Source of the DNA: Apium graveolens
Lineage: Eukaryota > Streptophyta > Magnoliopsida > Apiales > Apiaceae
Reading direction: 5' to 3'
Assembly (NCBI RefSeq): GCF_009905375.1
Contig: NC_133649.1
Location: 225,825,275-225,889,274, forward strand
Length of the DNA stretch: 64,000 nucleotides
This document shows positions 1 to 64,000 of the stretch, piece after piece (position 1 is the stretch's first letter; every line of letters starts with the position of its first letter). The position numbers and the translations under genes were made by a program. The notes below the pieces were generated by a model. The model made no database searches, was not told the DNA's origin, and worked only from the letters and a program-made list of their open reading frames with translations.

Positions 1-665
1 CTAGTATTGGTTGTGCGTATTCGTCTTATGTGCGTCGCGAACATATAAGATAGGGTGTTAATCTCTTGTGAAGCGACGGTGGATCTTGAGATTTAGAACT
101 TGCCATGCTAGCATAGGTTCATGTATGATGTGCATGATTAGTGGGTAACTCTAACAGCTTTATTCGCCCTGTGTAATCAAAAGGAATAACTTGTGCTTAA
201 AATTGTTGTGTTGTCAATTTCTGTAGACATATAGGAACTCAACATAATTGATGCCTATTCAACTTCTATCTTAATTATGGATGCTTGGTAGAATGGTATG
301 AGTACAATGAAAGTTGGCTTTTATCAGTTTCGTGTTATTCGATTAATATCATCACTGTCACATGCTAAGGTAATAACAATAACTATTGAAGGAAGTAATA
401 ATGAAGTTGTGATCTTATGAGTGTTTTAATATTGTTAATTGAAGTGTTATTTAAGTGATAAACTAAGTAATTAATTGTAGTTAATATTTAGTCAACAATT
501 CTAAGTGTTAGTGTTTTAACATTGAGAAGTAATCATACGTTGGTGCGTGAGTTTAATTAAACAATAATTAGTCTGAGTCTCTGTGGGAACGAACTAGAAA
601 GTATTCTATATTACTTGCGAATGCGTATACTTGCGTGTATTTTAGCGCGTATTTCCGCCCTAACA
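1..665 (+). mobile_element. Athila-type LTR, R-U5 end (left end outside window)
   Basis: This stretch matches, in reverse complement, the promoter-distal half of the Athila LTR at 15921-17380. The shared sequence runs from the 'ctagtattggttgtg' start through the 'gggaacgaactaga' block to the terminal CA at 664-665. The next bases (666 on) are Copia RNase H coding sequence, so the LTR end is a sharp junction. The orientation is opposite to Athila element D, so this is a separate insertion. It may be a solo LTR or the 3' LTR of an element lying outside the window. Confidence 0.75.
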
Positions 666-1154
666 GTTGTAAAGGGTTACACTGATGCCAGCTTTTAGAC
701 AGACAGAGACGATTCAGTATCTCAGTCACATTTTATGTTTTGCCTTAATGGAGGTGCTGTAAGCTGGAAGAGTTCAAAGCTAGAGACAGTAGTTGATTCT
801 ACAATGGTAACTGAGTATATTGCTGCCAGTGAAGCAGCCAAAGAGGCTGTTTGGATAAGGAAATTCATAACGGGACTTGGTGTGGTTCCATCGATCACAA
901 ATCCAGTTGATCTTTACTGTGATTATAATGGAGCCATCGTGCAGGCTAAAGAACCAAGGTCCCATTCCCGGGCAAAGCATATACTTAGGAGATATCACCT
1001 CCTTCGAGAGATTAATGAAAGAGGAGATATACATATATGTAAAGTGCATACTGATGATAATGTTGCAGACCCACTGACTAAGGCTTTGTCGCAGCAAAAG
1101 CACGAAGGTCATACTAGTTCCTTGGGTATGAGATACATGGGTGATTGGCTCTAG
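666..1154 (+). pseudogene. Copia RNase H, C-terminal fragment
   Basis: This is the end of a Ty1/Copia pol polyprotein. RNase H degrades the RNA strand of the cDNA hybrid during reverse transcription. Visible family motifs in order are KGYTDASF (just after the junction), SWKSSK, EYIAASEAAKEAVWI, then YCDYNGAI, KHILRRYHLLRE and DDNVADPLTKAL near the end, stopping at 1152-1154. The frame is open from 699; a TAG at 696-698 replaces a likely CAG. The usual acidic pattern after DST is altered to MVTEY. Everything upstream in pol is missing because the Athila-type LTR interrupts it at 665/666. The 3' LTR follows at once, as expected for Copia. Confidence 0.85.
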
Positions 1155-1156
1155 TG

Positions 1157-1168
1157 CAAGTGGGAGAT
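1157..1168 (+). other. Polypurine tract of the 666-2686 Copia element
   Basis: The purine-rich run AAGTGGGAGA lies directly before the TGTTAG start of the LTR. It is the expected primer site for plus-strand synthesis and fixes the LTR's 5' edge. Confidence 0.7.
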
Positions 1169-2686
1169 TGTTAGTATTTGTGCCCTAGAGACAACACTAT
1201 TATGTTTATATTATGAATCATTAGGATTATTAATTCTGATTATATGGATTATTCTTTAGTAATTTATTATATCTTTATTTTATGCGATAAGATGTTAGAT
1301 TAATAAATGTCCTTGGAATATGATATGTAATTTTATATCTCTAAGTACGTGACTTAGAAATGAGATTATGAGAATAATATTGATATTCCTAAAGATCCCT
1401 AGTCGAGTATTATTATTAAGGGACAAAATAATGCATTAAGACTAGTGTGAATGTTGACTGATGATCACATATCATTGATCATAGGTATAGTGATACTAAA
1501 GTCAAAACACAGGCACATGTATTATATACATGGTGTTGGAAGACCCAATGTGAGATTCTACATGTCTGTTGTGTCATAAGTAATTCTCACAGTGATAATG
1601 ATGTATTGGTCATTAGACTTTAAATCATTACATATCTATATGAGAATTAATATACTTTGGTTGCATTAAAAGTTTCCTTTGACCGGGGTATATTATGAAT
1701 CATATGAGAAATATGAATGATCTATAAAGGATTTAACCCTCCTATTTTAGGAGTGATATTATTGGCCTCTTATTTGAGTTAGACTATGAAATGCATGGCC
1801 ATGCTCAAATGTTGATTTGATGTTATAGTCTACTCATCGATCAAGGAAACCGGGATTAAATTATGAAGAGGATGACACATAACATGCCTCGAGTTTAATC
1901 TATAATATATGGTTAAAAGGATTATAGTACATTGTACATTATACACAAAAGGTTTAATCGATCACCGATTTAATTATTATTACTTGGGTAACAATGATGT
2001 ATTACTAGATGCCGCTCATTGTTTATGATTTTAAATTAGATTTAAAATTGTTGCCAACGTAATAATAACCTAAAGGGTCGCACAAAGAATGATTGGAGGA
2101 TTATTTAATTTAAATTCAGATTTAAATTAAATGTAAGTAATTCGAATTATTTGTTATTAATTAAGTGTGACTTAATTAATTAAATAAATAGGAAATTTGA
2201 ATTTAATATTAAATCCGAAATTAAGTTATTGGATGATTAAGTGAGACTTAATAATACAATAATTAGAATTTCGAATTTAATAATAATAATAACTCTAAAA
2301 TTAAGTTTAGGGTTGGAGGCCCAATAACTCTTGCCTATATAATATCTTTTTCTAATAGAATTAGGGTTACACGTTTTATTTGATAAAACATAAACCCTAG
2401 AACTTGAATAGAGATAGAGAGAGCAAGAAGGCGGCCTCAAGAACGTGCTAGTACACATCCTCCGGGAAATCATTCGTGTGGATACCTTCAAGGCGTAGAT
2501 CGTTCCAGCGACGGGCTACGTAGTGATCATTCAAGACCTCCATCTTTCCATTAACGTAAAGCTTCTTAAGGTAAACATATTGAACTACGAATTAAATATT
2601 ATTTTTCGCATGGATCCTGCGGAGGATTTCGATTTTTAAGAATTAAATATACGTTTTCGTTGCGTTTATGTGCTAAAAACCCTTCA
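1169..2686 (+). mobile_element. 3' LTR of Copia element
   Basis: The LTR starts TGTTAGTATTTGTGCCC after the polypurine tract and most likely ends at CCTTCA (2681-2686). After that the sequence becomes homologous to the internal region of long-LTR Tekay element F (near 28305). The body is AT-rich with no coding content. A TATA-like 'cctatataatatc' lies near 2335. The right edge is inferred from where the similarity to the Gypsy host sequence begins. The matching 5' LTR is outside the window, so no target duplication can be checked. Confidence 0.7.
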
Positions 2687-4879
2687 CTAACTGCCTTAAA
2701 CAATTTCGACCTTTACTGGTTCGATCCATACTTTCTCATGGTTTAACACGTGCCCCACTTGGCATTATTATTATTACGTCATATTTCCTTTACCAAAATT
2801 TCTATTTGTAAAAACTTAAATATCACCACTCTTTTTGTAACTTCTCCAAGGTTATCCTTATATCATTCCTCCTGTACTCCCTAGGTACAGGGCATATCAA
2901 GATACCATTTACTAATATTAGAACCATTGTCTATATAGTTTTGAAAAACTTTCTCCACTAATATTTAAAGATTGTTGTTACTTTGATTCTTCCCAATTCA
3001 TACTTCGACACTCATATTGTCTTTATTAATGGTAAAATTCCAACCTTATGCATTCCCCTAGGTTCATCTCAAGTAATCGAGGTTCTATCCTTAATTCCAC
3101 CTTTAAAAAGGTACTTGCATCCTTCCATGGATAAATCAAGTCATATATCCTTGATATATTATCTTATTCAATCATTCCCACCTCGATAGTCTATACCAAA
3201 TTTCACAATAGCATCTTTATTCAAGTTGAGGTCAATCCATATGGCTTCCAAAAGATAACAATGGTTATCCGCTTTTCTATCATGATTTGGTAATGATAAC
3301 ATGGATGTTCTAGAAGATATTGGTCGTGTTCAATGTGAACCTTTTAGTTCTTGCTATTCATTTATCTCCATTATTTATCTCAACCGTCATCTCAATGTTG
3401 GGATATCTTTTATACCTGGCGTCTCCCTTTCTGGGTATCAAGCCACCGGTCTTACATACACTTCACATTCTTGAAGGTCCCTTCCTTCATCTTATTTTCC
3501 TAATTTCTTGTTATCCTGTCTCCTCAGTCCATTCGTGTTTCCTTATTAATCCATCGGTCTATCTCAAAGTTTCATCGAATACTCTCAACTTAAAGGGGAT
3601 TAATTATACATATCGTTTACGCCTCCAAACCTTGACCTTATCTCATGATCAGTCACCATTGCGCTAATGATGACACACTTATCTATATTTATTGCTAGGG
3701 TTTCTTAGGTTTTTACATACCTAACTTCCTTATCGCGTCTCAACTCTATTTCCTTTATATACCTTTGTACTCCTTTCCTTTTAAGTCTTTTTATTTTTGT
3801 TTCTATTACAACCATTTCATGAACCAACACAACATAAGCATTTATATCAAACATCCCGTCATTCTGGATTCGTGTCCTTCAGATGAATCTTGACGACTTT
3901 CACAACCTAGATTCATGATTTATAATACTTGTCCGCCTCTGATCTGGCTCTAAAACTTCTACACTATATCTCTATCTTCCTTAGCCTTCCACCAGTGGGT
4001 TGCTTCTCTCATAGGAAGGTAAGTGGCAAAAATAATCTTTTCCGCTTCATCAATCATTTAGAATATAAAATAATTCCTCTATTTCCTTTAGCCAGGCTCT
4101 TGCCTCGACTAAGTCAGCTTGTTCCTTGGAACTCTGAGAGCTTCGCGACTTAAAGGTCCTGAAATAATTTCCCACCGCATTGTTTCCTCAGGATGGTGGT
4201 TTGGAATAAAAGTATAAGTTTTGTTTAGGCAGCTCCATGAATTGCCCTATAGGAGTATCGTCCTGGGTTTCCTTTCCTTACTCGACATCTATTTTTTTAG
4301 TATGAAATGTTCCATCATTCTCCCCATAATCGAGGTCATCCTATATATTTTAAATCCTCATTTTCCACTTCATAAGGTTTTGGGTTCCTTATATCTTGAT
4401 TGTGACCTCCCTGATTATCAAACTCATGGTTTGCCCTAATCTTATTCCTTTTGGGGTCATAATGCTTGGAAATTTTTTGAGGAACTCTTTATATTGGTTT
4501 TACTTAATTTTCTTAAGTCTTTTTCTCGTACAGTTTTTACATGGTCGGAAAATATGAATTCTCCCGATTCCTATATACTTCACGACACTCTCAAGTGTCA
4601 ACAGTGCAATTAACAATGCAAATAGAATTGCAATCTTATCACAAAAGAACTGATCTGAACTAAAAGGAACATATATATATATAACCATTGGTTCAAGAGT
4701 ACAATAGCTAAACACTTGAAAGAGAATTACATCATCTGATCTGATCTATTCCAAAAGCACTACTGTAAATAATCAACTAGTCAATCTAGAATAATCATTC
4801 ATATTTAGGCTAATCCTCCAAAAGTGGTGATGCATGAAAATCCTTGTCTGATCCCTTTGACTTTGCACACTACTCTGGA

Positions 4880-5644
4880 TCAAGGAAAGCGGGCACGAAC
4901 GACATCCCTAACCTGCTCCATCAAAGAGGTGATGAGGTCCATGATAGTCGTAAGTAGAGCTGGATCAATGTGACCCTCAAGATGGCCTCTAGCTGTAATT
5001 TGGGTGGTAGCCTCAATCCTGTCCATGCTATAAGCTAATCCTTCCGGAAGTACCCCACCCTCACTTCTTGGTGCAGTATGTCGATCCAACAGATCACTCC
5101 TAACATTACTGGCCTCAGACAGGCCACCCAAAGTCATATGATAATCGGCGATAAGAAAAGCCTGAACGGTTGCATCTAACAGTTCATGGGGTGCAGGTAG
5201 TGCAGACCCAGGAGATCCAACTGGATAACCAAGCACAATATCAGGTGATAATGGTGCAGGAGATAAAGGAGGCATCTCCTCAGTAGGTGTTGGGCTCTGT
5301 ACAGGGGAGGGAACAAGAACTGGGGGAACCTCATGGATGTCTACAAGAACCACTGGGAGAGGGTCTGATACTGGTATATTTTGTGCTTTGGAATGCCCCA
5401 CTCCCTCTGCCCTCATTATCCTCTGTTCCCTTGGTAACTCTTCATCCTCTAGTGTCGCCCTCGCGGCCATCCTAGCTCTGGTAGTCTCCCTGACTACGGT
5501 CATCAATTCCTCAGCGGTCCTCTCTTTATTCTCATCAGGATCCTCCACGGGATCCTCCTTAGCAACAATCCTTTTTGGGACAACATCCTCAACCGCTACA
5601 TCCTCAATATGAACATAATTTGGTTCCTCATTAGGGTACTCCAT
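4880..5644 (-). CDS. 254-aa reading frame ahead of gag in Tekay element A
   Basis: This is an uninterrupted frame of 254 codons starting 255 bases inside the primer-binding site, in the place where gag should begin. The first ~90 residues are acidic and charged (VEDVVPKRIVAKEDPVED). The middle (~100-150) is rich in proline (PSPVQSPTPTEEMPPLSPAP). The C-terminal third looks folded and ends MEQVRDVVRARFP. It has no zinc knuckle and no catalytic motif. A decayed copy of its N-terminal half is at 30961-31150 in element F, so it belongs to the family and is not a chance frame. It may be the N-terminal part of gag separated from the core by an insertion, or a distinct ORF before gag. I do not recognise the domain. 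Confidence 0.55.
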   Translation of the reverse strand: MEYPNEEPNYVHIEDVAVEDVVPKRIVAKEDPVEDPDENKERTAEELMTVVRETTRARMAARATLEDEELPREQRIMRAEGVGHSKAQNIPVSDPLPVVLVDIHEVPPVLVPSPVQSPTPTEEMPPLSPAPLSPDIVLGYPVGSPGSALPAPHELLDATVQAFLIADYHMTLGGLSEASNVRSDLLDRHTAPRSEGGVLPEGLAYSMDRIEATTQITARGHLEGHIDPALLTTIMDLITSLMEQVRDVVRARFP

Positions 5645-5899
5645 CGGATCCCCAATCTGATCTCCAATATTCGCTAAAATATCATCATGTTATTGCTCCT
5701 CAACCTCAGGGTTCGGTGTCCCGCTGCCCTATACGATAATGAACCATATTACTATCATGATATTTATAAGGGTTCTTATAAGGGTTTTAACTGTCAGTAC
5801 TACGTTAGGTAGTCCGACTATGAACTTGGCAAGAGTTCTCAGTATCTTAGTGAACTTATCATTTTAATGACGCATCATCTCTGAGGTTTATAACGCTTA

Positions 5900-5911
5900 G
5901 CTCTGATACCA
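5900..5911 (-). other. Primer-binding site of element A (tRNA-iMet type)
   Basis: On the - strand this reads TGGTATCAGAGC, the complement of the 3' end of initiator methionine tRNA. It lies four bases from the LTR edge. It shows that element A is transcribed leftwards and that 5916-9830 is its 5' LTR. Confidence 0.85.
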
Positions 5912-5915
5912 TTTT

Positions 5916-5967
5916 TGTAACACCCCCAATCCAGGGTCAGGTGTAACACCCCCAAATCCGGGGTCGG
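5916..5967 (-). repeat. Tandem duplication of the LTR tip in element A
   Basis: The terminal 26 bases of the LTR (TGTAACACCCCCAATCCAGG and on, 5916-5941) are followed at once by a second, slightly diverged copy starting at 5942. The other two LTR copies have a single tip. Confidence 0.85.
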
Positions 5968-7104
5968 GGATTCGGGTTTTCACGAGTTCCATTTCCCTTA
6001 ATAACACTTAATTTTAATAAACAACCAACTACTGCGTACTGTGACCCCACAATATACACACACACACACCACAAGTTATAGTCTCAGAGATGAATACCAA
6101 AAATAACACAAGTCATTTTATTCCACAGTTATAAGTCATTACACCTCAAAAGAGTTTCTGAATAAATTTACATATTCTTTGCCATTATTACAATTTATAA
6201 TATACATAAGTCTGGTACATCAATAGTTGAAAACCTAGCCTATTGATAGTTCCTACCTCAGCTACAGCGACATCAACGCCTACAGGAAACTGCGAAACGT
6301 TTCCTATCCGCTCGCGAATTGGGAGCTTGATCCTATTCATCTTGTCTATCTGTTGTTGTGTGATGAAAGAAGAAAGCAAGGGTGAGCAACAAGCCCACCA
6401 AAATAACATGTATAATAATTTACAATATATGAGCATTCTCATAGTCCTCATGAAAGTCTTGGTCAAGAAGAAATGAACCAAGTTCGATGTCTTAATGCGA
6501 CGAAGTCGCAAGATATTCAGTATATATATATGCATATATACTCTTCAAAATCTTTGAAATCCTCTGACATGTATAATATACATAGAGTTCCAGTTTATAA
6601 CTGTATAAAAATATCGTAGCAAGTAGATCTCATATATCTAACCTTGTCTCAACATTTTTCAGAAAATCTTTGTCGTGCATAAGATAATCATTAACTAGAT
6701 ATAAGTTGAAAAGATGAAGTTACAAGATACTCCAGTATACTTATATCTTTTCCAAATACTACTTGAACTACCACCGTTCAAGTTGTAATCAGTTTCAAAA
6801 GTTCATCACATAGATGGGACTACAAGATAAGACTTGAATAAATTCAATCTTTGAAATATCATTTAACGAAATGAAGTTACTATAAACTTCATTAATTCCC
6901 AGTATATATATATATATATATATATCTCATACATTCCTTGAAACCCTCTGTTATGAAAAGTATAAACAGAGTTATAATACCCAATGAATTTGGAAAGAAG
7001 AAAAACTTTGGCATAAACCCGATATCTTGCTGATCATGCAAAGATACCCATTAAGTAACCTTTTCTACTAGTAGATGGATGAATCCCCCACTAGTCATCA
7101 CCCT

Positions 7105-7240
7105 AGCCGCATTAGGACCTTGTGCTGGATCGTCACCCGGCCTCTAACGCATTGATGGACTGCCACCCAGCCACTTACACTTTGATAGACCGTACCCCAG
7201 CCTGTCGCTTATGCCGACTCATTTAGATGGACTTACTTCC
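7105..7240. repeat. Degenerate ~32-base tandem repeat in LTR A
   Basis: Three to four imperfect units share a core like 'gatggac(t)g(c/t)(c)accc(a/c)gcc', seen near 7125, 7155, 7185 and 7225. The block is specific to LTR A and absent from the LTRs of element F. Confidence 0.45.
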
Positions 7241-9830
7241 CGAATGTTGGGCAAGTAATCAAATTCATTTATCAAAATAGCAACCTCGTTGCAAATATAA
7301 AATACACCACAGAGCTGGATCCCTCATATTTTTAAGCGAGTATTTAAATCCCCTTCGAAAGGAAGATCTGAAATCTGAAAATGAGTTTTGGGGTCCGCTC
7401 TAACTTTTAAAATCATTTTGAAGACTCGAAAATATTTTAAAGAATGTTTAGAGTAATGATGATTTAATAAAATAATTTAGTCCCGATGTGTTAGAAAATA
7501 TCTGAATATTATTATTTAAATAATATTCCCATAAGGATAATCTTTATAAAAATAATTGAAGTAGAATTTTAAAAAACTCATACTTGAAACGAATAATAAA
7601 TAACAAAAGATATACTTATACGAAAGTACGATCTTTATTTGGATAATAAAAAATAAGTTTGATTATTATTCAAAACTGTTGAATATAACATATTCGACTA
7701 ATAGATATAGAAAACTATATATATATATATTATACTCGGGAACATCGACTCCCGGTTTAGAAAAATGTTCACCTTCGGGTCCCCTATACTATGGGTTAAC
7801 GTAACTACTGCTTATCTCTAGCATAGGTATTATGCAGTTTATAAGCATTTGAATTGATAATAGAATATCAAGATTATGAAACAGACATGCATATATATCA
7901 TATCAACATGCTCCAATATATCGCAAGATTTGCTAATAACAATCATGCACTTATCACAAGATAATGCATATATATATTTACATCACAACAACAGTATAAC
8001 GGGTAGACTACTTGCCTGAGTGTTCCGGGATAAACTTAAGCTTAGAGTGGGTCCCGTAACCTATAAAAAACAACATAATCTGGAATTAAACCACGATCGC
8101 TTAAAAAACTAGTCAAAACTCACTCATACCCTATATGTCGCTTATACGCTTAACGATTTGCGTTAATCGCTTGCGTACCCTCAGCTCCACCAATTTTAAT
8201 AAATTAACTGTTACGAATTTTAAGGAGACTCTTTCGCGAGTACTTTACCAACTGCCTAATCGACCTTACATAATTGTTTCGTGTTTCGATTAATCATTTA
8301 CGGGTCTCAATTATGGTCTCAAAGTTACTCGAGATTTCGGGGTTCACTCGCAAAATGCCATTACTTAAACTGGTCATTTCTCCTAAACCGTAAATCGGAT
8401 CTAAGCGAACGATATATCAAAAAGAAGCTTGAATCATAAACTTTCTAAGAATGGTAATGGTCAGTTCATGGCAGTGAGTGTTACGTTACAAAAGGCATGC
8501 ACAAAACAGTGTAAGGAAAATTGGGCATTACGACGGCTATAACTTAGCGATTCCCAAATTTTACCAAATCAATTCAATATCAAACCACCACCAATCAACA
8601 CCATTCCACCATCATTCAACCACAATACAAGATCATTCAACCATAACTCAAGATCTCAACTTATTCATCTAAACCAAGTCAAAATGTGACCCAGAACTTC
8701 AACTCCAACAAGTATCACTCCTAACTCCAAAATCAACAAAACCACTTACTAAACAAATATCTAAACATGATTACACACCCATGACACTAACCCATCATCT
8801 AAACATTAGGAAATCCAAACAAACAAAACTTAAGACTAAGGGTTTGAGAAGTTATACCTTCCTTGGAGAGTGGAGAATCACTTAGGGAGCCTTGAATAAC
8901 CACTAACTATCTCTACTAAGCTTGGATCTAGAAGAAAACATAAGAAAACACAAAGTTAGTTTCTTGAAAACACTATTCATCAAGAACTTTGATGAATTGA
9001 TTAGCTTTGTAAACCTTGAAATCTTGGCTTCAAACTCATAACATAACTAAGTCATGAATTATGGAAGCTAAGGAAACAAACCTCTTAATTTTTGAAGGTG
9101 TGTAGCTTGAGTTTTGAAAATTTCTCCTTGCTTTTTCAAGAAGAGGTCGAAGCAAAACAATGGGGGGAAGAAGAGAGAGTTTGCTTGGTTGATTTTCGGA
9201 AGTGTGAAATGAAATACTTGGTTGCTTTCCTTTTGGCTTGGAAAATTATTAGCTTTTTACCATGGTAAGTTTTACTTGGCTATAAATCAACCAACAAATC
9301 AAAACTCCTTGTCATGCTTATGTCACCATGCTTGTGTCATATTTTAACACATGGCTTCTCCTTGTAATGTGATGACATCATCATCCACTAACCTCTTTGA
9401 TTAACCCTTAATTACTTGGCTAATGACCGCTTATCTGTTATACGGTTCGCTTAACTTTCGTTCTCGTTCGTCGTTTGAGGGATCATATCCGGGATCTTAT
9501 TACTTGGGTTCCCCTAACCTTTCTCAATATTTTATATTCCTTTTATGATCCTCTCTTATAATCCTTGAAGTTAAATCCTTTTTATCATGTTACCTTATAC
9601 TCAATTCTTTCGGTATCTGGTGGATTTTCGGGAAAAATCAAAGTGTCCGAATTCAAATTCTGACGATATTTACATACCCTCATATATATTATGGAGTGCT
9701 AATATGATCTCAGAATATCCATCAAATAACCCCTACATAGGGTGGTCTGACAATTTTACTCAATCAGCAAAATCAGCAAAAGTTACTATTCATCAGGGTT
9801 TCAAAAATTCCAAAAATTGGGGTTATTATA

Positions 9831-9874
9831 GTGGTGTTGCTGCTAACTTGGGTTCGTTGTCTTTTTGGTGCCAT
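9831..9874 (-). pseudogene. Start of the post-pol (env-like position) gene of Athila D, 14 codons
   Basis: On the - strand an ATG at 9874-9872 in a good plant context (CTCAATGGCA) opens the frame MAPKRQRTQVSSNT, which runs straight into the edge of element A at 9830. Athila elements carry an additional gene after pol, sometimes called env-like. The position after integrase, a TATA box about 95 bases upstream and a basic MAPK-R start fit that gene. The rest would lie to the left of element A, outside this window. The identity rests on position and a very short peptide, so it is an inference. Confidence 0.5.
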
Positions 9875-9970
9875 TGAGATTGAATAAGCTTGAGAGAATA
9901 GAAGTTTGTAAGAGAGATTTGTGTGTTTTTGAGTTTGAGAAGTTATGGAGGAGTTGTGTATAAGTGTATG

Positions 9971-9978
9971 TATATATA
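9971..9978 (-). promoter_or_regulatory. Candidate internal TATA box before the post-pol gene of Athila D
   Basis: TATATATA on the - strand lies about 95 bases upstream of the ATG at 9874, followed by a CT/CA-rich leader typical of plant 5' UTRs. The GC-rich array lies 180-320 bases further upstream. Confidence 0.45.
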
Positions 9979-10150
9979 GAAGATTGGGAGAGAATTAGTT
10001 ATGGAAAAGAAGTGGGAATTGATTATGGGAATAATGGGAATAATGGGTTTGATTTGGAGAGGGAAATATGGGAGAGTAAAATTCGGTTAGGAATTGATTT
10101 TGCCTTCAAATTCCCAAATTTCTGTTTTATATATTTTTTTCAGAATCAGG

Positions 10151-10297
10151 GACCCAGCGCGGCCGCGCGCTACATTAGCGCGGCCGCGCCGTGCTTCTGC
10201 TAATCCAGCGCGGCCGCCCCGCTAGGCAGCGCAGGCGCGCAGTTTCTGTCAAATCAGCGCGGCCGCCCCGCTTCACAGCGCGGGCGCGCCGTGCTAT
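10151..10297. repeat. CAGCGCGGCCGC-type array, 3' region of Athila D
   Basis: About six units of the form (c)cagcgcggccgc(g/c)cgc are spaced 20-30 bases apart. They make a very GC- and CpG-rich island, with several GCGGCCGC cores, in an AT-rich region. A second array with the same core is in D's LTR at 17041-17141. Reading frames crossing it on the + strand are by-products of its composition. Confidence 0.85.
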
Positions 10298-10449
10298 TGT
10301 TGTTGCCACTGAATTTTTCTGTTTTTCTATTTTTTTTTGTGTTTTTCTCCTTTTTTTCTTCTTCCTCTATCTACTAATGTACAACAAACTTGGGTTGCTT
10401 TCCAAGAAGCGCTAGGTTTACGTTGTTAGCTTGACGTAGAATCTCGAGA

Positions 10450-11700
10450 TCAATTAGACAATAGAACGACACTAACCACCTCACGGTTTGCCGTATCCTC
10501 ATAGTAGTGCTTCAACCTCTGTCCATTCACCTTGAACGCTTGGCCTGGATTAGTCTCAAAAATCTCCACAGCTCCATGCGGAACAACAGTTTTGATTATG
10601 AAAGGCCCGGACCAACCCGACTTCAATTTTCCAAGAAAAAGATGAAGACGAGAGTTGAACAGAAGAACTTGTTGCCCTGGCACAAACGATTTAAGTACCA
10701 GATCCCTATCGTGCCACCTCTTGACTTTTTCCTTATACATTTTGTTATTTTCATACGCCTGAAGTCAAAATTCGTTGAGTTCATTCAATTGAAGCATTCT
10801 TTTTTTACCAGCTGCATCCAAATCAAGGTTCAACTTCTTCAAAGCCCAATATGCTTTATGTTCGAGCTCCATATGCATATGACACCCCTTACCATAAACC
10901 AACTGAAATGGCAACAGTCCTAACGGAGTCTTGTATGCTGTTCTATACGCCCAAACAGCTTTATCAAGCTTCAAAGACCAATCCTTCCTTGATGGACACA
11001 CCACTTTCTCTAGAATATGCTTGATCTCTCTGTTAGACACCTCAGCTTGACCATTAGTCCAAGGATGGTTGGCTGTAGCACTGCGATGATTCACATTATA
11101 CCTTTGCATTATAGCAGTGAACTTGCGATTGCAGAAATACGATCCCTCGTCACTGATTATGACTCTTAGAGTCCCAAATCGTGTGTATATCTACTTATGA
11201 AGAAAATTAAGCACTACCTTCACATCATTTGTCGGCAAAGCCTTAACTTCAACCCATTTCGACACATAATTGACCGCCAACAAGATATACTGATTATTGC
11301 AAGATGAGACAAACGGCCCCATGAAGTCAATTCCTCAAACATCGAAGACCTCAACCTCGAGAAGCACATTAAGAGGTATCTTATCCCTTTTAGACATATT
11401 ACCCACACGCTGGCATCAATCACACTTCAAAATAAAGTGATGCGCATCCTTAAACAATGTAGGCTAGAAGAATCCCGCTTGAAGGATACGAGCTGATGTC
11501 TTCTCTCCACCATAGTGGCCTCCATAAATAGTCGAATGACAGTCTCGCAAGATCCCCCTCGTTTCTCTTTACAGAATACATCTCCTGATAATTTGGTCAG
11601 CTCCTTGCCTAAATAGATATGGTTCATCCCACATATACCACTTCACCTCATGAAGTAAAATTTTCCTTTGAGTATAAGACAAGTCTGGAGGCATGATATT
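10450..11700 (-). pseudogene. Athila integrase, broken
   Basis: Integrase joins the cDNA to host DNA. On the - strand, from 11700 down, the zinc-binding region is recognisable (KDAHHFILKC, then CQRVGN), but a stop lies between the two C-terminal cysteines. Two TGG-type codons are also lost: one to TAG before PTLFKDA and one to TGA in the DVWGIDF position. The core continues with [13 protein letters not shown], then [27 protein letters not shown] with the third catalytic Glu, and [24 protein letters not shown]. The frame 11109-10765 is open. A short break precedes the C-terminal part at 10740-10450 (GKLKSGWSGPFII, VNGQRLKHYYE), which ends at the natural stop. Several stops and frameshifts make it non-functional. 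Confidence 0.85.
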
Positions 11701-11736
11701 ACTCACAAGTTAGTTCACAATGTCTGCAAACCATGG

Positions 11737-13148
11737 TTATTCTTCTTGTACCCCAAACAACTGCTCATCAGGAAAAAACTCATTTATCAATGTCTTATCT
11801 TGTGAAATTGCACATGGGTCTTCCAAACGAGAGAGATGATTAGCGACTTGATTCTCATGACCTTTTCCGTCCTTGATCTCTAATTCAAATTCCTGAAGCA
11901 AAAGAACCCATCTAATCAATCTAGGCTTCGAGTCCTTCTTCGAGATGAGATATCGAATCGCAATGTGAGTAGTGAAAACTGTCACTTTCGTCCCAAGCAA
12001 ATAAGATCAAAACTTCTCAAAACCGTAGACAATGGCCAATAGTTCTTTCTCAGTAGTAGTATAATTCAGTTGAGCACCATTGAGGGTCTTACTAGCATAG
12101 TATACCACATGAAATATGTTCTTTCTCTGCACAAGAACTGCTCCAACTACATAGTCACTTGCATCGCATATCATCTCAAAATGTTCATTCCAATCAGGTG
12201 CAGTTTTGACAGGTGTCGTGATCAAACTCTTCTTCAAGAACTCAAAAACAGCTAGGCACTCGTCATCAAACTTGAACGGGACATCCTTCTCTAAAAGATT
12301 ACACAAGGGTTTAGAGAAGTCCTTGATGAACCGCCTATAGAAACCCGCATGACCAAGAAAGCTGCTAACTCCCTTAACAGAAATTGGTGGAGGAAGATTT
12401 TTAATAACCCCCACCTCGGCCTTGTCCACTTCAAGAACTTTACAAGAGACCTTGTGCCCAAGAATAATGCCCTGTCGCACCGTAAAATGACATTTTTCCC
12501 AGTTGAGAACCAGATTGGTCTCAACACACCTTTTAAGAACTGCGCCAAGCTTTTGCAAGCACTCATCAAAAGAATCACCAAACACAGAGAAATCATCCAT
12601 GAACACCTCCACATTCTGACCAATCATGTAAGAGAAGATAGCCATCATGCATCTCTGAAATGTTACAGGTGCTCCACACAAACCAAAAGAAACTCTTCTG
12701 AAGGAGAAAGTACCAAATGGACAAGGAAAGTAGTATTTTCCTAATCTTCTGGAGCAATGCAAATCTGATTATAGCCCGAATAGCCATCAAGAAGATAGTA
12801 GTACTCGTGCCCAGCCAATCTGTCAAGCATCTGATCAATAAAAGGCAGAAGAAAGTGATCCTTTCTTGTGGCCTTGTTCAGCTTCCTGTAATCCATGCAG
12901 ACTCTCCACCCCGTGACTGTTCGAGTAGGAATGAGCTAATTTTTTTCATAAGCTACAACCGTGATACCTCCTTTCTTCGGTACACACTGAACTGGACTCA
13001 CCGAAGAACTGTCATAAATGGGATAGATGATCCCTGCATCTTGCCACTTGAGAATTTCCTTCTTCACAACTTCTTTCATGATTGGATTGAGCCTTCTCTG
13101 TTGCTCAACAGTAGGCTTGCTACCTTCCTCTTGTAGAATTTTATGCAT
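11737..13148 (-). pseudogene. Athila reverse transcriptase and RNase H, broken
   Basis: Reverse transcriptase copies element RNA into DNA. The first block (13148-12936) has QRRLNPIMKEVVKKEILKW and SPVQCVPKKGG. The middle (about 12920-12770) is in shifted frames. The block 12762-12007 has FTFRR-like CPFGTFSFRRVSFGLCGAP, the catalytic VFMDDFSVFG, then SFLGHAGFYRRFIKDFSKPL, and RNase H starting at MICDASDYVVGAVLVQRK with TTTEKELLAIVYGFEKF. A stop near 12004 separates 12000-11737, which carries [22 protein letters not shown] and ends in the NHLSRLEDP connection. Family, order and length are normal for Athila. At least two breaks disable it. Confidence 0.9.
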
Positions 13149-13213
13149 GAAATAAGAAGGGATGATTCCTTTAATATCTGTTATAGTCCATCCAATTTCC
13201 GATTTGAACTCTC

Positions 13214-14049
13214 TCAGATCCTTAAGAGTTTTTCCTCTTCACTACCTGAAAGGTAAGATGCAATAATCATAGGCAAAGTAGATGCATCACCTAAAAAAGC
13301 ATACCTTAAGTGTCCAGGAAATGGTTTAAGCTCAAGGGTAGGAGCTTCCTCAATACATGGTTTGAGGCGCTTCGGAGATTTGTTCATCTCCTCCATTCCA
13401 AGAGATTCAAAAGGCAAATCCATCTTCCGCTTCCAGGAAGAAGCATTCAGATATTGCAACTGCTCATCACCTTCATCATCTTCACTATCTGAATTCCCCA
13501 ACAAGGCCTTTTCTAAGGCATCAGACCTTAGCAAATGATCAAGTTCTGAAGTAACCACAGAATCGACCAACTTTACTTTTAAGCACTCCTCATTTTCTTT
13601 AGGGAATTTCATGGCATTGAACACATTGAAAGTCACATCCTGATCCAGCACTCACATAGTAAGCTCACCCTTCTGCATATCAATCAAGGTTCGGCCAGTA
13701 GCCAAGAAAGTTCTTCCCAAGATTATGGAAATCTTCTTATCCTCCTCAAAATCAAGAATTACAAAATTAGCAGGAAAGATGAGTTAGTCCACCTTGACCA
13801 AGACATCCTTCATAATGCCTCGTGGATATGTAACAGAACGATCGGCTAACTGCAACGTCATATAAGTCGGCTTTGGATCAGGTAAATCCAACTTCTTGAA
13901 GATTGACAAAGGCATCAGATTGATGCTAGCTCCCTAGTCATATAAGCATTTGTTAAATGACACATTTCCAAAGGTGCAAGGAATAGGAAGCTTCCAAGAT
14001 CTTTAAGCTTCGGAGGCAACTTCTATTGCAGCACAACACTGCATTCCTC
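13214..14049 (-). pseudogene. Athila protease and protease-RT linker, broken
   Basis: The aspartic protease releases mature proteins from the polyprotein. On the - strand the active-site motif reads YD*GASINLMP: a TAG (plus-strand cta at 13934-13936) replaces the residue after the catalytic Asp. Downstream are TYPRGIMKDVLVKVD and [19 protein letters not shown], the flap and C-terminal protease features. The linker 13651-13214 is open (LDQDVTFNVFNAMKFP at its start; LELKPFPGHLRYAFLG near residue 105) and matches the Athila pol linker before RT. Confidence 0.85.
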
Positions 14050-15779
14050 CGTAAGAGCAACGGTCTCTAAGTCATCAAGCTTCATTTTTGGAGAAAGTAT
14101 ACCTTTCATAAACTTCGCATAACTAGGCATCTGTTCAAGAGATTCAGCGAAAGGTATGTTGATATGAAGTTTCTTGAACACCTCCAGAAACTTCTCAAAC
14201 TGCTTATCCAGCCTTTTCTTCTACAGCCTCTTAGGAAAAGGAGGTGGATGATAGATCTGCTTCTCTCCTGTATTACCCTCAGGAGGAGTGTATTCAACAG
14301 TAGTCTTCTTTGGTTCCACTTCAGCCTCCTTCTGCACTTCTTCTTCAGCCACAACTTCTTCATCCAAAACTTGAGAGTGTTCGGGATTCACAACCTTCCC
14401 AGTCCTCAATGTAATTGCCTTTAACTGCTCCTTAGCTTCCCTTTTTCCAGGCACTTCAGTGTCACTAAGGAGTGTACCAGGTTGACGATTTAGCAAGGCA
14501 TTGGCAATTTGTCCAATTTGATTTTCCAAGGTCTTGATAGAAACCGCTTGGCTCTTGCATATGAGACTCAACTCCTCCAATTCAGATTTTTCATTAGACT
14601 GTTGTAGCTGGAGTTGTTGTCTCGGTGCTTATAGCGGTTGCCGAAAACCAAGAGGGTTGTACTGCTTTGCTGGATACTGTTGATAAGGCTGTTGAACCGC
14701 ATTCTGAGAATTGCTCCAACTGAAGTTAGGATGATTGTGGTTGTTGGGATGATAGGTGGCTGGCACAGGTTGCTGCGACCTCTGAAAGTTGCTCACGAAC
14801 TAAGCTGATTCACTTAAAATAGCGCACTGTTCCGTATCATGTGCACCAGCACAAAACTCACAGACACTAGTGATCTGATTAACTCCATAATTAGCCAAAG
14901 AATCCACCTTCATCGTCAAAGCCTTAAGCTGAGCAGCTATAGCAGTAGCTGTATCTAACTCCAGAATTCCTGCTACCTTACCTTGAGATAGTCTCTGAGT
15001 AGGATCCTGGTATTCATTAGCAGCCATCAATTCAATCAATTCATAAGCTTCATCATAGATTTTAGCCCACAAGGCTCCTCCTGATGCTACATTAAGCATG
15101 GGTCTAGAAGTAGCACCCAATCCATTATAGAAGCAGTTAATGATCATCTAGTCAGGCATCCCATGGTGAGGACACTTTCTAAGCATCTCTTTGTAGCGAT
15201 CCCAAGCCTCACATCAAGATTCTCCAAATTCCTGAGCAAATTGAGTAAGTGCATTTCTGATCGTAGCAGTCTTCGCCATAGGAAAGAATTTAGTTAGGAA
15301 ATATTGAGCAAGATCCTCCCATTTGGTGATAGACCCCGGTGATAGAGAATGTAACCAGCACTTAGCTTTGTCCCGGAGAGAGATGGGAAAAGCCTCAACT
15401 TAATAGCATCTTCAGAAAATCCATTGAACTTGAAAGTCTCACAGATCTCGATGAAATCTCCGATGTGCATGTTGGGGTCTTCTGTCGGAGAACCTTCAAA
15501 CTGAACTGTTTTCTGTATCATCTGAATCGTGCTCGACTTGATCTCAAAGGTATTAGCCGAGATGGCTGGTCGAACTATGCTAGAATGAATATCATTAATC
15601 TTTGGTTGAGAGTAATCCATCAAAGCCTTCAGATTCGCCTCTGGTTCTCCCATTGCAATAAGAGCCTCTTCTTCAACTTTCTTCGCGACAAGAACTTCCT
15701 CGAAAACTTCCTTAGCTACTACAACTTCTTCCTCAGCTTGATCCAGTGTTCTCTTACGAGACCGAGAACGCGTATGCAT
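14050..15779 (-). pseudogene. Athila gag, broken
   Basis: Gag forms the virus-like particle. The start (15779, MHTRSRSRKR) gives a charged N-terminus, then SSIVRPAISANTFEIKSSTIQ and the conserved VQFEGSPTEDPN...FIEICETFKFNG block. The frame shifts near 15400. It resumes at 15147-14800 with FYNGLGATSRPMLNVASGGAL and a zinc knuckle of form CxxCxxxHxxxxC (CEFCAGAHDTEQC). Then a Q-rich stretch with a stop follows, and 14580-14221 has KTLENQIGQIANALLNRQPG. The usual PPPFPKRL sequence before the protease is at about 14225. Three frames and at least three stops make this a pseudogene. Confidence 0.9.
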
Positions 15780-15895
15780 ACACGCTCACTAGAGTACCTG
15801 AAACACGACTAGGAAATTAGTAAGTAACAATCTCCGAGTCACTGAACTATAATGACAACTGATGACAAATACATAAGCTAAAAATTAAGACCGAA

Positions 15896-15915
15896 GTCCC
15901 CGGCAGCGGCGCCAA
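15896..15915 (-). other. Primer-binding site of Athila D (TGGCGCCGCTGCCGGGGAC)
   Basis: On the - strand TTGGCGCCGCTGCCGGGGAC lies five bases inside the LTR. It is the characteristic Athila primer-binding sequence, which as far as I know is matched by tRNA-Asp. It fixes element D on the - strand and 15921-17380 as its 5' LTR. Confidence 0.85.
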
Positions 15916-16968
15916 AAACTTGTAGGATGAGAACACACGCTAATATTCACGCAAGTATACATAATCGCAAGTAATATAGAATTAATTCTAGTTCGTTCCC
16001 CCATGGACTGGTTTAAGTTAATTTTAATCAATGTACTTATGCAACAATGGTATGGTTATTATCCAATGCTAAGTCGAATAACAAATTGAGATTGTTTATA
16101 ACTGCAATTAACTAAGAGATTATACTAAAGAACATTAACTCAGAGAATAAAAAGAGTTGAATACTATATGACACAAACATGGGATTCTAACTTCATTAAA
16201 TACTTCATTCAATAGCCTTTCGTTCTTAACCTTAGCATGCAATGGTGATGACACTAATCAGATGACACAAAATTGATAAACCCCAACTTTCGTTGTACGG
16301 ATACCATACTACCAGACATCTACAAAAAAGATAGAAGCTGAATATACACTAATTATATTAAGACCCTATATGTCTATAGAATTTGACAACATAACGGTTT
16401 AATGCACAAGTTATCTATCATGATTACATAGGGCAAGTAAGATGGTTAAAATTACCTACGAATCATGCATATCAATTACATGAACCTATGCTAGCAAGGC
16501 AAGTTCTAAACCCCTAAATTCACTTTCGCTTCATTAGAGATTAACACGTTATCTTACAAGTTCGCGACGTACATAAGATGAATAAGCACAACCAATACTA
16601 GGATATCAAACAATCACCACACACTAAGGCATCAAAATAAATTAACTAAAGAAATTCATAAGTAAATCCGCTAGAACTCTACGATAACGATTAGCCCGTA
16701 GTCGGACTCATCATCAACGCGAGTTCCGATGAAAGCATGGTATAATAAACATAGTCTTTATACTGAATAAATAACAAACCAAGTACGTTACACAAGAGTA
16801 TAGGTTCAACAAATAAGAAAAATAGCATCCAAAGTTATAACTTAAAATAAAGATTCACAAGAATAAACTAGATCTTCTTCTTCTTGGTTGAATTGTGCTA
16901 TACGGTCTTCTTACGCCTTCTACTTAAGCTCTGGTACGTCTTGTTATGAAAAATGAACATAAGTTATG

Positions 16969-16976
16969 TTTATATA
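16969..16976 (-). promoter_or_regulatory. LTR TATA box of Athila D
   Basis: TATATAAA on the - strand lies 65-170 bases downstream of the GC-rich array and upstream of the R-U5 part shared with 1-665. It is the likely core promoter for the genomic RNA. Confidence 0.6.
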
Positions 16977-17040
16977 GTAGCCCATGCAGATTAGAAGTCC
17001 TTCGGATCAAAATCAGAATAGAAACAGGATTCCTGGAATT

Positions 17041-17141
17041 CGACCCGACGCGACCGCGCGCTTTACCAGCGCGGCCGCGCTGCACTTCTATAATCCTGGC
17101 GCGGCCGTGTGCTACTACAGCGCGGGCGCTGTCTCTCTAGA
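17041..17141. repeat. CAGCGCGGCCGC-type array in U3 of Athila D
   Basis: Four imperfect units (GACGCGACCGCGCGC, CAGCGCGGCCGCGCTG, TGGCGCGGCCGTGTGC, CAGCGCGGGCGCTG) are spaced by 10-25 bases. They share their core with the array at 10151-10297, so the same motif precedes both promoters of the element. Confidence 0.85.
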
Positions 17142-17380
17142 GAAAATCCTAACTTCTACTTTTCATGCTGGTTTGAGTTGGTCTTTTCATGAGCAATCTT
17201 TTTGACACCATCCTAACACCAAATTAGCATCAAATCAATGCCAATTCACCTGAGTTCCTGATATAAGCCTGAAATGCAAAAACACTATAAAACACATCAA
17301 AAACACAAATAACTTGAGAACAAAACATCAATTCAAAGCTTTACAGAGCGTTATAAAGATGACATAAATGCCACTCAACA

Positions 17381-18590
17381 GAAATACCCCGTTCTACCAA
17401 CCAGAATGAAGAAACCAATAATAACAACCAAGATAACAATAACCAGAATGTAAATCCAGGTCTCATAGACCCAACTGTAGCCCAGATTCTTCAGATCTTG
17501 TCTTAACAAACAATCAACTTGACTCAACAACAACAGAAACAGGCCAATTCCCAGGTAACTTTTAAGACTTTTCAGGCGGTAAATCCACCGGAATTCAAAG
17601 GTTCTTTAGATCCAATTGAAGCAAGAGTTTGGTTAAAAGCGATTGAGAATTCATTTGCTTTAGTCAAGGTGAGAGAGGAACAAAAAACTAAGTTTGTGAG
17701 TTACTATTTGAAGAATGAATCCACCTACTGTGGGAAACTGTTAAGACATTTGAAGATACAGATGTTATTGCTTGGAATAGATTTAAGGGGTTGTTTTTAG
17801 AAAAGTATTTTCCTCAGTTTGTTCAGGATCAAATGGAATTGAAGTTTCTAGAGTTAAAACATGAGAATATGTCAGTAGCAGATTATGAAAGTAAGTTTGA
17901 AGAATTGTCCAGGTTTGTACGATCATATGTAGACACTGATAGGAAGAAAGCCAAGAGATTTCAGCAAGGTCTTAAGCCATTGATCAGAGATAAGGTAGAT
18001 ATATTTGAATTGGATACGTATCCAGGAGTAGTGCAGAAAGTTATGATTGTGGAGACAGAAAGTGAAATGTCACAGAAGGAGAAAGAGAGTACGAAAAGGA
18101 AGTTTGAAGGAAATGAAGCACAATCACAAGCAGGAAAGTTTCCAAATTTTAATCATAAGAAAGGCAAATTTCAGTCAGGAAAGAATTTTTAATTTCAGAA
18201 GCAAAATTCAAGAGACGGAGGACAAGGAAACCGTCTAGCTACCGGGAATCAGCCATATCAGCAGAGGCTAGCTTTACTAGAATGTCAGGTATGTGGGAAG
18301 AAACATGGAGGAGTTTGTAATAAGTTAAATGTGGTATGTTATAGATGCAACCAGAAGGGGCACTATTCAATGGAGTTCCATAATCAACCATCCAGAGAGC
18401 CAAAAAATAAGGATCAACCTACCAGGAATCAAGCAGGAAAGGTTCTAACAATTGGGCTTACATGCTTCAAGTATGAAAAGCCAAGACATATAGCAAGGGA
18501 TTGTAAGACACCAGTTCCCATCAGTAATGCACTGAAAATTATGGGATCTACTCCAGCAGTGAATGAGCCTCCTAGAGGTAGAGTATGATA
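17381..18590 (+). pseudogene. Tekay element E gag, 5' end removed by element D
   Basis: From 17381 the frame encodes an Asn/Gln-rich N-terminus, then VTFKTFQAVNPPEFKGSLDP, IEARVWLKAIENSFALV and, after a frameshift near 17780, FLEKYFPQFVQDQMELKFLEL and MSVADYESKFEELSRFV. These are the standard Tekay gag landmarks. Stops interrupt at about 17505 and 18190. The C-terminal part holds three cysteine clusters: CQVCGKKHGGVC, a knuckle CYRCNQKGHYSMEF whose last Cys is lost, and CFKYEKPRHIARDC whose second Cys is lost. The start codon and 5' leader are missing because Athila D is inserted at this point. Confidence 0.85.
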
Positions 18591-18889
18591 TGTCAGTGAA
18601 GGATGCTATTCAGGAAACTGATATTGTGGCAGGTACGCTTACTGTGAATTCTTTATGTGGCAAAGTTTTAGTAGATTCGGGAGCAACTCGATCAATTATT
18701 TCTCAAGATTTTGTTAATAAGTTAAATTGTCCAGTTGAATTGTTAAATGGGATTATGAGTGTAGAATTAGGACATCAAGAGCGTATATCTGTTAATCAAG
18801 TATGTACGTACTGTGAGATTGAGATTTCTGGAAATAAGTTTTGTGCTGACTTGATACCATTTAAGTTAGGGGAATTTGACGATATCTAG
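18563..18889 (+). pseudogene. Tekay element E protease
   Basis: This open stretch of 108 codons overlaps the gag end in another frame. The active-site motif VDSGATRSIIS is at about residues 37-47 and is intact. The block ends near 18889 in a TAG within the usual DVILGMDWL position (here FDDI*EWTGYL in neighbouring frames), so the link to RT is broken. Confidence 0.8.
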
Positions 18890-20250
18890 GAATGGACTGG
18901 CTATCTAAGCACGATGCTCAAATAGACTGTCGTAACAAGAAGGTAATTTTGAAGACGCCGGACGAGAAAGTGGTGATGTTTAAAGGTTAGAGGCAAGCAA
19001 TGAAGTTCTTAATAATGATTCAAGCTAAGAAGTTACTGCAACAAGGATGCGATAATTATATTGCTTATGTGATAGATAGAAATCAGGAGCCAGGAAAACT
19101 TGAAGATATTACAGTAGTAAATGAGTTTCCAGACGTGTTTCCACACGAGATACCAGGACTTCCACCAGATAGAGAAATTGAGTTTGCAATCGAATTAGCA
19201 CCTGGAACAGAACCAGTATCGAAGGCCCCATACAGAATGACGCCAGTTGAAATGAAGGAGTTAGGAAAACAATTACAAGAGTTATTAAAAAATGGAGTGA
19301 TTACACCCAGTGTGTCCCCATGGGGGGCATTGGTGTTATTTGTTAAGAAGAAGGATGGAAGCATGAGATTATACATCGACTATCGAGAACTCAACAAGCT
19401 TACTATCAAGAAAACTATCCATTACCTCGAATCGATGATTTATTTGTTTAGCTGAAAGGAGCCAAGTATTTTTATAAGATTGATCTGAGATCCGGATATC
19501 ACCGACTGAAGATTAAACTTAAAGACGTACCGAAGACAATTTTTAGAACAAGTTATGATCATTATGAATTCTTATATGTCTTTTGGATTGACCAATGCCC
19601 CAACAGCGTTTATGGACTTGATGAATAGGATTTTCAAGGAATATTTGGACAAGTTTGTCATTGTGTTTATAGATGATATTTTGATCTACTCGAAGTCAAC
19701 GGAAGACTATGCGGAGCACTTAAGAATAGCCTTGGGAATTTTGAGAAAGGAGAAGTTATATGCTAAATTTTTAAAGTGTGAGTTTTGGTTACAGGAAGTT
19801 CAATTCTTAGGGAACATAGATCAAAGTGGACCCAGCAAAGATTGAAGCTATTATGAATTGGGAAAGGCCAAAAACACCAATAGAAGTGAGAAGTTTCTTG
19901 GGATTAGTAGGATATTATCGATGATTTATTCAAGATTTCTCGAAGATTGCGACACCTTTGATGAAGCTTACCAAGAAAAATGAGAAGTTTATAAGGAACA
20001 GGAAGTGCGAAGAAATTTTTCAAGAATTAAAGAAGATATTGATCACAACAGCTGTTTTGTCACTTCCAGACGATCAAGGAAAGTTTGTAATCTATAGTGA
20101 TGCTTCTCATAAGGGATTAGGTTGTGTTTTGATGCAACATGATAAATTTATTGCATATGCGTCTAGACAACTAAAACCACATGAGCAGAAGTATCCTATT
20201 CATGACTTGGAACTAGCAGTAATAGTATTCGATCTGAAGATTTGAAGACA
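18890..20250 (+). pseudogene. Tekay element E reverse transcriptase and RNase H, broken
   Basis: Open block 19000-19455 has [20 protein letters not shown], the RT entry [20 protein letters not shown] and [19 protein letters not shown], then a frameshift. The block 19450-19845 has [25 protein letters not shown] and the catalytic [14 protein letters not shown]. After another shift ([10 protein letters not shown] position near 19900), 19958-20245 carries RNase H, with [18 protein letters not shown] and the [19 protein letters not shown] helix. A TGA at about 20243 ends it. Domain order is normal; at least four lesions are visible. Confidence 0.88.
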
Positions 20251-20407
20251 TTATCTATATGGAGATAGATGTGAGATTTATATGGACCGTAAGAGTTTGA
20301 AGTATATATTCACGCAAAAGGAACATAATATGAGACATCGAAGGTGGTTGGAGTTGATTAAAGACTATGATTGAACGATTAACTATCACCCAGGAAAATC
20401 AAATGTA

Positions 20408-21664
20408 GTGGCAGACGCGTTAAGCAGAAAAGAAAGATTTAATATGGTGACAGTACCCGAAGAGTTGTATAAAGATTTTCAGAAATTGGAATTGGAAGTC
20501 AGAATCTACAAGCATAATAAAGCAAAGATGTATAGTATGACTTTTCAGCCAGAGTTATTAGAGAATATAAAGAAATGTCAAGAAGAAATAATCGATCAGG
20601 ATATCAATCGTTTGGTAGGAGAAGAGCTATGCACTCAAAAGGATGATCAAGGTATTCTCAGATTTTCTTCTAGAATTTGGATTCCACCAGTGGCAGAGTT
20701 GAAGAATGTAATTCTACAAGAAGCTCACAATTCAAGGTATTCAATCCATCCAGGGAGTACCAAGATGTATAGAGATTTAAAGGAGAATTATTGGTGTCCA
20801 GATATGAAAAGAGGGATTGCGGAATGGATTAGAAAATTTTATACATGTCAAAGATTTAAGGGGATCATCAGAGACCAAGTGGATTGTTGCAACCGTTAGA
20901 GATTCCAGAGTGGAAGTGGGAGCACATTGCTATGGATTTTATAGTCGGCTTACCAAGGATGAAAGCGAACCACGACGTCATTTGGGTTATAGTGGACAGA
21001 CTAACTAAATCAGCTCATTTTCTACCTATTAATGAAAGATCTTCACGGGACAAGTTGGTTCACATATATTTGAAAGAGATAGTAGTTCATCATGGAGTCC
21101 ATGTGTCTATTGTATTTGATCAAAATCCATGATTAAGTTCAAGATTTTGGAGAAGGTTTTAGGAATGTTTGGGAACCAAGTTGAATATGAGTATAGCTTA
21201 TCATCCACAAACTGACGGCCAAGGTGAAAGAATAATCCAGACCATTGAAGATATGTTATGTGTTTGTGCCGTTAATTTTAAAGGAAGTTGGGATGAGCAT
21301 TTCCCCTAGTAGAATTTGCTTACAACAACAGTTATCACGTTAGTATCGAAATGCTTCCCTATGAAGCTCTTTATGGATGCAAATTTCGATCACCGGTATA
21401 TTGGGATAAAGTAGGAGAACATAAGATACTTGGACCAGAGCTGGTGCACCAAACAAAGGAAGTTGTCAAGGTTATTTAGAAAAGGTTAAATGCAGCACAG
21501 GATCGTTAAAGGAAATGTAAAGATCAAGCTAGAAAGGACATGGAGTTTGGAGAAGGAGATTTAGTATTGTTAAAAGTGTCATCGTGGAAAAGATTTTCCA
21601 GGTTCGGAAAGAAAGGGAAGCTGAGTCCTAGATATGTTCGACCTTTTGAAATTTGAAAGCGTAT
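20408..21664 (+). pseudogene. Tekay element E integrase, cut by element F
   Basis: The block begins with the RNase H tail MADALSRKERF. The zinc-binding region follows as EAHNSRYSIHPGSTKMYRDLK and ends FYTCQRFK, where the first Cys of the pair is lost. Catalytic core pieces are MDFIVGLP (first Asp), IVFDQNP (second Asp position, with a changed neighbourhood) and AYHPQTDGQGERIIQTIEDML (Glu). From 21130 the frame has many stops. The C-terminal region PRYVRPFEI is reached just before 21660, where the 5' end of element F interrupts it. The remainder resumes at 35256 after one copy of the CGTAT duplication. Confidence 0.88.
21660..21664. repeat. Target site duplication, left copy (CGTAT) of element F
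   Basis: CGTAT lies directly before the TGTAAC tip at 21665. The same five bases follow the TTACA tip at 35256-35260. The two flanks are continuous integrase coding sequence. Confidence 0.95.
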
Positions 21665-23735
21665 TGTAACACCCCCAAATCCGGGGTCGGGGATCCGGGT
21701 TGTCACGAGTTCCATTTCCCTTAATAACACCCAATCTTAAAAAAATAATCAACTACTCTGTACTGTGACCCCACAATAAACACACACACCATAAGTTATA
21801 GTCTCAGAGATGAATATCCAAAAATAACACGAGTCATTTTATTCCAAAATTATATACCATTACACCTTAAAAGGGTTTCTGAATAAATTTACATTTCTTT
21901 TCCATTATTATAATTGATAAAGATACATAAGTCTGGTACATCAAAAGTTGAAAGCCTAGCCTATTGGTAGTTCCTACCTCAGCTGCAGCGACATCAACGC
22001 CTATAGGAAACTGCGGAACGTTTCCTATCCGCTCGCGAATTGGGAGCTTGGTCCCGTTCATCTTGGCTATCTGATGTTGTGTGATGAAAGAAGAAAGCAA
22101 GGGTGAGAAACAAGCCCACCGAAATAATATGTATAATAATTAACAATATATGAGCATTCTCATAGTACTCATGAAAGTCTTGGTCAAGAAGAAATGAACC
22201 AAGCTGATATCTTAACGCGCAAAATATTCAGTATATATATACATATATACTTTTCACAATCTTTGAAATCTTCTGACATGTATAATATACACAGAGTTCC
22301 AGTTTATAACTGTATAAAAATATCGTTGCAAGGTGATCTCATATATCTAACCTTGTCTTAACATTTTTCTGAAAATCTTTGTCATTCATAAGACAATCAT
22401 TAACTAGATATAAGTTTAAAAGATGAAGTTACAAGATACTCCAATATACTTATATCTTTTCCGAATACTACTTGAACTACCACCGTTCAATGTATAAATA
22501 GTTCATCCCATAGATTAAGCTACAAGACAAAACTTGTATAGAATCAATCTTTAAAATATCATCAAAATAAAATGAAGTTACGAGATACTTCATTTGATGC
22601 AAACATCATTTTGAAAACTTGACCCTGCCAACACTCAACAATCGCCCAACCGTAGCCTTTCTATCGAAGTGCTCTGGGTAGTGTTGCAGAAATATCCAAT
22701 TGGATGATGAACTCATTACGGGAGTTTGCCGCGCCAGGAAGACCACTTATGATGATCAGTCGTAGTAGTGCAACCCCACCATTTTCTACATGTAGAGGAG
22801 AACCTGTCGGATTTACTTGTCAACCGAACACTGGACTCCTAAGGAATGGACCGTCTTAGCGGAACTTCCGGGCCATTTGGGCCAATATAATAAGGCTGGG
22901 CCGGCGCCACTCGACCACTTATGCCACTCCTAGTTCAGATGAAATCCATGACTCTGAAACGTAAAGCTCGTTCCCCCTTTCCCCAAGTAGAAACTTGTTG
23001 ATACGGCTCCACCAAGAAGTCGTATCTAGTTGGAAAGGAGAACTCACCGATATTTCCCGGGCGATGCCTGTTAATGGATTAACTTGTTCCAAGAATTTTA
23101 CTTCCCGAGTGTTGTGTAAGTAATCAAAAATTCTTTTATAAAAATAGCAACCTTGTTGCGAATATACAATACACCACAGAGCCGGATCCCTCAGGTTTTG
23201 AGCGAGTATTTAAATCCCCTTCGAAAGGGGGATCTTAAATATAAAAATGAGTTTTGGGATCCGCTCTAACTTTTAAAATCATTTTGAAGACTCGCAAAAC
23301 ATTTTTAAGAATGTTTGGAGTGATGCTGATTTAATAAAATAAATCAGTCCCAATATTTTAGGAAATATCTGAATATTATTATTTAAATAATATTCTCATA
23401 AAGAATAATCTATATAAAAATAATTGAAGTAGAAGTTTTAAACTTATACTTGCAATGAATATTAAATAACCAAAGATAAACTTATACGAAAGTACTATCT
23501 TTATTTGAATAATCAAAAGTGAGTTTGATCATCGACACATTATTCCTTAATAAAATAAAGAATAATAATTAGTAATTAATCGGAGTCATAAGTCCTCGAA
23601 TGAATATTCAAAATAATATTCATTAATAAAATAAACGGAGTCATAAACCCTCGAATGAATATTCAAAATAATATTCATTAATAAAATAAAGTTATCGAAT
23701 AAACCTTATTTGATTCATAGTTTTAAAAACTATTC

Positions 23736-23775
<40 letters not shown>

Positions 23776-25815
23776 TATACTCGAGAGCATCGACTCCCGG
23801 TTTTAGAAAATGTTCACCTCTGGGTCCCCTATACTAAGGGTATATGCAATTTACCGCTTATCTCTAGCATAGGTATTATCAACTGAATCAACAGATATAT
23901 GTATCAAGAATATGAAACAAGCATGCATATATACCATATCACATGCATATATATCGCAAAAATTTGCTAATTAACCATCATGCATCTATCACAAGATAAT
24001 GCATATACAAATGTATACATCACAACAACAGTATAACGGGTAGAAAACTTGCCTGAGTGCTCCCGGATAGACTTAAGCTTAGAGTGGGTCCGACAACCTA
24101 TGAACAACAACATAAGTCAGAATTAAACCTCGGTCGCTTAAGAAACTAGACTTTAACCATTTAGAGTCCTAACGTTCGCTTTCGCGCTTAACGATTCACT
24201 TAAGTCACTCGAGTATCCTCGGCTCCATCATTTTTAATAAATTAACCATTAAGAGTTTTAAGGACATTCCTTCGCGAGTACCCTACCAATCATCTAACCC
24301 ACTTCACACAATTTTTTCATAATCCAATTAGTCATTTAAGGACCTTAACTAATGTTTCAAAGTAAGGCGAGGGGTAATGGTTCGTTCGCGAAACGCCGTT
24401 ACTTAAAACGGTCGTTTCTCATCGCTCGTAACTCGGATTTAGGCGAACGACATATCAAAACGAAGCTCGTAACATGAACTATCTAAACATGGAAAAGGTT
24501 AGAATCTTACACTGAGTTCACAGGTCCTAAAGTTCAGAACAGAACAGTTAAGAAAAATCGGGCATTATGACGGTTTTGTTTACGCGATTTCCAATTTAAT
24601 TATCACTCTAAATTCTCATCAATTCACTCACAACCACCAACACAACAATATTCAACCATCATACTACAACTCAGTCCCCAACTCCAAATTTTACCAATTT
24701 ATCCAACCAATCAAAGACCCAATATTCAAAACTAATACAATTCCACCAAAACTACTTATAATCAAAGATCAAGTCTTAATACTAACAATGCTTCAATAAA
24801 ACTTAATGGAATCATAAAATAAAAGCTAGGGTTTGAAGTTTATACCTTTCTTGGGAGGTGTTAAGTTGCTAGGAAACCTTAGGGAGCCTCCTACAAGCTT
24901 GATCTTTCCAAAGAAATCAAGAACACAAAGTTAGGTTTTGAAGTTTCTAAAAGTCAGATTGAAAGAACTGTAAATATGAGGGTCTTACCTTGATTATTTG
25001 GAAGAGACTTGTGAACAAGAGTTGTAGGCCATCTCAATACCTTTCCAACGAGATATAGAACACATCATTTGAGTGAATATTGAAGGAGATATGGCAGTTT
25101 GAAGTTGCTGCTCTGGTTTTGGCCGAGAGCAAGCTTTCAAGGGGGAGAAAGTGAAATGCTTCTTGTTTTGCCCTTTGACTAATTGTGTGGTGAATTACTT
25201 GGTTGCTTCTCTTTTATTTTAATTAACCATATTTAGAATTTACCATGGTTAAAAATACTTGGCTAATATTCCACCAATTCAAAATATCTACTAGGTCATG
25301 CTTAGGTCATCTTGATTATGTCATCCTTTTACACTTGTTTTCTTCTTATTGGTATGATGACATCATCACCCACTAACCTCTTTGATTAACCCCTAATTAC
25401 TTGACTAATGACCGCTGATCTGTTATACGGTTCGCTTAACTTTCGTTCTCGTTTATTGTTTGAGGGATCATACCCGGGATCTTATTACTTGGGTTCCCTT
25501 AACCTTTCTCAATACATTATATTCCTTTTATGATCCTCTCTTATAATCCTTGAATTTAAATCATTTTAATCATGTTACCTTATACTCAATTCTTTCAGTA
25601 TCTGGTGGATTTTCGGGAAAAATCAAAGTGTTCGGATTTGGATTCTGACGATCTTTACATACACTTATTTATCATATAAAGTACTAATACGATCTCAGAA
25701 TAACAATAAAAGAACCCCTACATAGTGTGACATGAAAAGTTTTCTTATTCAGCATAATCAGCAAAAAGCACTATTCATAAGGGTTTCAAAAATTCCAAAA
25801 TTTGGGGTTATTACA
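21665..25815 (-). mobile_element. 3' LTR of Tekay element F (4.15 kb)
   Basis: The ends are TGTAACACCCCC and GGGGTTATTACA. The polypurine tract lies just inside at 25816, so on the - strand this is the 3' LTR. By eye it differs from the partner LTR (31383-35255) at about five positions in the first 120 bases, and it contains 278 bases that the partner lacks. It has a 500-base central block (about 22600-23100) not found in LTR A and a long TA run near 23740-23776. No gene was found in it. Confidence 0.93.
23581..23690. repeat. 55-base tandem duplication in LTR of element F
   Basis: Two adjacent 55-base units (23581-23635 and 23636-23690) start cggagtcata and end aataaaataaa, with two or three differences. 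The same duplication is at 33309-33418 in the partner LTR and is absent from LTR A. Confidence 0.9.
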
Positions 25816-25840
25816 GTCTCCCCTCCTTAAAAGGATTCCG
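25816..25840 (-). other. Polypurine tract of element F
   Basis: On the - strand CGGAATCCTTTTAAGGAGGGGAGAC leads straight into the LTR tip. The same form, CCTTTTAAGGAGGGGAGGA, precedes the LTR of element E and a related one precedes that of element H. Confidence 0.85.
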
Positions 25841-28140
25841 TCCCGGAATCAGATAGAAAATGAATAGGGATACTTTCTTAGCATTGCACTTTCTAACTCT
25901 CAAGTAAATTTTCCCACATTGTGGTTCTTCCATCAAACTCTGAATAGTTTGATAACCCTTCTCCTAAGCACTTGTCCCTTTTCAGTCTATAACCCTTCCT
26001 GGTTGCTCCATATAGGTTACGTCTGGTTGCATGTCTATGCGCTCATGTGCCCCTATTTATCTGGCATCCGAATTACACTTCCTTAACATTGATACGTGAA
26101 ACATGTTATGACTTGCTACATGTTCAGGGGTAGGGCTAGCTCATATGCTATCTTCCCAATACGTCTTAATATATCCAAGGGTCCAACAATTCGTGGACTT
26201 AGCTTCCCTTTCTTTCCGAACCTCATCCTTCCTTTCCAAGGGAATACCTATAACAACACTAGGTCCCCTACTTCCTATTCCTTGTCCTTTCGTGTCAAAT
26301 CAACATACTTCGTGTTCCCATCTTGGGCTACTACCAGCCGTCCTCTGATTAAATCTATTATATCCTTGGTCCTTTGGACCACTGCTGGTCCGAGCATCTT
26401 GCGCTCTACAACTTCATCCTAACATAAGGGGGATCGACATTGTCTTCCCTAAAAGATCTCATAAGACGACATCTCGATACCTGACATACGATCTATTATC
26501 GTGAAAAAACTCAATCCGCGCTAAGTGATCATTCCAAATTCTTTCAAGTCTATTGCACAGACTCTCATTATAGCTTTTAGCATTAGAGCTTTTGCTTCTC
26601 AATACCCATTCTTTTCCAGTTCGTAATCGCTACTACCTTCCGTTCCTAATATTATACTGGTTATACTTTTGCTCGTTAGCGTTCTATAACCTTTTAATAA
26701 CCACGTCAACCTTAGTATCACGAATGTGTTTCCATTCCGAATACCACCACAACTTTACTACTCCTTTTTCAGCTGTTTCTATTTTCCAAAGTTTGATCAA
26801 TCAATAGAAGTAAAGGAATTTATTGAGAGATCACTATGATCATGAACGCTTGTTCTATTGCATAGTTAGTACAGAAGGTGGCCAGCCTTTAGTACTTGAC
26901 AAGCAATTAAACAACATGTGGTATCCTACTAGGCTTCTATCACACAGATAGATAGTCATTCGGCAATACCTCCCCTTCTGGAAGGGTTGTTCTTCTCAGC
27001 TTATACAAAATGAAAAGAAAAGAACGAATTGAAGAGAATTGTATATATGAAAAAAAATATACTGCCACAAAATATCTGGCTTGGAGTCTACCTCTGAACT
27101 ATAGAGGTTTGTTATAGGAGAACAAAACATATATGTATACAAATCCACATCAAGTATAATAGCATCGCATTTCACATGCTTAAATATTTACTATTCCATC
27201 CATCATTCTATGGACCCATGCTCTTCCTCGAGCTTATACACAATCACCTTTGAAACTCCTTCGACATCGAAAATCGAATCTGGGATCTCATTCTAGACAT
27301 CATCGTTACTAGAATTCTATGCTTGCACTGCAACCTTCCTCGTATAGTAATACGACTCTCTATTGATAAGAAGGAATAAGTATTCAATAGGTAGATAATC
27401 GACTTAATTAGTCTCTCAATGATAACTTATACATCACCACAACCCTAATAGTGGTACCTAATCTCAACATCCATTCCAATACAACTCTCACGGTTGTAAT
27501 TAATCGGCTCATTACCCCCACAATCATTCCTGCACTACTAGAGTCCACCGTTGACCTACTGTAATCATTCATTTTCCATGAAGTCTTAATAGCTAACTAT
27601 ACGGAGTCCATATATCTCGTATCGAATTCTTCTAAGGAGGTAACATGATCACCGTTCATGATTCATGAAGAACACTCCTGAACTTGACGTACATATGACA
27701 TGAAGCAGATAAAATTGCAGAAGAGTTTGAATGAAGGCAACGATAGCAGGTTAATACCATTCTTAATCATATACCTTCAATAGAAGACTTAACTCGAAGG
27801 TTCGTTTAGTCCTTTTTGAAACATGGTCCTGGATTATCCTCAGGGTAGTTCCTTCTAAGATAGATAGCCCGCTCATGGCGATTATACGAATTAAACCTTT
27901 ACCAAACTACTATTACGGTTGGGTATTGCACAGTCATCAGAAGGAATGTCAATCTTCCAAACCATAATACAACCTTCACGGCTTCAACCATCATCATTGT
28001 ATTCCTCTGGCACGAGCGCCTATAATTATCCTCTTACATTTAAAGTGTCGGCCACCTCTTTGGCTTTTCCTGATAGTAAAATTTCCTTACAATCAATGTC
28101 TTTTTAACCACCTCCAACTAAATTTTCTACCTCACTTCAA
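25841..28140 (-). pseudogene. Element F RNase H tail, integrase and chromodomain, heavily decayed
   Basis: Read on the - strand. Near 28130-28040 a decayed RNase H tail aligns with the WLEL..KDYDC...GKA..VADAL region (translation KDIDCKEILLSGKAKEVADTL). Integrase catalytic blocks from 27990 to 26450 are too eroded to read with confidence. Clear again at 26240-26130 is the C-terminal stretch PRIVGPLDILRRIGKIAYELALP. Near 26050-25860 are chromodomain pieces: TYMEQPG, then LFRVWWKNHNV-like residues and WELESAMLRKYPY in neighbouring frames. Every frame has stops. Confidence 0.6.
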
Positions 28141-30114
28141 TCACTGCTTATGTGAAAATGCTTCTCTTAAGTCCTGGTGAGAGAGAAAAAAAAATCACCA
28201 TTTTTCCATAAGTCATTGCCTTAGTCTTTAGATGTGAACATTGCAACGACTGACTCTCGATCATTCTTAGGACGTCTTTTATCTTGGGTCCTTCTTACTT
28301 TGACAGTTCTGACCTCCGTTAGTTCAATCTATACTTTCTCATGGTTTAACATGTGCCCCACTTGGCATTATTATAATTACGTCACAATTCCTCTATCAAA
28401 ATTTCTATTCTTGAGAATTTTGAATATTACCATTCTCCTTGTAAAACTTCTAAGGTTATCCTTGAATCATTCCTCCTGTATTCCCTAGATACAGGGCATA
28501 TCAAAATATCATTTACTAATACTAGAACCATTGTCTATGTACCTCTGAAAAATTTTCTCTACTGATCTTTAAAGGTTGTTATTATCTTAATCCTTTCCAA
28601 TTCATACTGTCAAAACTCATACCATCCCTATTAAGGGTGGAATGCCAACCTTTATGCATTCCCCTAGGATTCATCTCAAGTTATCGAAGTTATATCCTTA
28701 ATTCCACCTTTAAAAAGGTACTTGCATCCTTCCATGGATAAATCAAGTCATATATCCTTGATAGATTATCTTATCCAATCATTCCCACCCAGATAGTCTA
28801 TACCAATTTCACAATAGCATCCTTATTCAAACTGAGGTCAACACTTATGGCCTTCAAAAGATAACAATGGTTACCCGTTTTTCTTTCCTAATTTGGTAAT
28901 GATAACATGGATGTTCTAGAAGATATTGGCCGTGTTCAACGTGAACATCTTCTTAACAAATCATCATTTTATTTTGTTGTTTATCTCAATAGTCATCTCA
29001 ATGTTGGGATATCTTTCATACCTGGCGTCTCCCTTTCTGGGTATCAAGCCACCGGTCTTACACTTCACATTCTTGAAGGTCAATTCCTTCATCCAATTTT
29101 CCTAATTTCTTACTTCCTTGTCTCCTCAGTCTATCCGCGTCTCATTATTTATTCTTCGAACTATCTCAAGGTTTCCTTGAATCCTCCCAACTTACAGGGG
29201 ATAAAATATATGTATCTCTTATTCCTTCAATCATCAACTTTAACTCATGGTGAATCACCCTCATCCTGACGATTACATACTTTTTTATTTCTATTGCTAC
29301 GAGTCTTTAGGGTTTCCTCATACCCAACTCCCTTATCATTCCTCAAACTCTATTGCCTTTATATTCTTTTCCACTTCAATTTCTTTTTATTTTCCTTTCT
29401 CTTATCATTTTTTTTTCATGAACCCACTAATCATTGACTTCAAACATCACATCGTTCTGGGATTCTTGTCATCAGAACGAATCTTGACAACTTTTACAAC
29501 TTAGCTTCATATTTCATCATACTCGTCCGCCTTTGTTCTGGCTCTAAAGCTTTTACACTCTCTCCATAACCTTGGGAATTACTTTCCCGAAAACAATTGA
29601 CTGAACTTTAATCAGTTTATTATAATCTCTTGCTCCGTGCCTTCCTTGGCCTTTCACCAGCGGGTGGCCTCTTTCTTAGGAGGGTAAGTGACGAAACAGT
29701 CTTTTATAATTCGTCAATCATTTAGAATCTCAAATGATTCCTATATTTCCTTTAGCCAGGCTCTTGCCTCGACTGGGTCAACCTGTTCCTTGGAACTCTG
29801 AGAGCTTAGCGACTTAAAGGTCATGAAAGAATTTCCTACCGCATTATTTCCTCAAGGTGGTGGTTGGGGATAATAGTCTAAGTTCTTTTTAGATAGGTCC
29901 ATGAATTGCCGTATAGGAGTACCGTCTCGGGTCCCCTTTCCTTACTCGACTTTCTGTTTCCTTAGTATGAAATGTTTCATCCTTCTCCCATACTTGGGGT
30001 TATCTTATACGTTAAAATCCTCATTTTCTACTCCATTATGTTATGGGTTCCTTCTATCTTGATGGCGACCTCCCTGACTATCACGTTCAGGGTTTGCTCT
30101 AAATCTTATTTCTC
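28141..30114 (-). pseudogene. Element F gag core and downstream region, decayed
   Basis: Co-linear with 2700-4440 of element A. Around 29800 the - strand reads SSKEQVDPVEARAWLKEI, the gag core. The remainder down to 28300 aligns base by base with element A but holds stops in all frames. It lies between two separate copies of the RNase H tail, an order not expected of a normal element. Confidence 0.55.
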
Positions 30115-30960
30115 AAACTAGCTTTCATCTAAGATTTCATCTTTAAGCTCTTGAACATTTGGAACCCAAATTCTGCAGGAATACCTCATTATTCCCTTAT
30201 CATCTTTCTCGGTATTAATCTTTTATCTAATTGTTGGCTCTTTGCCTTCATTCATCACTTTTTCTGGCACAATATGTTCTTTTCCGATAATTCGGACTGT
30301 ATTGCAATCTCAAACATCTTTTCGGTACCGGCTCCGGTTACCTTCACTTCTATTTCCATTTTCTCAAAATCTCTCATAAACTCTCCCAAAGACATTATCA
30401 TCTTGAGTTTCTCCTTTTTACTAAGGGCATCAGCCACCACATTGGCTTTCCCCGAATGATAAAGAATCTCCCAATCAATATTCTTGATTAGCTCTAACCA
30501 CCTCCTCTGGCGTATGTTGAGCTCTTTCTACGTGAAAATGCACTAGAGCACTTATGGCTTGTGTAAATCTCGCACTTCTCTCCATACAAGTAGTGCCTCA
30601 AATCTTTAGGGCTAAACTATTGCCACGAGCCCAAGCTCATGGGTGGGGATATCGAATTTTATATTCCCTTAATTGTCTTGACCCGTACATGATTACCTTG
30701 ATGTGCTATATAAGAAGCAACTTAATTCCTTATGCGAAGCGTCACTACAGATCACAAAATCTTCTTTTCCATCCGGCAATGCCATCATAGGGGCCGTCAC
30801 CAATCTTTGTTTCAGTTCTTAAAAGCTGTTCTTGCATTTCTCTATCCATTCGAACTTCTTAGTCTTATGAGCAAGCCGCGTTAAAGGGGCTACTATCTTT
30901 ACAAACTTGAACGAACCTCTGGTAGTGACCGGCCAATCCTACCTCTGGTAGTTGCCCTAA
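30115..30960 (-). pseudogene. Element F RNase H and pre-integrase fragment, out of place
   Basis: On the - strand this reads ENSFQELK-like residues and an ALPDG...VICSDASRK-like RNase H start near 30830-30720. Then comes YHSGKANVVADALSKKEKLKMI (30470-30400) and a pre-integrase piece MRYSCRIWVPNVQELKDEIL near 30180-30120. Family assignment is firm. Its location is odd: it separates the pre-gag reading frame (30961 on) from the gag core, and the equivalent place in element A has no such block. Confidence 0.7.
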
Positions 30961-31150
30961 CCATGGTCATCAATTCCTCAGTGGTCCTTTATTCATTCTT
31001 GTCAGGATCCTTCACAGGATCTTTCTCAGCGATAATCCCTTCTAGGATAACATCCTCAACCGCTACATCCTCAATATGAACATCATCCGGTCCCGTGTTA
31101 GGACGCTCTATCGGATCCATAATCTGATCTCCAATAACTAATAAAACATC
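30961..31150 (-). pseudogene. Remnant of the pre-gag reading frame in element F
   Basis: This is homologous to codons 1 to about 60 of the 254-aa frame of element A (for example AVEDV, DPVKDPDKNE-like stretches on the - strand). It carries frameshifts and stops abruptly at about 30960, where RNase H sequence takes over. Confidence 0.6.
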
Positions 31151-31366
31151 ATCGCGTTGTTGCTCCTCAACCTCAGGGTTCGGAGTCCCGCTACCATATA
31201 CGATAACGAACTATACTTCTATCACGATATTTATAAGGGTTCCCATAAGGGTTTTAACTGTCAGTACTACGCTAGGTAGTCCGACTATGAACTTGGCATG
31301 AGTTCTTATTATCTTAGTGACCTTATTATCTTAACGTCACATCATCTCTGAGGTTTATAACGCTTC

Positions 31367-31378
31367 GCTCTGATACCA
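31367..31378 (-). other. Primer-binding site of element F (tRNA-iMet type)
   Basis: TGGTATCAGAGC on the - strand, four bases from the LTR edge at 31383, as in element A. It shows that element F runs leftwards. Confidence 0.88.
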
Positions 31379-31382
31379 TTTC

Positions 31383-33465
31383 TGTAACACCCCCAAATCT
31401 GGGGTCGGGGATCCGGGTTGTCATGAGTTCCATTTCCCTTAATAACACCCAATCTTAAAAAAACAATCAACTACTCTGTACTGTGACCCCATAATAAACA
31501 CACACACCACAAGTTATAGTCTCAGAGATGAATATCCAAAAATAACATGAGTCATTTTATTCCAAAATTATATGCCATTGCACATTAAAAGGGTTTCTGA
31601 ATAAATTTACATTTCTTTGCCATTATTACAATTGATAAAGATACATAAGATTGGTACATCAAAAGTTGAAAGCCTAGCCAATTGGTAGTTCCTACCTCAG
31701 CTACAACGACATCAACGCCTATAGGAAACTGCGGAACGTTTCCTATCCGCTCGCGAATTGGGAGCTTGGTCCCATTCATCTTGGCTATCTGATGTTGTGT
31801 GATGAAAGAAGAAAGTAAGGGTGAACAACAAGCCCACCGAAATAATATGTATAATAATTAACAATATATGAGCATTCTCATAGTACTCATGAAAGTCTTG
31901 GTCAAGAAGAAATGAACCAAGCTGATATCTTAACCCGACCAAGTCGCAAAATATTCAGTATATATATACATATATACTTTTCACAATCTTTGAAATCTTC
32001 TGACATGTATAATATACACAGAGTTCCAGTTTATAACTGTATAAAAATATCGTTGCAAGGTGATCTCATATATCTAACCTTGTCTCAACATTTTTCTGAA
32101 AATCTTTGTCATTCATAAGACAATCATTAACTAGATATAAGTTTAAAAGATGAAGTTACAAGATACTCCAATATACTTATATCTTTTCCGAATACTACTT
32201 GAACTACCACCGTTCAATGTATAAATAGTTCATCCCATAGATTAAGCTACAAGACAAAACTTGTATAGAATCAATCTTTAAAATATCATCAAAATAAAAT
32301 GAAGTTACGAGATACTTCATTTGATGCAAACATCATTTTGAAAACTTGACCCTGCCAACACTCAACAATCGCCCAACCGTAGCCTTTCTATCGAAGTGCT
32401 CTGGGTAGTGTTGCAGAAATATCCAATTGGATGATGAACTCATTACGGGAGTTTGTCGCGCCAGGAAGACCACTTACGATGATCAGTCGTAGTAGTGCAA
32501 CCCCACCATTTTCTACATGTAGAGGAGAACCTGTCGGATTTACTTGTCAACCGAACACTGGACTCCTAAGGAATGGACAGTCTTAGCGGAACTTTCGGGC
32601 CATTTGGGCCAATATAATAAGGCTGGGCCGGCGCCACTCGACCACTTACGCCACTCCTAGTTCAGATGAAATCCATGACTCTGAAACGTAAAGCTCGTTC
32701 CCCCTTTCCCCAAGTAGAAACTTGTTGATACGGCTCCACCAAGAAGTAGTATCTAGTTGGAAAGGAGAACTCACCGATATTTCCCAGGCAATGCCTGTTA
32801 ATGGATTAACTTGTTCCAAGAATTTTACTTCCCGAGTGTTGGGTAAGTAATCAAAAATTCTTTTATCAAAATAGCAACCTTGTTGTGAATATACAATACA
32901 CCACAGAGCCGGATCCCTCAGGTTTTGAGCGAGTATTTAAATCCCCTTCGAAAGGAGGATCTTAAATATAAAAATGAGTTTTGGGATCAGCTCTAACTTT
33001 TAAAATCATTTTGAAGACTCGCAAAACATTTTTAAGAATGTTTGGAGTGATGCTGATTTAATAAAATAAATCAGTCCCAATATTTTAGGAAATATCTGAA
33101 TATTATTATTTAAATAATATTATCATAAAGAATAATCTTTATAAAAATAATTGAAGTAGAAGTTTTAAAACTTATACTTGCAATGAATATTAAATAACCA
33201 AAGATATACTTATACGAAAGTACTATCTTTATTTGAATAATCAAAAGTGAGTTTGATCATCGACACATTTTTCCTTAATAAAATAAAGAATAATAATTAG
33301 TAATTAATCGAAGTCATAAGTCCTCGAATGAATATTCAAAATAATATTCATACATAAAATAAACGGAGTCATAAGCCCTCGAATGAATATTCAAAATAAT
33401 ATTCATTAATAAAATAAAGTTATCGAATAAACCTTATTTAATTCATAGTTTTAAAAACTATTCAT

Positions 33466-33497
<32 letters not shown>

Positions 33498-35255
33498 TAT
33501 ACTCGGGAGCATCGACTCCCGGTTTTAGAAAATGTTCACCTCTGGGTCCCCTATACTAAGTCGGAATTAAACCCCAGTCGCTTAAGAAACTAGACTTTAA
33601 CCATTTAGAGTCCTAACATTCGCTTTCGTGCTTAACGATTCACTTAAGTCGCTCGAGTATCCTCGGCTCCATCATTTTTAATAAATTAATCATTAAGAGT
33701 TTTAAGGCGATTCCTTTGCGAGTACCCTACCAATCGTCTAACCCACTTTACACAATTTTTTCATAATCCAATTAGTCATTTAAGGGCCTTAACCAATGTT
33801 TCAAAGTAAGGCGAGGGGTAATGGTTCGTTCGCGAAACGCCGTTACTTAAAACGGTCGTTTCTCATCGCTCGTAACTCGGATTTAGACGAACGACATATC
33901 AAAATGAAGCTCGTAACATGAACTATCTAAACATGGCAAAGGTTAGAATCTTGCAGTGAGTTCATGGGTCCTAAAGTTCAGAACAGGACTGTTAAGGAAA
34001 ATCGGGTATTATGACGGTTATGTTTACGCGATTTCCAATTTAATTATCACTCTAAATTCTCATCAACTCACTCACAACCACCAACACAACAATATTCAAC
34101 CATTATACTACAACTCAGTCCCCAACTCCAAATTTTACCAATTTATCCAACCAATCAAAGACCCAATATTCAAAACTAATATAAATCCACCAAAACTACT
34201 TATAATCAAAGATCAAGCCTTAATACTAAAAATGCTTCAATAAAACTTAATGGAATCATAAAATCAAAGCTAGGGTTTGAAGTTTATACCTTTATTGGGA
34301 GGTGTTAAGTTGCTAGGAAACCTTAGGGAGCCTCCTACAAGCTTGATCTTTCCAAAGAAATCAAGAACACAAAGTTAGGTTTTGAAGTTTCTAAAAGTCA
34401 GATTGAAAGAACTGTAAATATGAGGATTTTACCTTGCTTATTTGGAAGAGACTTATGAACAAGAGTTGTAGTCCATCTCAATACCTTTCCAACGAGCTAT
34501 AGAATACATGATTTGAGTGAGTATTGAAGGAGATATGGCAGTTTGAAGTTGCTGCTCTGGTTTTGGCCGAGAGCAAGCTTTCAAGGGGGAGAAAGTGAAA
34601 TGCTTCTTGTTTTGCCCTTTGACTAATTATGTGGTGAATTACTTGGTTGCTTCTCTTTGATTTTAATTAACCATATTTAGAATTTACCATGGTTAAAAAC
34701 ACTTGGCTAATATTCCACCAATTCAAAATATCTACTAGGTCATGCTTAGGTCATCTTGATTATGTCATCCTTTTACACTTGTTTTCTTCTTATTGGTATG
34801 ATGACATCATCACCCACTAACCTCTTTGATTAACCCCTAATTACTTGACTAATGACCGCTGATCTGTTATACGGTTCGCTTAACTTTCGTTCTCGTTTAT
34901 TGTTTGAGGTATCATACCCGAGATCTTATTACTTGGGTTCCCTTAACCTTTCTCAATACATTATATTCCTTTTATGATCCTCTCTTATAATCCTTGAATT
35001 TAAATCCTTTTAATCATGTTAATACTCAATTCTTTCGGTATCTGGTGGATTTTCGGGAAAAATCAAAGTGTTCGGATTTGGATTCTGACGATCTTTACAT
35101 ACACTTATTTATCATATAGAGTACTAATACGATCTCAGAATAATAATAAAAGAACCCCTACATAGTGTGGCATGAAAAGTTTTCTTATTCAGCATAATCA
35201 ACAAAAAGCACTATTCATAAGGGTTTCAAAAATTCCAAAATTTGGGGTTATTACA
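31383..35255 (-). mobile_element. 5' LTR of Tekay element F (3.87 kb)
   Basis: The ends are TGTAACACCCCC at 31383 and GGGGTTATTACA at 35255, followed by the CGTAT duplication. It is co-linear with 21665-25815 except for one 278-base loss: at about 33560 CTATACTAAG joins directly to TCGGAATTAAACC. In the partner LTR these are separated by 23839-24116, with TAAG at both edges. The 55-base tandem duplication is at 33309-33418. No gene was found in it. Confidence 0.93.
33309..33418. repeat. 55-base tandem duplication, second LTR of element F
   Basis: Units at 33309-33363 and 33364-33418 match those at 23581-23690 with a few substitutions. Confidence 0.88.
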
Positions 35256-35590
35256 CGTATCGGCAAGGTAGCTTACGAATTGGCGTTACTCCCGCATATG
35301 GAGTATATTCATAATGTCTTTCACGTGTCAATTCTTAAGTACAACCCAGATTCTAGGCATATAATTGAGTATGAGCCGATAGAACTTCAGGCAGATTTGT
35401 CGTATGTAGAGAATCTAATAGAGATTCTAGAATAGAGAGAAAGTTTTAAAGAATAAAGTTGTAAATTTAGTAAGAGTACTGTGGAGAAACTTAAGGGTTG
35501 AAGAATCAACCTGGGAGTTAGAAAGTGACATGCGAGAAAAGTACCCTTATTTTTATACGTAGGAGATTTTGAGGACAGAATCCTTTTAAG
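35256..35590 (+). pseudogene. Tekay element E integrase end and chromodomain
   Basis: This resumes the integrase interrupted at 21664. The first five bases are the second CGTAT copy, then IGKVAYELALLPHMEYIHNVFHVSIL. After YVENLIEILE a stop or frameshift occurs near 35433. The next frame reads KVLKNKVVNLVRVLWRN and ESTWELESDMREKYPY (about 35445-35560), the chromodomain typical of Tekay/Del elements. Chromodomains direct integration to marked chromatin. The coding end is followed by the polypurine tract. Confidence 0.88.
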
Positions 35591-35600
35591 GAGGGGAGGA
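35583..35600 (+). other. Polypurine tract of element E
   Basis: CTTTTAAGGAGGGGAGGA ends where the LTR begins with TGTAATATC. Confidence 0.85.
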
Positions 35601-36770
35601 TGTAATATCTGGGATATATCGTGTAATTATTTTTATCAATAAATAAGTATTACGTGATTATTATGTGAATTTTGGTGAATTATCTGTTAATTGGTACCTG
35701 TGTTTGGATGTTTAAATATGATAAAATTTGAGTATTTTAATTTTTATATGTCCAAAATAAAGTATAGATAATTTTGATATTTTCCTATTAATTTATATTT
35801 GTTATATGATTTTATAAAGGATTTATGGATTTAATAAAATATTTTTCCGAGTAATTATAAACTATTTTGTAGAATCGGGAGTCGTCCGACTTCAATCGTT
35901 TTTACGTTTTTACAACCCGGAAGTCTCGGGAAAACTCTTTTCTAACCTAATATGATTATTCCGAGCATTTTCCATGATTTGACTTTTTTGATCCGGAGTA
36001 CGGTTGTATCTGTGCGGGTCCCGGCGCAAAATTTTCGATACAATATTCATTTCGGTAAATCGATAAAACCCGTATTCTCGAGAAACGAGATATTTTGATT
36101 AAACTTTTATATTATCCTCTCGTAATTCATTTAACCAAAGCACTGAGATCAAGACTGTATTTATAAAAAGCCTGATTTTGATAATTATCCCAAAACCGAT
36201 ACCGAATTGGATTAGTTTTGTTAATACTTAATGATTAAGTATTCTAATTTTATATTCGACATGATCCAACGTGGTACCAATATTTCGTAAATATAAATAG
36301 CCCTTACTGTATTTTATTTTGTACATATAATCATTATGAAATAGTAAAAATATATAATTTACAGAGAAAAACCCTAATAATCATAGTGTTCTTCAAGATC
36401 AAACCTAAAAACGAAGGCATTAGTGAAATCGAAACCAAGCGTGTGAGTAATCAAAACAATGCTTGTGAAGAGTACTTTCAGAATCTGTGGCTTGTTCAAC
36501 TGCAGAATTAATAGGTAATTTCCAATATTTTTAATTAAATTTGAATTAAATTGGGTTTAAATATGAATTTTTGATTTTGATGTTGTTTGTATGATTTGAT
36601 GCTTGCATGTTGTAGATAATTTGATTCTGGTCATTTTAGTATATCATATGTTGAATTTGGAGTTCAATAACATATAGAAATTTGTGTTTGATTTTCGAAT
36701 AAGTAAATTTAGGGTTTATATAGCTATGAATGTTCTTAATTGATTTTTGGGCATTTTTGATATAAGGTTT
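35601..36770 (+). mobile_element. 3' LTR of Tekay element E, interrupted by element G
   Basis: The LTR starts TGTAATATCTGGGATATATC after the polypurine tract. A TATA box, TATAAATA at 36292-36299, is followed by a leader-like stretch. The sequence runs without an obvious LTR end to 36770, where the LTR of Copia element G begins. The last five bases, ggttt, would be one side of G's target duplication. The 5' LTR of E is outside the window. Confidence 0.7.
36292..36299 (+). promoter_or_regulatory. LTR TATA box of element E
   Basis: TATAAATA in the sequence 'aatataaatagccc', about 690 bases into the LTR, fits a plant core promoter. Confidence 0.45.
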
Positions 36771-36850
36771 TGTTGGGAATATGTTGTGAACTTGATGATT
36801 ACATTAACAAAACACCTTAGTAGATTTAACTTAGGGAAAAATATAGCACT

Positions 36851-36923
36851 CGACGGATGATCAAATATAGTCCCGACGGATGACTCAATATAGTCCCGAC
36901 GGATGATGATTTGACATCCATCG
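36851..36923. repeat. CGACGGATGA motif group 1 in LTR G
   Basis: Exact CGACGGATGA at 36851, 36874 and 36898, and a variant in the opposite orientation (ACATCCATCG) at 36914. Spacing is about 23-24 bases. Confidence 0.93.
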
Positions 36924-37109
36924 AGTGAGTAGCTTATGTAACAATAAGTATTGTAACACATTTCTGTGAACAACTTTGTATAGATCCTGTAGTAGCATAT
37001 GAGTCATGTTGACTATTATTAGATATACATAATAGGCTGATTAATTGTAAATATAAGATGTCTTGTAATTCTGCATAAGTGAAATGAAGTCAAGTGTCAA
37101 ATAGCTACC

Positions 37110-37189
37110 CGACGGATGATCAACAAAGCCACTCGACGGATGATCAACAAGGCAACCCGACGGATGACAAGCATGTACCCGACGGATGA
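37110..37189. repeat. CGACGGATGA motif group 2 in LTR G
   Basis: Exact copies start at 37110, 37134, 37158 and 37180, again spaced 22-24 bases. This is about two helical turns, placing the sites on similar faces of the DNA. The group ends about 230 bases before the LTR TATA box. In the 3' LTR three of the four have become CGGCGGATGA. Confidence 0.93.
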
Positions 37190-37417
37190 TCAATTCAAGC
37201 ATCTATTGACAGTGACAAGATAGTCACATGCGTTGGGTGTTTACAAAAGGAATGTGGGAGCCTGTTTAACAGGAAATGAAGAACAAAGAAGCATTATCAT
37301 TTCCATGTAAGTTAAGAAGATTTTCAAAGATGCCGGAATAGAGTAGTGAAGCAACGTGGAGTTTGACTTGATAGTTTTATTTTATTATCCTGTCTTATTA
37401 CCATGTAAACTTGGTGA

Positions 37418-37425
37418 TATATAAA
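37418..37425 (+). promoter_or_regulatory. LTR TATA box of element G
   Basis: TATATAAA in 'ggtgatatataaacc', 243 bases before the LTR end, is a plausible core promoter for the genomic RNA. Confidence 0.6.
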
Positions 37426-37670
37426 CCAAGTGTAGCTAGTGAAACAAATAACTAAGCAAACACTTTTAGAAGAGAAATAGAAAAAGCTGTAACTGTTAAG
37501 ATTTTCTATGTAGTTTTGATTCACTTAACTTGTTATTCTGCACCTTGCAAATCAAAACACTTATATATATAGTTTAAGTTAGAACATTTTATAGTTCAAG
37601 AAAAAGGTTACAAGAATTACATTCAACCCCCCTTTCTGTAATTCTTGCTGCATTGTTAGGGACTAACAAT

Positions 37671-37682
37671 TGGTATCAGAGC
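37671..37682 (+). other. Primer-binding site of element G (tRNA-iMet type)
   Basis: TGGTATCAGAGC, two bases after the LTR end, complements the 3' end of initiator methionine tRNA, as usual for Copia elements. Confidence 0.92.
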
Positions 37683-37728
37683 AAGCTCTTGAAGCACAAA
37701 GAGTTTAAAGATCACAACAAACAGCAAG

Positions 37729-40128
37729 ATGAACAAGAAGGATGTTGGAGTCAAGATTCCTTTTCTAGACAAAGATAATTACCATCACTGGAAGGTAAAG
37801 ATGCATCTTCATTTACTTTCTCAAGATGAGGCCTATGTGGATTGCATAGAGAGAGGTCCTCATGTACCAATGAGAGCTGCAACTGGAAATGAGCCATCAG
37901 TTCATAAACCAAGGCATGAATGGTGAGTTCCTGATATTGAACAAGTCAGGAAAGACAAGAAGGCCATGAATATTTTATTCAATGGAGTTGATGGTGAAAT
38001 GTTTGATAACATCATTAATTGCAAGACAGCCAAGGAGGTTTGGGACACCATTCAAATAATTTGTGATGGCACTGAACAAGTTAGAGAAAACAAGATGCAG
38101 TTACTAATTCAGCAATATGAGCATTTCCACTGTGAAGAAGGTGAAACTCTCACTGATATCTTTAGTAGATTTCAAAAGCTACTAAATGCTCTGAAGCTGC
38201 ATGGAAGAGTCTACCAAACCAAAGATTCTAACCTCAAATTCCTGAGATCCCTTCCAAAAGAATGGAAACCAATGACAGTCTCCTTGAGGAATTCATAAGA
38301 ATACAAGGAATTTACACTAGAGAGACTTTATGGCATTCTAAAGACTTATGAGCTTGAAATAGAGCAAGATGAAAGAATGGAGAAAGGTAGAGAGAAAGGA
38401 GGGTCCATTGCACTGGTTGCTGAGTTAGAGAAAGAGAAGGAGATGAAGATAGAAGCTGTTGAGTCCACTTCAAAGGTCTGTGAAAACAAGGGTAAGGGGC
38501 TGGTAGCAGAAAATGAAGATTTTTTGAGCCAAGATGATATGGATGATATTGATGAACATCTTGCATTTCTTTCCAGAAGATTTTCAAAGCTCAAGTTCAA
38601 GAAGAACTTTGGAGCAGCTAAGCCAAATAGAAACATGGTAGATAAATCAAAATTCAAGTGTTTCAAATGTGGCTTGGCATGGCACTTTGCCAGTAAGTGT
38701 AGAAAGTCAGATTCCAGCAAAAAGAAGTTTGAGCCTGTGGATTATAAACAAAAGTATTTTGAGTTGCTCAAACAAAAGGAAAGAGCTTTTATTACACAAG
38801 AAAATGACTCGGCAACAGATGGTTTGGATGAGGATGAAGATGTCAGCTATGTCAATCTAGCCCTAATGGTCAAGTCTGATGAAACAGAGATAAGTTCTTC
38901 AAGTAATCAGGTAATCACCACTAACCTTGCACATTTATCTAAAGCTGAGTGTAATGATGTAATAAATGACATGTCTATAGAATTATATCATTTGCGTGTT
39001 ACACTTAAGTCCCTCACTAAGGAAAATGCTAAAATCAAAGAAAATAATTTGTTTTTGAGTGAAAGGAATAATGTGCCAGAGTCTCAGTCTATTGAATTTG
39101 AAAAATTGAGAATAGAATGCAAGATTACTAAGGAGGAATTAACTGAGTCCTTGAAGAAAGAAGAAATTTTGAAGAAGCAGCTTGATCGTGAACAGGAGGT
39201 GATTAAGGCATGGAAATCATCTAGAGATGTCCATGCTCAAATCACCAAAGTTCAAGGTATTGAGTCCTTTTGTGATGCAGCCTGGAAAAAGAGTAAAGAG
39301 AAGCTGGAATCCAATTTGGTTGAAGGATTGCTAATAGATGTAGATTCGACGGATGATGAGAGTCATCCGTCGGATAATAAAAAAGGTTATCCGTCGAGTG
39401 ACATAAATCCTCATCCGTCGGCTGTGATCAAACCTGTGAGTAAAGATAAACTTGCCAAGTTAAATGAAAAATATGGATCAGTTTCCAAAAACTTTATTTC
39501 AGGAGAATCGAGTCCAGTGAAGAAGGAGAAGAAAGTGAATGTTGGTCATCTGTTCATCAAGCAATTGAATGACAGATTAGAAAAGATTGAGGTTAAAATA
39601 GAGGCTAAAAAGAAAAACAATAGAAATGGGAAAGTAGGAATTAACAAACTTAACAACTATAGACCTGATAAATATGCTCCTAGAAAAATATGTGCTAAGT
39701 GTGGTAGTGTTAATCGTCTGTCTGTTAATTACAAAATTGCCATACCTACTTCTATGACTGTACCACCTTCTTTTCCCAATATGAGTGCTATACCTTCTAT
39801 GCCTATAAATGCTATGTCTGCACAGAATATGAATGCACAATTTGCTAACATGGCATTTGTACCTAACCCTTATTATGCTGTATTTAGTATGCCTCAAATG
39901 CCACTTAGCATGCCCTACTGGAATAATATGTTTGCAAATAGCATGCCATTTTCTGTTAATCAAAATGTGCATGATAATTCTATTTTAATGTATGGTTTCA
40001 AAGGTCCAACTCAAATGACTAAGGATGAATCTGATATTCCCAAGTCAAATGAGATCAAACCTAAAAAACAAAAGAAGAAAGCTAACAAGGCTGGACCCAA
40101 GGAAACTTGGGTACTAAAATCAACTTGA
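37729..40128 (+). pseudogene. SIRE-like gag of element G
   Basis: Gag of about 800 codons in a single frame from the ATG at 37729 (MNKKDVGVKIPFLDKDNYHHW), broken only by a TGA at 37924-37926 and a TAA at 38296-38298. The second probably replaces CAA. The first third is the conserved Copia gag fold (EVWDTIQIICDGTEQVRENK, QYEHFHCEEGETLTDIFSRF). A zinc knuckle CxxCxxxxHxxxxC (CFKCGLAWHFASKC) lies at about 38660-38700. Next is a long region with coiled-coil character (LKSLTKENAKIKENN, KITKEELTESLKKEEILKK). Then comes a Ser/Asp stretch coded by four CGACGGATGA-type motifs (39347-39420), a second Cys cluster CAKCGSVNRLSVNYK with the last Cys missing, and a Met/Asn/Pro-rich tail. The length is typical of SIRE/Maximus gag. 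Confidence 0.88.
39347..39420. repeat. CGACGGATGA motifs inside gag of element G
   Basis: Exact motif at 39347-39356, then its exact complement at 39363-39372, giving a perfect 10-base inverted repeat with a 6-base loop. A variant TATCCGTCGA lies at 39389 and an exact TCATCCGTCG at 39411-39420. In the gag frame they encode STDD, HPSD, YPSS and HPSA. Confidence 0.92.
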
Positions 40129-41700
40129 TTTGATTTTAATGTGTGCAGGGAAACAGAAAGAATCTGTGGTACTTGGATAGTGGTTGTTCAAGACATATGA
40201 CTGGAGATTCTACCCTGCTCACAGAGTTCAAGGAAAGAGCTGGCCCAAGTATTACCTTTGGAAATGACAGCAAGGGTTAAACTGTGGGATATGGCTTGAT
40301 TTCAAAAGACAATGTCATTATTGAGGAGGTTGCCTTAGTGGATGGTCTCAAGCATAATTTGCTGAGTATCAGCCAGCTTTGTGACAAAGGCAATTCTGTA
40401 ACCTTCAATTCAGAAGTCTGTGTTGTGACAAACAAGAGGAGCAACAAAGTGGTTCTCACTGGAGTGAGAAAAGGAAATGTGTACCTAGCTGACTTCAACT
40501 CATCAAATGCATAATCTGTTACTTGTCTTCTCAGTAAAGCAAGTCAAGATGAAAGTTGGCTATGGCACATGAAGCTATTCCATCTAAACTTCAAGACCAT
40601 GAATGAGCTTGTAAAGAAAGAACTGGTTAGAGGTATTCCTCAAGTGGAGTTTTCTAAGGATGGACTGTGTGATGCTTGCTAAAAGGGAAAGCAAATCAAA
40701 GCATCATTCAGAAAGAAGCTTGATTCAACAATTGAAGAACCTTTGCAGCTGCTACACATGGATTTGTTTGGACCAGTCAATGTGTTGTCCATCTCAAGGA
40801 AAAGATTTTACATAGTAATTGTAGATGATTTCTCAAAGTTCTCTTCGACTTATTTCTTAAAGTCTAAAGATGAGGCTAGTGAAATCATCATCAATCACAT
40901 AAGGCAAGTCAACAATCATCCTGACTTTAAAGTTAGAAAAATCAGGAGTGACAATGGAACTGAGTTCAAGAATTCTGTCATGAGGGTTTTTTGTGAAGAG
41001 AATGGTATTATGCATGAGTTTTCAGCAGCAAGAACACCACAACAAAATGGAGTAGTAGAAAGAAAGAACAGATCACTTATTGAAGCTGCAAGGACAATGC
41101 TTGAAGAATCAAAGTTACCAACATACTTCTGGGCTGAAGCTGTAAATACTGCATGTTATACTCAGAATATTTCTTTGCTTAATCAAGCAAAATGCATGAC
41201 TCCCTACCAATTGTTCAAGAACAAGAAGCCAACTCTAAATTTTCTTCATGTCTTTTGCTGCAAATGTTATATCTTGAGAAATCAAACTGATCAAAATGGG
41301 AAGTTTAATGCTAAAGCAGATTAAGGAATTTTTGTTGGATATGCTGTTGGTAAAGCATACAGAGTCTACAATCTAAGAACCAACATTGTTATGGAATCAA
41401 TACATGTTGTGTTTGATGATAAAATGATTGTAGGACTACAAGATGGAGATTACCATGAGAGCCTCAAATATGACAATGTGGAGATGGTTAGTGATGACAG
41501 TGATGATGAAAGTGATCAGGAAACTACAACTAAGGATAGTGCAGCAAAATCTATAACCAATGAAGCTAATAACTCGACATCCATCGAGTTAAAAAAAGAC
41601 TTCATCCATCGGCAGACAATCTGCATCATCCATCGGGAGACAATCAGCTTCATCCGTCGGAACTCAAAATACACCATACGCCAGGTCATCAAAACAAGCT
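40129..41700 (+). pseudogene. Element G protease and integrase, broken
   Basis: The protease motif LDSGCSRHMTG is at about 40174-40206, in a different frame from the end of gag. A TAA at about 40278 follows. The block 40284-40514 has GLKHNLLSISQLCDKGNSV, the region before integrase. The WLWHMKLFHLNFKTMNEL zinc-binding stretch (about 40557-40610) has lost its second His to mutation, and CDAC is followed by a TAA. The integrase core 40743-41324 is open: MDLFGPV (first Asp), IRSDNGTEFKN (second), PQQNGVVERKNR (Glu), FWAEAVNTACY. It ends KAD*GIFVGYAVGKAYR, a TAA replacing a Glu codon. A further open part (41391-41570) leads into the motif-rich linker, where a frameshift occurs at an A run near 41591. 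Confidence 0.88.
41573..41660. repeat. Motif group in the integrase-RT linker of element G
   Basis: Contains the near-palindrome aactcgacatccatcgagtt, then CATCCATCGG twice and the exact complement TCATCCGTCG at 41650-41659. In the frame that joins the following pol sequence these read HPSA, HPSG and HPSE. The ORF upstream is in a different frame owing to the A-run shift. Confidence 0.85.
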
Positions 41701-41859
41701 GAAAGTCAGAATAGATCACTTACAGAAAGTTCCTCTTTCTCAAATCATAAATTCACAAACTCATGGGGAGTTTCTAATAATCAAAACTCAATCACAGATC
41801 AAGACAACAATGAGGCCTCTTCATCTAGAGTCGATCTACCTTAACAAAGAAAATGGACG

Positions 41860-43491
41860 AAGGATCACCCCTTTGAGCTCATCATTGGTGATGTATCTTC
41901 TAGAGTTCAAACAAGTAGAGCAACTCAAGAAGAATGTCTATATAAAAGTTTCCTATCTAAGGAAGAACCAAAGAAGGTAGAAGAAGCTTTGTTGGATCCT
42001 GATTGGATTTTAGCTATGTAGGAGGAGCTAAACCAATTTGAAAGGAACAATGTATGGAAGCTGGTACCCAAGCCTAAAGGAAAGAATTCAATAGACACCA
42101 AATGGGTATTCAGAAACAAGATGGATGAAAATGGCACAATAGTCAGGAACAAAGCTAGATTGGTTAGTAAGGGCTATTGTCAACAAGAAGGAATAGATTT
42201 TGATGAAACCTTTGCTCATGTTACAAGACTTGAAGCCATCAGAATTTTCTTAGCCTATGCAGCCCATGCCAATTTCAAGGTCTATCATATGGATGTCAAG
42301 AGTGCTTTTCTAAATGGAGATTTGGAGGAGGAAGTCTATGTCAGTCAGCCTCCTGGTTTTAAAGACCCAAGTCTACCTGATCATGTATACTATCTTTTGA
42401 AAGCACTCTATGGATTGAAGCAAGTACCTAGAGCCTGGTATGACACTTTGTCAAAGTTTCTTTTAGAGAATCACTTCAGTAGAGGTACTGTAGACAAAAG
42501 TTTATTCTTTAGAAATGTTAATGGCTCTAGAATACTTGTTCAAATTTATGTAGATGACATTATATTTGGCTCTACTGATGAAAAAGTTTGCAAAAAGTTT
42601 GCCAAATTGATGCAAAGTAAGTATAAAATAAGCATGATAGGAGAACTAACTTACTTTCTTAGTTTGCAAGTTAAGCAAGTTAGTGATGGAATATTCATTA
42701 GTCAAACTAAATACATTTATGATCTTTTCAAGAAGTTTGAACTAATGGATTGCACATCTGCAAAAACTCCCATGGCCACTGCAACTAAACTTGAATTAAA
42801 CTCTACTGAAAAGTCTGTGGATATTTCAAGTTATAGAGGCATGGTTGGCTCACTTCTATACTTAACAGCTAGTAGGCCAGATAAAATGTTTGTTACATGC
42901 CTTTGTGCTAGATTTCAGGCTGACCCTAGAGAATCTCATTTAATTGCTATAAAGAGAATTTTTAGATATTTCAAAGGTACACCAAAACTTGGCATTTGGT
43001 ACCCTAGAGATTCTGGTTTTGATCTAACTGGTTATTTAGATGCAGATTATGTAGGTTGTAGAATTGATAGAAAAAGTACAACAAGAACCTGTCAATTTCT
43101 AGGAAACAAGCTTGTGTCCTGGTTCAGTAAAAAGCAAAATTCAGTTTCTACATCTACAGCAGAAGCTAAATATATTGCTGCTGGCAGTTGCCGTGCACAG
43201 ATTTTATGGATGAAAAACCAATTGCTAGACTATGGTCTGCAAGTGGAAAGAATTCCTATTTTATGTGATAATACAAGTGCAATTGCCATCACTGAGAATT
43301 CAGTACAGCATTCAAGAACAAAGCACATAGACATCAAGTACCACTTCATAAGGGAACATATAATGAATGATACTATGGAACTATATTTTGTTCCAAGTGA
43401 AAAACAACTTGCAGATATATTTACCAAGCCACTGGATGAATCCACCTTTTCAAGGTTGGTAAGTGAGTTAGGTATGCTTAATTACTCTTGA
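41860..43491 (+). pseudogene. Element G reverse transcriptase and RNase H, one stop near the RT start
   Basis: RT starts in the EEALLDPDWILAM region (about 41975-42020), where a TAG replaces a Gln codon. From 42121 it is open for 456 codons to the natural end [13 protein letters not shown] motifs in order are [56 protein letters not shown], and the catalytic [12 protein letters not shown]. RNase H begins [16 protein letters not shown]. The later motif reads [10 protein letters not shown] where family members have EAEY, so one acidic residue is Lys. Then come [26 protein letters not shown] in pieces and ADIFTKPLD. This is the best preserved pol segment in the window and is typical SIRE. Confidence 0.9.
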
Positions 43492-43585
43492 ATCTTTTCA
43501 GATATTTTGCAAGTTGTAATGCAGCCAGAAATTTAATTGATTTTCAGTCCTGGATGAAGTTTTGGCTAAGTCAAAATTTACATCC

Positions 43586-43790
43586 CGACGGATGATCATT
43601 ATCCATCGAGTTTGATCATCCATCGGAATATAATTTGTTAATAAAATCAATTAAGTTTCTAGAATTTTTATAACTCGACGGATAACTGTCTTTCCTCATC
43701 CATCGAATTGTCTAAATCTTAGCCGTTAATTTTCTGAACATTATCCATCGAGTATACTTACAGTTTGAAAGCATAACACGATGGATAATT
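43586..43790. repeat. CGACGGATGA motif group upstream of the internal TATA box of G
   Basis: One exact copy is at 43586-43595. At least six one- or two-base variants follow: tatccatcga near 43600, tcatccatcg near 43615, cgacggataa at 43676, tcatccatcga near 43697, tatccatcga near 43743, and cgatggataa near 43780. Both orientations occur. The group sits between the pol stop and the internal TATA box, which is about 100-300 bases downstream. Confidence 0.88.
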
Positions 43791-43891
43791 GATGGAATTT
43801 TTATAGTTTATCGTTTTAAACGGCTATTTTGGGCAATTTTTATTGGTCACTTTATTTTACTTTATTATTTTTGATAGTTTTTCTTTGGGGA

Positions 43892-43899
43892 TATAAAAG
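43892..43899 (+). promoter_or_regulatory. Candidate internal TATA box before the post-pol gene of G
   Basis: TATAAAAG lies 118 bases before the ATG at 44010. The intervening leader is CT-rich (tctttctttctc, tctctctctctg) like many plant 5' UTRs, and the ATG context AACAATGGC is the favoured plant form. Together these suggest a separate transcript. Confidence 0.6.
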
Positions 43900-44009
43900 C
43901 AGAATTTATTTTCATCTCTTTTCTTTTATCATTCTCAATTCATCTGCTCTAGCTTCTTTCTTTCTCAAAAGCAATTACCCTCTCTCTCTGCAATTTGTAC
44001 TCTCTAACA

Positions 44010-44747
44010 ATGGCACCAGTCGTCAAAATCATGTCCCAAACTGGCTTGATCTATGAGAAGAACAATTTCACGGCTCTAGTGAATAAGGGGATTCAACAGT
44101 CCGGAGACTACCACAAAATGATGGATTTTGTGCAAGGCTGTAAGCTCAATTATGCCATGCTAGAGTCTCCCACTATCTACTGTGAGGTTGTGGAGGAAAT
44201 ATGGACGACTGCAGTGTACAACTCAACTGACAAGACCAACACTTTCACTATTAAAGGTAAGGAATTTCGTGTTAATAGTGACATTGTTAAAGCATATTTT
44301 AGGATTCCTGATAATACTATTTCTACTCCACACACAGACACTGATATTGTTAACATGTTAAACTCCATGGGTTATGCACTCACCATCTCTAAATTAAGTG
44401 AAATTAGGAGATTGGGTCTTAGGAAAGAATGGAGTTTCCTGTGTGATGTAGTTACTAAAGTATTTTCTGGAAAAATTAGCAACTTTGATCCTGTTAATAT
44501 CTCCATGCTCAACATGCTTTACATGCTAGTAACTAATAAATACTTCAATTTTAGTGATCTAGTCTTGTTTGAGTTGGGGTTTAAGTTAGGAGAGCTTAAT
44601 AAGAGAGGTAAGAGTGTTTATTATGCTAGATTTTTCATGATGCTTGCTAACCACCTCTCTGAGGACATTGTACTTGAGAACCCAACCAACAAGTTAAACT
44701 GTTGGGTTCAAGAGAGATCCAGTAATGGAGGCACCTCAGGTAAGTGA
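44010..44747 (+). CDS. Post-pol accessory gene of element G, N-terminal domain
   Basis: I chose the ATG at 44010 for its AACAATGGC context. The open frame has 245 codons (MAPVVKIMSQTGLIYEKNNF) and ends at a TGA. Residues ~20-230 look like one folded domain: MDFVQGCKLNYAMLESPTIY, EIWTTAVYNS, IKGKEFRVNSDIVKAYFRIP, NMLNSMGYALTISKL, LRKEWSFLCDVVTKVFSGK, MLNMLYMLVTNKYFNFSDLV, YYARFFMMLANHL. Similar regions follow pol in SIRE-like Copia elements of other eudicots; that is from memory of the family. The function is not established; env-like is the usual label but I see no signal peptide or membrane segment. The TGA probably ends an originally longer frame, as related protein sequence continues downstream. 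Confidence 0.75.
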   Translation: MAPVVKIMSQTGLIYEKNNFTALVNKGIQQSGDYHKMMDFVQGCKLNYAMLESPTIYCEVVEEIWTTAVYNSTDKTNTFTIKGKEFRVNSDIVKAYFRIPDNTISTPHTDTDIVNMLNSMGYALTISKLSEIRRLGLRKEWSFLCDVVTKVFSGKISNFDPVNISMLNMLYMLVTNKYFNFSDLVLFELGFKLGELNKRGKSVYYARFFMMLANHLSEDIVLENPTNKLNCWVQERSSNGGTSGK

Positions 44748-46185
44748 GGTAATTTCAACTATCCCTACTCTTCCAACCTCAAACACTTCTTTGCCTTCTA
44801 GTATAGCAGTGGCATCTGTGTCAATGACCAGACAGATGCCTACCTAAGCTACCAAAACCAAAGTTTCAAAACCAAAGACAAAGAAAGCCCCATCTGGTGT
44901 CTCTAAAAAGATGCCAGTTGTAAAATCCACTAAACACAAAGAGGGGAGTGTGAAGGTGGGAAAGTCAGGTGAGGGACAGGGTGAAAATCAAAGAAGCCCT
45001 AAGGATAAGGATAGTGAGCATAGTGTACCCAAACCAAGCCACACCACAGTTTCCCAACAAACTGGGGTTGTTAATAAGGATAAAAGCTCAATTCTAGTTT
45101 CATCCTCCCAAAAAAATGTAACTAATTAAACAAGCTCTCAACCAGGAGCATTGAATAAAAGGAGTAGGGATACAAGTTCACCACAAACCTACACAAGAAA
45201 GAAGAAAACTAAGACCTTTGGGGATGCACAGGGTACACACACAGTGCAAACTGGAGCTAAAGACCCAGTCACTGCACCATCTTAAAGTCAAATTGATGTG
45301 GCTCTAACAAATGTGGAGTCACACCCAAAATCTGTACAAATTGAAACACCACAAACTCTAAATTCTCCCACACACTCTTTGGATGTTGACATGATTTAAA
45401 CATGACAACCATATTCTCCATCTTTAATTTTGTTGGAGAAGCCAAAAATCCATGCAAGTGAGCATCATCTTCTAGATGATTTGTTGACTCACTTGCCATT
45501 TCTTTCGGAGACTGTTGAGACATTTGTGCCAAAATTTTCATAAATCTGCACAGAGTCTACAATAGTCTCCACTCCAAACTCATTCATTTCTTCTTACTCG
45601 ATGGATATTGTTCATCCGTCGAGTAGTGATTGTATCCCGACGAATGTGCCTAACAGCAGTCATCCGTCGGATAGTCAAATTACTAACCCGATGGATATTT
45701 CTTATCCGTCGGGTGTCTCTGCACAACTTCAAAGTTCAACTATAGTTACAAGTGCATATGACTTAGTAATTGTGTAATCACTATTAGGATTGAGGGAATG
45801 TAGTGACTTGAGTGACAGTCTGGGTTGCTCCCAGGAAAAAGGGGAGAAAAAGAGTGATCCAATGCAGTCCATTTCTTCAGGACTAGCAAAAGTGAGTGTG
45901 AGGAGTCCCACCTTAGATGGTGAATGTGAGGGTCTGAGGGTGGGGAGCCAAGGTGAGACCTTGATGCAAGAAAAGAGAGATAATGAGAGAAATACAGGTA
46001 CTTGAGATATAAGGGTGAATGTCATTGTAAGTGAGTTAATGAATGTCCAGGATGCAAACAGGGAGGGACTATCTCAGCAAACTCAAGTTGTTATAGATTC
46101 CACCTCCTTAGATGCTGAGACATTTACTCACCCTATTTTAGCCTATCAATTTCTAGCTGGATAGGGTAATGACAATGCAGAGAGA
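44748..46185 (+). pseudogene. Post-pol accessory gene of G, Ser/Thr/Lys-rich middle, broken
   Basis: A low-complexity continuation of the accessory frame, low in hydrophobic residues, with stops about every 200-300 bases. Readable pieces include KKMPVVKSTKHKEGSVKVGKS (44911 on) and TRKKKTKTFGDAQGTHTVQT (about 45200). A region at 45597-45712 is where CGACGGATGA-type motifs encode HPSS, HPSD and YPSG. A 71-codon piece follows at 45790-46005 (LSDSLGCSQEKGEKKSD). At least six stops or shifts are present. It looks like an unstructured linker between the N-terminal domain and the coiled-coil part. Confidence 0.6.
45599..45712. repeat. CGACGGATGA-type motifs inside the accessory gene of G
   Basis: Exact complements TCATCCGTCG are at 45612-45621 and 45660-45669. 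Variants are CGATGGATAT at 45599 and near 45689, CGACGAATG near 45638, and TATCCGTCGG near 45703. All read in the same frame as HPS/YPS or MDI/PTN. Confidence 0.9.
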
Positions 46186-46896
46186 ATGCTCAATTTGGTG
46201 CACACCACACAGTCAATGCAAAGAACTAAGGATGCCATCACAGCTTTGCACTCAATAGCTGGTGATGTTGATTATGAGACTGGTGGCTCAGAAGAATTCT
46301 TTGGAGGTGAGGGTGGAGATAGTGAAGAAAAGTCATTGGACATAGTGGGAGAAGTAGGCCATAGTTCTAGATCAAGCATGCCATCATGGGACTTCTCCAA
46401 AAACTCTGATGATCACCATTTCAAGACCACACTCATCCAACTTATCAGCCAAACACAGTCTGCACTTCAATCAACCACAAATGCTAGCACAAAGAATCTT
46501 CTGCAAGCACATCTTCCTTCTCTCCAACTACAACAAATCTCTGGCTACCAACAAAGTCAAAATGTCTCCATCATCAAAAATGAAGTTGATCAACTTAAGA
46601 AAGACATCTCTAACAAGTTGGAAGCTAAACTTCCAGAAGCCACAATGCTTGACATCAAAAGACATCTCAGGAAAAAATCTGATTTTGCAACCAAGGTGGA
46701 TTCCTTGGACAAAAAAATGGTTGATGTGGAAGCTTCTCTTACAGCAATCCATCTACACCAAGCTCAACAAACAGACTTACTTCAGAAACTGGTGGCTGCA
46801 CAGACCTCCTCCTCTACTCAACTTGCTGATAACAAAAAGGGGAGAAAGAGAGTTCTAGGAGTGAGGGGGAGCAAAAAGTGCTTAACATTCAAGTGA
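46186..46896 (+). pseudogene. Post-pol accessory gene of G, coiled-coil segment
   Basis: Open 236-codon frame: an acidic Gly-rich start (EEFFGGEGGDSEEKSL), then SRSSMPSWDFSKNSDDHHFK, and a helical region with heptad-like spacing (SIIKNEVDQLKKDISNKLEAKL, KVDSLDKKMVDVEASLTAIH, QTDLLQKLVAAQ). This suggests oligomerisation. A related but clearly diverged version lies inverted at 49476-50016, so the segment is maintained in the family. It joins the next segment by a frameshift near 46850. Confidence 0.65.
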
Positions 46897-47513
46897 GTAA
46901 AGCAATTATGCCAACAATTGCTTTCACAAAGCCACCAGCTAAAGATAGCATTGATCTAATAAATGAAGCAGCAGCCACTTTGAGAGCAGCTGAGAAGAAG
47001 CAGTTTAGTCCAATCAACTGGGAGAAAATTGATGAGATTATTCAAAAGAAATTTGGTCTAGCAAAGAAGCCAGAAAAATTAGCCATTCATCACTCTCAAG
47101 TCAGGAAAATTTCTATGAATGATATGAGCATCAACTATCTGGAAAGAGGCCAAACATCCTGCATCAAATCCCCAAAGGCAGATTTAATCATGAAGCCAAA
47201 GGTGAACTATCCAAAATCTTCAATAAAGAACCCTTTGGACACAGTGTATGAGACACCAAAGCCTGATGTGAAGAAGCTGTTGGCCAGGTCTATAATATTA
47301 TACAAAGATCCTGCAGATTCAATTCTAAAGAGGAGAACTGCCAAGATTTTCAGAAATGGAAAGGAAATTTGTGTGGTGGCTGGACACCCTCAATTTGTTG
47401 AAGCAAAAAGGGAAGAAAAGGCCAAATTGAAGCAAGAAAAGAAGCAAGCTGCTCTAGATGCCAAAAAGCTCAAAAAAAAGAAGGAGCAAGCTGCTATCTT
47501 GGCCAAGTTGTAA
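46878..47513 (+). pseudogene. Post-pol accessory gene of G, basic C-terminal segment 1
   Basis: Open 211-codon frame: TIAFTKPPAKDSIDLINEAA, FSPINWEKIDEIIQKKFGLAKKP, KKLLARSIILYKDPAD, RRTAKIFRNGKEICVVAGHP, then a strongly basic helical end (KAKLKQEKKQAALDAKKLKK). A nuclear localisation or nucleic-acid contact role is possible from composition, but no named domain is recognised. Confidence 0.6.
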
Positions 47514-47516
47514 GCT

Positions 47517-48442
47517 GTGAAACCCTGACAACAAATTTCTGCTCAACCATCTGTAATTGTTGAATCTCAAGATCAAGTAGTGCAAGATGAACCTCCACAG
47601 ACAAAGAAACCAAGGTACAAGCAAAGAATCAAGAGAATATTGGATTTTAGTGATGAGGAGATGGAAGACTACCTTCCCAAAGAGTCTACTTCTATAACAA
47701 CTCAAACATCCATGCCCTCTGTGGCACATGAAGAATTTAAGATAGATACATCCAAGAATTTCCATGGAGAACCTATCATTCCAAAGGATGAGCCAATAGA
47801 CTGGGATAGTCTACCAATTCCTGAACTCAATCTACCTCATTTTATGAAGCCAAAGAAAACAAAAACCAGAGCAGTCAAGAAAGTGAAGCCCTCAACTCTC
47901 AGATCCAAGTCCATAACCAAAGCTCAAACCAAGGTCAACAAGGGAGATATCATGTACATATGTGACATCAAGGAATTCTCCGATCTAAACCTCTATCTAG
48001 ATGAACTGGAAGAAGTTAGAGGGATTGATGCTTACAGAAATCTACTGAAAGGTTATTATTCAAGTACAAGGGAGGAAAAAAGATATCATGGCCACTTCAC
48101 AGGATTCTTTAAGAGAGCGAATCTGTACTGATAAAAGTTTATTCATCCTTCAAAAAGAACTTTGGATTCAATGTGACAGCTAAAAGATTAGTTCTAAAGA
48201 AGATTGAAGAACTAAGGAGTATTAGAGCCAAAGATGAACTCCTAAAGACTTTAACTATTCCTTACACAGGGAGTAGAGTGCATCTAAGGCCCTACTGGCT
48301 GATGGAATTCATGGATGATAAGGGAGTTAAAAGAATCTTCAGATTAGAAGACCAATTGAGCATCTCTAGCAATGAGACTATTCTGGAAATGCAAGAAATG
48401 CTAGATCTCTCAGAATCTGATGAACTTGAATTCCACAGATAG
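47517..48442 (+). pseudogene. Post-pol accessory gene of G, C-terminal segment 2
   Basis: 47580-48131 is open: KKPRYKQRIKRILDFSDEEM, EPIIPKDEPIDWDSLPIPEL, a basic stretch TRAVKKVKPSTLRSKSITKA, then a compact end (DIMYICDIKEFSDLNLYLDEL, YRNLLKGYYSSTREEKRYHG). A frameshift leads to 48173-48442 (RLVLKKIEELRSIRAKDELL, RPYWLMEFMDDKGVKRIFRL), which ends at 48440-48442. If all segments were once one protein it would be about 1,480 residues. I do not recognise a family. Confidence 0.55.
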
Positions 48443-48715
48443 CTCCAAAATCAAATAGAAGAAAACAACAGGAGGCTTGTGAAGAAATCCAGACAATCAA
48501 GGAAATAGATCAATTTGCTCATACTAGAGGAGCACCTTAAAAATGATTGTGAGCAAATCTTTGTACACTTTGTCTTGTAAATTTTTAAGTAAATAATGCA
48601 GCACTTTTTAGTTTTATCTACTACATTTTAAATCTGTATTTTTAGGGTGTTTTGTTATCATCAAGTTTCTCTTAATTTATGGCTACAATTCTAGTAGGAA
48701 TAAATTCGGGGAGAC
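48443..48715 (+). other. 3' untranslated part and polypurine tract of G
   Basis: AT-rich, no coding content. It ends in the polypurine tract TTCGGGGAGAC (48705-48715), directly before the LTR. Confidence 0.7.
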
Positions 48716-49475
48716 TGTTGGGAATATGTTGTGAACTTGATGATTACATTAACAAAACATCTTAGTAGATTTAACTTAGTGAAAAATGTAGCACTCGACG
48801 GATGATCAAATATAGTCCCGACGGATGACTCAATATAGTCCCGACGGATGATGATTTTATATCCATCGAGTGAGTAGCTTATGTAACAATAAGTATTGTA
48901 ACACATTTCCGTGAACAACTTTGTATAGATCCTGTAGTAGCATATGAGTCATGTTGACTATTATTAGATATGTAGAATAGGCTAATTAATTGTAAATATA
49001 AGATGTCTTGTAATTCTGCATAAGTGAAATGAAGTCAAGTGTCAAAAAGCTACCCGGCGGATGATCAACAAAGCTACCCGGCGGATGATCAACAAGGCAA
49101 CCCAACGGATGACAAGCATGTACCCGGCGGATGATCAATTCAAGCATCTATTGACAGTGACAAGACAGTCACATGCGTTGGGTGTTTACAAAAGGAATGT
49201 GGGAGCCTGTTTAATAGGAAATGAATAACAAAGAAGCATTACCATTTCCATGCAAGTTAAGAAGATTTTCAAAGATGCTGGAATAGAGTAGTGAAGCAGC
49301 GTGGAGTTTGAATTGATAGTTTTATTTTATTATCCTGTCTTTTTACCATGTAAACTTGGTGATATATAAACCAAGTGTAGCTAGTGAAACTGATAAATAA
49401 GCAAACACTTTTAGAAGAGAAACAGAAAAAGCTGTAATTGTTAAGAATTTCTCTGTAGTTTGTTTGTTCACTTGT
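48716..49475 (+). mobile_element. 3' LTR of element G, truncated
   Basis: Matches 36771 to about 37520 of the 5' LTR, with scattered substitutions, including CGACGG to CGGCGG in three of four group-2 motifs. Exact motifs remain at 48796, 48819 and 48842. Similarity fades at about 49465-49485, losing the last 140 bases or so of the LTR, where an inverted SIRE fragment begins. No target duplication can therefore be tested. Confidence 0.88.
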
Positions 49476-50016
49476 AAAGCATCAGTCTTGAGTCCAATGC
49501 CTCAACCTTTCTATTTAAGTCGGTTTCCTTCCTGAGTTTCTGGTGAATGTGTCTATTTATTGACTCAGGAAGTTTGTACTACATTCTTTCATTGAGGTCC
49601 TTTTTAACTTTCTCAATAGTGTTCTTGATTTCATCCACATCTTGACTTTTTTTGAGAGTCTGAATTTTGTGTAGTTGCAGAGATTCAAGATGGGCTTGTA
49701 GAAGACTTTGGGTACTGACATTGGTGGTAGCTTGGATGGCTTTTTGAGTCTGATGATTGAGTTTGAACGGTGTGGATTTGAAGTGATGATCACTGCAATT
49801 TTTGGTGAACATCCAGGATGGAGTATTTGTTGATGAGCTAGGTCCTGCATCTCCCCCTATGTTCATGCCAGTTTCATCAGCATCTTCTCCATGAGAATCA
49901 TCACCAAAAGAATCACCAAAATCAAACTCAAAATCATCACCAGCTGAAGGTGGAAGAGAGTTGATTGCATCCTTTTCCCTTTGCATAAAGGTTGTAGTGT
50001 GTGTTGTGTAAGACAT
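49476..50016 (-). pseudogene. Accessory-gene fragment of a second SIRE-like element, inverted
   Basis: On the - strand 50016-49579 is open (145 codons): TTTFMQREKDAINSLPPSAG, an acidic block (FGDSFGDDSHGEDADETG), TPSWMFTKNCSDHHFKSTPF, NVSTQSLLQAHLESLQLHKI. It aligns along its length with the coiled-coil segment of element G (46186 on). Below 49579 the alignment continues in a broken frame (LPESINRHIHQKLRKETDLN, VEALDS). It ends at the junction with the 3' LTR of G. Confidence 0.75.
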
Positions 50017-50029
50017 GCCTGTACTATAA

Positions 50030-50379
50030 CAAGACTAAGTCAAATTGACAACCCTAAGTAAGTTGTATTGTAATATTGGTTTGCATTTTGTATTGTAACA
50101 TTTAAAGTCTGTAAAAATGTCAAAGAGCATACTAGAGTCTTTTTCTGTAAACAGTATCAAGCCTAAGAATTATATCTGGAAGAAGATCAAGAAGATCATG
50201 CCTCAGAAGAATTATGAAGAAGCTTAGAGTTGAATAAATCTGTTTTGAGAAAAATGTTCAAAGTCAAGATCTCTACAAGTCACAGATTTAATATTATAGA
50301 GAAGTCATTCAAGAACTCCATAATGACTTATAGAGAAGTCAGGAAAGCTACTAGAGAACTCAGAGATATCGACAAGTCA
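50030..50379. other. SIRE-type LTR-like fragment up to the gap
   Basis: AT-rich and noncoding. The part 50180-50230 (gaagaagatcaagaagatcatgcctcag) resembles a stretch of the LTR of element K (gaagaagttcaagaagttgatcatgcctcag), so it is probably part of a related LTR. The sequence ends at the assembly gap. Confidence 0.4.
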
Positions 50380-50479
50380 NNNNNNNNNNNNNNNNNNNNN
50401 NNNNNNNNNNNNNNNNNNNNNNNNNNNNNNNNNNNNNNNNNNNNNNNNNNNNNNNNNNNNNNNNNNNNNNNNNNNNNNN
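50380..50479. other. Assembly gap, 100 N
   Basis: Exactly 100 undetermined bases, a usual placeholder for a gap of unknown length. Features on the two sides should not be assumed contiguous. Confidence 0.98.
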
Positions 50480-51173
50480 CACAGATACATGAATTTAAGA
50501 AAATATGTTTTCTTTAAATTTTACTGTTCATGAACAGTAGAATTCATTAAATAGAAATGCAGAAATCATGACTGGGTATGCATAGGTCCAAATCCTTTTA
50601 ATACACAGAGACTAAGTGATGCATGCAAATGATAGATGGCTCTACTTGATGCCAGCCATATATATTAGCATTAGTAATGTAAGTTCCACATAGTGCACAT
50701 AATTAATTCATTTGACTTGCTAATTGATTTAACTTTTACTTATGTGAATATGAGTGTACACAGATTAGCAATTTACATTTTTGGGAAAATTATTTTCTAA
50801 AAACCTTTACTGTTTATGAACAGTAAAACTGATTTAATGTTTGGTGTATTATGCCTAGCTGGGGATGCATGAATTCAAAACCTATAATAAGTATAGACTA
50901 AAGTGATGCAGCTATTTCTGTGAAGTACAAGCATGGCGTGTGATTACTTGTGACAGAAATTATTAAAATATTACTTATGGACTTAGAATCCACTTTCTTA
51001 TTACTTTTATAAATTAAAATATGATAGAGAAAAAACTAATCCTCTTGCAGAGAGTGTTATCAAATCTTAATTTAGGATGAGCTGCCTCAGATTCATATAT
51101 GTAGTTTGTAATTTATACCTGTCTAACCATACAAACTTATACAGTCAACAAAAAAATGTAAGTTTATCCATAG
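50480..51173. other. Noncoding AT-rich stretch with a diverged duplication
   Basis: No gene recognised. Segment 50510-50625 and segment 50795-50912 share a series of short blocks in order: ttactgtt(c/t)atgaacagta, (g)ggtatgcat/ggggatgcat, and a(g)actaa(a)gtgatgca. This suggests an old tandem duplication of about 280 bases. Confidence 0.4.
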
Positions 51174-51490
51174 AAATTATCAGCAACCTAGTTGTAAAAG
51201 GAAAATCAAGGACATCGATGGAAGTAAGCTTTTTCGCGTGAGAAGCACTCCGTCTTTTAATTAATTTGTTTTGCTATCATTTTGGCTATAGATTTCCATT
51301 ATAGTTACATTATATATGGAAGCTCACTAAAGGGCATTACATATTGACAGTTGGTTTTCGGGTGTGGCGTATTGAATTAATTACATGACTGGTTGTATTG
51401 ATATCATCATGCATGTATTTGCTATTGCAGACATGGCCTGATTTTGTCGAGTCTAGTGAAGCAGCCAATCAACAGATTGATACTCCGTAG
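51174..51490 (+). CDS. Possible last two exons of an unidentified host gene
   Basis: A plausible spliced reading is exon 51174-51223, a 207-base intron with GT (51224, gtaagc) and AG (tttgctattgcag, 51430), and exon 51431-51490 ending in TAG. The joined frame is continuous: ISNLVVKGKSRTSME then TWPDFVESSEAANQQIDTP. The upstream acceptor would be tccatag at 51173. The splice signals are good and the peptide composition is protein-like, but it is short and I do not recognise it. It could be chance, or a gene fragment carried by a transposon. Confidence 0.3.
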
Positions 51491-52429
51491 CTCCTTTCTG
51501 CTTACTTTAAAGAACCTTTAATGGGGTTGTTATTTGTTGTTTCCAGTCTACTCGTTCAACTAGATATATAGCCAATAGGTTCATGAGCTATCAAAACTAG
51601 TAGGATGTCTATATATTACTATCTAGTTGCAATCAAATTTACTAGATATCTATATGGTTCATCTTGGCTATTTTACATTAATCTATATTGCTCATATATA
51701 TAATACTGCTTTTGTTTTTCTGTAGGTTCTTTCTTCATTGCAGCCTTTATATTACTCGGTTGTAGCTTCACTGGCCGTAAAAATTCCTTTGCAATCTGGT
51801 ACTTACCATGCTTTACTTGATGGATAGCTTTGAAAGATCCATTTGGCATTTCTATAAGCAGCAAGTTTTTGCGTCTAGTAATTGAGAAATTCAACTGGTG
51901 TTTAATAATGTCTGTTTGAACTTTTGCAGGGGAACATTTGTTGGATTTGACTATGGTTGTGCTACAATTTTGTCTTCGAGCATCATCTTTCCAATGGGTT
52001 CTCATGCAGAAACAACTTAGTTGAAGACATAATATGGCGCTACACATCAAAGTCATCAAAATGAACTATAAATCTCCTAATAAAACACCTCTGCATAGAA
52101 CCAACCAAATGTACTCATTGTCACGACCTTTACCTGATCTTTGAAGATAATTAACTAACATTTTGGTCCGTGTAAATTAACTTAAGATCGTGTGTAAACT
52201 TTAACTTTGTTGTTTTAGCACATGACTTTTGTTTTTTTTTGTTAGACTTTGTCTGTAGGTTGATGTTGGAACAACATCAATAGTGCTGAGCTAAGTTGTT
52301 TTGTGTGGATTATTGGATTGTGTTGTAGATATACCAGTTAAACAGCTAGGTGATGGTTAATGAAATCTAAAGGTCATGCCCAATTTTTTTTTAAAATTTT
52401 GCGTTACAATAGAAGGTAAAATGGTTGCT
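51491..52429. other. No recognisable gene
   Basis: AT-rich. A frame with a good splice acceptor (gaacttttgcag, near 51930) runs about 30 codons (EHLLDLTMVVLQFC and on) to a stop near 52022. It could be a further exon or alternative 3' end of the unit at 51174-51490, but there is no support beyond that. A 128-codon frame on the other strand (51673-52059) has no recognisable features. Confidence 0.3.
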
Positions 52430-52812
52430 ATATATTCAAATTTTAAAATAAAATTTATTGTAATTAACTCGAAATATGTTGCAATTAACTTGAAATATGT
52501 TGCATAAGTCTATGTACTGCAACAATTATCATAAAAAGGCTGGAAAACAATGTTGCCATAGAAAATCTCATGTATTGCAATGCTATTATATTCGTTACTA
52601 TAGATGTAAGAACGTTGCAATAAACCGAATTTGCTACTTATTTACTCTGTTGCAATATGGTCCCAAATTCGTCACCATAAGCCCTTATAGCAACGAGACC
52701 AAACGTTACGCCTAATTTTTCAAAATACGTTGCCATAAACCCTATTGCAATGGATTTGTGCCCTATAGCAACACTTTTTTTTGGGTTGCTATAGGCAATC
52801 TATGGTGTAGTG
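52430..52812 (-). mobile_element. Candidate CACTA transposon end (right terminus at 52812)
   Basis: On the - strand the sequence starts CACTACACCATAGATTGCC at 52812, the form of a CACTA terminal inverted repeat. Behind it, to the left, are many short GTTGC/GCAAC repeats in both orientations (for example ttgcaat, gttgccat, tatagcaac), resembling the subterminal repeats of this superfamily. The other terminus is not identified and no transposase is present in the window. Confidence 0.5.
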
Positions 52813-52951
52813 AAATCCGGGGCATCTTGCAGGTTGGGACACCATTCCGCTGACGAACCTACTCAGAAGGCTCCTGTTTCCGGTTCCTCCTCCTCATCCT
52901 TAACTTCCTATCTTCATTTTCCTACTTTCTTTCTCTTTCAAACTCTTCTCA
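52813..52951. other. Spacer between two possible CACTA ends
   Basis: A GC-richer 139-base stretch that can be translated without stops (KSGASCRLGHHSADEPTQK, then a Ser-rich run) but without an ATG start. It may be a gene remnant between the two transposon ends. No identity can be given. Confidence 0.3.
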
Positions 52952-53345
52952 CACTACCACATTCAGCAACATCGAAAAAAATGTTAAAAATGCTGAAAAA
53001 TGTAGCTATAGGGCGTAAGGCAACACTTTAGTCAATTTTGTGGGTGTTGGAAATTTGCATGTGGCCTTTGATGTTATGCCAACACATTTTAGAAAACAAT
53101 GTCAACATCCATATTATGTTGCTTTAGGGTCATATGACAACATTTTTTACTCAATAGCAACACCAACACTGGTGTTGGTTTTAAATCTATGGCAACACCC
53201 TCAAGTCAATAGCAACATAATATTAATGTTGATTTAATTGTTATTGCAACATCTTTCTCCATTTATAGAAACACTACTCGATTAATATTTCTTATTATTC
53301 CAGCACCTCATCATGTTATAGCAACATTTCTTATTTTGCGACGAT
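52952..53345 (+). mobile_element. Candidate second CACTA end (left terminus at 52952)
   Basis: Starts CACTACCACATTCAGCAAC. It shares with the inverted end at 52812 an A run followed by TGTT and the string GCTATAGGGC. The following 350 bases are full of GCAACA/TGTTGC repeats (atagcaacaccaac, gttatagcaaca). This is weaker than the end at 52812 because the terminal bases are less conserved. Confidence 0.35.
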
Positions 53346-54589
53346 GTTAGTGGTTAATGAATTAGAGAACGATCAAGCCTGTGAGACCTTGAGGTAATAA
53401 ATTTTTGTGGTCTATTGGAAAGATGAGTAACAGATCGATGTTAGGAATAATAGGGAAGACCTTTGTGCGAATTATGATGAGGCATCATAAGCATGACCTA
53501 GAATAAGCGCGATAAAGCTCGTGTTACAAGAAATAAGATTTTAACTTATGAGGAGGACTGTGATTATTTTTAGAATATATATATATAGTATCATAAGACA
53601 CGAGGTAAAATATATAATCAAGATTAATCAAGGAATAAGATTGCGAAGTTCTCCGTAATTGAGGGAGAGCCAGTGTGGTGGCCGACCCTGTAAGTAAGAG
53701 AAGGGACTTGAGATGCAAAAAAAAATTCAGGACAACTGGTAAGAAGAGTTGAAAGGGATGAAGTTGAAATTATGATAACAGAAAAGTAACTAGTAGAATT
53801 AATGGAAAGCAAGAGTCGATCAAGATTGACAAAGAAGCGAAGGTTATGACAAGAAGGAATAACGAGGAGTGGAAACTTATCTTGTAACAGGAAGAATTAA
53901 TGTCATATTGAAAGTTAAGAGAATATTGACCATGATTAAATAAGAAAAAGAACGCTGGTAGCTGAGCAAGAGAATACTCAACATGCCAGAGGATTAAGGT
54001 AGAAGATCGAAGAATTAGTGGACAAAATGAAACCAGCAAAGATTTTAATAAGTGCAAGGATTTATTTCGGTAACTTTGGAGTAAGGATTACCAAGGACCC
54101 AGTCGGTCCATGGTACTATTTGGGGTTATAATTTATAGGTAAATAAGCCTGCTTATTATCGTATCATAAACGCGAGATCTTCCCTTGACAATTTGTTATG
54201 AAGACGAAAGAAACGATTAGCGACAAGGAACCCCAATAGTGTTTGTACCAAATAAGAACCCCAGGTTGATTCCATAATTGGATTAATTTCTAGTTATTTT
54301 GTGGATAAGATCGAGCGTGCACTGCTTAAGGAACACGGATCGACAGGTAGAGTGAGGAAAACTATCGCCAACAGGAAGTTTTGTGTAGTGCACTTATTAT
54401 GCAAGCATAAGAAAGAGACACCGATATCCTGACAATGGGACGTAGTGGAAAGTTGAAGAAAGTGAGGCAGAAGCACAATGGAGGACGGAGAAGGTCATCC
54501 AAACCCTTAGAAGCGACTGATGGCAACTCCCAATGCATGTGAATACGTCCAAGATGCTAGAGAGGACACGAAATACGACAATGATAAAG
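53346..54589 (+). mobile_element. Decayed left part of Tekay element H
   Basis: No domain is readable in any frame. It is assigned to element H because the target duplication of element K shows that the sequence at 54594 was originally joined to 62092, which is Tekay integrase. The base composition also matches the decayed integrase to the right. It may include unrelated sequence near its left edge. Confidence 0.35.
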
Positions 54590-54594
54590 ACGCG
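54590..54594. repeat. Target site duplication, left copy (ACGCG) of element K
   Basis: ACGCG lies directly before the TGTAAG tip at 54595; the identical five bases follow the CTAACA tip at 62087-62091. Confidence 0.93.
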
Positions 54595-55918
54595 TGTAAG
54601 TCATATGTCATAGCCTATTTGTATATTCGAGGATTCAACTCAACTCAAATAAGAATGTAATAAGTAAATAGTAGATCTACCGTCAAGAGAGATCTCGCAA
54701 AGTAATATATGTCAAAGGATTCAGAAACAAGGTTCATCTACAGACTTGAGGAGTTAATTCACTGGAAGAAGTTCAAGAAGTTGATCATGCCTCAGTGATA
54801 TAAATCAAGATCGTGGATTTAATCAAGTGACAGAGATCTCGTCAGAGTATCATTAATTACAAGGATTTAATCTGAAGAAAATCAAAGTGTCAAAGTCAAG
54901 ACATGAAGAAACGTCACGGAAGTTAGTCACTCATGAACCAGACAGTACATCGAGTGTCAACATTGAAGTGGTGGAATTGATTCATAATTTTCAGTGATTT
55001 TCAGAAGATTTGCAGAAAGATGGGTGCTGTTGAAGACTAGAATTAATTCTCTATTAATTAATTAAGTCATCTAATTTAATTAAGAAAATAAATTATATCT
55101 GCGAAGAATAATTTATTTATTAATTGAATTAATTGAATTAATTGATTAATTAATTCTGAATTAATTTTAGGAATTTTCAGAATTTAAATTGGATTAAAAT
55201 TCATTTAAATTCAGCAAGTCAAACTGATTGTACTAGTATGACAATCGGTATGACAATCAATAGTCATACCGAAAGTCATGCTAGTACAAACAATAGTCTC
55301 ACCGAAAGTTACACTGGGAGGAGGATTGTCTTGCTAGTTCATTCTGATTGTCTTGCTAGTTCATTCTGATAGTCTTCCTAGTTCATTTAATTGTCATACC
55401 GAAAGTCTTGCTGAGCTCAAGATTGTCATTCCAGTTCAATTCAATTCTGTTGAATGAATTAAAAAGAAACAGAAGCAGCAAAAAGCATAATCATCAAATA
55501 CACAAGTCAAACAATCAAGAACAGAGCAGCCGCAGCAAACATTTTATTCTTCTCTGCAACTTCAAGATCAATTTCTAGTTTGTAATGTTAAATCTAATCA
55601 ACTAGAAATCATTCTCTTGTTCTTGTGTAACAATCTAGCGGATCAAAATCCCTAGAACTTAATCTCAAATTGCGTTTAGCATTTGAATCTTTTTATTACA
55701 AAAATAGAAAAAGTTCATGTCGAATTTATTCTAGATTTGTGATAATTAATTTGAGATTAATTCCTTGTAATCGATACAGTTGTTGTAACACCTTTCAAGT
55801 TTAATAATATTTTTATTTAACTTGAATTTTGTTTCACATTTTTTATTCCGCATTTAATTTGATTATTCGGTACTGTTTGTATTCAACCCCCCTTCTACAA
55901 ACACATTGGGACCTAACA
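54595..55918 (+). mobile_element. 5' LTR of SIRE-like element K (1.32 kb)
   Basis: Starts TGTAAGTCATATGTC and ends GGGACCTAACA, just before the primer-binding site. Its partner at 60772-62086 is nearly identical by eye: two differences in the first 140 bases, one 9-base indel in an AATTGAATT run, and a few other substitutions. It contains a 22-base tandem repeat. Confidence 0.95.
55324..55389 (+). repeat. 22-base tandem repeat in LTR K
   Basis: Three units of attgtcttgctagttcattctg at 55324, 55346 and 55368, the third diverged. Around them (55215-55440) are further related strings: GTCATACCGAAAGTC twice and GTCTCACCGAAAGTT once. The whole block is repeated in the 3' LTR at 61493-61558. Confidence 0.9.
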
Positions 55919-55920
55919 AT

Positions 55921-55933
55921 TGGTATCAGAGCC
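55921..55933 (+). other. Primer-binding site of element K (tRNA-iMet type)
   Basis: TGGTATCAGAGCC, two bases after the LTR end. Confidence 0.92.
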
Positions 55934-56013
55934 TTCTGATTAACGAACAAATCAAGATCCTAGACTTTTGTGATTTTTCAACTCCTTGAATTTTTATTTA
56001 TTCAAAAATTCAT

Positions 56014-57540
56014 AATGACTTCACATAAAGTTGGAACCGTTAAAATTCCACAATTTGATAAAGAGAATTATATCATGTGGAAGAAGAAGATGCTCTTGTT
56101 TTTACAAGTTGCAAATCCCAAATATTCAATCTTGTTAAAGAAGGGTATAAAAACTCTGATGGTTATTGAACCGGAGGTGATAATAGATGATGTGGTGACT
56201 ACTAAAGCTAGAACCTATCCAAAAGAGCCCGAAGATTTTACTCTTGCTGAGAAGGAAGAAGCCTCCTTGGATGCCAGCCTTCAATTAATATTAATTGATT
56301 CCCTTGATCCCTTGATGAACAGACATGTGATGAACTGTAAAAATTCTAAACATATGTGGGAAACTATTGAGGTAATTAATGAAGGCACAGAGGAAGTTAG
56401 GGAGAACAAGTTGGAAATCCTAACCTCTGAATATGAACATTTCAAATCAAATCCAGGAGAAGGAATTACTGAAGTGTTTGAGAGGTACAATGCGTTGATC
56501 AACAACCTGAACATCAATGGAAAGTATTATTCAATCAGGGAGGTCAACAAAAAGTTCCTTTTAACACTGCCAGCTCATCTTGAATATAGAATCACTGCCA
56601 TTAGAGAAGCTAGAGATCTGAGTGAGATTTCTTTGGACAGGCTCTATGGAGTGTTAAAAACCTATGAGTGGAGCAGATTCAACAGAAGGAAGTCTACGGG
56701 AAGGATAGAATGGTCAGCACATCTACTGCACTTGTAGCTGAAGGTCAACAACAACAACAATCTCAACAGTTAGAAAGAATGGCACAGTTTTCCAAGGGTG
56801 AGGAAAATGAGTTAGTAGCAGAATATGATCCTCCTACTACAAATCAATCAAGTGATGATTTTTATTCCTTGAAAGAGCTGGAGCAATTGGAAGATGAATC
56901 AATGGCCCAAATTGTCAAGAGATTCTCTAATGTCATATTCAGGAGGAATCCCAAGCTTAAGTACAAGTACAACTACAACAAATTCCAGAAAGGTGGATCT
57001 TCATCCTCTAACACCAGCAGTGGTGGGTACAAAACAGGGATGGTTGATCAAAGCACCATTAGATGCTATAACTGCAATGAGTTGGGACACTTTGCCACAG
57101 AATGTAGGAAGCCAAAGCAAGTAAGAAAGAACTCTGAAAGGGCTTATCTGGCAAAGGGAAGAAGCTGGGATGATACTGACAGTGAAGATGAAGAAGAAGG
57201 AAATCTTGCTCTTATGGCTATTGATGGAAAAGCTTCATCGTCAAGAATAGAGGTAAAACTTTCTGATGCTGAAATGGTTTATCATCTAAGAGGTAACTTA
57301 GATTGTGCACGTCGTGATAATGAACTGTTAAGTTTACAGATCATAGACCTTGAGAAAGAGGTCAATGAATTAAGACTTGTGCATATTAATCAAGACAAAT
57401 TAAAAGAACAGGTATCTTTTCTAGAGAATAGAGTTGACTGTTATAGAAAACTCGAAACTATTCTCAAAGACAAGATCACCGGTCTTGAGACTAAGGTTAG
57501 AGCCTACTTCAATTCTTGTTCGAAGGCTAAAGAGTTCTAA
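56014..57540 (+). pseudogene. SIRE-like gag of element K
   Basis: Start chosen at the ATG at 56014 (MTSHKVGTVKIPQFDKENYI), which matches the gag start of element G; an upstream in-frame extension to 55970 is unlikely. The gag fold has MWETIEVINEGTEEVRENKL and YEHFKSNPGEGITEVFERYN. A frameshift near 56680 leads into the second frame, open to 57540. That frame has a Gln-rich stretch, a zinc knuckle CxxCxxxxHxxxxC (CYNCNELGHFATEC, about 57060-57105), an acidic block and a coiled-coil stretch (SLQIIDLEKEVNELRLVHIN, KLKEQVSFLENRVDCYRKLE). It ends at a TAA at 57538-57540, beyond which related sequence continues. One frameshift and one stop are the only lesions, so it is well preserved. Confidence 0.88.
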
Positions 57541-58245
57541 GGTAAGCAAGCTGTTAATCAAACATCTGGAATAGGTTATGATTACAATGCTGCTATTGGA
57601 GAATTAGGCATAAACTCCCCTCCTCATGTCTGTGCTAAAGGGAGGGAAGTACCACATGTGCTTAAGGGTGTTGATGAACCGCTCTATAAAGCATCAATTG
57701 CTGAACCATTTGATGCGACCTCTTCTGTTATTCAAGAAGAAATACATGCTGAGGATCATGCTTATGAGGAGATTGTTTCCAAGTCAAGTGAGTCGAAAGT
57801 TCCAGTCAAAGTTGTGAAAGGAACTGAGACTAACTCAGACACACATGAGTTGGATAACAATAATGCCATGTCTACCATGCATAAATTACCTGCTGTTAAT
57901 CACTCTCATAAAGCATGTGGTGTTGCTAATTGTATGTCTTGTGTTTTTAATATGATGTATGCTTATTTTAATGGTAAGCATGTGTCTAATGATAAGACTA
58001 CTCCTCGTCAGCGTGTGAATAACAAGAAACATGATAGGTCTAAGACTGCTAGTCCTTCTAAGGCTAGAAAGGAGACATTTGTGCCTAAGCCTAACCAGAA
58101 ATTTGTTAAGGCTATTTACAAGGTCAAATGTTCAGTCATTGAGAATGTTGAGATCGTTAAAATTAAAAAAGTTGTTTCGCCTGACAAAGGACAATTCTAC
58201 AAGTATGCCGGGCCCAACCAAGTTTGGGTTCCGAAGAAGGTCTAA
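57541..58245 (+). pseudogene. Gag C-terminal part of element K
   Basis: Continues the gag frame after the TAA: KGREVPHVLKGVDEPLYK, an acidic Ser/Glu stretch, the Cys/His cluster HKACGVANCMSCVFNMMYAY, then a basic tail (RQRVNNKKHDRSKTASPSKA) and KYAGPNQVWVPKKV, the usual end before the protease in these elements. The stop is at 58243-58245. Confidence 0.8.
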
Positions 58246-58261
58246 TCCATTTGAAGTGCAG

Positions 58262-58370
58262 GGCAGTATACAGGTGTAACCGGTAGTGTGGATTCTTGAC
58301 AGTGGATCATCAAGACATATGACCGGAGATAGAGCCCTGCTATCAAATGTGGATTGAGAAAGCTGGCCCC
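58262..58370 (+). pseudogene. Protease fragment of element K
   Basis: The active-site motif reads VWILDSGSSRHMTGDRALLS and is intact, but a TGA follows within about 12 codons and frames then close. No later protease motif or integrase is found, so the pol gene has been deleted from this point. Confidence 0.8.
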
Positions 58371-59367
58371 CTGGTTACCTTTGGAGATAACAGCAAAGGT
58401 TTATCTGAGGGATATGGCTGTTTGCAAGCTGGGAATGTTATCATTGTAATTTTGTATATTGTGCTAGGTTATTATCAGGAAGCAGTATCTAACATATAGC
58501 ACCAGTGACGAGACTTGAGAATATTACGACATATCAGGCACCTGCTGCACATTACACTTGGAATTGGACTCTAGTAAGATGTGTACAAGTGTACTCCTGG
58601 TTGGTGAGTCAAAAGAGGAAGTCAATGCACCACAGTTCATGGACTTTGCAGCTGCAGATCTATTGGACTATACAATCTCTTCTTCACAATCTCACTTCAG
58701 GTTGGTATGAACTAGTGTACTACTCAAGCAATCGTCAAGAACATGGTATGGCACTCTAACTGAAGTTATTGTTTAATATGAACTAGTAGAGTCGTCATAT
58801 TTTTAACTCTCTTATCATTAGGCACAATCATATTGTTTTATATGTGCAGTGATATATTGTTTATGCAACATAACAATTAGTATCTAAAGTACTTGACAAG
58901 TATCGGTCAATGATATGTTGTTAACATTATGTTGCAGATATTTGTAAGCTTTTGATATGAATGAGAATTACTTAGACTTTACCCTAAGTGATCAATGTTT
59001 TATCAAAAACTCATTCATATTGAAAAACAAAATCAAACTTCTTTCTACATTAGTGATTTCTTATTTCATGTAAAATCTTTTGAAATCACTATTGTAAATC
59101 ATTTTCTCTCTGTTACCATATGTTCTGTGTTACAGGTTCAGTCTCCAATGACTTTCTTTCATTGACAGTCATGAGGTTGAAAACCCACAACGTCTATCCC
59201 AGACTGTCAAGACAAACACAAAAACAGAACCAACCAACACTCTCTTACCACTAAATTTAGTATGAATGAGCGTGAGGGAGATAGTGCCTTAGTGCACCAC
59301 ATAAGGAAGGTTCTGTAGTCAACCCAGTAGCTCTGTCTCCTAAATAGATGAGTAGTATTTAAACCGA
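58371..59367 (+). other. Noncoding remnant where pol should be, element K
   Basis: About 1 kb. A short stretch after the protease (GDNSKGLSEGYG-like, near 58385-58420) still follows the family pattern. After that no integrase, RT or RNase H motif is seen in any frame. A complete pol would need about 3.5-4 kb here. Confidence 0.6.
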
Positions 59368-59797
59368 GACAACTGCTAGCCCCCATACATCTTCTCAAAA
59401 AGATGTAATGGCTAAAAAGGCACAAAAACGGTTACTAGATTCATTCTCTCAACAGGGTGCGTCTATTGAATTTTGCCTGTCGACCAAGGCATCCGATGTA
59501 GTGTCACCACTTCAAACATAAACAATTCTTGATGCACAAGGAAAGGTTACACACGCAAAGGATGAGTTGACGGAAACAAGAGTTTCGACCATTTTAAGGT
59601 CAGATTCGATTGTTCAAGGTTCGTTAATGGACCAATTGCCTTTACAGGTGTTAGGAGAGGATACTGATCCAAAAGCCATATGTCAGTGGTCAGTGTCTAC
59701 CTCCCCAGGCTTAAATCCCCTGGATGCATCTGCGGATAGTGGATCTGACATAGGCGCAGATCGGCAACTTGTTGACAATGATTCAGATATTACCTGA
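59368..59797 (+). pseudogene. Post-pol reading frame remnant in element K
   Basis: One frame from about 59368 (ETTASPHTSSQKDVMAKKAQ) to the TGA at 59795-59797, with a single TAA near 59520. It encodes an acidic Ser/Asp-rich region (KRLLDSFSQQGASIEF, ASADSGSDIGADRQLVDNDS). Related sequence continues in broken form to about 60260 (LVDYDSDLSDEF). It lies where element G has its accessory gene. There is no clear sequence similarity to G's product, so it may be a different accessory protein or a fast-evolving version. Confidence 0.5.
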
Positions 59798-60363
59798 TGA
59801 GTCACAAGGAAATGTCTTCACAGACATTAGAAGGGAACTTTGATCTTTATGCTAAATTCGTTGGATCATTGTTTACCTTCCCAGAATTCAAATCTGGAAG
59901 CCTAAAAGGGAAACTAGCAACTTGTAGATTATGACTCAGATTTATCTGACGAGTTTAACAAGAATGGGGATTTGTGAACTCCCATTGCACCACCTGTGAC
60001 CTCCTTAAGGATGGCTAAGGTGATTTTCCTTGCAGGTACAGCTAATTTTTGGAGCTATGAGAGGAGTGATACACTTGTGAGAATGAGGGTAAACACGAGT
60101 GGAGAGAAGAGTGAAACACATGTGAGGTACACTAAAACATAATCACACACTCACAGTGAGGAAGAAAGAGAAACACTTGTTATTTCTTTTCCAACCAAGT
60201 GAAATATGAGAACTCCTTCAGACGACGGCATACATTCCTTCTTTAAGGGGGAGATAAAAGCTTAAGTAATAGTTTGGAGGATTCCTCAACTAAGGGGAGA
60301 AATAGCAGGGAGGAAGAAAAAGATCATATGTACACTACACCACACCATTGTTGTTTGTAACTA

Positions 60364-60490
60364 CGGATCCTATTGTACGGGAGAGGTGGTAAATACAAGG
60401 TGATTTTCTAGTAAGAGAAGAAGTTGTTTTCAAAAGGGGAGTACCATTGGCTTTTATCTGCGGATCCTATTGTACGGGAGAGGTGGTAAA
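60364..60490 (+). repeat. 30-base direct repeat in element K
   Basis: cggatcctattgtacgggag and the ten bases that follow it (aggtggtaaa) occur at 60364-60393 and again at 60461-60490, 97 bases apart, with no differences seen. They lie in a purine-rich noncoding stretch before the polypurine tract. Confidence 0.9.
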
Positions 60491-60760
60491 CGAAGGTGTA
60501 TCTTCTTTAATCAGTTGATTCTCATAGGGGGAGAAGCAAGAGAGATATGGGCTTCTCAATAGGAAATGTGGTTGTACAAGTGAAGATGGAACTACTTGAA
60601 GATATGTTCAGTCTAGAGGAACATCTACTTGGAATCTGGAAAATGTTAAATCTAGTCCATAACTTTTCTACTACTTACTTTGTATTTCTTTTTATATCTT
60701 TTTCTTATTTGTTAGTTGAGTTATCCTCTAGGTATTTGTGTGTTATTGTCTAACAAACAA

Positions 60761-60771
60761 ATAGGGGAGAT
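60761..60771 (+). other. Polypurine tract of element K
   Basis: ATAGGGGAGAT directly before the TGTAAG tip of the 3' LTR. Confidence 0.85.
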
Positions 60772-62086
60772 TGTAAGTCATATGTCATAGCCTATTTGTA
60801 TATTCAAGGATTCAACTCAACTCAAATAAGAATGTAATAAGTAAATAGTAGATCTACCGTCAAGAGAGATCTCGCAAAGTAATATATGTCAAAGGACTCA
60901 GAAACAAGGTTCATCTACAGACTTGAGGAGTTAATTCACTGGAAGAAGTTCAAGAAGTTGATCATGCCTCAGTGATATAAATCAAGATCGTGGATTTAAT
61001 CAAGTGACAGAGATCTCGTCAGAGTATCATTAATTACAAGGATTTAATCTGAAGAAAATCAAAGTGTCAAAGTCAAGACATGAAGAAACGTCACGGAAGT
61101 TAGTCACTCATGAACCAGACAGTACATCGAGTGTCAACATTGAAGTGGTGGAATTGATTCATAATTTTCAGTGATTTTCAGAAGATTTGTAGAAAGATGG
61201 GTGTTGTTGAAGACTAGAATTAATTCTCTATTAATTAATTAAGTCATCTAATTTAATTAAGAAAATAAATTATATCTGCGAAGAATAATTTATATATTAA
61301 TTGAATTAATTGATTAATTAATTCTGAATTAATTTTAGGAATTTTCAGAATTTAAATTGGATTAAAATTCATTTAAATTCAGCAAGTCAAACTGATTGTA
61401 CTAGTATAACAATTGGTATGACAATCAATAGTCATACCGAAAGTCATGCTAGTACAAACAATAGTCTCACCGAAAGTTACACTGGGAGGAGGATTGTCTT
61501 GCTAGTTCATTCTGATTGTCTTGCTAGTTCATTCTGATAGTCTTGCTAGTTCATTTGATTGTCATACCGAAAGTCTTGCTGAGCTCAGGATTGTCATTCC
61601 AGTTCAATTCAATTCTATTGAATGAATTAAAAAGAAACAGAAGCAGCAAAAAGCATAATCATCAAATACACAAGTCAAAAAACCAAGAACAGAGCAGCCG
61701 CAACAAACATTTTATTCTTCTCTGCAACTTCAAGATCAATTTCTAGTTTGTAATGTTAAATCTAATCAACTAGAAATCATTCTCTTGTTCTTGTGTAACA
61801 ATCTAGCGGATCAAAATCCCTAGAACTTAATCTCAAATTGCGTTTAGCATTTGAATCTTTTTATTACAAAAATAGAAAAAGTTCATGTCGAATTTATTCT
61901 AGATTTGTGATAATTAATTTGAGATTAATTCCTTGTAATCGATACAGTTGTTGTAACACCTTTCAAGTTTAATAATATTTTTATTTAACTTGAATTTTGT
62001 TTCACATTTTTTATTCCGCATTTAATTCGATTATTCGGTACTGTTTGTATTCAACCCCCCTTCTACAAACACATTGGGACCTAACA
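60772..62086 (+). mobile_element. 3' LTR of SIRE-like element K
   Basis: Same ends and content as 54595-55918, 9 bases shorter. It includes the 22-base tandem repeat (61493-61558) and is followed by the ACGCG duplication. Confidence 0.95.
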
Positions 62087-62091
62087 ACGCG
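62087..62091. repeat. Target site duplication, right copy (ACGCG) of element K
   Basis: Pairs with 54590-54594. Confidence 0.93.
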
Positions 62092-63172
62092 TCATATTAA
62101 GCATAGTATGTTAGAATCGTTTGACGCAGGTCGAGCAACAGTGGAAACTAATTCAAAGGTCATCAAACGTTCAATATTCTAAAGCGCATCGATCGGTACA
62201 TGCAAGATGGTGCTTCCTTCAAAATGGTGACGAGACCATGAGGTGTTTTACATGTCTATAAGAAGAGGTGTTAAATCTGACGCTAAGTGTGTGATAAAAG
62301 ACAAGTGCATTGAAATATGATTAGATTTTGGTATATAGATCAATCGATAGAGAGTGTATATCCGAATAGGTAAAAACTAAGAAACGAAGCATTAAGCGCG
62401 AGTAACAGTGCTGTAGAGGAACCAAAGGGTGAAAGAACCATTCAAGCAATATAGGACGCACTAATAGTCCGTGCTATGGATTTTAGAGGAAGTTGGAATG
62501 ACTAGCTTTAGTTATTAAAGTTAGGGACGATAACGAATTTCATGCAAACATGAGAATATATCTTTACGAAGCATTGTACGGGAGAAGGAGTTGTTCTTCC
62601 TTATGTTAAAAAAAAATAGGTTGGCAAATGAAGAATACTTGGACCAAGTTGATTCAACAGATCAAGGGAACTAGAGATCTTATCAAGCTAGGCTTGTCGG
62701 TGGCAGCCCAAGATAGAGAAATATGCTGAGAATACGAAGTAGGAGACCTAGTATTGTGGAAGGTGGTTCCCTGGCAGGGAGTGATGAGAGTTGGAAGAAT
62801 AGGAAAGCTGAGTCTAAGGATTGTTAGATCGTTTGAGATCTTAAGAAGAATAGAGAACCTGGCTTACGAGTTAGCACTAACCCAAACCCTTGACAAGTTC
62901 ATAACGTATTCCACGTGTCTGTGATAAGGAATTAAAACAGCGACTTCAGATGTATGATCGAATTTGAGCAGATAAACTTCAGCCAGACTTAATTTATGAG
63001 GAACAACCGATACAGATCATAGATCGCAAGAAGCAAATGCTCCAAGGCCTAGTGGTCGAGTGCATGAGAGTTTATTGAAAAGATTGATATATTAAAGATT
63101 CGACATGGGAGCTAGAAAGCACATGCAAGAAAAGTACCCCCATCTATTTTTGAACTGATTCTGGGACGGAAT
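62092..63172 (+). pseudogene. Tekay element H integrase end and chromodomain, decayed
   Basis: Readable pieces in shifting frames are DFRGSWND (about 62480), a former FAYNNSYH...EALYG region, then YEVGDLVLWKVVPW, GRIGKLSLRIVRSFEILRRI, NLAYELAL and the FHVS position (about 62730-62925). At the end comes the chromodomain tail DSTWELESTC (63097-63130). The order and spacing are those of the Tekay integrase C-terminus. There are many stops and frameshifts. It is the right-hand flank of the insertion of element K. Confidence 0.75.
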
Positions 63173-63190
63173 CCTTTTAAGGGGGAAGGT
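63173..63190 (+). other. Polypurine tract of element H
   Basis: CTTTTAAGGGGGAAGGT-type tract following GGGACGGAATC, the same context as in elements E and F. The LTR starts TGTAAGAACCC at 63191. Confidence 0.8.
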
Positions 63191-64000
63191 TGTAAGAACC
63201 CTAAATTTTGTAATATTTTAAAACTGCAGTGAATAATATTTGGATGTGATTATGCAAAAATTTTGAGTTCACCATAAATGAATAGTGGTATCTTGAGAAT
63301 CCGAGAACGTATTCTGGTTTAACGAGCGAAATAAGTGAATGCAAAAGCCGTCGAAATTCGAAGATTCTCACCCATACTACGTGTTTTAGAATCCGTAAAG
63401 AATGGTGTAGAACCGGGAATACTACGTTAAATAAACATCTCATCAAGATGTTATTAAGTTCAAGAGAAAGGAATGGAAGTGATTAAAGGATTATAGACGA
63501 TAAACGAAATCCTTACGAAACGAAACGTTCTATGGGAAAACTATCGGAATAAAATGACAAGTGCATGAACGATAATTAAATGAGGAAGTAATTGGAAGCC
63601 ATGCAAGTTGTCCATGCACAATCCTACACCCAACTAGTAGTTAGAAGTGTAACTAGTAGTTAGTCAATCAAACTAGAATAATGTTGTGAATAGTAAAGGG
63701 GGAGACAAGGAGTACATGCACCATACCTCCATATTTCTCTCATTCAACACACAATCACAAGCCATACTTCTATTATTTCTTTGTCCAAGTGCAGCTCTTA
63801 TACATATATCCATATATATATACTTATAACCTAACACACTTTCAAGAGCCAAGCAAAAGAAAGCCATTCTTTCCATCCTTCTCCATTTCCGAATTTCCAA
63901 GAACCCCCAAGAAATAAAAATTCATAACTTAAGATCTAACCACTCAAATATCATGAAATTTTAACCGTAGCTGCTCCATATCATAGGTAAGCTTCATACC
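63191..64000 (+). mobile_element. 3' LTR of element H (continues beyond window)
   Basis: Starts TGTAAGAACCCTAAATTTTG. It shares no obvious similarity with the LTRs of A, E or F beyond the TGTAA tip. A TATA-rich stretch at about 63805-63825 (atatatccatatatatatac) may be its promoter. The right end is outside the window. Confidence 0.75.

Follow-up and report, generated by a model that had tools for sequence, protein, structure and literature searches.

Introduction

Why does one short word recur in clusters and in both orientations along a single retrotransposon of Apium graveolens, within its genes as well as outside them, and what could read it? The element, here called element G, is a Copia retrotransposon carrying gag, integrase and reverse transcriptase (RT), and it occupies positions 36771-49475 of the window, that is, of the whole 64-kb stretch of DNA analysed. 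Sirevirus boxes in the LTR and in the linker are already known (Bousios et al. 2010, PMC2829016), and the available text of that paper states that, as of 2010, no factor binding them had been identified and that what the env-like gene does in plant retroelements was unproven and controversial. In Arabidopsis, VANC binds to motifs within the element that encodes it and removes methylation (PMC5735166), and an initial annotation of the window had proposed a protein of this type for element G.

Results

Counts in the window and in the genome

The 10-base word CGACGGATGA was found in 17 exact copies in the window, all within 36851-48851, which confirmed the earlier count and its confinement to G, with one copy listed at 36898 corrected to 36897. 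The chance expectation was 0.02, in agreement with the earlier estimate of far less than one, and 17 copies were reached in none of 100 shuffles. With one mismatch allowed, 28 sites were detected against 1.22 expected, 28 of 28 in G; the one-base variants of the 10-mer numbered 11, one short of the claimed minimum of a dozen. The 8-base core CGACGGAT with at most one mismatch occurred 40 times in G and 8 times elsewhere in the window, and its commonest variant within G was CGATGGAT. The 32 CGAYGGAT boxes of G were distributed over the 5' LTR (8), gag (4), integrase-RT (4), linker (7), accessory region (5) and 3' LTR (4, besides four boxes one base off), and, starting at the 5' LTR, successive clusters lay 1.8-2.2 kb apart as far as the accessory region, with a final gap of 3.1 kb to the 3' LTR.

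In the 3.33-Gb genome (4,849 contigs), CGACGGATGA was counted 196,595 times (98,659 + 97,936) against 742 (406 + 336) for the reversed word, a partial run of the refuting check named in the initial annotation, a count no higher than composition would give. The other words counted genome-wide were CGATGGATGA (29,704 against 1,238 for its reversed word) and TTTCAACGGATGA (11,965 against 43); the remaining CpG variants of the box are CAACGGATGA, CGACAGATGA and TGACGGATGA. Seven kiwifruit copies of CGACGGATGA (PMC8585034) lie in NAC coding sequences as codons for PTDE and were set aside as unrelated.

The window also contains other repeats. Two direct repeats of about 1.3 kb (54595-55919 and 60772-62087), 98% identical and with short words of their own (ATGAACTAG, ACCGAAAGT), are probably the LTRs of another element. 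Long duplicated stretches (5464-6893, 21665-25815 and 30930-35255) are 86-97% alike, the latter two containing repeated words around AATATTCATT.

Structure of element G

The 5' LTR (36771..37668, plus strand) contains a TATA-like site at 37418 and a C6 run at 37627, with the primer-binding site (PBS) junction CAATTGGTATCAGAGC at 37667. In its first box sub-cluster (36851..36923, plus strand), three boxes point forward and one, CGATGGAT, is inverted. The second (37110..37189, plus strand) has four, all forward, and precedes the TATA-like site by about 230-310 bases; the spacings, given as 22-24 bases in the initial annotation, were measured as 23, 23 and 24, 24, 22. The Copia gag domain (PF14223) lies in a separate ORF fragment (37966..38298, plus strand), followed by a gag C-terminal ORF of 583 aa (38377..40128, plus strand) with homologues in Apium, Heracleum and Daucus. 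Among 99 gag homologues of G, the top ten were from Apium graveolens, the first 88% identical, and Heracleum and Daucus came next. The coding box cluster of gag (39347..39420, plus strand) comprises one forward and three inverted boxes, which read STD and H/Y-P-S. Between the integrase core fragment (PF00665; 40743..41324, plus strand) and the RT ORF (PF07727; 42121..43491, plus strand) lies the integrase-RT cluster (41579..41660, minus strand), with four inverted boxes in steps of 24-25 bases; in the copies L010 and L012, the pol frame is open across it. Downstream of pol and ahead of the accessory ORF, the linker cluster (43586..43786, plus strand) has seven boxes in both orientations.

The first domain of the accessory ('env-like') ORF (43995..44747, plus strand) precedes the accessory-region cluster (45599..45711, plus strand), in which five CGAYGGAT boxes and one variant alternate in orientation, and which lies within an open accessory frame in L010, L012, L020 and L059/L060. 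Three further accessory ORFs (46186-46896, 46878-47513 and 47580-48131, all plus strand) matched no family above cut-off. The 3' LTR (48716..49475, plus strand), truncated at its 3' end, differs from the 5' LTR by 35 substitutions in 756 aligned bases. Its first sub-cluster lies at 48796..48868 and its second at 49055..49134 (both plus strand), each of the four boxes of the latter differing by a single base (CGGCGGAT in three, CAACGGAT in one). Three of these four share an A-to-G change (37112, 37136 and 37182 in the 5' LTR against 49057, 49081 and 49127 in the 3' LTR), possibly through conversion between boxes or recombination between copies. Past the broken 3' LTR, a minus-strand ORF (49579-50016) resembles by eye the ORF at 46186-46896, and the region 49475-50016 looks like a truncation or a nested junction.

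Cluster places shared among copies

Twelve contig 1 stretches, chosen for holding the motif, all aligned to G (longest matches 73-89% identical), and their boxes lay at positions matching those of G wherever that part of the element exists. Moreover, each of ten gag loci found by protein, independently of the motif (query P0087, 10 of 317 matches made into loci), had two or more matches to C[AG]A[CT]GGAT; the initial annotation had named related intact copies devoid of clusters as a refutation, and the relatives do carry them. In piece alignments (LTR 14, gag 9, integrase-RT 6, linker 5 and accessory 6 sequences), the box columns were more conserved than spacers and flanks in the LTR, gag and linker, and were not above the flanks in the integrase-RT and accessory clusters. 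The number of integrase-RT boxes varied between copies.

Form of the box and constraint on the DNA

The logo of 193 sites pooled from 13 sequences (G and L009-L020) was W-C-Y-CGAYGGAT-R-A. The box is mostly not palindromic: the position at which a dyad requires T held C in 75% and T in 16% of the sites. The extended form ATCCG-N-CGGAT, previously regarded as an inverted repeat for a dimeric protein, occurred at just two places in G (39365 and 45662), and neither this count nor the asymmetric logo supported such a reading of the single box. In the same 13 sequences, the one-mismatch variants numbered 52 for C4->T, 8 for C1->T, 4 for G2->A and 14 for G5->A, and their reversed-word counterparts 0, 3, 4 and 0, respectively; the copies are related, and the p value of this test is not to be taken literally. 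Simple decay of methylated CpGs would give four roughly equal counts. The inequality argues against plain decay, and position 4 of the box therefore seems to accept C or T. The CpG observed/expected ratio was 0.21 in G and 0.63 across the remaining window, and 52 of the 90 CpGs of G fell in 256 box bases.

The boxes inside gag are under constraint at the DNA level. In 15 gag copies with the anchoring peptide (G and loci, with L001-L008 left out and duplicates dropped), which are kin and whose counts are not independent, proline in the boxes was encoded by CCG in 33 of 39 cases, against 7 of 311 within 250 residues around; serine by TCG in 28 of 32, against 19 of 624; and threonine by ACG in 12 of 19, against 5 of 329. 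When codons were shuffled among like residues of the gag ORF of G, a mean of 0.16 boxes was obtained, and four were never reached in 10,000 shuffles. Furthermore, the STD (forward) and H/Y-P-S (reversed) readings apply in the gag and accessory frames; pol uses another frame, and the last integrase-RT box of G reads SSVG there.

Concerted switch of the box in a sister family

The gag proteins of other families have HPL where the G type has HPS, which suggested a box TCAACGGAT. HPL-type gag loci in the same genome do carry TCAACGGAT, which was also present in upstream LTR-like arrays of three (L031 with L026, L032 with L030, and L033 with L027). A second prediction was that STD/HQL gag would go with a box CAACTGAT; the P0041 query in the same genome gave family B with TCAACGGAT instead, and no relatives of P0041 were detected in genome_contigs and viral_contigs. 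The Apiaceae-type proteins P0128 (accessory) and P0041 (gag) occur in records labelled Klebsiella pneumoniae and Rhizophagus irregularis, where they probably stem from plant contamination.

The family B loci L051-L058 were the best eight of 109 P0041 matches, oriented by their longest frame; seven of them were nearly identical in gag, which indicates a recent spread. These members of the sister clade carried TCAAYGGAT at all five places instead of the family A box. Among the 19 sequences tabulated for both boxes (L010 and L037, which lack an exact PBS, have no row), family A rows held only A boxes, except for one B box in the L019 LTR, and the counted parts of L051-L058 held no A box. G had 8, 4 and 4 A boxes in the LTR, gag and integrase-RT, and L051 had 12, 4 and 2 B boxes, respectively; L058 had none at integrase-RT, where its piece ends. 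L059 and L060, placed downstream of L051 and L052, showed seven linker B boxes and six late in the accessory ORF, which is open over at least 645 aa in L059 and at least 631 aa in L060, and contained no A box. When a gag piece without boxes was used for a tree (the match was long enough in 25 of 31 sequences), family B formed a single clade with support 1.000, which implies one switch event, yet at all five clusters. As exceptions, three B pieces (L026, L029 and L031) contain CGAYGGAT and two A loci (L023 and L024) contain TCAACGGAT; five of eight upstream pieces matched their own gag type, L034 and L036 were boxless, and L035 had A boxes beside type B gag. The linker and accessory boxes of family B (L059, oriented, 1101-1246 and 3218-3324) are arranged for the most part as inverted pairs, with a distance of 16 bases in four of the pairs, in contrast to the direct arrays of the LTR, and possibly represent a dimer arrangement.

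The accessory ORF

Structure prediction suggested a VANC21-like fold for the first domain of the accessory ORF. By sequence, the ORF of G showed weak similarity to Transposase_32 (PF20167; E 0.011, short of the cut-off), and PF20167 matches with E <= 0.1 were obtained in 7 of 37 homologues. DUF1985 was absent from the Pfam scans, with an hhalign probability of 0.3%; the sequence profile of the domain gave four PDB matches, E 0.38 or worse and none of them VANC21; and a viral structure library returned no match with E <= 0.001, nor did two PDB searches. The VANC-type idea of the initial annotation is partly supported, by selection on the boxes at the DNA level and by the predicted fold; these searches showed no VANC/DUF1985 sequence homology, and the kinship suggested here is that of the predicted fold. 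VitD-bind_III (E 0.00058) and Myb_DNA-bind_3 (E 0.42) in later accessory ORFs were short of Pfam cut-offs and were set aside. The same genome contains 52 DUF1985 matches, several in open frames, and VANC-type genes may coexist with retrotransposon accessory proteins.

Discussion

The joint switch of the boxes, together with their independence of frame and orientation, suggests that each family has one reader, which recognizes double-stranded DNA; such a reader would explain the dispersed places as well. That boxes of the form WCYCGAYGGATRA are sites for a single sequence-specific reader of this kind is very probable. The reader would be the protein of the accessory ORF adjoining the linker cluster, with its first domain of predicted VANC21 fold, an assignment that we favour by a narrow margin; it would account for a reader that differs from family to family in the same host. 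Clusters spread along G would place the whole element within reach of one, and binding might keep the element's own copies transcribable or without silencing marks, as VANC does for VANDAL, an outcome suggested by analogy and put forward tentatively. On the whole, element G is somewhat likely to be a Sirevirus-like Copia retrotransposon with a family-specific, VANC-like self-recognition system, perhaps of anti-silencing function. The wider conjecture, to which we give a little under even chances, is that the env-like gene of Sirevirus-like retrotransposons encodes a protein structurally related to VANC, which recognizes the boxes of its family throughout the element, also in coding sequence, and desilences its own family only.

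The strongest competitor, with perhaps one chance in a few, is that the boxes are host transcription factor sites driving the LTR and an internal promoter of the accessory gene, as proposed by Bousios et al. and discussed for Sirevirus motifs in PMC2829016. The LTR boxes upstream of the TATA-like site and the linker boxes just before the accessory ORF fit this. However, boxes in gag, integrase-RT and the late accessory ORF are unexpected for promoters, and a joint change of clusters in one host would need two factors or a change sparing the other family.

Palindrome-rich LTR regions of maize Sireviruses are small-RNA hotspots, and inverted neighbours occur in the linker and accessory clusters, strikingly paired in family B; both would suit hairpin or small-RNA signals, in which inverted pairs fold back and feed silencing. 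This is improbable, as the LTR boxes stand for the most part in direct arrays, all integrase-RT boxes of G share one orientation, and a hairpin requires complementarity, not one fixed sequence common to all clusters. Functionless, minisatellite-like expansions copied around the element are rather less probable still: although box number differs between copies, often in 24-base units (for example integrase-RT and gag, both in L012), the spacers differ between clusters, about 13 bases alone being common, and the codon bias, the CpGs kept despite their scarcity in the element, and the concerted switch call for selection. Action in RNA, as packaging or Gag binding, would suit the several clusters within the genomic RNA, but is very improbable given that boxes of both orientations, unequal for an RNA reader, are present in four of the five cluster types of G. 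Selection of the repeat in protein, as gag STD/HPS repeats, can hardly be right, for although the peptide pattern is preserved in many relatives, rare codons are used, in pol the shared DNA is translated in a different frame (SSVG in the last box of G), and LTR and linker boxes lie outside gag.

The reading of the boxes by a self-encoded protein offers a concrete pair of gene and sites, with two families in one genome showing the same box change at five places. If it is true, an enigmatic retrotransposon gene and the unexplained Sirevirus boxes would be halves of one anti-silencing system, common to DNA transposons and retrotransposons by descent or capture. In maize, Sireviruses account for about 21% of the genome (PMC3599292), and such a system would bear on genome size and epigenetics. 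Novelty appears to lie in the boxes within coding sequence, in the joint switch and in the candidate reader; among the open-access papers listed, no title or abstract opening linked Sireviruses to VANC, and PMC13317346, one of three papers containing both terms, mentions the two separately.

Comparison with known systems

By its sequence, element G is Sirevirus-like and is not filed here as a Sirevirus member; its Copia RT is known by PF07727. The Sirevirus PBS junction CA/ATTGG/TATCAGAGC is present (CAATTGGTATCAGAGC at 37667), as are the C-rich integrase signal (the C6 run at 37627, with about 40 bases left to the end of the LTR) and repeated boxes in the LTR and before the env-like gene. The terminal polypurine tract (PPT) AGGGGGAG followed by AT is absent, G having TCGGGGAG and then AC at 48706, and instead of several identical PPT octamers in the linker there is one exact AGGGGGAG in G, at 46864. 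The palindromic CGG-CCG box is not matched either, with two ATCCGNCGGAT in G. The RM boxes of Sireviruses (Bousios et al. 2010, PMC2829016) are, like those of G, high-copy, CpG-bearing and family-specific, and are located both in the LTR, ahead of its TATA box, and in the linker that precedes the env-like gene, with additional copies at the env start in two elements; box-bearing Sireviruses of that set have linker boxes only with an env-like gene. The published motifs are palindromic, with a CGG-CCG core in all but one, whereas the G box is mostly asymmetric. Table 3 of that paper tallies LTR, linker and env-start copies, and its available text contains no gag or integrase-RT coding clusters, codon-level constraint or candidate reader.

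Other accessory genes and methylation patterns also bear comparison. Athila is not a Copia element. Its aORF is, as in G, a 3' accessory ORF with PF20167-type similarity and unassigned function, and no box system or VANC kinship is reported in the available text on it (PMC11728184). In sunflower SIRE elements, CG methylation drops dramatically between the LTRs (PMC12844716), which is compatible with anti-silencing but may have other causes.

A further close parallel is VANC/VANDAL (Hosaka et al. 2017, PMC5735166). VANC proteins are encoded by VANDAL MULE transposons, whereas G carries Copia gag, integrase and RT; VANDALs are DNA transposons with the motif mainly in non-coding DNA (PMC5735166), whereas G also has coding boxes. 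In both, a motif recurs through the element: the VANC protein, itself encoded by the transposable element, recognizes YAGTATTAY, which is tandemly repeated along that element, and related VANDAL families have different motifs with a C/T variant position, as in the boxes described here (PMC5735166).
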